DNA from: a virus
Reading direction: 5' to 3' (one strand)
Length of the DNA: 31,318 nucleotides
Virus record (IMG/VR): IMGVR_UViG_3300028837_001075
Location: 1 to 31,318 of that record
Shown: one piece after another, positions 1 to 31,318 of the stretch
How the letters are laid out: every line of letters starts with the position of its first letter
Position numbering within the stretch: the stretch's first letter is position 1
Translations under genes and position numbers: made by a program
Notes under the pieces: model-generated
The model's input: the letters and a program-made list of their open reading frames with translations, nothing else
Database searches by the model: none
Told to the model about the DNA's origin: nothing

Positions 1-2
1 CA

Positions 3-443
3 CCTACACCCCCGAACACGCCAACTAGACCGCCCAACACGCCAACGAAGACATCGAAACCACCAGACACGCCCACACCGTTTGACACACCGACACCTAA
101 GCCTACCGACACTCCACTGCCTACAAGTACACCAACCGCTACCCCGTCGCCTACACCGACCCTAGTTCCTTGCGTGGTAGACCCAGACTGTGACGTGCTG
201 TATGCTAGGATCGAAGAGTTGACAGCGCGGATCGAGGCGTTGACTGAACGCATCGGTGAGTTGCAGATGTACGCGATGGAACCGCCGGGTATCGTGGTAG
301 AGCAGGAGTGCGAAGACTGTCCTTGGTGGCTCTATGTTGCAGCGGGGAGCGTGACGGGAACGCTAGTGAGCTGGATAATCACAGTGTTCGTGACGAACAA
401 GGAGGGCAACCGTGAAGGAAAAGATCGTAGCATTGCTGACTGA
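3..443 (+). CDS. Pro/Thr-rich, coiled-coil, single-pass membrane protein (5' end outside window)
   Basis: The open frame runs unbroken from the left edge, so the start lies outside the window; a GTG at 174 is internal to this frame and need not be the start. The first ~55 visible residues are almost all Pro, Thr, Asp and Lys in a 'TPTxTPT' pattern, a typical extended extracytoplasmic linker. Next comes a short leucine/isoleucine heptad stretch (YARIEELTARIEALTERI), then a Trp-rich, glycine-containing hydrophobic segment (around 327-392) suited to one membrane span, and a short charged tail. No catalytic motif is visible. The position just before a holin candidate and the terminase genes suggests a lysis or envelope role, possibly the anchored C-terminus of a lysin or a spanin-like protein. 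That role is inference; only the architecture is seen. It overlaps the next gene by 32 bases. Confidence 0.7.
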   Translation, partial: PTPPNTPTRPPNTPTKTSKPPDTPTPFDTPTPKPTDTPLPTSTPTATPSPTPTLVPCVVDPDCDVLYARIEELTARIEALTERIGELQMYAMEPPGIVVEQECEDCPWWLYVAAGSVTGTLVSWIITVFVTNKEGNREGKDRSIAD

Positions 444-717
444 CAAACAGTTCTGGAGGGCGTCACTCAGATGGACGGGGGGCATAGCCGCGGCGTTCGT
501 CTTCGTCATGGGGGCGGGCACAGTCATTGTAGCTTTCATCGAATCGCCCTGGGAGTGGATCAGCATCATGGCGATCATCCCGGTTAGCAGCCTATTGCTG
601 GGAGCCGTGAGTATGCTACAGCACGCACCGATGGAAGATGCTGAGTTCGCCAAGCGACTGAGTCCTTTTCCTGGTGCCACCTGGAATGGCGAGGAGTGGG
701 TACACTCGGAGGCGTGA
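412..717 (+). CDS. Two-helix small membrane protein, holin candidate
   Basis: A 101-residue protein starting at GTG 412, chosen because AAGGAGGG (399-406) lies 6 bases upstream. A basic N-terminus (MKEKIVALLTDKQFWRASLRW) precedes two hydrophobic segments, about residues 23-43 and 49-69, separated by a short ESPWEW turn. The tail is soluble and ends in a WNGEEWVHSEA-type sequence. Size, two spans and location beside the terminase genes, downstream of another membrane protein, fit a phage holin. Holins share little sequence, so this rests on topology and context only. It could be an unrelated small membrane protein. Confidence 0.6.
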   Translation: MKEKIVALLTDKQFWRASLRWTGGIAAAFVFVMGAGTVIVAFIESPWEWISIMAIIPVSSLLLGAVSMLQHAPMEDAEFAKRLSPFPGATWNGEEWVHSEA

Positions 718-718
718 T

Positions 719-889
719 ATGCACATCGAACGAGTAGACGGCAGAAAGGCCATCCTGCACTGCGACATCTGCGAGGGCGACCACATGCTCATCGCCGCGC
801 AAGGCGAGCTGGACGAAGGACAAGCTGCCCAAGAAGAAGGACGTAATAACTACGCATGTCTGACACATTCGACCAAAACGCACCCCTAA
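719..889 (+). CDS. Small zinc-finger-like protein
   Basis: A 56-residue protein. ATG 719 is chosen over an upstream in-frame ATG at 674 because GGAGG (708-712) sits 6 bases before it and the previous gene stops at 717. It has one CxxC pair (CDIC, residues ~15-18) and a later CxxH (CLTH, near residue 49), together a plausible C2-CH zinc site; between them lies a Glu/Gln-rich stretch. No family is recognised. It overlaps the start of the small terminase gene by 34 bases. Small zinc-binding proteins recur in this window, near the terminase and capsid genes. Function unknown. Confidence 0.6.
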   Translation: MHIERVDGRKAILHCDICEGDHMLIAAQGELDEGQAAQEEGRNNYACLTHSTKTHP

Positions 890-1497
890 AGCGCATAGAT
901 GGCGAGACTCCGCGACGATATAGAGCCTTTTGTGACTACTATACGATGGGTTCTGGTAGGAGTATACGCAAGCTCCTTGTAGTGTACTGTCAACAAGCGG
1001 CTGATAGCTCGCAAACGAAACCACCTACAAAACGCCACGTCACTCTAGGCAAGTGGTCTTCTCGTTTCCATTGGCAAGATCGCATTGTCCGCCAGGTGGA
1101 AATTGAAACAAAGCAGTTGGCCCGCGAGATGGCAGAAGAACGGGCACGCATCGCTCGTCAGGACTTAGATCAGGCAGACAAACTACGCGATCTGGTGGGG
1201 CAGGCATTGGAAGCTGGGCCTACATTCGTTCGACGCAAGGTCAAGCGTGGGAAGCCCAAGGTCATCAAGGATGGTGAGGTCATCAAGGAAGGTGAACCTG
1301 AGCTAGTCAGCGTAGCCCTTGATACACGCTTCGTAGTGACTGGGGCCAAGACGGCTTCAGACCTTGCGAGACGTGCTGCGGGCATGGAGACGGAAAAGCT
1401 GGATGTTACCAGTGGAGGCAAACCGCTTCCTGCACCGCAAATCTACCTTCCGGCCGTCAGAGAAGAAGACGAGAAAACCGAGGAAACAGAAGAGTGA
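856..1497 (+). CDS. terS: Terminase small subunit
   Basis: A 213-residue protein directly upstream of the large terminase. The N-terminal third has the pattern of phage small terminases: a short helix with Arg-Ala-Phe and Tyr-Tyr, an RS..K segment, then LGKWSSRFHWQDRI, the 'WS..f.W..R' signature at the end of the DNA-binding domain. A long charged helical region follows (about residues 80-115), then a Lys-rich stretch and a Pro-rich end (GGKPLPAPQIYLPA) typical of TerS C-termini that contact TerL. A tandem duplication within the gene gives VIKDGE-VIKEGE. The ribosome site is weak (AGAAGGA about 14 bases from ATG 856), so the start is less certain; translation may be coupled to the overlapping upstream gene. 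TerS recognises the packaging site and loads TerL. Confidence 0.85.
   Translation: MSDTFDQNAPLKRIDGETPRRYRAFCDYYTMGSGRSIRKLLVVYCQQAADSSQTKPPTKRHVTLGKWSSRFHWQDRIVRQVEIETKQLAREMAEERARIARQDLDQADKLRDLVGQALEAGPTFVRRKVKRGKPKVIKDGEVIKEGEPELVSVALDTRFVVTGAKTASDLARRAAGMETEKLDVTSGGKPLPAPQIYLPAVREEDEKTEETEE
1261..1296 (+). repeat. Two tandem 18-bp units inside terS
   Basis: Units 1261-1278 and 1279-1296 differ at two positions and keep the reading frame, giving VIKDGE then VIKEGE. This looks like a recent in-frame duplication in a flexible Lys/Glu-rich part of the small terminase. Confidence 0.8.
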
Positions 1498-2819
1498 ATG
1501 TGGAGTCACTGGCGGATTGGCGACCAAGCCGTGGCCCGCAAGAGCAATTTCTGAGCTCGTCTGCCTTTGAGGTTCTATATGGTGGGGCAGCTGGTGGAGG
1601 TAAGTCTGACGCCTTACTTGCGGAAGCGGTACGGCAGATTGGCAATCCGATTTATAGGGCTATCATTCTACGTCGGACATATCCAGAGCTTGAGGCACAA
1701 GGCAGCATCATAGACAGAAGCCAAACGCTCTATCGCATCTACAATGGCGATTATCTTCGACAGCAGCATGTGTGGCGTTTTGCTGGTGGGGCTTCTATCG
1801 GCTTCGGCCACATGCAACGTGAAGCTGATCGCTTTCAGTATCAGGGAGCACAGTTTGCATTCATTGGCTTCGATGAGCTAACGCACTTTACCAAGACACA
1901 GTATCTCTACTTATTCAGTCGTTGTCGTGCTCCAACTGACGCGGGATTGCGCTGCTATATTCGAGCAGCAACGAACCCTGGCGGGGTTGGTCATGAATGG
2001 GTCAAGCGGCGTTGGGGTGCTTGGCTTGACAAGGATCACCCGAATCCTGCCAAGCCCGGAGAACTACGCTGGTATGCGATGCTCGATGGAGTGGATAGCG
2101 AAGTATCACACAACCACCCAGAAGCCCGGAGTAGGACATTCATCGGAGCGAAGGTGACAGATAACCCGTACTTGGCCGGCACAGAATATGAGCGGAACCT
2201 TCAGGCATTGCCGTTGGTGGAGAGGGCGCGGCTACTGGATGGGGACTGGGATATCATGCCAGGTGCCGGCCTGGTGTTTCAGCGTGAGTGGTTCGACATT
2301 GTGCAGACCGCTCCAGCAAAAGCACGAAAGGTGCGCTTCTGGGACTTGGCCGCTACCGAGAAGAAGGCAGCGAAGGATGATCCTGACTACTCGGTTGGTA
2401 CACGTATGAGCAGCACGCCCGATGGGCTGTACTATATTGAGCACGTCATCAGAATGCGTGGCAAGTGGGGTGATGTCAGGCCGACGCTACGCCAGACAGC
2501 CATTGCGGATGGAATCGCTGTGCAGGTAGGTGTTGAGCAGGAACCAGGCGCATCTGGCAAGGCGTTGGGTGCCGAGATCGTCCGGCACTTGGCTGGCTTT
2601 CCAGTGACGGTAGTTCGGCCGCAAGGGGATAAGGTGACGCGCGCCAATCCCTGGTCGGCACAAGCGCAGGCCGGGAATGTACGGTTGGTCAAGGGCAATT
2701 GGAACGAGGCATTTCTGGATGAGTGCCAGTGGTTCCCTGAGGGAGCACATGACGATCAAGTAGATGCTACCAGTGGTGCTTTCCAGATGTTGGCGACAGC
2801 ATACTTGCAACTATGGTGA
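1494..2819 (+). CDS. terL: Terminase large subunit (packaging ATPase/nuclease)
   Basis: A 441-residue TerL, the ATP-driven motor that translocates and cuts DNA at the portal. The ATPase domain shows Walker A GGAAGGGKS (residues 30-38), Walker B AFIGFDE (122-128) followed by LTHF, and the coupling segment ATNPGG near residue 162. The C-terminal RNase H-fold nuclease is marked by RFWDLAAT (about 281-288), VGVEQEPGASGK (about 347-358) and the late acidic DDQVDA near 424-429. GTG 1494 is chosen because it overlaps the terS stop as GTGA, the coupling style used throughout the window. At 441 residues it is somewhat shorter than many TerL proteins but all core motifs are present, so it looks intact. 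Confidence 0.96.
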   Translation: MNVESLADWRPSRGPQEQFLSSSAFEVLYGGAAGGGKSDALLAEAVRQIGNPIYRAIILRRTYPELEAQGSIIDRSQTLYRIYNGDYLRQQHVWRFAGGASIGFGHMQREADRFQYQGAQFAFIGFDELTHFTKTQYLYLFSRCRAPTDAGLRCYIRAATNPGGVGHEWVKRRWGAWLDKDHPNPAKPGELRWYAMLDGVDSEVSHNHPEARSRTFIGAKVTDNPYLAGTEYERNLQALPLVERARLLDGDWDIMPGAGLVFQREWFDIVQTAPAKARKVRFWDLAATEKKAAKDDPDYSVGTRMSSTPDGLYYIEHVIRMRGKWGDVRPTLRQTAIADGIAVQVGVEQEPGASGKALGAEIVRHLAGFPVTVVRPQGDKVTRANPWSAQAQAGNVRLVKGNWNEAFLDECQWFPEGAHDDQVDATSGAFQMLATAYLQLW

Positions 2820-3091
2820 TAATGATGACTGATGACGAACTGGTTGCTAGGGCAGGGTGTTTGTTTGGGATTGTGAAGCGACCTCGGTTTATCATATGCA
2901 CTCAGACGAAAAGCTGCCTTATCATTCCATATCCAGGTTTTCGGTCGCATGAGATACCATTGCGAAAACGACGCTTATCCAACGGCCGCTATGTTCACGT
3001 AGGCTATAGTGCAGAGCCAGATGTGATGGTCATCAACAGAGCGGACTATGAACGCTTAACGGGGACGCTATGCCCAAGCACGACAAGCTGA
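2813..3091 (+). CDS. Small unknown protein
   Basis: Up to 92 residues, overlapping the terL stop. Starts at 2813, 2822 or 2825 are all possible and no clear ribosome site separates them. The protein is basic with a central beta-like pattern (PRFIICTQTKSCLIIPYP), then SHEIPLRKRRLSNGRYVHVGY and a C-terminal NRADYERL. No family is recognised and no membrane span is visible. Position between terL and the promoter upstream of the portal gene suggests an accessory late protein. Its coding status rests mainly on tight overlap with both neighbours. Confidence 0.55.
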   Translation: MVIMMTDDELVARAGCLFGIVKRPRFIICTQTKSCLIIPYPGFRSHEIPLRKRRLSNGRYVHVGYSAEPDVMVINRADYERLTGTLCPSTTS

Positions 3092-3273
3092 GATGCGATC
3101 TGTGCAATCTTCCGTGGGCCACCATCTGTGATGATGGTACCCTAGTTGTCCAAGCTAGACACCACGGCGCGAGACATTACGGCACCATCAGCTTGCCAGA
3201 GTTGGTGCGCCGGTTTGTTGAGATCGGGTATAAGTTGGAGAAGGCGGAGAAGACTACGACACAAGGAGGCTAA
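3070..3273 (+). CDS. Small cysteine-containing unknown protein
   Basis: A 67-residue protein overlapping the previous gene by 22 bases. The N-terminus carries CDLCNLPWATIC, a CxxC with a third Cys seven residues on, followed by a His-rich stretch (RHHGARHYG), which together could form a compact zinc-ribbon-like site. The C-terminal half is a predicted helix (LPELVRRFVEIGYKLEKAEK). No known family. It immediately precedes a tiny membrane protein that has its own strong ribosome site. Confidence 0.6.
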   Translation: MPKHDKLRCDLCNLPWATICDDGTLVVQARHHGARHYGTISLPELVRRFVEIGYKLEKAEKTTTQGG

Positions 3274-3274
3274 T

Positions 3275-3424
3275 ATGCTAGGCGAGAGTATCTTGCTAGG
3301 ACTGTTGATCGTGTTCTTGTATCTCAGTGGCGCGAAAGCAGAGACGATGCTGGGATACGGTGCTGGTGCATGGATTGTGCTCGCCTTCTTCGCGCGGCGG
3401 GCAAGGAAGGTAAAGGGGGCTTGA
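3275..3424 (+). CDS. 49-residue membrane protein
   Basis: ATG 3275 is preceded by AAGGAGG (3263-3269) at 5 bases, one of the strongest ribosome sites in the window. The 49-residue product has two hydrophobic segments (ILLGLLIVFLYLSGA and GYGAGAWIVLAFFA) joined by a short polar turn, and ends in a strongly basic tail (ARRARKVKG), suggesting a cytoplasmic C-terminus. It resembles a minimal holin or pinholin-type protein in topology only; no motif proves this. Its stop codon (3422-3424) lies inside the -35 box of the promoter that follows. Confidence 0.65.
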   Translation: MLGESILLGLLIVFLYLSGAKAETMLGYGAGAWIVLAFFARRARKVKGA

Positions 3425-3449
3425 CAAGCCCAAGATAGTGGTGTAGAAT
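3421..3449 (+). promoter_or_regulatory. Near-consensus sigma70 promoter upstream of portal
   Basis: TTGACA (3421-3426), a 17-base spacer, then TAGAAT (3444-3449): a perfect -35 box, optimal spacing and one mismatch in the -10 box. It is the best promoter I can see in the window and lies in one of its few non-coding gaps. The expected transcript start is near 3456. ATAGT occurs three times across the promoter and start region (3435, 3448, 3458). Confidence 0.75.
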
Positions 3450-3467
3450 AGTACTGTATAGTGCTCT
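3448..3467 (+). repeat. 10-bp direct repeat across the -10/start region (operator candidate)
   Basis: ATAGTACTGT (3448-3457) is followed at once by ATAGTGCTCT (3458-3467), matching at 8 of 10 positions; a third ATAGT occurs at 3435. Repeats one helical turn apart over a promoter start are suggestive of a protein-binding operator, but no regulator gene is visible here. Confidence 0.35.
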
Positions 3468-3478
3468 GAGGCTTTAGT

Positions 3479-3514
3479 AGCCCCTCTGCCAAACGGCAGA
3501 GGGGCTTTCTTGTT
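3479..3514 (+). terminator. Intrinsic terminator/attenuator just before the portal start
   Basis: AGCCCCTCTGCC (3479-3490) and GGCAGAGGGGCT (3495-3506) form a perfect 12-bp stem with an AAAC loop, followed by TTCTTGTT (3507-3514). This has the form of a rho-independent terminator. It ends 8 bases before ATG 3515, and the only Shine-Dalgarno-like sequence for that gene (GAGGGG, 3499-3504) lies in the 3' arm of the stem. The hairpin may therefore affect both transcription and translation. Confidence 0.8.
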
Positions 3515-3841
3515 ATGGCGAAATCATCTCGTGCCCGAAAGAGGCGGTCTACTGCACGGTCTCCTCTGGTAGCTCGTGCGCGTGATGCTTTGTACGTTCT
3601 CCGTAAGGGTTGGACTGGTCCTCGCACTATCCCCACAGACACGAAGACTGCTCCCTTCGTCTGGCCTACTTGGCGTGACAAGGAGCCTGCCTGGAAGATC
3701 ACCAACTTCGACACGTATGCCAGGGAAGGATTCAACACCAACTCGCTCATCTATGCCGCGATCATGTTCAAGGCGTTCTCGATCATCGAAGCACCACTAC
3801 GCGCCTATACTGGTGAAGAGGACAACCCTGATGGATCGTGA
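3515..3841 (+). CDS. Portal protein, N-terminal fragment (frameshifted)
   Basis: A 108-residue open frame ending at TGA 3839-3841. It reads as the N-terminus of an HK97-type portal: basic leader, then WKITNFDTYAREGFNTNSLIYAAIMFKAFSI and APLRAYTGEEDNP, the start of the portal core where the chain normally runs into a 'PNP..W.EF...L.l.GNAY' section. That section is missing. The next recognisable portal sequence (DRDGKKLPKTIYNLRPDR) continues in a frame shifted by +1. TGATGG occurs at 3829-3834 and again at 3839-3844, right at the break. The portal forms the dodecameric DNA channel at one capsid vertex. The fragment alone should not be functional. Confidence 0.75.
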   Translation: MAKSSRARKRRSTARSPLVARARDALYVLRKGWTGPRTIPTDTKTAPFVWPTWRDKEPAWKITNFDTYAREGFNTNSLIYAAIMFKAFSIIEAPLRAYTGEEDNPDGS

Positions 3842-5609
3842 TGGGAAGAAGCTACCAAAGACCATCTACAACTTACGCCCTGATCGCACCTTCATCATCC
3901 CGCAAGTAAAGAAGGACAAAGAGAAGCCTAGCTCTGGCCTCAAAGGTTTTCTCTACGTACCCGAAGGCAAGGCGAAGAAGGATGGCATTCCCATTGTCCC
4001 AGAGAACATGATCCACATCAAGATGCCCTATCCGCTAGACCCACTGGAAGGCTTTGGGGAGGGCTTGTCTCCCATTTCGGCTGCGGCCTATTCTGCGGAC
4101 GTGGATAACGACATCACCAAGTTCCTCAAGCTGTTCTTCGAGAATGGCGCGATGCCTCCGGGTGTCCTGACCTCTGAGCTATCCCTGACCGAGACTGACG
4201 CTGCGACCGCCAGAGAACGCTGGAAGGAAGTGTATGGCGGCTATGAAAACTGGGCCGATGTGGTGGTGCTGGGCAAGGGATTGACCTACCAGCGCATGGG
4301 CCTTACCTTCGACGAGATGGGCTTCAGCGATCTTGACGGACGTAACGAGTCCCGTCTTGCGATGGTGTTTGGTGTGCCGTTGACACTTCTGGAGAATCGC
4401 CCTGAGTTGATCTCTTCGACGTACAACAACAAGCGGGAAGATCGGCGTATGTTCTGGGAGGATAGGTTTCGACCTGAGATGAAGCTGATCGAAGCCGAGT
4501 TCCGCCAGGCACTTGGCGAAAAGCAGGCGTGGCCCGCTTTTGACTTCGCCGGCGTTCCGGCATTGCAGAGAGACATCCCACAGCTTGTGACTGCTGCTCA
4601 CCAGATGTGGACCATGGGCACGCCAGCCAATGTGGCATTCCAGACGATGGGCCTGGACGTGGAGGGGCTGCCCGATGGCGATGTGGCTTTCCTACCTTTC
4701 GGCGTGATGCGCGCAGGCGAGCAACCCACTACTCCTGTTGCAGGCACAACCGAGAAGAGCATCAAGTCGCGTGATCAGCAGATATGGGAGAAGGCCGACC
4801 GCCTAGCGCAGTCGTGGGAATCGAAGTTCTCCGCAACTGGTCGAGAGCAGTTCCAGCGAGAGTTGCGGGCTATACTCGCCATCATTGGGGATGCCAAGGC
4901 TAAGGCGACGCGCAAGAAAGCTACCCTCGCTTGGAATGAAGCGGAGGAGGAGATACGGGGGTTTCTGACTTCTGAGCAGTCGGGCAAGAGATGGACAGAT
5001 GCCTTCCTACCGCTGATCGGCGGCGTGATGCTCGCTAGAACAGAACACGACGCATCGCTCTATGATATACCTTTGGCAGAGACATCGGTATTCATAGACC
5101 CAGCCAGCCTCTATGCAGTTGACTGGTTCAATGACTATACCCTGAAGTTCGCCCAGCCTATCATGGCTACGACCGAGCGTGAACTCAGCGCTTTGCTCCA
5201 ACAGTCAGTGACAGATGGCTGGAGCATACCGGAAACCCAGAGACACATCACCGAGATGTTCGACCAGTGGATGGGTGGAAACTTGACCCCAGAGCAGTTC
5301 GAGTGGTTCGCTGAACGGATGCCCCCCTATCGTATTGAGATGATCGCACGAACCGAGACTATGCGGGCCTCAAACTCCGCAGCGAATCAACTCTACGATG
5401 AGTGGGGGATGGATCGCCAGTGGGTTGCTACGGTCGATAACCGTGTACGTGACACACACCTAGAAGCGAATGGTCAGACGGTAGCGGTAGGTGAGCCATT
5501 CAGTGTTGGCGGTGAGCGGCTTATGTTCCCCGGTGATCCTGAAGGCTCTCCAGGCAACACGATCAACTGTCGCTGCACCGTCGCGCCATACAACCCAGCG
5601 TGGGAATGA
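3831..5609 (+). CDS. Portal core fused to Mu gpF-like minor head protein
   Basis: An open frame of 592 residues if read from ATG 3831, which overlaps the preceding fragment. Residues 1 to ~300 are HK97-family portal: NLRPDRTFIIPQ, a 'PENMIHIK' segment, DPLEGFGEGLSPISAAA, the FLKLFFENGAMPPGVL region, and the LEVIAEAEFRQ-like clip/stem region near DRFRPEMKLIEAEFRQ. A linker with SRDQQIWEKADRLAQSWESKF leads into a C-terminal phage Mu F-like head-morphogenesis domain, recognised by RIEMIARTETMRASNSAANQ, the DNRVRDTHLEANGQ segment and the closing NTINCRCTVAPY. Portal and MuF proteins are normally separate adjacent genes, so this is a fusion. The ATG at 3831 is probably not a true start: the protein should continue from the upstream frame (see the frameshift finding). 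Confidence 0.85.
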   Translation: MDRDGKKLPKTIYNLRPDRTFIIPQVKKDKEKPSSGLKGFLYVPEGKAKKDGIPIVPENMIHIKMPYPLDPLEGFGEGLSPISAAAYSADVDNDITKFLKLFFENGAMPPGVLTSELSLTETDAATARERWKEVYGGYENWADVVVLGKGLTYQRMGLTFDEMGFSDLDGRNESRLAMVFGVPLTLLENRPELISSTYNNKREDRRMFWEDRFRPEMKLIEAEFRQALGEKQAWPAFDFAGVPALQRDIPQLVTAAHQMWTMGTPANVAFQTMGLDVEGLPDGDVAFLPFGVMRAGEQPTTPVAGTTEKSIKSRDQQIWEKADRLAQSWESKFSATGREQFQRELRAILAIIGDAKAKATRKKATLAWNEAEEEIRGFLTSEQSGKRWTDAFLPLIGGVMLARTEHDASLYDIPLAETSVFIDPASLYAVDWFNDYTLKFAQPIMATTERELSALLQQSVTDGWSIPETQRHITEMFDQWMGGNLTPEQFEWFAERMPPYRIEMIARTETMRASNSAANQLYDEWGMDRQWVATVDNRVRDTHLEANGQTVAVGEPFSVGGERLMFPGDPEGSPGNTINCRCTVAPYNPAWE

Positions 5610-5815
5610 GCATGAACGTTATTGTCGAGTGTCCTAGATGTGGCGAAAAGATACTGGCGCAAACGGTTACTTGCGTCAAATGTCATCGGGGCGTCCAAGC
5701 GGCTCAGTGTGTGGTTGCACCGGTGGGGAGCAAGTATGCTGGTCAGTTCGTGTGTGCTCACTGCATAGACGGTGCTCGGAAGAAACCAGGGCCGAGCGAG
5801 ATGAAGGAGAGCTGA
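5606..5815 (+). CDS. Zinc-ribbon small protein
   Basis: A 69-residue protein. ATG 5606 overlaps the portal-MuF stop as ATGA; ATG 5612 is an alternative. It contains CPRC near residue 9, CVKC near residue 25, an isolated Cys, and CAHC near residue 51, so one or two zinc knuckles are likely. The C-terminus is basic and Pro-rich. No enzymatic motif. It lies between the portal-MuF fusion and the protease-capsid fusion, where small accessory or scaffold-associated proteins occur; the function is unknown. Confidence 0.7.
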   Translation: MSMNVIVECPRCGEKILAQTVTCVKCHRGVQAAQCVVAPVGSKYAGQFVCAHCIDGARKKPGPSEMKES

Positions 5816-5816
5816 G

Positions 5817-8027
5817 ATGAGAAAGCACAGTACCAAAGAGTTTCCAGCAACGATCACGGGTATCGACGAGGACCAAGGGATCGTTGATCTAATCTTCAGT
5901 GTGTTTGGCGTCTTAGATGATGGGCATGATATCGTCCACCCTGGCGCTTTCACCAAGACAGTCACGGAACGCAGCCACAAAGTGCGCCTTGTAGACATGC
6001 ACCAGACTGACAGCGTGTTGCGCGTACTGGGCAAACCCATCAGCTTCCATGAAGTGAGACGCGCCGATCTTCCTCCAGCTATATTGAGTCAGTGGCCTGA
6101 AGCAACGGGTGGCGAGGCTGCTAAGGTGCAATTCAATATGAAGACCCAAGCTGGGCACGATTCTTTTCAGCACATCAAGGCTAGTGATGTTACCGAGTGG
6201 TCTTTCGGCTACGATGCCATCAACCCCGACTTCTCCAAGATGACGAAAGACGGACAGGACATCGACGTGCGCAATCTTCGTGAGATCAAATTGTACGAAC
6301 TCAGTCCAGTCTTGTGGGGCCTCAATCCTGCCACCGCTACCGTCGCTGTCAAGTCCGGTCCTAGTGAGGGCAAGCCATACGCCATCTTCCAAGTAGGAAC
6401 TGCGGCACAGCCCTACTGCATCTACAAGCACGATGAGGAAGGCGAACAGGTAGGAAGCACTTTGGGCTGTCACGAGACCGAAGAGGCAGCCAAGGAACAA
6501 CTAGCGGCTCTCTGGGCGTCTGAAGACGGCAAGGCGGCCAAGGAGAATCTGACGGAGGCCGTTGACCGCGTGGCCACAGCTTTCCGTGAACAGTACAACC
6601 GCCCCAACGACTTCCGCTATTGGGTTCGAGAAGTGCATGATGAGTTCATAATCGCGGAGGAGGAAACGAATGAAGGAACAGTTAGTTGGAAAGTCTCATA
6701 TACGGCTACCGATGAGGCAGTGACATTCGCCCCATCTGGCGAGTGGATAGAGGGAGCATTCATCTTCGTTCCTGGTGTCACCGCCAAGAAAGAGGACAGA
6801 ACCGAAGCTCACGCCAAGTTGGTCGATGTTAAGGCCCTCAAGGCGCAAGCCCAGCAAATGCGCGATATTCAGTCCGCAGCAGCGGAACTCCAGGAAATCG
6901 TGCAGGATGCACCACTGGCGGACGGACCAGAGTCTCCGCCGAAGTTCAAGAGTATCGGCGAGTTCTACGGGGCTGTTCACTCCACGCTCTTCCAGGGAGC
7001 ATACGACCCCAGACTGAGTATGCACACCGACAAGGAACCCAAGACAGGGCGCGCTACTAAGTCGGGATGGGCTGAGTCTGGAGCCGAGTCAAAGCAGATG
7101 GTGGAAAACGTCGGCGCGGCCGGCGGGTTCCTGGTGCCTGTGGAACAGATCACAGAGTTGTACCAGTTCCCGGCACCGGAGATCGTCGTTCGCCCGCGCT
7201 GCACGGTTATCCCGATGCGGCGGCGTCAACTGCAAATCCCGGTGCTCGATCAGTCCGGCACGGCCGCTGGCCAGCCGCACTGGTTTGGGGGTGCGCTCGC
7301 CTACTGGACTGAGGAAGCGCAACTGAAGGACGAAACGAGACCTGTGTTCAAGCAGGACGAGTGGGTAGCGCACAAGCTCGCTCTTTACACCGAGGCGAGT
7401 GATGAACTTCTCGATGACTCAGCGGTACCGCTGGAAGGGTTGCTCAACAACATCTTCCGCGCGGCCATCGCCTGGTACGAGGAGGATGCGTTTATCGTTG
7501 GCACTGGTGCCGGGCAGCCCTTGGGGATCGCCCACGTCAACTGTGGTGCCACAATCGCTGTTCCGCGTGCTGTCGCTGGAGCCATCGGCTTGGCCGATCT
7601 AATCAATATGCTCGAAGCCTATGGTGGTGGAAATGCGGGAGTCTGGCTATGCAATCGTGCTGGCCTCTCCAATCTCATGCAGATCGCTGGGCCGGCAGGC
7701 AACCCGTCCTACGTGTTCATGCCGAACGCGCGCGAGGGAATGCCCGCCACCCTGTTTGGCTATCCGCTGATCTTCAGCGAGCACTGCCCGGCCCTGGGTG
7801 TACGGGGCGACATCATCCTGGCTGACTGGCGCTACTACGTGATCGGCGACCGACAGGCAACGACCGTGATGGCCTCAAAGCACTACAAGTTCCGCTACGA
7901 CATCACATCGTGGGTCGCTGTGCATCGGGTAGATGGGCAGCCGTGGCTGAATGATCCGCTGACGCTGAAGGACGGAACGACTCAGATTTCGCCCTTCGTG
8001 GTACTTGACTCAGCGGTGACTTCGTAG
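5817..8027 (+). CDS. Prohead protease-major capsid protein fusion (HK97 type)
   Basis: 736 residues; ATG 5817 has AAGGAG (5804-5809) 7 bases upstream. Residues ~5-185 are an S78-type prohead protease: His62 in RLVDMHQTDS, Ser129 in DVTEWSFGYDA, and the late YELSPVLWGLNPATATVAV strand. A middle region (~190-385) begins with a CIYKHDEEG...LGCHETEEAAKEQLAAL segment like that in XkdF-type proteins and includes a helical stretch (KALKAQAQQMRDIQSAAAEL) that could act as the scaffolding delta domain. Residues ~390-736 are the HK97-fold major capsid protein, including GFLVPVEQITELYQ, PVLDQSG, the E-loop region with WTEEAQLKDE, EASDELLDDS, DAFIVGTGAGQPLGI and PLIFSEHCPALG. The protease should cut itself free and remove the linker during maturation. 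I found no well-placed internal start for separate capsid synthesis. Confidence 0.93.
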   Translation: MRKHSTKEFPATITGIDEDQGIVDLIFSVFGVLDDGHDIVHPGAFTKTVTERSHKVRLVDMHQTDSVLRVLGKPISFHEVRRADLPPAILSQWPEATGGEAAKVQFNMKTQAGHDSFQHIKASDVTEWSFGYDAINPDFSKMTKDGQDIDVRNLREIKLYELSPVLWGLNPATATVAVKSGPSEGKPYAIFQVGTAAQPYCIYKHDEEGEQVGSTLGCHETEEAAKEQLAALWASEDGKAAKENLTEAVDRVATAFREQYNRPNDFRYWVREVHDEFIIAEEETNEGTVSWKVSYTATDEAVTFAPSGEWIEGAFIFVPGVTAKKEDRTEAHAKLVDVKALKAQAQQMRDIQSAAAELQEIVQDAPLADGPESPPKFKSIGEFYGAVHSTLFQGAYDPRLSMHTDKEPKTGRATKSGWAESGAESKQMVENVGAAGGFLVPVEQITELYQFPAPEIVVRPRCTVIPMRRRQLQIPVLDQSGTAAGQPHWFGGALAYWTEEAQLKDETRPVFKQDEWVAHKLALYTEASDELLDDSAVPLEGLLNNIFRAAIAWYEEDAFIVGTGAGQPLGIAHVNCGATIAVPRAVAGAIGLADLINMLEAYGGGNAGVWLCNRAGLSNLMQIAGPAGNPSYVFMPNAREGMPATLFGYPLIFSEHCPALGVRGDIILADWRYYVIGDRQATTVMASKHYKFRYDITSWVAVHRVDGQPWLNDPLTLKDGTTQISPFVVLDSAVTS

Positions 8028-8038
8028 GAGGTATGGAA

Positions 8039-8464
8039 ATGAGCTACTGCGAACGTTTCACCGAAGTTCACTATCCGCTGGGGCGCATCGACCCGGTGGC
8101 TGACGGTACACTCGTCACGCCCTGGGTTAGCCTGAGCAACTATCATCGAGCCGTTGTCATCGTGTGGACTGGCAACCTGACAGGCACACTGGACTGCCAG
8201 CTCTGGCAGGCTCAGGACGCTGCGGGGACAGGTGCTCAGATCATAGTGGGGAAGGCCATCACCCAGCTCACGGCTGCGGACGATGGTGTGCTCGTTGCTA
8301 TCGAGCTTCAGACCGAGGAGTTAGACGTTGACAATGCATTCTACTGCATACAGGCCGTTACGGTCTCTGGTGGGCAGCGGGATACATACGGCGTTCTGAT
8401 TCTCGGCCTAGAGCCGCGCTGTGCTCCAACGCCGGTAGTCAACTGGGACGAGGTTGTACCGTAA
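8039..8464 (+). CDS. Possible capsid decoration protein
   Basis: 141 residues. ATG 8039 is preferred to ATG 8033 because AGGAGG (8026-8031) lies 7 bases before it but only 1 base before 8033. The sequence is beta-rich with alternating hydrophobics (HRAVVIVWTGNLTGTLDC, DGVLVAIELQTEELD, FYCIQAVTVSGGQRDTYGVL) and no helices or catalytic motifs of note. A small all-beta protein directly after the major capsid gene is most often a head decoration or stabilising protein. No family is recognised by sequence. As the last gene before the glycosylation cassette it is one candidate for the surface that becomes glycosylated; that is inference. Confidence 0.6.
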   Translation: MSYCERFTEVHYPLGRIDPVADGTLVTPWVSLSNYHRAVVIVWTGNLTGTLDCQLWQAQDAAGTGAQIIVGKAITQLTAADDGVLVAIELQTEELDVDNAFYCIQAVTVSGGQRDTYGVLILGLEPRCAPTPVVNWDEVVP

Positions 8465-8473
8465 CACAATCAA

Positions 8474-8505
8474 GTGGCGGGGTAGTCAGCGCGATGCCCC
8501 GCCAC
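8474..8505 (+). other. GC-rich hairpin between capsid genes and glycan cassette
   Basis: GTGGCGGGG (8474-8482) pairs perfectly with CCCCGCCAC (8497-8505) across a 14-base loop. There is no T-run after it, so it is not a standard rho-independent terminator. It occupies the 51-base gap at the exact boundary between the capsid block and the sugar-modification genes and could act in RNA stability or partial termination. Confidence 0.6.
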
Positions 8506-8515
8506 ACCCAATGCT

Positions 8516-9163
8516 ATGCCAGTCTGGGTGCAGCTACGACGTAAGAAGCGGCTGGATGTGGCCGGTTCACCGCGTACCTTCTATCCTGGTGACTGGGTAC
8601 AGGTTGGGCGACAAACGGGTCGGCGCTTCATCCTTGATGGTGATGCAATCGCACCAGACGAGCAGATCAAGTCACTCAATAGCACGGATGTAGGTGTGCT
8701 TGTGACTGGAGGCCCTAGTGACGCTGGCCGAGATGTTGGGGCAAAGCTCGGTGTGCCCATCGAGTTCAATACCCCTTCCTGCCGCTGGGCGAGAACATGC
8801 TGCTATGATGCACGTCTGACGCTAGTGCGCCCAGGGTTGATACCGGTAGGGTTTGAGCTACTGGAAAGATGGCAGGTTGCCGTCCCACTGTGGGATTACA
8901 AGGTCTTAGCCCAGGACGTAGGGACGGAAGACGAGCGAGAGCGAACACTGCAAGTGATTCGTGACTTGCGCGTGCCGCTGTACGATACCAGGCTGGTATT
9001 CCTGCGGGAATGTACCGAATCCCGCGCTCTAGTGGCACAATGGATGGAAGAACGAATGGATAGCACTGAAGATAGGCTGGCCTTTCTGCGGGCGTTGTAT
9101 CAGGTCAAGCCCTTGGTCTTAGCTCTGCCGTGTACCTGGACACTGGGGCCGCAGTATCAGTGA
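8516..9163 (+). CDS. Unknown protein at the head of the glycan cassette
   Basis: 215 residues from ATG 8516, with no strong ribosome site. The first ~45 residues have the pattern 'r-YxPGDWVxVGxxxARxxIxxGdA' (here FYPGDWVQVGRQTGRRFILDGDAI), a short motif that recurs in small phage structural proteins. The rest (GVLVTGGPSDAGRDVGAKLG, then LIPVGFELLERWQVAVPLWD and RDLRVPLYDTRLVFLRE) has alternating beta strands and helices and ends in a helical segment. No DxD or SAM motif is visible. It overlaps the first glycosyltransferase as GTGA and so is co-translated with it. It may be a virion protein serving as glycan acceptor, or an unusual sugar-transfer protein; I cannot decide. Confidence 0.6.
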   Translation: MPVWVQLRRKKRLDVAGSPRTFYPGDWVQVGRQTGRRFILDGDAIAPDEQIKSLNSTDVGVLVTGGPSDAGRDVGAKLGVPIEFNTPSCRWARTCCYDARLTLVRPGLIPVGFELLERWQVAVPLWDYKVLAQDVGTEDERERTLQVIRDLRVPLYDTRLVFLRECTESRALVAQWMEERMDSTEDRLAFLRALYQVKPLVLALPCTWTLGPQYQ

Positions 9164-9765
9164 ACGGTGCCATTTATGTGGCAGTAGGTCCGAATGCAGT
9201 CAATCAGGCACAGGAGAGCATCACGGTACTCAAACAACAGAATTCTGGTTTGCCAGTGGCGGTCATTGGTGACTTGGTACGCAAGGGCGTGACCAACATT
9301 CCTTTTGTCCAGCCTGGCCCTGGTGCTCGGTGGGCAAAACTGCATGTGGACCTGCTCTCGCCTTGGTCTAGCTTCTGCTACCTAGACGCGGATACGAGAC
9401 CGCACGCAGGGCTTGGGGTTGGATTTCGTATTCTAGCTGATGGTTGGGATATGATCATCACAGCTAGTGCCTCCCAAGCTGGGATGCTTCTCTGGCACAT
9501 CGGGGAAGGAGATAGACTAGCTACATTCGCTGCGCTTGGACACGAAGACCCCCTACAGCTTCAGGCAGGGGTTTTCTGGGCGCGGAAATCTCGGAAGTTG
9601 CATCGGTTCTTTGAGGCTTGGCGCGAGGAATGGAAACGATATTCAGATCAGGATCAGGGGGCTTTCTTGCGGGCACTAGCGAGAGTGCCCCTTAAGCTAT
9701 GGCTATTCGGTAGACCGTGGAATGGTGGCGAGGCGATAGAGCACTTGTACGGACAAGCGCGATGA
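9160..9765 (+). CDS. GT-A-fold glycosyltransferase
   Basis: 201 residues starting at GTG 9160, which overlaps the upstream stop as GTGA; an in-frame GTG at 9130 is less likely. It opens with GAIYVAVGPNAVNQAQESI, the first Rossmann-like strand and helix of GT-A enzymes, and has YLDADTRP near residue 74, the DxD-type metal/nucleotide-sugar site, followed by ADGWDMIIT and LQLQAGVFWAR. Its whole layout matches the C-terminal half of the next gene, so the two look like paralogues. It should transfer a sugar from an NDP donor; donor and acceptor cannot be read from sequence. Confidence 0.8.
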   Translation: MNGAIYVAVGPNAVNQAQESITVLKQQNSGLPVAVIGDLVRKGVTNIPFVQPGPGARWAKLHVDLLSPWSSFCYLDADTRPHAGLGVGFRILADGWDMIITASASQAGMLLWHIGEGDRLATFAALGHEDPLQLQAGVFWARKSRKLHRFFEAWREEWKRYSDQDQGAFLRALARVPLKLWLFGRPWNGGEAIEHLYGQAR

Positions 9766-11390
9766 ATGTCAATATAGTCTGCACCAACAACGGCCCCGAT
9801 CACGTACTGTGGCGGCTCGCCCAAACGCTGGCCGACCAGACTGGTTGGACTCTCTCGCGCACGCCTAATGGTGGAGCGGACTTCAACTATTGGATACTCT
9901 ACATCAGCTTCGCTGAGAAGTGGTCTGATTGGCGTCAGACCCCGGTAGGGGCCTGGTTCTCGCACTTCGAGAGAGGTACGCCATTCAAGGAGTACTGGTG
10001 GGAATTGGCGGCAAGTGTCCTCGGCTTGCGAATCACATGTGCCCCTCAATACTTGTCTCTACTTGACAGCTTCGGGCGGTCTGCTATTGCACGACCTCCC
10101 ATCGACCCCATCTTCCAACCCAAAGGGAAGAAAGCAAAGCATGACACTCCGCTTGTTGGGGTGAGCGGATACGTAGACAAGAGCAAGCGCAAAGGGGAGA
10201 AGCTGGTCGCGCAACTGTCCGGGTCAGACCTGGATATCGAATTGACAGCAACCGGGCGCGGCTGGCCTTGTCGCACCAATGAGATGAGATTTGCAGAGTT
10301 GCCTCAGTTCTACAATGATATTGATGTGCTCTTGTGCCCTTCACTCCAAGAAGGCATACCATTGCCACCACTGGAGGCCCTAGCGTGTGGTACGCCTGTC
10401 GTCATTCCTGAGGCAGTGGGGTTGCTTGATGATCTACCAGACATTCCCGGTATCTATCGTTACCCGGCCGGCAACTATGGCGAGATGGAAAGTGCAGTGC
10501 GGGCAGCGGTCAAGAAATCCTACAAGCGCGATGCTTTGATTGAGGCTGTGGCGGAGTACACACCAGAGAACTGGGCAGCGGATCACGAAAACGCCATTGC
10601 GCTTGCACTGACGATGGGCACGGCACCAAGGCTGGAGAGCGACCGACATGGATTGAAAGGGGTGTACTACGTAGCCTATGGCGATCCGGCTCGTCAATGT
10701 GCCCAGGCGTCTATATCCTCGTTCAAGGAACACATGCCCGATATACCAGTCATGCTCGCGGCAGAAGAGGGCGGTCTTGGCGAAGACTTGCTCGCTGAAT
10801 GCGAAGATAGGGACATTGGCGGGCGATATGCCAAGACCCTCATCTATGATCTGGCACCGAAGGAATGGCAATACATCATGTACCTTGATGCCGATACCGA
10901 AGTCATCGCCAACATCAACTTCCTCTACGAAGCGTTGTCTGATGGATGGGACATGGTGATCTGCAAGAATCCGGCCAAGTTCCACATAGCGAGTCGCATG
11001 AGGCGCAGTGATAATAAGGATGAGTGCGCGATCACTTTTGACTTCCTCGGTACTGAGGAGTTGATCCAGCTCAATGGTGGGGTGTTCGCCTTTCAGCGAA
11101 ACGAACGAACACGCGCCTTCTTCCATTCCTGGCACGAAGAGTGGCAGAAGTTCTGCAAGCGAGATCAGGCTGCCCTACTTCGAGCCTTGTGGAAGCACCC
11201 GATCAAGTTCTTGGTCCTAGATAACTATCCGTGGAACCTGATCACTCGTTATGATGACAGAACTGCCGATGCTTGCATTCTGCATCGGCCCATGACTGCA
11301 CGTAGATGGCGAGGCACGGTCAGCCAGAGATCGGATAGTACAGAGGCATGGGCAACGGTCAAGAAATGGGAGCAGGCCCAGGGGAAATGA
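9762..11390 (+). CDS. Bifunctional glycosyltransferase: GT-B (GT4-like) + GT-A
   Basis: 542 residues from ATG 9762 (ATGA overlap with the previous stop). Residues ~1-290 are GT-B of GT4 type: a short N-terminal Rossmann half, then the C-terminal donor half with DIDVLLCPSLQEGIPLPPLE and ALACGTPVVIPEAVGLLDD around 186-225, the classic 'ExGxxxxxxEAxACGxPV' signature. Residues ~300-542 are a GT-A domain: GVYYVAYGDPARQCAQASI, YIMYLDADTEVI near residue 372 (DxD), SDGWDMVICKN, and IQLNGGVFAFQ, closely similar in layout to the preceding gene. Two transferases in one chain suggest consecutive addition of two sugars. No membrane span or signal peptide is seen, so it acts in the cytoplasm. Confidence 0.85.
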   Translation: MNVNIVCTNNGPDHVLWRLAQTLADQTGWTLSRTPNGGADFNYWILYISFAEKWSDWRQTPVGAWFSHFERGTPFKEYWWELAASVLGLRITCAPQYLSLLDSFGRSAIARPPIDPIFQPKGKKAKHDTPLVGVSGYVDKSKRKGEKLVAQLSGSDLDIELTATGRGWPCRTNEMRFAELPQFYNDIDVLLCPSLQEGIPLPPLEALACGTPVVIPEAVGLLDDLPDIPGIYRYPAGNYGEMESAVRAAVKKSYKRDALIEAVAEYTPENWAADHENAIALALTMGTAPRLESDRHGLKGVYYVAYGDPARQCAQASISSFKEHMPDIPVMLAAEEGGLGEDLLAECEDRDIGGRYAKTLIYDLAPKEWQYIMYLDADTEVIANINFLYEALSDGWDMVICKNPAKFHIASRMRRSDNKDECAITFDFLGTEELIQLNGGVFAFQRNERTRAFFHSWHEEWQKFCKRDQAALLRALWKHPIKFLVLDNYPWNLITRYDDRTADACILHRPMTARRWRGTVSQRSDSTEAWATVKKWEQAQGK

Positions 11391-11605
11391 AGGTCAAGAA
11401 ACGGCCAAAGCCAGTAGATATGATCATAGACCGAGGTGTGCTATACCTAGTTCAAGGGGGTCGGCGCATAATAGTGCATCCTGCGATAGCCAAACACAAA
11501 CCATATCGAGATGCCTATCGCAAGTTGTTCGGCAAGCTGGGCTACTTCCCCTTGGATGGCAAGTACCACTTCACCGGCAAGAAGATGCGGAGAGTCAAGT
11601 CGTGA
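11387..11605 (+). CDS. Small basic unknown protein
   Basis: 72 residues; ATG 11387 overlaps the preceding stop as ATGA. Very rich in Lys and Arg (MKVKKRPKPVDMIIDRG; C-terminal GKYHFTGKKMRRVKS), with short beta-like strands such as GVLYLVQGGRRIIVHP. No known family. The overlap with both neighbouring genes argues it is real and co-translated within the glycan cassette; its basic character could suit nucleic-acid or phosphate-group contact, which is only a guess. Confidence 0.55.
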   Translation: MKVKKRPKPVDMIIDRGVLYLVQGGRRIIVHPAIAKHKPYRDAYRKLFGKLGYFPLDGKYHFTGKKMRRVKS

Positions 11606-12405
11606 AGCTCGCAATCATCTGCCCTATCGGCCCGCTTGATAAGTACGGCTATGGGCATGTGGCTGCTGATTGCATTGCGAGCATGGTAGACTTCGCTGAT
11701 CATGTTTTCCTGATGCAGTCTGCACGCGACCAAAAAGGGAATGGGTTGATTCCCAAGGATGGGCATATAACCCTCATATCGGATGAACGGACGTGGTTTG
11801 CCGGTGGTTTCGATGCTCAGAAGGTGATGGACAACGCAGACCTTGGGGCTGACTTGGCTGATGGCTACGACGTGGCGATGTGTATGATGCTTAACTGGTA
11901 TGTACCGCCGCAGAATACGTTGCGCCAAGCCTGCCAACGAGTCGCGGGATCGAAGGCGGGCTGGGGCTGGCTCTATCGACGTGACCAGCTAGGGATGCAA
12001 ATGTTCCACGCCAATACCAGGCTGCCCTGGATCGTTGCCTTGAGACCGAACAGGTGGCACTTCGCCATTGATTCTGTCAAGCGCGATAGCCTGGCGATTC
12101 CTTGGGAGCGGGGCGATTGGCCTGAGCATAATCAAATGAGCGTGGTTGATCTCCAACTGGAGATGACGCGAGAAGAGATGCAAGAGCGTTTGGAGTTCGT
12201 GCGCTTTCATAAGGACTTAATGCCCAAGAGGCCGGATCATTTCGAGTGGGACTATTGGAGACGATACTACGTAGCGAAGTACAGTAAGAAAACGAAAGCA
12301 TCTGACAAGCCGATTGGGGCTGGTATGGTCGTGGCCACCAACCCTAGCTTCGTCAGTCGAGAGATACTAGCATCTCTCGACCGGCATGAGGTAGACGAGC
12401 TATAA
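11602..12405 (+). CDS. Putative glycosyltransferase-like protein
   Basis: 267 residues from GTG 11602, overlapping the upstream stop as GTGA. It begins with MKLAIICPIGPLDKYGYGHVAAD, a hydrophobic strand and helix like the entry to a nucleotide-sugar fold, and has a second strand with GYDVAMCMMLNWYVPP. Later it has an aromatic and Arg-rich region (WGWLYRRDQLGMQMF, RLPWIVALRPNRWHFAID) and an acidic WEWDYWRRYYV-like helix. There is no clear DxD, so assignment to a sugar transferase relies on fold pattern and position between a bifunctional transferase and an NDP-sugar enzyme. It may be an accessory cassette protein. Confidence 0.5.
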   Translation: MKLAIICPIGPLDKYGYGHVAADCIASMVDFADHVFLMQSARDQKGNGLIPKDGHITLISDERTWFAGGFDAQKVMDNADLGADLADGYDVAMCMMLNWYVPPQNTLRQACQRVAGSKAGWGWLYRRDQLGMQMFHANTRLPWIVALRPNRWHFAIDSVKRDSLAIPWERGDWPEHNQMSVVDLQLEMTREEMQERLEFVRFHKDLMPKRPDHFEWDYWRRYYVAKYSKKTKASDKPIGAGMVVATNPSFVSREILASLDRHEVDEL

Positions 12406-14132
12406 TGAATGACCGGGAGCAAATCATAATCATCGGTGCGTCTGGTCATGCCAGAGTCGCCATCGACATCGTACAACGTGAAGGTAAGTACGACATCGCC
12501 GGCCTCTTGAATCATACAGCGAATGAACAGGTGTTGGGTTATGATGTCTTGGGTCGAGAGGCTGATCTACCACTGGTGGCGAAGGACTATGCCTTGAAGG
12601 GTGCGCTGGTAGCGATTGGTGACAATGCCGTGCGGGCTGAGGTAGTCGCTCGCGTACAGGCACTATGCCCTGATCTTCCCTTCATCATCGCGGTACATCC
12701 CAGCGCAACCGTCGCGTCGAATGTGCTGCTCCGTGAGGGCACAATCGTGATGGCCGGTGCAGTGGTGAATCCGGGTTGTACTATAGACCGTTTCTGCATT
12801 CTGAATACCGGCTCATCTCTTGACCACGATTCAACGATGGCTGAGTTTGCCAGCCTTGCGCCGAGAGTAGCCACAGGCGGGCACTGTTCAATCGGCGCTT
12901 ATTCTGCCATAGGCATTGGAAGCACACTCATCCAAGGCATCGAGATCGGCGTGCATACCATCATAGGGGCTGGCTCAACAGTTCTTGAAGATGTGGGATC
13001 GTTCAAGGTGGCCTACGGAACGCCCGCGCGGGTAGTCCGGCAGAGGAAGATGGGAGATACGTACTTGCTGGGTCGTCCCCTGCGCCAGATAGATGAAGGG
13101 CTTTGCCGCTCCTTCATCTCTGGCAAGACGGTACTAGTGACTGGTGCGGCCGGGTCCATCGGTAGCGAATTGTGCCAGCAATTGGCGCGCTATGGAGCAG
13201 GCAAAGTGCTGGCACTCGACCGAGAAGAAACCGGTCTCTATAACTTGGGCCTAGATTTGCAGGATACTGGATGCCCATTTGCTCTCATCATTGGGGATGT
13301 GTCTGATAGAGAACGAATGAAGACCGTCTGGAGCTTGCATCAACCAGAGATAGTCTATCACTGTGCTGCCTACAAGCACGTTCCCATGATGGAAGACTGC
13401 CCCAGCGAGGCAGTCAAGGTCAACGTTCAGGGATTGCATATCATAACTGCCCTAGCTCGGAAGTGGGGAACGAAGCACTTCGTCTTCATCTCTACTGATA
13501 AGGCAGTCTGCCCGACTGGTATTATGGGTGCCACAAAGCGCCTTGGGGAACTTCTTGTCTTGACACAGCAGAAAGTGACTCGGAACAAGACGCGGTTCTC
13601 GGTCGTGCGATTCGGCAACATACTCGGCAGTCGTGGTAGCGTAGTACCGGCCTTCGCCCGCGCAATCGCAAGGGGTGGTCCAGTCCTAGTAACTGATCCA
13701 CAAGTCAAGCGTTTCTTCATGAGCGTCAGCGAGGCTGTCAGCCTAGTGATCCAATCGGGGCATTACGGGATCGGTGGCGATCTCTTCACCTTTGATATGG
13801 GCGAACTGATGAACATCACGGAACTGGCAAGCAAGATGATCGGGCAGCAAGACATAGAGATCAGTTATATCGGGCTAAGGCCAGGCGAGAAACTAGCAGA
13901 AAGGCTATTCTGTCCGCCATACGAATCTCTCGAATCCACGCCTTGGCCTACGATCATGCGTGTACGCAACATAGATGAGTCGTTTCGCACAGCACCAGAC
14001 ATTGACTACAAGCAGTTGATCAGACTGGCACGCCAAGGCAGGGATGATGAAGTGAGAGACTGGCTCATGGCGGTGGTGCAATTCTCCTGTCTTGAGGATT
14101 GCATATATCGGGATGCGGAGACGCTAGAATGA
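12405..14132 (+). CDS. PglD-like acyltransferase fused to NDP-sugar 4,6-dehydratase (PglF/WbpM type)
   Basis: 575 residues, TAATG overlap with the upstream gene. Residues ~1-225 match the NeuD/PglD sugar acyltransferases: IIIIGASGHARVAIDIV, an N-terminal UDP-sugar-binding fold, then a left-handed beta-helix of hexapeptide repeats with LDHDSTMAEFASLAP, where PglD has its catalytic His. Residues ~240-575 are an extended SDR dehydratase: TGAAGSIGSEL near 245 for NAD(P), FISTDKAVCPTGIMGATKR near 361-379, and LRPGEKLAERLF. The 'MGATK' motif has Met in place of the usual Tyr, as in WbpM/PglF-type enzymes with an SMK triad, favouring UDP-4-keto-6-deoxy-GlcNAc without C5 inversion. The membrane domains of PglF and WbpM are absent, so the enzyme is soluble. 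With the aminotransferase at 19359 it would supply a bacillosamine-type sugar nucleotide. Confidence 0.88.
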   Translation: MNDREQIIIIGASGHARVAIDIVQREGKYDIAGLLNHTANEQVLGYDVLGREADLPLVAKDYALKGALVAIGDNAVRAEVVARVQALCPDLPFIIAVHPSATVASNVLLREGTIVMAGAVVNPGCTIDRFCILNTGSSLDHDSTMAEFASLAPRVATGGHCSIGAYSAIGIGSTLIQGIEIGVHTIIGAGSTVLEDVGSFKVAYGTPARVVRQRKMGDTYLLGRPLRQIDEGLCRSFISGKTVLVTGAAGSIGSELCQQLARYGAGKVLALDREETGLYNLGLDLQDTGCPFALIIGDVSDRERMKTVWSLHQPEIVYHCAAYKHVPMMEDCPSEAVKVNVQGLHIITALARKWGTKHFVFISTDKAVCPTGIMGATKRLGELLVLTQQKVTRNKTRFSVVRFGNILGSRGSVVPAFARAIARGGPVLVTDPQVKRFFMSVSEAVSLVIQSGHYGIGGDLFTFDMGELMNITELASKMIGQQDIEISYIGLRPGEKLAERLFCPPYESLESTPWPTIMRVRNIDESFRTAPDIDYKQLIRLARQGRDDEVRDWLMAVVQFSCLEDCIYRDAETLE

Positions 14133-15100
14133 GGCCCCTCAAAGTTGCCCTAGTACATCGTGGACACTGGTATCGGTATGAACGCATCGACGGCCAGTTT
14201 GCCTATCCGGTACCTGAGTTCACTTGGACACATCACGAGGTGGACAAAGCATTCACAGTGAACTTGGATGAGCTAGGTGTAGATGCGGTCTGGTGGGACG
14301 AGGCCAAGCACAAAGATGATAAGTGCCGCTTTCTGCCGGTGAAAGGCAGGGATCGCCATACGCCTTTGATCTACTACTGTCTGTATCCTACGTTGACCAT
14401 GCACCACTTTCGTTCGCGTACAATACGAGCCAAGCGGTTTGCAGATGTGGTGTGCCTAGAGCACGATGATCTCGAACGCTGGCACGGCTTGAATTGTGGT
14501 ATCTATCGACTGGCCTATTCGGTGAACGAGAATCTTTACAAGCCCGCAGCTAAGACAGTGGATGTGGGGTTCTATTGTTTCCACGGCTATAGCCCGGAAC
14601 GGCCGGCGATGGCCCAATGGCTCGCGGACTTCTGTCAACGCAAGGGCTACAGCTTCTTGACGAACGAAGGACATGAAGGACGAGACTACCCGCAATGGTT
14701 GGCGAAGACGAAAGTGGTGATACACCTTAACCGCACACGTCGCACACGACCGCCACGCATCTTCGACGTGGCTGCGAGCGGGGGCGTGCTCTTATCTCAT
14801 AGAATGCCGGAAGTGAGCGGGGAACGCTGGGAACCAGGAGTCCACTACATACCCTTCGATAACCCGCCCCCGCCGGATGAGATGCAATCAAGGGATCATA
14901 CAGACCATCGCCCATTCAGTGATACAGATTGTGGAGAACTTATCGCTGGCTTGGAGTGGTTGTTGGATGAGGGGAACTGGGAAACAGTAGCAGCGCAGGC
15001 CAGGGCCTACGTCTTGAAGCACCATACCTGGAGGGTACGCGCCAAGGAATTGCATCGGATTTTGTTGGGGGCATTCCCACACTTAGGGCAAAATCAATGA
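14129..15100 (+). CDS. CgeB-like GT-B glycosyltransferase
   Basis: 323 residues from ATG 14129 (ATGA overlap); an in-frame ATG at 14099 lies within the upstream gene and is less likely. The N-terminal half has strands and helices with a VNLDELGVDAVWWDE segment. The C-terminal half has the CgeB/Glycos_transf_1_2 pattern: VVIHLNRTRRTRPPRIFDVA, ASGGVLLSH (about 217-225), EPGVHYIPFDNP, then ELIAGLEWLLDE and ARAYVLKHHTWRVRAKELH, the end-of-domain HTW..R signature. This family are retaining GT-B transferases found in spore-coat, capsule and phage glycosylation loci. No membrane span. Confidence 0.78.
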   Translation: MRPLKVALVHRGHWYRYERIDGQFAYPVPEFTWTHHEVDKAFTVNLDELGVDAVWWDEAKHKDDKCRFLPVKGRDRHTPLIYYCLYPTLTMHHFRSRTIRAKRFADVVCLEHDDLERWHGLNCGIYRLAYSVNENLYKPAAKTVDVGFYCFHGYSPERPAMAQWLADFCQRKGYSFLTNEGHEGRDYPQWLAKTKVVIHLNRTRRTRPPRIFDVAASGGVLLSHRMPEVSGERWEPGVHYIPFDNPPPPDEMQSRDHTDHRPFSDTDCGELIAGLEWLLDEGNWETVAAQARAYVLKHHTWRVRAKELHRILLGAFPHLGQNQ

Positions 15101-15798
15101 TGGTATTCGAGCACCTAGCACAACTGGAACGTGAGACTCTGAAGGCTGACGGGGATTTGCAGCGTTACTACCTGTGGCCACGAACACCCATCGGTAACCT
15201 GCAAGCCGAGATGTGGCAGCGCGTTGGGGTGAGCGATCTTGTCACAGATGATCCGAGTAGCCGAACATACAAAACACTCGCGCTCTTAGAAGGGTTGGTT
15301 TACAACCGCCTGATTGCAGATGACTTCACCTTTCTTGATATCTGCTGCGGGGATGCGGTGATTCTACGTGCGATTGCAGAAGCGTATCCAGAGGCACATG
15401 TGTATGGCGTTGACCTGAACGCGAGAAAGTTGTCGGCTCATACGGAAGCGATGGCGGCTGGCGTGCATCTGTGGATGACGCCAATTCAATCACTGTTTGC
15501 TGTAGACTTGCCTCAGCCAATAGACGTGGCGATGATGCTCAATACGTACTGGGGCTGGGACAAAGCTGATTTGCTGAATGGAGAGCGTGATCTGCCAGTG
15601 CAGGCCGATGATTGGTTCCGCCGCAACGCACGCTTCGTCATTCTGACGGTGACAGAAAAGCAAATCTTCGCCCTGCAAAACAAGGGTTTCTGGATAACGC
15701 GGATTGGCCGAGGCGAAAGCGGGAGCACGATGATCGTCATGTTCCCTTGTGAGTCAACGGAAACGGAGGGGCTATGGAGCGCAGCGCGGAAACGGTGA
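15097..15798 (+). CDS. SAM-dependent methyltransferase
   Basis: 233 residues; ATG 15097 overlaps the previous stop. SAM-binding motif I is FLDICCGDAVIL (residues ~79-90), followed by VYGVDLN at the end of strand beta-2 (acidic residue that binds the ribose). An SLFAVDLPQPIDVAMML segment forms the expected beta-4. The N-terminal extension is helical. It is a class I methyltransferase. Among sugar-transfer genes it likely methylates a sugar hydroxyl or amine, but the substrate is not readable. It overlaps the next gene by 25 bases. Confidence 0.75.
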   Translation: MMVFEHLAQLERETLKADGDLQRYYLWPRTPIGNLQAEMWQRVGVSDLVTDDPSSRTYKTLALLEGLVYNRLIADDFTFLDICCGDAVILRAIAEAYPEAHVYGVDLNARKLSAHTEAMAAGVHLWMTPIQSLFAVDLPQPIDVAMMLNTYWGWDKADLLNGERDLPVQADDWFRRNARFVILTVTEKQIFALQNKGFWITRIGRGESGSTMIVMFPCESTETEGLWSAARKR

Positions 15799-16382
15799 TC
15801 GTGATGCCCACGCTCGATTTGCAGGCCGCTGCTAAGACGATGCAGCAGGCGCGAGAGACAGCGGGTATACCAACGGCTGCGGTGCTGATCAGTGACCAGG
15901 AGCGGCGTGGCGCGGTCTTCGTCAACAATGTGGGCTTCGAGGCAGCGTTGGCATGGGGAGCACGATACATCGTCTATCTGAATGATGATTGCCGCTGTGA
16001 GCAGCAGGGATGGCTTCGACGGCTGATTGAGGTATTGGCCTCTGATCCTTCCTTTGGTGTCGCAGCACCATCAGGGATGTGTCGAGGTGGCCCACAGATG
16101 ATGGGCAAGCCCGGTGAACCGCCAGGCTATGAGATCGTGGCGCAACCATTGGCCTGGTTCTGCGCGGTATGCAAACGCGAAGTCTTTGAAACAGTAGGGT
16201 TATTCGACTCCACCCTGATCCACTACTGCGATGAGTCGGACTTCGAGATGCGAGCGCGCGAGGAGGGATGGAAGTCAGTCTGGGTGCGGGATGTCTATGT
16301 GAATCATGCTGTGGGCATACCAATCGCCGAATGGTGGGAGGCCGACAAGAGACTCTACAACCAGAGGTGGGCCAAGCGATGA
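15774..16382 (+). CDS. GT2-family glycosyltransferase
   Basis: 202 residues; ATG 15774 has GGAGG (15765-15769) 4 bases upstream. It shows YIVYLNDDCRCEQQGWL near residue 69, the 'NDD' metal-binding site of GT2 rhamnosyltransferase-type enzymes, then FGVAAPSGMCRG, a hydrophobic acceptor loop, and the late GLFDSTLIHYCDESDFEMRA with REEGWKSVWVRDVYVNH, the typical 'ExDxxxR...G' acceptor and closing strand. The N-terminus is shorter than a full GT2 domain of about 230-250 residues, but all core motifs are there. It should be cytoplasmic. Confidence 0.82.
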   Translation: MERSAETVIVMPTLDLQAAAKTMQQARETAGIPTAAVLISDQERRGAVFVNNVGFEAALAWGARYIVYLNDDCRCEQQGWLRRLIEVLASDPSFGVAAPSGMCRGGPQMMGKPGEPPGYEIVAQPLAWFCAVCKREVFETVGLFDSTLIHYCDESDFEMRAREEGWKSVWVRDVYVNHAVGIPIAEWWEADKRLYNQRWAKR

Positions 16383-17206
16383 GCAAGAGTCGAAACGAAC
16401 TCTCGCAGATGACGCAGGCGGAACTGAAGGACTGGTACTGGAAGGACTTGGCGTTTCAGGAGGCCAAGTTTGGCGAAAAGCTAGGTGCCCGTCGCTTTCC
16501 AGTCGAGCCTACGCCACTAGCGTACTATACCGAACAGATAGAGACAGGGCAACCATTCACTTTCCAGCGTTATGGAGATGGTGACTGGAATTGCATTCAG
16601 CGTCGTCATGGCTTCGGTGATATTGACGCGCTTCGTCCTGGGCTACGCACAAGCATCGTGAATAGCCTAACACATGCCTATAGAGATGAGCGATATATGA
16701 TGTCCATCTACGTGCAGAACTTTGCGATAGATGGGCTTGACTGGCTAGAAGAACATGTACCCAATATGCGCTGGCATGACGAAGCTGTGTTTGGCTACGC
16801 GAGCCGCGATGGACAACTATACCCGTTCATCAAGGCCATACGCGAGTTGGATGTTCCTATCGTGATCGTTGGACCACCTATGCTGCGCGCGTTCAACGCA
16901 TTCAATGTAGCCCGTTTTGTAGAGGTCTCGCCAGTGCAGACCTCGGCGGCAGATACGTATTCTTGGAATGATTGGCAGCGCGTAGTGCGAGAATGTCTGG
17001 AGGTATCGGGGCCTGCTTTCTTCACCTTCTCGATGGGATTAGCGACGAAGGCCGTAATATGGGAGCTGTTCGGCAAGATCGGCCAACAGAGCTGGCTGTT
17101 GGATGTGGGCAGCTTGTGGGACGTATATGTAGGTGATCGCAGCCGCAAGTACCACTTCGTGATAGATGAGGCTGTTATCAAAGCCAACTTGGGAGATACA
17201 CAATAA
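16379..17206 (+). CDS. GT-D-like (DUF1792) glycosyltransferase candidate
   Basis: 275 residues from ATG 16379 (ATGA overlap). The key feature is FTFQRYGDGDWNCI near residues 62-75, the 'xxRYGDGE' motif that opens GT-D fold enzymes (DUF1792, first described for a streptococcal serine-rich-protein glucosyltransferase). The middle has PIVIVGPPMLRAFNAF, and the C-terminal end has AFFTFSMGLATKAVIW and SWLLDVGSLWDVYVG, matching the family's 'G......l.......IDiG...D' close. An N-terminal helical extension precedes the domain. Known members glucosylate protein-linked glycans, which would suit virion glycosylation; the donor here is unknown. Confidence 0.65.
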   Translation: MSKSRNELSQMTQAELKDWYWKDLAFQEAKFGEKLGARRFPVEPTPLAYYTEQIETGQPFTFQRYGDGDWNCIQRRHGFGDIDALRPGLRTSIVNSLTHAYRDERYMMSIYVQNFAIDGLDWLEEHVPNMRWHDEAVFGYASRDGQLYPFIKAIRELDVPIVIVGPPMLRAFNAFNVARFVEVSPVQTSAADTYSWNDWQRVVRECLEVSGPAFFTFSMGLATKAVIWELFGKIGQQSWLLDVGSLWDVYVGDRSRKYHFVIDEAVIKANLGDTQ

Positions 17207-17230
17207 CATCAAGGCATTCTCGGTACTGAT

Positions 17231-17776
17231 ATGATTGAACGTGATGAAGCCGTAGCACGTGGCCTGGGAATCATCGGGCGTGGCAAGCTACTGGTTGAAG
17301 AATTGGAGTGGCTCTACGACCTGGCCAAGCGTGCCCCAGAGGGATCAGCGGTAGAAGTGGGACCGCTCTGTGGTCGTAGTCTAGTGGCATGGGCATACGC
17401 CAGAGAAGGGCGCGGTACCATCTATGCCGTTGATAACGTGATAAGGGATTGCTTGGCAAAGAACATCGCTGCTCTTGCATTCCCCATCACGCTCATTTGC
17501 AAGGAATCGTGGGAAGCAACTACCGAAATCCCTGATTCGCTCGCGTTCTGTTTCATTGACGCTGATCATGGAATTGACGGGTTTCCGAAAGACATCCTGC
17601 CGTGGGCTGCTAAGATGATACCTGGCGGAATCATTGTCTACCACGATTATGATGTCTGGAAACCCACAGTCGTTGTGAAGCGATATGTCGATGCCTTGCA
17701 GTCATTGGTGGGATGGAAAGACTTGGGAGCTGTACGAAGCGCGAAGGCATTCCAGAGGCCATTATCAGATGGATGA
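17231..17776 (+). CDS. SAM-dependent methyltransferase (Methyltransf_24-like)
   Basis: 181 residues from ATG 17231, after a 24-base gap without a clear ribosome site. Motif I is AVEVGPLCGRSLVAWA (residues ~40-55), the second strand ends in IYAVDN, and FCFIDADHGIDGFPKDI (near 107-123) followed by GGIIVYHDYD gives the acidic metal or substrate pocket of Methyltransf_24/TylF-like O-methyltransferases. This fold commonly methylates sugar hydroxyls in antibiotic and polysaccharide pathways. It resembles the methyltransferase at 18685 in motif layout. Confidence 0.8.
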   Translation: MIERDEAVARGLGIIGRGKLLVEELEWLYDLAKRAPEGSAVEVGPLCGRSLVAWAYAREGRGTIYAVDNVIRDCLAKNIAALAFPITLICKESWEATTEIPDSLAFCFIDADHGIDGFPKDILPWAAKMIPGGIIVYHDYDVWKPTVVVKRYVDALQSLVGWKDLGAVRSAKAFQRPLSDG

Positions 17777-17788
17777 TAGCGAGGAAGC

Positions 17789-18688
17789 ATGAAAATAGCA
17801 GTCTGCACAGCAGCCTCCGGTAAGAAGCACCAGAGCTGCCTGCCATTGTTCGCTCTCTCCTTGCGCGTGAGCTACCCGGAGTATGCACTGCGCTTGTTCT
17901 CGGTTGGTGAACTAGACGAACCTGTGAAGGCTGCGCTTGAGATGGTCGGTGGTGCGAACGTTGTGCTAGATGAGCGCGAATTCGTGGGCTATTGCGACCA
18001 GCCACGCATCGGGGCAGTTGCGCGTTTTCTGGTTTTCACTCCAGCGCGGTGGGAGCGGTTCTTCAGTGAGTTCGACGCCGTCTATATCACGGACTGCGAT
18101 ATGTTCATCGCACGCGAAGAGCCACCACTGCACGTTCAGCATACAACGCATTGTGAGGCCATAGGCTTGCCCTATTCTGACCTGATACGAAGTTGCCACT
18201 GCCGCTGCATGACCGGCCTGCTGTTCTGTCTGCCTGAGTTCCAGAAACAAGTAGCTGAGACGTGTGAACGGTTTGACGCGATCATACGCACCGAAGGTTT
18301 ATACGGTCTTGGCACTCCGGGTCACATTCAAGATGAATGGATGTTGCGCGAGATGGTGGAGCAGGCAGGTATCGGTTTGCCGCCACAGTGGGAACAAACC
18401 AAAGACCCGTCAAAAGGCGTGGCGATGGGTGAGCCAGTGAACTGCAAGCAGGCTTGGTTTCGCCCTTGGCATGGCATCAATCTAGGCTGGACCAAACAGG
18501 TGGGCGGGCTGGCCTATGCCAAGCAGACCATACAGGAGCAGCCATCAATCGCAGCGGCGATGAGGCACCTGATGTTGCTATGGAAGCATCCCGACTTTCA
18601 GGTTGCCTATGATGTATTGACGCTATCTAACAAAACAGCATTAGACATCTGGCAGGAAGCATACGATCAAGTGCGGAGCGAGCAATGA
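17789..18688 (+). CDS. GT-A-like glycosyltransferase
   Basis: 299 residues; ATG 17789 is preceded closely by GAGGAAG. It opens with MKIAVCTAASGKKHQSCLPLF, a beta strand and helix typical of GT-A enzymes, and has VYITDCDMFIAREEP near residue 98, a DxD motif (Asp-Cys-Asp) at the usual place. GYCDQPRIGAVARFLVF precedes it, and HIQDEWMLREMV and a C-terminal WHGINLGWTKQ follow, resembling the GT8-like 'HxxG' metal-binding end. Cytoplasmic, with no signal or membrane segment. Donor and acceptor unknown. Confidence 0.7.
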   Translation: MKIAVCTAASGKKHQSCLPLFALSLRVSYPEYALRLFSVGELDEPVKAALEMVGGANVVLDEREFVGYCDQPRIGAVARFLVFTPARWERFFSEFDAVYITDCDMFIAREEPPLHVQHTTHCEAIGLPYSDLIRSCHCRCMTGLLFCLPEFQKQVAETCERFDAIIRTEGLYGLGTPGHIQDEWMLREMVEQAGIGLPPQWEQTKDPSKGVAMGEPVNCKQAWFRPWHGINLGWTKQVGGLAYAKQTIQEQPSIAAAMRHLMLLWKHPDFQVAYDVLTLSNKTALDIWQEAYDQVRSEQ

Positions 18689-19362
18689 AAGTACCATTTC
18701 TTGAATCACCGACCCACCCCGACTATCGGCACAATTGCTCAGGTGTAGCTCTGTGGAATCTATGCTTGATGCTGAAACCAACCTATGTAGTAGAGCTCGG
18801 CACCTGGCAAGGTACGTCAGCGATGCTAGTCGCTAAATACCTGGAAAAGCATCGGGATGATCAGGGTGCAATTGTCACGGCAGACGTGGTGACACACCTT
18901 TTCGTAGAAGAGCACCCATTGGTTGAAAAGGTGCAGGTCTACCCGCACACAGAACATGGGTTGGAACAGGCACCCTGGGCAACCGAGCGATTCCGGCGAT
19001 CAGATTGGAAACGCGGACTAGATGATTCGGTCACACTCAACACGGAATTGATACTGAAGGCATTGCGAGCACGCGGTGGTCAGCTATTCGATTTGGCCTA
19101 CGTGGACGGCGATCACAGCGAGGAAGGCTTGCTACGTGATCTGGAGATTGTCAAGCAGGTCACGGCACCACCACACTATGCCCTGCTGGACGACGTATAC
19201 CGGAACTACCCAGCGGCGAAGTTATATCAAGAACAGTTGCGCGACTTATACAACCATTACGACTTCGATGATGGAGGCTGGGAAGCCTGGGAGACCTGGC
19301 TTGAACCGCGCCCAGCGGTATGTACGATGCCCCGCATGGCGCTGGTTTGGAGTGACGAATGA
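18685..19362 (+). CDS. SAM-dependent methyltransferase (Methyltransf_24/CmcI-like)
   Basis: 225 residues with ATGA overlap at both ends. YVVELGTWQGTSAMLVAKYL (residues ~34-53) is SAM motif I; VTADVV is the second-strand acidic; FDLAYVDGDHSEEGLLRDLE (about 135-154) and HYALLDDVY give the two acidic sites for metal and substrate, as in cephalosporin-hydroxylase/CmcI-like and Methyltransf_24 enzymes. Likely O-methylation of a sugar or aglycone. It sits immediately before the aminotransferase gene. Confidence 0.78.
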   Translation: MKVPFLESPTHPDYRHNCSGVALWNLCLMLKPTYVVELGTWQGTSAMLVAKYLEKHRDDQGAIVTADVVTHLFVEEHPLVEKVQVYPHTEHGLEQAPWATERFRRSDWKRGLDDSVTLNTELILKALRARGGQLFDLAYVDGDHSEEGLLRDLEIVKQVTAPPHYALLDDVYRNYPAAKLYQEQLRDLYNHYDFDDGGWEAWETWLEPRPAVCTMPRMALVWSDE

Positions 19363-20480
19363 TACCAATCTTCTCTAACACTCTAGGTGACGAAGAACTG
19401 CAAGCGGTGGAGCGCGTATTCGCCAGCCGATGGCTTGGTCGAGGCCAAGAATGTGCCGGTTTCGAGAGTGAGTTCGCGGCATACCAGAAGACAGATGCGA
19501 GTCAAGTCTTGCTATGCAACTGTTGTACTTCGGCCATACACATTGCCCTGCGTGCGCTTGGGGTTGGGCCGGGGGCTGAGGTGATCGTACCGACAGCGCA
19601 CTTTGTCTCTGCGGGCACCCTACCGATGGAGCTTGGTGCTCAAGTGGTATTGGCCGACGTAGACGCACGCACGCTCAATGTCAAGCCCGCAGAGGTTGAG
19701 CGGTTATTGACGAAGCGCACGCGGGCGATCCTCTTGTTGCATTATGGCGGACATCCGTGTGATGTTGACGCGATTCGTGAGATCGTAGATGGTCGCGCGG
19801 CCATTATCGAAGACGCTGCCAATGCTGTAGCGTCCACCTATCACGGCCTCCCTTGCGGCACGTTAGCTGACGCAGGGGTGTGGTCATTCGATGCAATGAA
19901 GATATTGGTGATGGGCGATGGTGGAGCACTGTGGATGCGGGACGATGTTGCTCTGAAAGCGGCTCGTAGTATGCGCTACCTGGGCCTGAAGCGAGGCACG
20001 GCTAGTGGAACTGATGCAGCACACGCCGGTTCACCGCGCTGGTGGGAGTTCACCGTCGAGACGCCATCGGGTCGGTTCATCTCTAATGATATACTGGCTG
20101 CGATTGGGCGCGTGCAACTGAAGAAGCTCGACCAGTTCATCTCCCGGCGGCACGAGATATGGGACACATATCAGCGTGAATTGGCAAGTTGTCCACTTGC
20201 GCTACCGCCTGAACCGCTGGCTGATTGCACCACATCGTACTATATGTATTGGGTCCAGACCTCCCGACGCGATGATCTAGCGGCATTCCTACGTGAGCAG
20301 GGCATATTCTACACGACCTTCCGCTACTGGCCTCTGCATCGTGCTATACCAGGGTTCGATGGAGAGTTCCCTGGCGCGGATGAAGCCGCAGATACCACGC
20401 TATGCCTGCCGCTGCATCAGAACCTAACGGATGCGGACGTGGAAGAGATCATTGGCTGCGTCAAGGACTTCTTCAGATGA
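19359..20480 (+). CDS. DegT/DnrJ/EryC1/StrS aminotransferase (PglE-like)
   Basis: 373 residues, full length for the family, ATGA start. It is a PLP-dependent sugar aminotransferase: LCNCCTSAIHIALRALGVG near 51-70, the EVIVPTAHFVSA segment, LLHYGGHPCDVDAI, EDAANAVAS with the PLP-ring Asp152, and VWSFDAMKILVMGDGGALWM, where Lys181 is the expected Schiff-base lysine. The late SNDILAAIGRVQLKKLD and the substrate region FRYWPLHRAIPG are also typical. It should convert a 4-keto-6-deoxy NDP-sugar to the 4-amino sugar using glutamate. Paired with the dehydratase-acyltransferase fusion at 12405, this completes the three steps of UDP-N,N'-diacetylbacillosamine synthesis. The exact keto position (C3 or C4) cannot be proved by sequence. 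Confidence 0.93.
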   Translation: MIPIFSNTLGDEELQAVERVFASRWLGRGQECAGFESEFAAYQKTDASQVLLCNCCTSAIHIALRALGVGPGAEVIVPTAHFVSAGTLPMELGAQVVLADVDARTLNVKPAEVERLLTKRTRAILLLHYGGHPCDVDAIREIVDGRAAIIEDAANAVASTYHGLPCGTLADAGVWSFDAMKILVMGDGGALWMRDDVALKAARSMRYLGLKRGTASGTDAAHAGSPRWWEFTVETPSGRFISNDILAAIGRVQLKKLDQFISRRHEIWDTYQRELASCPLALPPEPLADCTTSYYMYWVQTSRRDDLAAFLREQGIFYTTFRYWPLHRAIPGFDGEFPGADEAADTTLCLPLHQNLTDADVEEIIGCVKDFFR

Positions 20481-21475
20481 GATTGGATATTGGCAGCGGG
20501 CCGAAGAGACGCGCTGGCTACTTCACCGTTGATCTATACTGCCCAGAGGCAGACTTTCAAGTTCCGGCACACGAGTTGCCGCTGGAAGACGGGACAGTGG
20601 ACGAGGTTTTCACTTCGCACATGATTGAACATCTATTGCCGCAGGAGTTCGCACTAGCATTACGGGAATGGTATCGAGTTCTCAAGCTAGGTGGGAAGTT
20701 GATAATCTGCTGCCCGAACTTCGAGCGGTGGATGCTAGACTGGTGTTCAGGTAATGATGAGTATCGCTGGGGCACGGCATTGAACGGCATCTTGGGCAAT
20801 CAAGAGAGAGGTCCAGGTCATTGGGTTCATAATGCCTTCAACCCGCAGCGACTAGGCACGCTGGTAGCACAAGCGGGGTTTACGGTACTGAAAACAGAAG
20901 CAGTCCCGACGCGAGCGAGTGACCATCCACCGATTGATTCTATTGGTTGGGAAGTGTGGCCAGTACCAGAGCCGAATGATGATCCACGTAGGGTGGCGCG
21001 ACGGTACAAGACGCTTTGCCACCGATGGTTTCCTGACACTGATGTGTGGCTTTGGTTGGACGGAGCCGTGCAACTTCAAGTGCCACCGGAAACGGTTGTT
21101 GAGGCTTTCCTAGACGGTGCCGATATTGGGGCCTTTCGCCATCCGAGCCGGGATTGCGCCTATACCGAAGCTATCAGATGTATCCAGAAGGGCAAGGATA
21201 CCCAAGCTATTCTCAAGGGACAGATGGCAGCAATGCGTCACACCCAGTTTCCATCTCATTGGGGATTGGTAGAGACTGGCTTGATAGCTAGGCGCAACAC
21301 AGCGGCGATCAAGGCGCTCAATGAGCGGTGGTGGCTGGAGATTGAGAGGTATAGCGTGCGAGATCAAATTAGCCTGCCGTTCGTCTGTTGGCAACGCGGG
21401 ATTGAATTGCAGGCGATGGCCGGCAGTTTGGTAGACCATCCGTGGATTGACTACCGCTCGCACGCGGGGAGGTAA
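20477..21475 (+). CDS. Methyltransferase fused to TOD1/MUCI70 (DUF616) glycosyltransferase-like domain
   Basis: 332 residues from ATG 20477 (ATGA overlap); an in-frame ATG at 20402 is inside the aminotransferase gene. Residues ~1-150 are a compact Methyltransf_11 domain: MRLDIGSGPKRRAGYFTVDL, LPLEDGTVDEVFTSHMIEHL and REWYRVLKLGGKLIICCPN. Residues ~185-332 read as the DUF616/TOD1-MUCI70 domain: PDTDVWLWLDGAVQLQVPPE, FRHPSRDCAYTEAIRCI, the K-D..Q segment, FPSHWGLVETGLIARRN, and WWLEIERYSVRDQISLPFV. That family was named from plant proteins, including one involved in seed mucilage, and is also found in bacterial sugar loci. This is the last gene of the glycan cassette. Confidence 0.82.
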   Translation: MRLDIGSGPKRRAGYFTVDLYCPEADFQVPAHELPLEDGTVDEVFTSHMIEHLLPQEFALALREWYRVLKLGGKLIICCPNFERWMLDWCSGNDEYRWGTALNGILGNQERGPGHWVHNAFNPQRLGTLVAQAGFTVLKTEAVPTRASDHPPIDSIGWEVWPVPEPNDDPRRVARRYKTLCHRWFPDTDVWLWLDGAVQLQVPPETVVEAFLDGADIGAFRHPSRDCAYTEAIRCIQKGKDTQAILKGQMAAMRHTQFPSHWGLVETGLIARRNTAAIKALNERWWLEIERYSVRDQISLPFVCWQRGIELQAMAGSLVDHPWIDYRSHAGR

Positions 21476-21476
21476 C

Positions 21477-22169
21477 ATGGCAGACTACGCAACGCTGGTG
21501 GAACTGAAGGCCGAGATCAACATGACGGGGGCTGGTGATGATGCCACGCTCACGCGGCTACTGACATCTGGGAGCAGGGCGATAGACCGCCACTGTAATC
21601 GCTTGGATGGGTTCATAGCTCTTGAGGATGCCGAAGCCCGATACTATCCTGGTACTGGATTCAGTTGGCTGCGGATTGACGAATGCACGGAAGTCACGTT
21701 GGTCGAAGTCAAGGACTCTCCAAGCGACACGACATATACGGCCTGGACTAGTCCCTCTGCCGATTACGCAGGAGATGGTGATTGGTTGTTGGCGAAGGGC
21801 GCACCGGGCAATCCGGTATTCAGCCGCACGCCCTACGACTTGCTCATCTGCGATCCGAATGGCACTTATGCCGCGTTCCCTTCTGGACGGTACACGATGA
21901 GCCGGGCTAACACCCCGCGCAACACAGCTATCAAAGTACCAGTGGCGAAGATCACAGCGAAGTGGGGCTTCGCCACGACTGTACCAGATCAGATCAAAAC
22001 CGCTTGTATCATGCAGGCTGCGAGATGGTACAAGAGACTGCAAAGCTCGATGGCCGATACCCTGGCGAGTGGAGAACTGGGGCAACTACTCTACACCAAG
22101 AAGCTAGACCCAGACGTGGCGTTCATCCTACAGGAGGGGCGATTCGTGCGCCCTGCTATCGGGATATGA
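21477..22169 (+). CDS. Head-tail connector/adaptor (gp6-like)
   Basis: 230 residues; ATG 21477 has GGGGAGG just upstream and follows the previous stop (21473-21475). The N-terminus ADYATLVELKAEI and TLTRLLTSGSRAIDRHCNR is the helix pair of HK97 gp6/SPP1 gp15-type connectors that bind below the portal. A beta-rich insertion in the middle (YTAWTSPSADYAGDGDWLL, PSGRYTM) is followed by the closing WGFATTVPDQIKTACIMQAARWYKR, the usual final helix. This begins the neck genes after the 13-kb glycan cassette. It is larger than the minimal gp6 of about 110 residues because of the insertion. Confidence 0.82.
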   Translation: MADYATLVELKAEINMTGAGDDATLTRLLTSGSRAIDRHCNRLDGFIALEDAEARYYPGTGFSWLRIDECTEVTLVEVKDSPSDTTYTAWTSPSADYAGDGDWLLAKGAPGNPVFSRTPYDLLICDPNGTYAAFPSGRYTMSRANTPRNTAIKVPVAKITAKWGFATTVPDQIKTACIMQAARWYKRLQSSMADTLASGELGQLLYTKKLDPDVAFILQEGRFVRPAIGI

Positions 22170-22648
22170 TCGATGTAGAAGTTACAGGCGAGAAAGAGAC
22201 GGCGCAGGGACTCGAAAAGATCGCTGATGGCATGACTGGCGTTCTGGTGAGTGGAATGCGGGAGTCTACTGCATATCTAACCGCACAGGCGAAGGCGGGG
22301 TTGATAGGCTATCAATCGCCGTCGGTCGGAGGGGTGGATACTGGCAGACTGCGGGCAAGTATCACACCGTCGGTTTCTGCTGGTTCCAATATCGTACAGG
22401 GTGTAGTGGGTAGCAATCTGGACTATGCGCCCTACGTGGAACATGACACTAGGCCCCACTGGCCGCCGATAGATGCCCTACAACTGTGGGCTGAGAGACA
22501 CAATACATCGGCTTTCTTGGTTGCCAGGGCCATCTCCCGACGGGGAACGAAGGGGAAGAAGTTCTTGGGTAGGGCCGTAGACAAGGGTATAGGCAAGGTG
22601 GCCGGATTCATCGGGAACGCCATCGGAAAGCTGTTGACGAGGAAGTGA
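22166..22648 (+). CDS. HK97 gp10-like neck/tail-completion protein
   Basis: 160 residues, ATGA start overlapping the connector gene. It has EKIADGMTGVLVSGMRESTAYL in the N-terminal helix, DTGRLRASITPSV, VGSNLDYAPYVEHDTRPHWP and a basic Gly/Lys-rich end; the 'SG.LR.SI' and 'V.s..pYA.yvE.GT' style motifs define the gp10/HK97 neck family. It bridges the head and tail. Order connector, gp10-like, then tail terminator matches siphoviruses. Confidence 0.85.
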   Translation: MIDVEVTGEKETAQGLEKIADGMTGVLVSGMRESTAYLTAQAKAGLIGYQSPSVGGVDTGRLRASITPSVSAGSNIVQGVVGSNLDYAPYVEHDTRPHWPPIDALQLWAERHNTSAFLVARAISRRGTKGKKFLGRAVDKGIGKVAGFIGNAIGKLLTRK

Positions 22649-22649
22649 C

Positions 22650-23117
22650 ATGGCGATCACCTTTCACGCGATACTGGACGCGATAGAGACTACTCTGAGC
22701 GCAGCCCTGACTATCACGCGCTCGCAGACATTCGATGAATTGACCGAAGGCATCAACTCTGCTGATACGCCCTTGCTCCAGGTCTATCCCGAAGCCTTAG
22801 AGCCGAATGTGAGTGCTGGCAGTCAGACAGATAAGCTGACGCTGGGCGGTGATCCGCCGGTGAGGCGCGAAGTGTACGTAGTCTTCGCTGATTACTATGC
22901 TCGTCAGAGATCGCACATCGGAGAGGACATGGGTGCGTTGGTCGGCGGGATAGACGCGATGACGACCGTGCTAGAAGCCCAGACATGCAAGAATCCATTC
23001 GGGCTTGACGAAGGGAATGTGCGGTCGTTCCAATGGGGCTGGCGACGAGTGGTTTTCGAGTATGCAGGAGCGCAGTTCATAGGCGCGCGGTGCACTATCA
23101 CGCTGGAGGTGTTCTAA
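22650..23117 (+). CDS. Tail terminator candidate (gpU/minor tail-like)
   Basis: 155 residues; ATG 22650 has GAGGAAG a few bases upstream. N-terminal helix FHAILDAIETTLSAAL, a Pro/Ala stretch with TPLLQVYPEALEPN, REVYVVFADYYARQRSHIGEDMGALVGG, and a C-terminal beta hairpin ending FIGARCTITLEVF. Strand-helix-strand pattern and the place after the gp10-like gene fit tail terminator proteins that cap the tail tube. Sequence families here are weak, so assignment is by order and fold pattern. Confidence 0.6.
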   Translation: MAITFHAILDAIETTLSAALTITRSQTFDELTEGINSADTPLLQVYPEALEPNVSAGSQTDKLTLGGDPPVRREVYVVFADYYARQRSHIGEDMGALVGGIDAMTTVLEAQTCKNPFGLDEGNVRSFQWGWRRVVFEYAGAQFIGARCTITLEVF

Positions 23118-23449
23118 TGCGGTATCGAGTCTTGAATCCGTTGGCAAATGGGCAGCGGCCAGGCGAAGTGCTCAACATGATAGTGCCGCCTGTTACGCTC
23201 GAAATCTTGTTGCGGAAGGGTGACATAGCACCTATAGCCACGCCACCACTGACTGTTTTGCCAGGATGGAAGGTGCGGGCACCGAAGCTGGCCACTATAG
23301 GAGTGGAAACCGTTGAGCAATTCCTGGAGACTGACCGGGAGAAGATAGCTGAGGTCTGCAATGTCAAGCCACAAACAGCGGTGCGATGGGGCAAGGAATT
23401 GGAGGGGCTGCTATCAATAGAGATAAGACCACGAACGAAACGGGGATGA
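23117..23449 (+). CDS. Helix-hairpin-helix small tail/neck-associated protein
   Basis: 110 residues, start overlapping the previous stop as TAATG. The first half (MRYRVLNPLANGQRPGEVLN, then a hydrophobic LEILLRKGDIAPI) resembles the short 'PGevv...aa.LL..G.i' motif of small phage structural proteins. The second half has LATIGVETVEQFLETDREKI and VKPQTAVRWGKELEG, the pattern of a helix-hairpin-helix domain. Position between the tail terminator candidate and the tail tube candidate suggests a structural role, although the HhH may reflect DNA or protein contact. Function unknown. Confidence 0.6.
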   Translation: MRYRVLNPLANGQRPGEVLNMIVPPVTLEILLRKGDIAPIATPPLTVLPGWKVRAPKLATIGVETVEQFLETDREKIAEVCNVKPQTAVRWGKELEGLLSIEIRPRTKRG

Positions 23450-23489
23450 GGCAAGTAGAAAGTATTCGGTCTGAATAAGGGGGGCTAAG

Positions 23490-23954
23490 ATGCCACAAAC
23501 TACAGATGCAATTCCAAGAAGCTGTGCTATGGTGCAGATCGCTTCGGACTGCGTAACCTGGACTGATATCAGCGGGTCAACGCAGAGCTTGTCTGATGCG
23601 ACTCAAGAGAGAATGATCGGGGTAGCCTACACCTTGGATGGAGATACGGCCATTGGTGGTGCTGGAAAGCGCGAGCCAATGGTGCTGAAGTTCACCATCG
23701 TTTATACCGAGAACGATGTCGAGGCTTACGACTTGGCACGAGCCATCTTCGAGGCCGAAGGCTGCGAACATCAGATGTGTGTTCGGTGGAGTCCGGGTGG
23801 AGGAGACGCGGGTGATGACATGATCACAACCGCAGATGGATCAATCCTGATCGGGTTTGAGTATCCGCCTGTTGATGCCGCTACGGCCGGCCCGATCATG
23901 ACAACGTTCACGATATGGGCACCATACGTCGGCACCGAAACGCTGCTGACATAG
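23490..23954 (+). CDS. Major tail tube protein candidate
   Basis: 154 residues with a strong ribosome site (AAGGGGGG, 23477-23484). Nearly all beta: ASDCVTWTDISGSTQSLSD, AYTLDGDTAIGGAGKREPM, LKFTIVYTENDVEAYDLARA with one helix, then IWAPYVGTETLLT. This shape, with one helix in a beta barrel, and its position just before the chaperone-like pair and the tape measure match siphovirus tail tube proteins. Own ribosome site and a 40-base gap suggest higher expression than its neighbours, as expected for a tube subunit. Confidence 0.75.
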   Translation: MPQTTDAIPRSCAMVQIASDCVTWTDISGSTQSLSDATQERMIGVAYTLDGDTAIGGAGKREPMVLKFTIVYTENDVEAYDLARAIFEAEGCEHQMCVRWSPGGGDAGDDMITTADGSILIGFEYPPVDAATAGPIMTTFTIWAPYVGTETLLT

Positions 23955-23958
23955 CCAG

Positions 23959-24210
23959 ATGATCACGATAAACGAAGACTTGAGACAGAAACACGTTGAG
24001 GCTTTTTTCGCTGCGTTGCGTGAACTGGGCGCTGATAATAAGAGCGGACCTGAGTTTGCTGGCAGTACAGTGAGAGCTGCCCTTCAGTCTGGTGTGGTTT
24101 CTGGGGCTGAAGTGGATAGCGTAGCTGAAATGAAGCCAGGCAGCGTTGCTGCCCTGTCACAAAAGATCAACGATGCGCTAAGTGAGGCTCTGGCAATCGA
24201 GGGGGAATGA
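23959..24210 (+). CDS. Tail assembly chaperone, first gene (gpG-like candidate)
   Basis: 83 residues, helix-rich (LRQKHVEAFFAALRELGAD, STVRAALQSGV, SQKINDALSEALAIEG). Directly upstream of the second chaperone-like gene and the tape measure, where lambda-like phages carry G and GT. Its stop overlaps the next start as ATGA, next to a run of five G (24201-24205). Homology is not evident; the role is from gene order. Confidence 0.55.
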   Translation: MITINEDLRQKHVEAFFAALRELGADNKSGPEFAGSTVRAALQSGVVSGAEVDSVAEMKPGSVAALSQKINDALSEALAIEGE

Positions 24211-24539
24211 TTCTGGCGGCGGCCTGCTACGCGCTCGGAAAGGATCACGCTGACTTGCTGCCAGTATGTGTCGGCAAGGAGGAAGCCGAGCCGCCGCCAG
24301 AACTCACCCTCGGTCTACAGGTACGCGCGTTTCCGGGTAGCCTGCCAGAAACCGGTGGCTTACGTGATCAGCGAGCCGGCGAAATGCAGCGGGTGATACT
24401 TGCCTTGAATATCTACGATGCCTGGACGGCTTACAAGCGAGCATTGTATGGGCCTGGAGGCGATGCAATGCGCTGGGTCAAGAACAATCCTGATCAGTGG
24501 AAGCTGATCAGTGAGATGCTGAACGCCTACAAGGAATGA
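24207..24539 (+). CDS. Tail assembly chaperone, second gene (gpT-like candidate)
   Basis: 110 residues in the -1 frame relative to the preceding gene. It has a Pro/Glu-rich linker (KEEAEPPPELTLGL), then helices with VILALNIYDAWTAYKRAL and MRWVKNNPDQWKLISEML. It immediately precedes the tape measure gene. In many siphoviruses the second chaperone is made only as a frameshift product of the first; here either frameshift or re-initiation at ATG 24207 is possible. Confidence 0.55.
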   Translation: MILAAACYALGKDHADLLPVCVGKEEAEPPPELTLGLQVRAFPGSLPETGGLRDQRAGEMQRVILALNIYDAWTAYKRALYGPGGDAMRWVKNNPDQWKLISEMLNAYKE

Positions 24540-24542
24540 ATC

Positions 24543-26342
24543 GTGGCTGATTATAACATCCAGATCACCATCAGTGCCATAGACAAGGCAACGAAGGACA
24601 TCAAGGACGCCGCCAAGGCAACTGGTGATCTGAATAAACAGACGGATAAGCTAGAGAAGACTGCTGGCAAGACCAAGACCGGTATCGGAGGTCTGAGTAC
24701 CGCCATCAAAGCTGCGGGCGCGGCGATCAGTATCATGGCGGTACAGAAAGTCGCCGGGGCTACCTTTGAGCTTATGAAGCTCGGTGCCCAATCCATACGC
24801 ACCAAGACTGCTTTCGAGAACATCTCCGGTGGAGCAGGGCAAGCTACAGAACGCCTAGAGGCTATGCAGCGGGCCACAAGAGGCGCAATGTCCGAGCAGC
24901 AGATGATGGGTACTGCTAATCGGCTCATGCAGATGGGGTTGGCGGACAGCGCCGAAGAACTGGAGCGAGTCGTTACAATGGCGACCCGCTTGGGTTCTGC
25001 GATGGGTGTTGGGGCAACCGAGGCTGTAGAATCGTTCGCTCTGACTCTGGCAAATACCTCGATTCCCAGGCTCGATCTTTTCGGCATCAGCGCGGGCAAG
25101 GTGCGAAAGCGCATTCAGGAATTACAAGCCGCAATGCCGGGAATGGCGCGCGAGGCTGCTTTCTTCGCTGCCACGATGGAAGTTGGCGGAGAAGCAATGG
25201 CCCGGCTTGGCGATGTGGTTGAAGATGAAGCGCTCAGTATAGAGCGGTTGGAGGCAAGCTGGACAGACCTCAAAACGACTTTCGGCGAGGCTTTCGCTAC
25301 ACTCACCCCGCTACTGGATGCAATATCAGGTGGCTTGGGCATCATTCGTGATCTATCGGAGAAATCGGCCGACACTCGAAAGGAACAAGCTGGCTGGGTA
25401 ACTACGCTACGCACGCTCTTGCCACCTCTGAATGCCGTGCTGACGGTGATCGAATGGCTTGCGCCAGCGAACGATGACCTGATTGCATCTATGGGGCAGA
25501 TGCCTGATGCGGCTGATGAGTATCGGCGGTTCACCGGCGCGGCGGCTGAGGCTACAGAAGATTTGGTGGTGGCCGAGCGCGATCTGAAAGCAGAACTGAG
25601 TGACCTGGCCTCATGGATGCGTGGCCCAGTTAGCAGCGCGATGGACGATTACCGCGAGCAACAGGCGGATATTCAGCAAGAGATTGACAAGACGAATGAG
25701 AGCCTAGCAGACGCGATTGTACAGTATGGGGCGACTTCGGACGAAGCACAAGGCTACCGTGATGATTTGACTGAGCTTGAGCAGAAGATGGTTGACTTGG
25801 CCGAGACTTCGCGCCAGAAGATGCACCAACTAATCTACGATATGGCTATGGCACGAATGGCTGCCGACGGTGAGATCACAGCCGCAGAAGCCGACTTTGC
25901 CCTGGCGCTGGCCGAGCATCTGGGTCTGATTGATGAGAACACACGACGAATGGCGGAGAATATCAACACAGCACTAGATGGCTTGGCGGCCGGGGAAGGA
26001 ATATCAAACACGCTCCGGGCATTGGACTCCATCGCAATAGCAGGAGAGATTGCGGCGGGTAGAGTGAGCGCAGCGACTATGCACTGGGAAGACCTGCGGC
26101 GCATCTACGGTCAGTATGGCGGGAGCTTGCCTGGTCGTCAAAGTGGTGGCCCGGTCAGCGCTGGACAGCCGTACTGGGTCGGTGAGGCAGGACGGGAACT
26201 GTTCGTGCCTCAGCAGTCTGGCAATATCGTTTCTCACGAACAGAGTACCAACTACCACTTCAGTCAGACCGTGCACACGCGCGCGAGTACACACAGCGTG
26301 ATGCAGGACTTCGAGCAGACTAGGGCGCTGATGGGGGCCTGA
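24543..26342 (+). CDS. Tail tape measure protein
   Basis: 599 residues from GTG 24543 after a 3-base gap. Long, helical, Ala/Gly-rich chain: YNIQITISAIDKATKDIKDA at the N-terminus, a Lys/Thr coiled-coil with DKLEKTAGKTKTGIGG, a hydrophobic TAIKAAGAAISIMAVQKVAG, then TAFENISGGAGQATERLEAM and GTANRLMQMGLADSAEELE, typical of TMP N-terminal domains. The later DYREQQADIQQEIDKTNESL and LTELEQKMVDLAETSRQKM are coiled coils, and the C-terminus has a GGPVSAGQPYWVGEAGRELF motif common at TMP ends. By the usual ~0.15 nm per residue rule it would set a tail near 90 nm. No peptidase domain is seen. Confidence 0.93.
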   Translation: MADYNIQITISAIDKATKDIKDAAKATGDLNKQTDKLEKTAGKTKTGIGGLSTAIKAAGAAISIMAVQKVAGATFELMKLGAQSIRTKTAFENISGGAGQATERLEAMQRATRGAMSEQQMMGTANRLMQMGLADSAEELERVVTMATRLGSAMGVGATEAVESFALTLANTSIPRLDLFGISAGKVRKRIQELQAAMPGMAREAAFFAATMEVGGEAMARLGDVVEDEALSIERLEASWTDLKTTFGEAFATLTPLLDAISGGLGIIRDLSEKSADTRKEQAGWVTTLRTLLPPLNAVLTVIEWLAPANDDLIASMGQMPDAADEYRRFTGAAAEATEDLVVAERDLKAELSDLASWMRGPVSSAMDDYREQQADIQQEIDKTNESLADAIVQYGATSDEAQGYRDDLTELEQKMVDLAETSRQKMHQLIYDMAMARMAADGEITAAEADFALALAEHLGLIDENTRRMAENINTALDGLAAGEGISNTLRALDSIAIAGEIAAGRVSAATMHWEDLRRIYGQYGGSLPGRQSGGPVSAGQPYWVGEAGRELFVPQQSGNIVSHEQSTNYHFSQTVHTRASTHSVMQDFEQTRALMGA

Positions 26343-26343
26343 G

Positions 26344-28794
26344 ATGAGCGATTGGCGAATAGTAGTTCCTGATCTGGCAACAAACAAGGTGCTGAATCCT
26401 TCGGCAGAGATCGCTGGAAACTTCGCGGCCGCTGGTGGCGCTGCCGTTGTGCAATCAACCACGTATCAGAAGTATGGGTTGCGATCATATAGCGTGATCA
26501 CGGCCGCCAACAACGATGGCATGACGCTGACCCTAGAAACCCTGCTGAATCTGCCCCACTATGTTACGGTGCTGGTTCGCGGGACTCTACCGGCTTCGTG
26601 GGATTGGTCTCTGGACAACGTCAACTACTATCCACCCAACTTGATTATGGAGCTAGATGCCGACTGGTCATTGTACGGCTATGCCTTCCCTGCTGTCGAG
26701 GCCATAGGTTCTACCACTCTCCACATTCACCAGAACGGGGCGGGAGCCGGGAACTTCTACCTTGACGCCGTGCAGGTAGAAGAGGATCATACCTACTGGA
26801 CGACCTACGTTGACGGGGATCAGCCGGGCTGTGAGTGGTTGGGGCCACGCCACGCGAGCGCCAGCACCAGGAGTGCTCAGAGTAGGGCGGGTGGTAGACT
26901 GTGTGATCTACAGACTGACTATCACTTGGAAATTGGCGCAGCCATCGGCATCGGTCTTGCCCCGCAGAGTTTGACACTGGACACTTATGCGATTCTACCT
27001 GGCGGCGAACTGAACTCGATCAAAGTGCAGCCCCGCTCATTCAGCCTGACTGGTGTGATCCGTGGCACATCCCTAGAGAACCTACATCTTAGAGCACAAG
27101 AGCTACACTCTGTCTTGTTGTCTCACTACGTACCGCCTGATGCTGATGGGCCGCAACCTGTTCGCATCTGGTACACTGGGGCCGAAGTAGTCAAACAGAT
27201 CGCGGCCCACTATGAAGGCGGGCTAGAGGGAGCAATCACCACTCAGAACCCTTGCGGGTGGCAACGGGTGAGCGTTCGCTTTCTCGCTCCCGATCCGAAC
27301 TGGTACGAGATTGGCGAGAGCGCGGCCATACTGGATCACAACGACAGCGCCACCTTCCGCATAGTGGCCGGCCGTCTAAGAGATACCGGCCAGTGGGATA
27401 ATCTAGGGCCGCCAGGAGCGCCAGGGACGGCAGTCTATAACCAAGTACGGGCTATCGCCGAGGATGAGACCTATCTCTACTTGGGAGGTAACTTCCTCAA
27501 CTTCAACAACAACGCAAACGATGATTACATTGTACGCTACCACAAGCAGACGGGGGCGTACTCTAGCCTTGGCGTTGGCCTAACAGATAGTCAAGTCTAC
27601 GCCTTGGCGGTTGGCCCGGATGGTACGCTCTACGCTGGCGGATCATTCTTGAACATAGGCGGTGTAGCCTGTAGCCGTATCGCAGCTTGGAATGGCGTTG
27701 CTTGGGCAACGTTGGGGGTTGGTATGAATGCTCCCGTTGAAGGTCTAGCTATTGGCCCTGATGGCACACTCTATGCCGGCGGCCAGTTTACTACTGCTGG
27801 CGGTATAGCTGCCAACTACGTAGCCCAATGGAATGGTGCTGTTTGGGCTGCTATGGGTGCTGGGATGGGCGGCGGCATTCCGTTCGTTCACGAAATGGCC
27901 GTGGGTTTGGATGGCATTGTATATGCTGGCGGGAGTTTCGTTACAGCCGATGGCGGTGCCGCCCTAGCAATTGCCCAATGGGATGGTGTTGCGTGGTCTG
28001 ACGTCGGCGGTGGAATGGCTGATGCCCTGGTGCCGCCGGCCGAAGTGGATTCCTTTGCGGTTGCGTCCAATGGAACCCTATATGCAGGCGGCTACTTTGA
28101 ATCGGCCGGGGGTGTTCCAGCGACGTATATAGCCGCTTGGAATGGTGCCGCATGGTCTGCGCTTGGTTCTGGCACTAATCAGACTGTTTTTTCCTTAGCT
28201 ATCGGGCCAGACGATATGCTCTATGCGGGCGGTACGTTCACCTTGGCTGGGGGGTTGACTTTGGCTGACCGTATAGCCAAGTGGAATGGATCAAGCTGGG
28301 CACACCTAGATGCTGACTTGCCAGGCGCTTTGTGGGTATGGGCAATCCTCGCAAGCGAAGCTGATCCTATAATTCAGGCAAACTATGATCTATGGTTAGG
28401 ATTCGGCACAAGCGGCGTGGGCTACTTCGCTGGCACGGTCACGGTAGACCCCGGCAGCACAGCCCCGGCCTATCCGCGCTTCGTCGTATCGCGGGCCGGT
28501 GGGACTTCGGCTATACTGGAAGAGCTGAGAAACGAGACGACCGGACGGGAGCTGCTTTTCGACTATTCGCTGTTGGACACCGAGCGCTTGACGGTGGACC
28601 TGACGCCAACCGTCAAGGGTGTGGAATCATCATACTGGAAGGATCGACTAGATGCGGTGTTCGCCGCTTCAGACTTCGGCTTGTGGGCACTTCAGCCAGG
28701 CGCTAATCAGGTGACGTGTTTTGTAGCTGAAGCTGGAGCGCCGACGGTAGAGGCTGCGCTGGTTTGGCGCACACCGTACCAGAGTGCGGATTGA
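26344..28794 (+). CDS. Dit-like distal tail protein with CBM-like domain and inserted beta-propeller
   Basis: 816 residues. (a) ~10-160: jelly-roll carbohydrate-binding-like module, with NLVLNPSAEI-type opening (here NKVLNPSAEIAGNF), QKYGLRSYSV and FYLDAVQVEEDHTYWTTYVD, the usual closing. (b) ~185-345: Dit N-terminal part with RSFSLTGVIRGTSLENLHLR and WQRVSVRFLAPDPNWYE. (c) ~350-690: six or so repeats of ~47-58 residues, each with YAGGxF near the start, WNGxxW in the middle and a PDGTL turn at the end, forming a beta-propeller whose blade may be closed by the N-terminal QWDNLG segment. (d) ~700-816: NETTGRELLFDY, then SSYWKDRLDAVFA and FGLWALQPGANQVT, resembling the galectin-like Dit C-terminal part. 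The propeller therefore interrupts a Dit. Likely adhesion to host surface at the tail tip. Confidence 0.85.
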   Translation: MSDWRIVVPDLATNKVLNPSAEIAGNFAAAGGAAVVQSTTYQKYGLRSYSVITAANNDGMTLTLETLLNLPHYVTVLVRGTLPASWDWSLDNVNYYPPNLIMELDADWSLYGYAFPAVEAIGSTTLHIHQNGAGAGNFYLDAVQVEEDHTYWTTYVDGDQPGCEWLGPRHASASTRSAQSRAGGRLCDLQTDYHLEIGAAIGIGLAPQSLTLDTYAILPGGELNSIKVQPRSFSLTGVIRGTSLENLHLRAQELHSVLLSHYVPPDADGPQPVRIWYTGAEVVKQIAAHYEGGLEGAITTQNPCGWQRVSVRFLAPDPNWYEIGESAAILDHNDSATFRIVAGRLRDTGQWDNLGPPGAPGTAVYNQVRAIAEDETYLYLGGNFLNFNNNANDDYIVRYHKQTGAYSSLGVGLTDSQVYALAVGPDGTLYAGGSFLNIGGVACSRIAAWNGVAWATLGVGMNAPVEGLAIGPDGTLYAGGQFTTAGGIAANYVAQWNGAVWAAMGAGMGGGIPFVHEMAVGLDGIVYAGGSFVTADGGAALAIAQWDGVAWSDVGGGMADALVPPAEVDSFAVASNGTLYAGGYFESAGGVPATYIAAWNGAAWSALGSGTNQTVFSLAIGPDDMLYAGGTFTLAGGLTLADRIAKWNGSSWAHLDADLPGALWVWAILASEADPIIQANYDLWLGFGTSGVGYFAGTVTVDPGSTAPAYPRFVVSRAGGTSAILEELRNETTGRELLFDYSLLDTERLTVDLTPTVKGVESSYWKDRLDAVFAASDFGLWALQPGANQVTCFVAEAGAPTVEAALVWRTPYQSAD
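27475..28365 (+). repeat. Beta-propeller repeats in the distal tail gene
   Basis: Six in-frame degenerate repeats of about 140-175 bases. YAGGxF (YLGGNF in the first) occurs at roughly 27480, 27630, 27773, 27920, 28080 and 28220, each followed by a WNGxxW-like element except the first, which is the most diverged. The last unit (ending before the degenerate LGFGTSG stretch) is longer and irregular. Confidence 0.85.
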
Positions 28795-29915
28795 TGGCAG
28801 GCTCATACGAGTTCTGGTTGAGCACTGATGCAGGGGTGCGGATCGCCCTATTGGACACCGTACTAGGAATGCGGGCCAGCCGCCTTGTGAATGGCCTGGG
28901 ACATCTCACGCTATCCATACCGCCCGACCTGCCAGACTCGTTTCTGAAGCCAGATCGACTCATTCAAGTATGGCGCGGGCCGACCGCGAGCAAGCTATCC
29001 CTCTGGAATGTCTACATGCTGCGCAAATGGCGCTGGGAAAGGCCGGAAGATGCGGAACAGCTCACGCTCTATGGGCCGGATATGAACGACTTGTTGCGCC
29101 GACGGATAGTAGCAGCCTTCTCCGGCACGACAGATTCCGAGAAGACAGATGAAGCTGACGACATGATGAAGAGCTTAGTAACGGAATCCCTGCTCGACAC
29201 GGCCTTGCCCATACCAGCGGCCGGGACACGGGCCTGGGCCAATCTCACTGTTATGCCTGATGTCAGTCTGGGGCCGATCATCACGAAGGGTGTCTCTTTC
29301 CGTGACCTGCTAGATCAGTACGGTAGTGGAACTCTACCAGAGATCAGCCAAGCGGCGAAAGCTGCTGGAACAGACGTGTTCTTTGCTATCAGGCCGAACG
29401 TCATCACATCGAATAGCATCAACTTCATCTTCGAGACGTACACCGGACAACCGGGAATGGACGTCTCCGACCGCGTGACCTTCGCTCTGGAGCACGGCAA
29501 CCTACTTGCGCCGTATCTGGAGTACGACTACGAGGGGGAAGTCAACTATGTGTACTCAGGAGGGCAAGGTGAGGACACAGGCAGGAATGTGCAGCAGGTC
29601 TACGACGCCCCGCGTTACGGTGCCTCAATCTGGAGCCGCTGTGAGGGGTTTGCCGATGCACGGGATCAGGACACGGACAACGGAGTGATCGCCACTGGGG
29701 ATGCTCAACTCCGAGAAGGCAAGCCTTTGGTTCGTGCTGGCGGTTTGGCTATGGATACCAGGGGCACTCGGTTCGGGCGCGATTGGGACTTCGGCTACAA
29801 AGTCACAGCGCGATACCATACCGTGGAGTTTGATGCTATCGTGAGGGCCGTTAGTCTTGGACTAGACATTGATGGCCGTGAAACCGCGAGGGCAAGGTTG
29901 GAATACAATGCCTGA
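28794..29915 (+). CDS. Gp37-like tail hub/baseplate protein
   Basis: 373 residues; ATG 28794 shares its A with the preceding TGA (28792-28794). It matches the siphovirus Gp37-like family named from Rhodococcus phage ReqiPepy6: FWLSTDAGVRIALLDTVLGM, LTLSIPPDLPDSFLKPDRLI, then YMLRKWRWERPEDAEQLTLYG, and a C-terminus with NYVYSGGQGEDTGRNVQQV and GYKVTARYHTVEFDAIVR followed by SLGLDIDGRETARARLE. These proteins act as the tail hub (Tal-like), opening at host contact. Gene order Dit then hub is standard. Confidence 0.85.
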   Translation: MAGSYEFWLSTDAGVRIALLDTVLGMRASRLVNGLGHLTLSIPPDLPDSFLKPDRLIQVWRGPTASKLSLWNVYMLRKWRWERPEDAEQLTLYGPDMNDLLRRRIVAAFSGTTDSEKTDEADDMMKSLVTESLLDTALPIPAAGTRAWANLTVMPDVSLGPIITKGVSFRDLLDQYGSGTLPEISQAAKAAGTDVFFAIRPNVITSNSINFIFETYTGQPGMDVSDRVTFALEHGNLLAPYLEYDYEGEVNYVYSGGQGEDTGRNVQQVYDAPRYGASIWSRCEGFADARDQDTDNGVIATGDAQLREGKPLVRAGGLAMDTRGTRFGRDWDFGYKVTARYHTVEFDAIVRAVSLGLDIDGRETARARLEYNA

Positions 29916-30519
29916 GAGCGTCAGTGATAGGACTATTCAGCGGCTCGCGGCTTTGGAGCGACGGGTGGCGATGCTTGCCAAGCCGGAAGTAGGCGGATGG
30001 CGGTTCATCGCTGGGGCGGTTCTGGCCGCCCCCGCAGCCAGCGTGATTTTCGCCGCCATACCGGGGCACTATCAGACTCTGATACTCCATCTTCTTCTTC
30101 GTTCGACGCGAGCCGCACCGAATGAAGTTGATGATGTGCGGCTGCAATTCAATGCCGATGTAGGCAACCGTTATCATTGGGGATATATGCAACGATTCGC
30201 TGCCGCATTCGGAAGCGGAGAATTGCTGAATCAAGCATCTTTAAGTCCTGGCATAGCCGAGGCTGGTGGTAGCACGGCTGGCTTTTTCTGTCCCACCATT
30301 GTCGAGGTTGTGGGCTACAATCGAGTTGCTACCAGCCACTATGCATTGAGCAGGTCCACCAACATCGGGAACGCATCTGCGGTGGCTGACTTCACTCTCA
30401 CGGATCGTGGTGGTGCATGGGTTCCTCTCGCTGCGACGGCGATAACCAGCGTGACAGTGTTTTGCGGGAATGGGAACATCGACACTGGTTCAGTCTTGAC
30501 CCTATCGGGGATGCTATAA
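29908..30519 (+). CDS. Tail tip/fibre-like structural protein
   Basis: 203 residues from ATG 29908, overlapping the hub gene by 8 bases; an upstream in-frame ATG at 29869 lies deeper in the hub gene. A short N-terminal helix (DRTIQRLAALERRVAML) could trimerise, as in fibre proteins. The rest is beta-rich: PGHYQTLILHLLLRSTRA, DVRLQFNADVGNRYHWGYMQ and AITSVTVFCGNGNIDTGSV. The 'i...Y.hL.L....R......d...l.fN.D.g..Y' pattern recurs in tail proteins of many phages. Likely receptor-facing part of the tail tip; the exact role is unknown. Stop and next start overlap as TAATG. Confidence 0.7.
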   Translation: MPESVSDRTIQRLAALERRVAMLAKPEVGGWRFIAGAVLAAPAASVIFAAIPGHYQTLILHLLLRSTRAAPNEVDDVRLQFNADVGNRYHWGYMQRFAAAFGSGELLNQASLSPGIAEAGGSTAGFFCPTIVEVVGYNRVATSHYALSRSTNIGNASAVADFTLTDRGGAWVPLAATAITSVTVFCGNGNIDTGSVLTLSGML

Positions 30520-31318
30520 TGACCTGCCGAGGCCGTCCACGGACGCAGTATCAGAAGACCACACTGGTCTTCCCGTCTGACATGACAGTTGACGAGGTGC
30601 AGAAGATCATTTCGTACCAGTGGTCGCTTGCCCCTACTCAGTACGGGCCGAGTGCAGATGACGCTGGGATGGGCGACCTTGACGAACGCATAGCTATCGT
30701 ACTGAACTGGAACGGCCTGACCCAAGCCTGGTACGATCAGTACTACCCCGGTACGAAGTGCTGGCCTCTAGCCTACGAGAACGACCTACAACTTGAGGGC
30801 CGGCTGCTGGCCTACGATCTGAAGCGCAAAGGACTGGTACTCGGCAACCCGTCGTCTCATTGCGAGCCGTGCGTGACGCACGAGTTCGGGGAGATCATGA
30901 GCTATGGTCTGCACAAAGGCATCGACCTCCGAGGCTCGTGGGCTGAGTGGGGGGACGAGGCACTGGCGGCCTATGATGGCAAGATTGTGTGGGCTGGCCA
31001 CCTAGACAACGGACTCGGTACTCAGGTTTGGGAAGAGATCACCGTACCAGATGGGCGCAAGTTAGTACTACGCTACGGGCACCTAGTTCCTGGCAGCCCT
31101 ACTGTACGGGACGGAGACGCGGTAGAGCAGGGGCAGCCTCTAGGTCAACTGGACAACTCCGGTAACTCGTTCGGCGACCACCTCCACTTCGAGATTCGTG
31201 TTCGTGACGAACAAGCGGCCGATCCAGAACCGCTCATTGACTTCGCCAAGCCCGAACCGATGGCCTACGGCATACACGGATTGGCCACACCAGATAGACC
31301 ACCAAGGGATAGGTGGGA
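30519..31318 (+). CDS. M23 (LytM-type) endopeptidase, 3' end outside window
   Basis: At least 266 residues, still open at the right edge. The central domain has HKGIDLRG near residue 133 (metal-binding His and Asp), YGHLVPGS and HLHFEIRV near residue 222 (catalytic and metal-binding His), with GDAVEQGQPLGQLDNSGNS between, the complete M23 zinc peptidase signature. The N-terminal ~120 residues (LNWNGLTQAWYDQYYPGTKC) are an unrecognised helical region. After M23 the chain continues with EPMAYGIHGLATPDRPPRDRW, a likely further domain, so the full enzyme is larger. It would cleave peptidoglycan cross-bridges, either as a tail-associated lysin for entry or as the endolysin. Position after the tail genes permits both. 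Confidence 0.9.
   Translation, partial: MTCRGRPRTQYQKTTLVFPSDMTVDEVQKIISYQWSLAPTQYGPSADDAGMGDLDERIAIVLNWNGLTQAWYDQYYPGTKCWPLAYENDLQLEGRLLAYDLKRKGLVLGNPSSHCEPCVTHEFGEIMSYGLHKGIDLRGSWAEWGDEALAAYDGKIVWAGHLDNGLGTQVWEEITVPDGRKLVLRYGHLVPGSPTVRDGDAVEQGQPLGQLDNSGNSFGDHLHFEIRVRDEQAADPEPLIDFAKPEPMAYGIHGLATPDRPPRDRW

Follow-up and report, generated by a model that had tools for sequence, protein, structure and literature searches.

An uncultivated phage with about a dozen sugar genes inside its head-gene block raises the question of which sugar these genes make and where the resulting glycan goes. The window analysed here is the whole 31,318-nt record IMGVR_UViG_3300028837_001075, which is identified as phage by the terminase, portal, capsid, adaptor and tail genes flanking the region, and its ~12 sugar genes lie between the capsid gene and the head-tail adaptor (connector) gene. 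An earlier note on this DNA had proposed that two of them supply the PglF, PglE and PglD activities of a bacillosamine pathway. The region recurs at ~100% identity in two more contigs, L002 and L024, from the metagenome that yielded this record. The fusion gene discussed below is complete in L002, which rules out a chimera confined to a single assembly.

The fusion gene (12405..14132, + strand, as are all window genes given here; 575 aa) bore out the coordinates, strand, fusion and motifs claimed for it, matching both TIGR03570 and Polysacc_synt_2 and carrying STDK...MGATK. It joins an acetyltransferase domain (residues ~1-213) to a dehydratase domain (~218-560), and its predicted structure comprises a Rossmann domain with a left-handed helix, a poorly ordered linker (204-221) and a second Rossmann domain. 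Residues 243-520 match Polysacc_synt_2 (312 bits), with the catalytic residues S363, T364, D365 and K366 (STDK) and M374 and K378 in MGATK. The nearest solved structure to the dehydratase domain is PglF (5bju) at 223 bits, followed by PseB (141), an FnlA-type enzyme (126) and CapE (124), and in the tree the domain lies beside WbpM-like proteins (support 100/98), with PseB and CapE/FnlA in other clades. Scores and tree thus agree with the PglF/WbpM type proposed earlier and rule out PseB, CapE/FnlA and RmlB. The Met of MGATK, previously read as a mark of WbpM/PglF, does exclude PseB but cannot alone single out that type, because CapE (3vvb) and FnlA-type 4j2o carry it too. The membrane domain of full-length PglF/WbpM was sought at the N-terminus and was absent (highest 19-residue hydrophobicity mean 1.5), the acetyltransferase occupying its place, and the PglF/WbpM-type assignment therefore covers the catalytic domain only; the crystallised PglF, too, is a truncated form. 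The evidence supports the domain as a PglF/WbpM-type UDP-GlcNAc 4,6-dehydratase of predicted activity. The fusion itself recurred amongst viral contigs only in the identical contig L002, no phage record had a match covering 80% of it, and in 494 Chloroflexota/Omnitrophota genomes none of the matches listed spanned both domains.

The acetyltransferase part (residues 7-209) matches TIGR03570 NeuD/PglB/VioB at 183.1 bits, above the cut-off of 160.8, and consists of a PglD_N domain and a left-handed (hexapeptide) helix, in which DHD lies at 140-142 and H141 is the His at the catalytic place. The acyltransferase described earlier as PglD-like accordingly belongs to the PglD/NeuD/VioB family of sugar N-acetyltransferases, supporting its reading as a putative 4-amino-sugar N-acetyltransferase. 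Identity with the UDP-bacillosamine-specific PglD itself was rejected, PerB (GDP-perosamine N-acetyltransferase) scoring 108 bits, a Neisseria pilin glycosylation protein 82, VioB 75 and PglD 55.

The aminotransferase gene (19359..20480; 373 aa) encodes a DegT-family sugar enzyme (DegT, 278 bits) with the PLP lysine, Lys181, in SFDAMK, as had been stated, but its presumed role as PglE did not hold: TlmJ (5uid) scored 339 bits, the next solved structure 153, PglE 77 and PseC 73, and in a tree lacking PglE itself the protein grouped with TlmJ. It is a member of the TlmJ-type DegT group by these scores and grouping, and TlmJ is its closest solved relative over the full length, with the motif SFDAMKI..GDGG in common. 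TlmJ differs in its origin, which we take to be antibiotic biosynthesis, and a literature search of partial coverage found no paper on its substrate. After TlmJ the best solved matches are the 4-keto enzymes ArnB and PerA; with DesV and QdtB scoring only a little lower, a 3-keto and a 4-keto substrate cannot be told apart by bit score.

In our proposal, a glycosylation island has entered the head-gene block, with the head gene h8033 on one side and the gene for the head-tail adaptor on the other. The fused dehydratase would convert host UDP-GlcNAc to UDP-2-acetamido-2,6-dideoxy-4-hexulose, the TlmJ-type aminotransferase would then aminate C4 using glutamate and PLP, and the PglD-like domain would acetylate the new amine to give UDP-2,4-diacetamido-2,4,6-trideoxyhexose, either bacillosamine or its galacto epimer. 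Using this sugar, the island's glycosyltransferases and methyltransferases would make a glycan whose most likely destination is the virion, where it would be added as the head is built. From UDP-diacetamido-trideoxyhexose to virion glycan, we judge the chances of the whole explanation to be evenly balanced; a 2,4-diacetamido-2,4,6-trideoxyhexose is the likely product. The enzyme families, catalytic residues, fusion, synteny and module swapping are seen in the sequences themselves; the substrates, the order of the steps, the product and the virion as target are deduced from them. As the cell supplies UDP-GlcNAc, glutamate, acetyl-CoA and NAD+, calling the pathway independent of the host was too strong.

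The pathway is supported by the need for an aminotransferase between the two steps joined on one chain, and one is encoded in the same co-directional gene run. It is also supported by a related phage locus, L150, in which the gene for a PglF-type dehydratase (237 bits) overlaps that for a PerA-type aminotransferase, with a hexapeptide transferase gene overlapping on the other side; the L150 dehydratase branches apart from that of the window in the tree, so a trio of this kind was gathered more than once. Counting against the pathway are the 5.2 kb between the fusion and aminotransferase genes, the acetyltransferase domain's closeness to PerB rather than PglD, and the TlmJ-type aminotransferase, whose bacterial kin are more often found near RmlB than near PglF-type genes. 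The bacillosamine pathway of the earlier note thus keeps its PglF/WbpM-type dehydratase and 4-amino-sugar N-acetyltransferase domain and loses PglE to a TlmJ-type enzyme. Given that enzyme, the RmlB-type neighbours of its bacterial kin and the formyltransferase found beside its phage relatives, bacillosamine is plausible, with the C4 configuration and the nucleotide unsettled.

DegT enzymes of either stereochemical outcome are known, and the aminotransferase of the window falls outside the PglE group; axial amination at C4, giving FucNAc4NAc instead of bacillosamine, is therefore possible, though on the unlikely side, and no sequence rule tried here separates the two outcomes. Slightly less likely, we think, is that two sugars are made, the aminotransferase using dTDP-4-keto-6-deoxyglucose from host RmlA/RmlB with the PerB/VioB-like domain acetylating the product, and the PglF-type domain separately feeding a QuiNAc- or FucNAc-type sugar. 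Of 80 bacterial loci with a member of this aminotransferase group, 22 do have an RmlB-type dehydratase within 6 kb and one a WbpM/PglF type, but polysaccharide loci often include RmlB and the figure is a raw count; the closest bacterial aminotransferases have as neighbours only glycosyltransferases, methyltransferases and one sulfatase. In the close phage relatives L025 and L026 a formyltransferase adjoins the aminotransferase, with no dehydratase within the available stretch, which, like the PerB resemblance, would suit two sugars. The fusion of the acetyltransferase to a UDP-GlcNAc-type dehydratase argues against them, as do the direct pairing in L150 and the fact that no QuiNAc/FucNAc-making reductase was recognised in the island.

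The single pathway to a diacetamido sugar would have transferases to use its product, as the earlier note had remarked, since many glycosyltransferase genes surround the two enzymes. The left border is a prohead protease fused to an HK97-type major capsid protein (5817..8027; Peptidase_S78 and Phage_capsid), the two being separate ORFs in the relatives checked (L025, L038, L039 and L040), and the right border is the adaptor (21447..22169; phrog_442). After the capsid gene the clade keeps h8033 (8033..8464), encoding a small beta-sandwich protein and probably a head structural or decoration protein; its AlphaFold model is beta-rich (pLDDT 94), and its structural look-alikes are mainly unnamed phage proteins amongst viruses and weak jelly rolls in the PDB. 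The conserved core follows, with h8516 (8516..9163; 103 of 114 capsid-bearing loci), possibly glycosyltransferase-like since its C-terminal FLRALYxxKP resembles LLRALxxxPVK of h9130; glycosyltransferase-like h9130 (9130..9765; 92 of the 114) with the DXD motif YLDADT; and GT9717 (9717..11390), a two-domain glycosyltransferase by Pfam, GT4-like plus DXD GT-A-like, against whose C-terminal part h9130 relatives score. GT9717 is present in 55 viral loci and had no match among 50,697 phage records.

Between this core and the fusion lies h11602 (11602..12405), without a Pfam match and with homologs in L124, L136, L142 and L150. Downstream of the fusion come a glycosyltransferase (14099..15100; Glyco_trans_1_2) that recurs in sister islands, a SAM-dependent methyltransferase (15097..15798; weak match) and a GT2-like glycosyltransferase (15774..16382) whose relatives adjoin the aminotransferase in L025, L026 and L027. 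A gene with an RYGDGD motif (16268..17206; no Pfam match), by that motif possibly GT-D-like, precedes a methyltransferase that is a frequent island accessory (17231..17776; Methyltransf_24), a probable glycosyltransferase judged by its motif YITDCDMF (17789..18688; no Pfam match) and a second Methyltransf_24 methyltransferase (18685..19362). Beyond the aminotransferase is a methyltransferase fused to a TOD1/MUCI70-type glycosyltransferase domain (20402..21475).

In a single clade of uncultivated phages, some 90 loci preserve the order capsid, h8033, glycosyltransferase genes and adaptor, and a related Chloroflexota prophage has capsid, h8033 and adaptor with no insert; the conserved core and place, and this island-less order, support an inserted glycosylation island. 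Virion glycosylation is its best inferred purpose, by gene position and synteny. A glycan destined instead for the surface of the host cell, where it could alter receptors or exclude competing phages, or for phage DNA, seems doubtful: glycosyltransferases of other phages do both, according to a review (PMC12619734), and no acceptor protein was identified in the window, but throughout the clade the island follows the capsid gene within the block of head genes, and the cassette genes include no recognisable lipid-linked transferase or flippase.

Within the clade the core glycosyltransferases are conserved and the sugar-making genes swapped, the window having the PglD-PglF fusion with a TlmJ-type aminotransferase, L150 its unfused genes for a PglF-type, a PerA-type and a hexapeptide enzyme, and L025, L026 and L136 an aminotransferase with a formyltransferase. 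Tentatively, and with less confidence than the pathway itself, we suggest that complex glycans made by an exchangeable island cover the capsids of this clade. Related phages would exchange acetyl for formyl as the N-acyl group on a 4-amino-4,6-dideoxy sugar, perhaps in a surface-recognition arms race, and the fusion would act as a soluble enzyme for two steps, with no counterpart in the cells searched. If so, close phage relatives exchange sugar chemistry, phage virion glycosylation becomes testable as a surface-variation system, and UDP-diamino sugars could be made with the fusion as a compact, soluble dehydratase-acetyltransferase.

Compared with PglF/PglE/PglD of Campylobacter jejuni, the window has all three predicted activities and a dehydratase nearest PglF, but one without a membrane anchor, a fused acetyltransferase and an aminotransferase unlike PglE. 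Virion glycosylation as such has a precedent in mycobacteriophages, whose capsids and tail tubes carry glycans (Freeman et al., 2023, cited by PMC12619734); we know of no diamino-sugar synthesis there. A viral precedent for making bacillosamine exists in Moumouvirus australiensis, which encodes the three diNAcBac steps (Ma467, Ma465 and Ma466) and bears diNAcBac on its virion fibrils (PMC10117803). In both viruses a dehydratase, an aminotransferase and an acetyltransferase are encoded within a cluster rich in glycosyltransferase genes, but Moumouvirus is a eukaryotic giant virus with three separate genes, whereas ours is a tailed phage with a fused dehydratase/acetyltransferase, a TlmJ-type aminotransferase and a predicted product and target. 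A literature search of partial coverage found no report of phage-made bacillosamine; if our reading is right, tailed phages join the giant viruses of amoebae in making rare bacterial diamino sugars to put on their own particles. A second, T4-type group of uncultivated phages (L003-L023) carries PglF-, PglD- and PglE-type genes together, the same three predicted activities but from unfused genes, with a PglE-type aminotransferase, in a different virus group and an RNR/PolB/DAHP synthase setting, which suggests that isolates understate how widespread the trait is among uncultivated phages.

The window, taken from an IMG/VR virus record (31,318 bases), carries terminase, portal, protease-capsid, head-tail adaptor, tape measure and tail genes in that order. 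The ~13 kb running from the capsid gene and h8033 (a small conserved protein, 8033..8464) to the adaptor (21447..22169) is filled with genes that share one direction, mostly overlap and encode glycosyltransferases, methyltransferases, a fused acetyltransferase-dehydratase (12405-14132, + strand, 575 aa) and a DegT-family aminotransferase (19359-20480, + strand, 373 aa), the last two lying where the earlier note placed them and with the motifs it described. This region recurs at ~100% identity on two further contigs from the same metagenome (L002 and L024). Methyltransferase and glycosyltransferase domains share one ORF at 20402-21475 in the window and occupy two overlapping ORFs at L024:646-1868, so that a frameshift or strain variant of this gene exists. 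The prohead protease and capsid protein form a single 736-residue ORF (5817-8027), and two ORFs in the relatives checked.

The dehydratase half of the fused protein had been assigned to the PglF/WbpM type as opposed to PseB, and scores and tree placement agree on this: it matched C. jejuni PglF (5bju) with 223 bits, as against 141 for PseB, 126 for the FnlA-type 4j2o and 124 for CapE, and a tree built from 32 sequences places it with WbpM-like proteins from Chloroflexota genomes (support 100/98), within a larger group that includes PglF and is separate from the PseB and CapE/FnlA clades. The Met of the MGATK motif, proposed as a mark of WbpM/PglF enzymes, is indeed present, but CapE and the FnlA-type enzyme, which belong to another clade, also have it, and the assignment is carried by whole-sequence evidence and not by this single residue. 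An Asp-Lys pair is also present; PMC10117803 connects the D396N change in PglF with a loss of activity.

Residues 7-209 of the fused protein exceed the NeuD/PglB/VioB cut-off, with PerB the closest solved protein and PglD far lower. In the AlphaFold model, used in outline alone given a mean pLDDT of 69, a small Rossmann domain and a left-handed helix lead through a poorly ordered linker (204-221) to the SDR domain. The acetyltransferase stands where WbpM-type enzymes have their membrane part, a fusion not found beyond the identical contig in the sources searched.

The expectation of a PglE-like aminotransferase was not borne out, since the best solved match was TlmJ (339 bits), followed by ArnB (153), PerA (149), PglE (77) and PseC (73). 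In the tree it shares a group with the L025-L028 phage proteins and with some from Omnitrophota, Chloroflexota and other lineages, TlmJ belonging to the neighbouring group. Among 80 bacterial aminotransferase loci taken from a genome scan, a dehydratase of the RmlB type lay within 6 kb in 22 and one of the WbpM/PglF type in 1, whilst 57 had no dehydratase of any type looked for; as raw counts, these serve as a caution, not proof, that this group may often use dTDP sugars.

Searches with the capsid protein and GT9717, the two-domain core glycosyltransferase of the island, gathered well over 100 viral loci, some being overlapping stretches of one contig. Across the 114 loci with the clade capsid gene, the core genes h8516, h9130 and GT9717 were found in 103, 92 and 75 respectively, contig ends cutting many loci, and the capsid-to-adaptor interval, where both borders are present, spans ~5 to 13.4 kb, the window having the longest. 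Neither GT9717 nor h8516 had a match in 50,697 phage records. In a distantly related Chloroflexota prophage (L264:16848-19731) capsid, h8033 and adaptor genes are contiguous and the island is absent, which also gives at most a hint as to the host range of the wider phage group.

The sugar module itself is exchanged between islands. The fusion and TlmJ-type aminotransferase of the window are replaced in the independent island L150 (3907-6598) by overlapping genes for a PglF-type dehydratase (MGATK), a PerA-type aminotransferase and a hexapeptide transferase, the dehydratase falling on a different branch from the window's, still within the PglF/WbpM group. At L025:8692-11119 and L026:2-2363 an aminotransferase 61% identical to the window's adjoins a sugar formyltransferase, with no dehydratase seen in the stretch examined (4.5 kb only for L026), and at L136:17190-19093 an ArnB-like aminotransferase adjoins a different formyltransferase; in these sister islands a formyltransferase takes the place of the acetyltransferase as partner. 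Islands of one clade have thus gathered different predicted 4-amino-sugar makers that finish with an acetyl or a formyl step. This favours a 4-amino-4,6-dideoxy sugar as the theme they share and argues that the genes of the window are not neighbours by chance.

We propose that the dehydratase domain would take UDP-GlcNAc as substrate, the aminotransferase would aminate the product and the fused acetyltransferase domain would acetylate the aminated sugar, which, from gene position, would be transferred to the virion. A possible O-glycan acceptor is an incomplete ORF (3-443) rich in Thr-Pro repeats (TPTPKPTDTPLPTSTPTATPSPTPT), after which comes a probable membrane segment. Genes for all three pathway steps occur in Moumouvirus australiensis, whose fibrils contain diNAcBac (PMC10117803), and mycobacteriophage capsid and tail tube glycans are cited in PMC12619734; as no account of this pathway in a tailed phage turned up in the part of the open literature covered, the window varies a known theme.

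A second group of uncultivated phages (contigs L003-L023, 6.5 to 140 kb), found in the first scan, carries a T4-type terminase in 10 of the 12 contigs tested. The isolate collection contained no phage record close to these. In the layouts read, genes for a PglF-type dehydratase, PglD-like acetyltransferase and aminotransferase are clustered, in some contigs with one gene between. An example is L021:9959-14284, where the best solved match of the aminotransferase is C. jejuni PglE (353 bits) and the acetyltransferase exceeds the NeuD/PglB cut-off; this block copies the bacterial pathway more closely than the window does. Genes beside the block encode RNR, PolB, Fpg and DAHP synthase.

Follow-up and report, generated by a model that had tools for sequence, protein, structure and literature searches.

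Distal tail (Dit) rings are among the best studied parts of phage tails, and their known decorations comprise CBMs in galectin loops, short arms and a Rossmann-like insert in mycobacteriophage Corndog. The Dits of SPP1 (gp19.1, PDB 2x8k), TP901-1 and p2 share with the protein analyzed here a two-domain fold and a gene position between the tape measure and Tal genes, but they carry neither a propeller nor a CBM-type domain at the N-terminus. Extra carbohydrate-binding-type domains are also found in the evolved Dits of lactococcal, streptococcal and Lactobacillus phages. What defines these Dits are CBMs inserted into galectin-domain loops (PMC7291167), an arrangement that the present protein lacks; it has a propeller at the domain junction and a CBM-type domain at the N-terminus instead. 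Corndog gp58 carries an extra domain, inserted between its domain I and its C-terminal domain, that protrudes from the Dit; this insert is Rossmann-like and not a propeller, and the section describing it mentions no N-terminal jelly roll (PMC13252515). Beta-propellers are found at the tail tip or baseplate in the receptor-binding protein gp45 of phage phi11 and in PhiKZ gp131, but these (five-, seven-bladed) are separate receptor-binding or peripheral proteins outside the Dit ring (PMC4901313). An insertion at the Dit junction is already known from Corndog; no propeller at this position was found in the literature and phage records searched.

In the window, i.e. the whole stretch of 31,318 nucleotides analyzed here, the Dit gene is one open frame from an ATG at 26344 to a stop codon at 28794 encoding 816 residues. 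Inspection of the junction sequence revealed that one base separates the stop codon of the tape measure gene from this ATG. The gene lies between the tape measure and the Gp37-like Tal genes (Table 1), the latter most likely starting with the ATG at 28794. In almost every relative, Tal follows the propeller Dit, as a rule immediately. In two relatives (L006 6417-9146; L011 6324-9140), Tal genes possess long N-terminal extensions with SPSASVSPS or poly-serine linkers. The short gene behind Tal encodes a candidate small fibre or receptor-binding protein; post-Tal genes of similar length and start were observed in L002, L015, L021, L188, L207 and L209. Additionally, a frame at 30519-31318 that runs off the end of the window looks, on visual inspection, like an M23-type peptidase (HKGIDLRG...HLHFEIR) and is possibly a lysis gene. 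Between the head and tail modules, about 12 kb (9717-21475) hold glycosyltransferase, nucleotide-sugar epimerase, methyltransferase and aminotransferase-like genes.

Table 1. Tail-module genes of the window and domains of the 816-residue Dit protein.
Feature	Position	Strand	Basis
Tape measure protein gene	24543..26342	+	PHROG_1538 tail length tape measure protein, E 1.4e-9
Jelly roll related to CBM4_9/CBM22, residues 1-160	26344..26823	+	Foldseek, profile, PF02018 in relatives
Dit N-terminal (ring) domain, residues 161-345	26824..27378	+	PF05709 in relatives, PHROG_33, Foldseek SPP1 Dit
Beta-propeller, most likely seven-bladed, residues 346-700	27379..28443	+	PF17164, PF12768, model, structural matches
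Galectin-like Dit C-terminal domain, residues 704-816	28453..28791	+	PF22768 SPP1_Dit
Tal / baseplate hub protein, Siphovirus Gp37-like	28794..29915	+	PF14594, E 1.1e-13; PHROG_538, E 1.8e-21
Short gene, coiled-coil-like start	29872..30519	+	No match in family search; similar genes in relatives

An AlphaFold2 monomer model built on a 71-sequence alignment reached a pLDDT of 93.7 and a pTM of 0.89. A model built on nine sequences had a pLDDT of 73 and resolved the Dit parts poorly, with low confidence; Foldseek returned mostly propellers for it and no Dit among the best 50 matches listed. With the 71-sequence model, Foldseek matched SPP1 Dit (2x8k, E 1.2e-5), the TP901-1 baseplate (4v96, E 2.2e-5) and a baseplate chain of phage NF5 (E 6.4e-5), and propellers were also matched. 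The best match among predicted viral structures was a 596-residue phage protein (E 2e-33, 20% identity). Insert-free viral models named 'Siphovirus-type tail component' could be aligned over about 640 columns (A0A6J7XHE1, TMt 0.76); this alignment therefore spans the propeller. The original prediction of a beta-propeller flanked by two Dit halves agrees with the model, the Foldseek matches and the insert-free Dit alignment, and a Dit fold is predicted on both sides of the repeats. The predicted halves themselves were retained, but their borders shifted from ~185-345 and ~700-816 to ~160, 345 and 704. The protein was confirmed as the Dit of a siphovirus tail tip.

The sequence matches of the two halves were comparatively analyzed in the window protein and its relatives. 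Sipho_tail PF05709 did not match the window protein alone; the N domain matched it in nine of 24 relatives (best 6.8e-6). For the C domain, PF22768 SPP1_Dit was matched by the isolated window residues 704-816 (26 bits, cut-off 25) and in 23 of the 24 relatives. PHROG_33 Dit also matched the window protein, and PHROG_106 minor tail protein spanned residues 202-786 as one match in which the propeller is a gap. NCBIfam gave no match to the window Dit, and neither its N nor its C part had a significant match in PDB sequence-profile searches, the best being NF5 Gp15 (E 0.017).

Distant Dits without a propeller were found via the C domain and Tal, namely gp16 of Streptomyces phage ToastyFinz, a Streptomyces plasmid Dit (WP_180333997) and the gene preceding a Tal-like gene in Bifidobacterium phage BitterVaud1. 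An empty-site profile was constructed from the two Dit parts only, omitting the propeller. It matched the 299-residue WP_180333997 in a single alignment of 277 residues (65 bits), with just about 20 extra residues at the Dit domain junction. Since this insert-free protein covers both halves in one alignment, the propeller is, judged from the aligned sequences, an insertion at or beside the junction of the ring and galectin-like domains.

The propeller region contains six Y[AL]GGxF motifs, which recur every 47-53 residues (at 379, 430, 477, 527, 580 and 627); the protein also has five W[ND]GxxW motifs. Chance repeats were ruled out by 20,000 shuffles of the protein, which produced at most one motif of either type. 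The repeated blades matched the DUF5122 / delta-60 type propeller PF17164 in three stretches with 44.6 bits (cut-off 27); the Rax2 propeller PF12768 was matched with 30.6 bits (cut-off 28.8). Model confidence was about 90-97 across most blades. VIA-align, in which propellers filled all matches listed and which is uninformative on the Dit and jelly roll parts, aligned seven-bladed propeller proteins with a Z of about 26 and an rmsd of 2.4-3.1 in most rows. About six repeats had been predicted, and six do bear the motif, but the propeller most likely has seven blades, as do its best structural matches. The seventh blade would consist of a degenerate last repeat around residue 684 closed by an N-terminal strand near residue 351.

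Conserved propeller columns are mostly structural G, F, W, Y and T, and few are polar. The propeller might be an enzyme, a glycosidase or lyase cutting envelope polysaccharide; many propellers are carbohydrate-active, and GH74 and virginiamycin B lyase were among the structural matches. These matches reflect the common fold only, however, and the propeller alignment columns held no strongly conserved charged or obvious catalytic residue set, so that an enzymatic function appears highly improbable.

Loop length varied most in the b-c and d-a loops of the blades (sd 1.7 and 1.6, as compared to 0.3 for a-b and 0.7 for c-d), i.e. on one face of the propeller. Interior blades were about as similar to non-equivalent as to equivalent blades of other proteins, which by sequence comparison would fit either recombination between blades or just a strong shared consensus. 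The pairwise distances gave no indication that whole propellers were swapped frequently. In L002/L059 and in L012, the blades of a single protein closely resemble one another (L059, about 74% identity); these sequences suggest recent duplication or homogenization at constant propeller length.

A CBM-like jelly roll had been proposed ahead of the Dit, and this assignment held. Foldseek matched it with CBM22 structures (4xup/1h6x/4xuo, E ~4e-5 to 1e-4), its profile matched xylanase CBMs (E 3e-5), and PF02018 CBM_4_9 was matched in nine of 23 relatives; the window jelly roll alone gave no Pfam match. A conserved segment, TTY.DGDQ.GC.W.G..H.S.S.R, bridges the jelly roll and the Dit N domain. One propeller Dit without the jelly roll (L140 4551-6926) starts with a lipoprotein-like leader (MKRCLRVALVAVLALALAGGC).

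An IMG/VR scan with the window Dit protein alone yielded no relatives; relatives were recovered with the Tal protein. A set of 24 diverse Tals, once aligned, proved too divergent for use as a scan query. The survey was carried out with two independent baits, the Dit alignment, giving 80 loci and six MAG loci, and the downstream Tal, giving 79 loci. All 145 complete frames having both Dit parts contained the propeller. They represent 108 distinct sequences, one of them a frame-broken copy (L050), and in the remaining 107 intact relatives the propeller is invariably found at the same site, with 319-409 residues separating the Dit parts. Because both baits stem from the phage's own lineage, this result shows fixation there and not among Dits generally. 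A misjoined frame or assembly chimera was ruled out because the same domain order recurs in more than 100 distinct sequences, drawn from many contigs.

Three queries against 50,697 catalogued phage records retrieved no propeller Dit, and a literature search on propellers and Dit or adhesion devices found none either, its incomplete coverage making this weak evidence of absence. The insertion, which had been called unusual, is so in comparison with catalogued phages but not within its lineage.

Pairwise distances correlated between Dit parts and propeller (NC-P, 0.46), propeller and Tal (P-Tal, 0.51) and Dit parts and Tal (NC-Tal, 0.62), each exceeding the highest value among 200 permutations, as joint inheritance would predict. 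The insertion probably arose once in the lineage and was kept since. The jelly roll was present in 92 distinct relatives and absent from 15 of the 107 intact ones, with nine changes on the tree; its distances tracked those of Dit, propeller and Tal less closely. In L012, two propeller-Dit genes (6641-9400 and 9407-11944; 48% identical) lie in tandem, and it is the first copy that lies closest to the window gene on the tree (59% identity).

Since known Dits are hexamers, six-fold display may by analogy be assumed for the window phage: six copies would be expected as a ring between tail tube and Tal hub, with six propellers and as many CBM-type domains on its outer side. Outward display of the propeller would be reasonable given that the Corndog junction insert protrudes from the Dit (PMC13252515). 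The propellers and CBM-type domains would then make a first low-affinity contact with glycans of the host envelope or with secreted proteins before the Tal hub opens. We favor this reading with a probability of about 0.55; the receptor-binding surface that had been predicted at the tail tip is plausible. A point against a receptor role is that variability in the propeller does not exceed that in the hub domains (mean column entropy 2.18 versus 2.27 and 2.05 for the two Dit parts); many receptor-binding domains are more variable.

This conservation, together with a near-constant length like that of the hub domains, fits a docking role as well. The propeller may be a structural platform that widens the ring and anchors small post-Tal fibres, which in turn recognize the host; the small fibre-like gene after Tal could encode the true receptor-binding protein. 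Such a platform would explain well that the propeller stays in every intact relative while the jelly roll is gained and lost, and short coiled-coil-like genes follow Tal in many relatives. Dit loops are known to bind receptor-binding proteins (PMC7048315), as do the Dit extensions of lactococcal p2 and staphylococcal 80alpha (PMC7291167; PMC7048315). However, short loops or arms are usual for this purpose and not a propeller of 350 residues, and the length variation on one propeller face also argues against it. We regard docking as less likely but as an alternative to be taken seriously, and contact of the propellers and CBM-type domains with the host as the preferred reading.

Signal peptides were called with a simple custom rule and not with a trained predictor; by this rule, 26 of 108 relatives have a Sec-type signal peptide in frame at the N-terminus, and in about 20 of these a YLPxI-like motif follows the cleavage region. 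Leader-bearing Dits are encoded in L018 (6875-9469), L002 (5441-7975), L008 (5325-7967), L013 and L015 (both from 6866) and L011 (565-3111), and in about 20 other loci. The window Dit is leaderless; within its starred clade on the tree, a leader occurs in 24 of 40 members. Comparison of nine loci revealed leader dN/dS values of mostly 0.05-0.3, indicating purifying selection. Furthermore, in the loci checked, leaders occur mainly on the Dit gene, few other genes having one. Several leader-bearing Dits keep an internal ATG at the leaderless start, some with a Shine-Dalgarno-like sequence, and of the tandem copies in L012 the first is leaderless and the second has a signal-peptide-like leader.

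These observations would suit two forms in part of the family, a Sec-exported one that coats the host surface, e.g. to prevent superinfection, and a leaderless one from which the tail is built. But the window copy is leaderless, export would withdraw the tail protein from assembly unless both forms are produced, and the rule used for the calls is a simple one; secretion appears quite improbable. For the window copy, both the enzymatic and the secreted-decoy readings are less likely than host contact or docking. Signal peptides on a tail protein would be surprising if functional.

Compact clusters were observed in L189 (535-8511), L202 and L203 (both on the reverse strand), L163, L165 and L141. 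They contain TerL (not seen in L203), portal, capsid, connector, propeller Dit and Tal genes. No tail tube or tape measure gene was found in the interval from connector to Dit; L189 and L202, with abutting genes, show this most clearly. Some of these clusters adjoin cellular genes in Chloroflexota contigs. Judged from gene content, they are possibly tube-less or domesticated particles, or decayed prophages. A broader dual use, with six propellers on the virion hub, a Sec-exported form of many members blocking or decoying receptors on the host surface and, in another branch, tube-less particles encoded in Chloroflexota chromosomes with Dit and Tal on the head connector, seems unlikely.

A propeller Dit of some kind was found in 10 of 158 Anaerolineae genomes, several of which (L205, L206, L207 and L209) have a tape-measure-sized gene upstream. 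On a 66-kb contig of an Anaerolineae MAG, propeller Dit and Tal lie between cellular genes at both ends (AI-2E transporter and inositol-1-phosphate synthase; pyridine nucleotide-disulphide oxidoreductase), and in Chloroflexota genome G218 they adjoin DsbA-like and protein kinase genes. Furthermore, Chloroflexota genomes encode many propeller proteins of the same blade type, some apparently secreted; one (L177) has a hydrophobic N-terminal leader and matches the propeller profile with an E of 9e-174. These YAGGxF/WDGxxW proteins share their blade type with the window Dit, but they are cellular and lack Dit domains. By sequence resemblance, they are a likely source of the Dit insert. The apparent link to a Chloroflexota host comes from the relatives and not from the window phage itself.

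Fixation of a propeller in the Dit of a large lineage that has no catalogued member means that the domain junction of the ring accepts a large folded domain. Chloroflexota is a phylum with few known phages, and the propeller Dit may serve as a marker, and as a receptor-binding candidate, for phages of this phylum.
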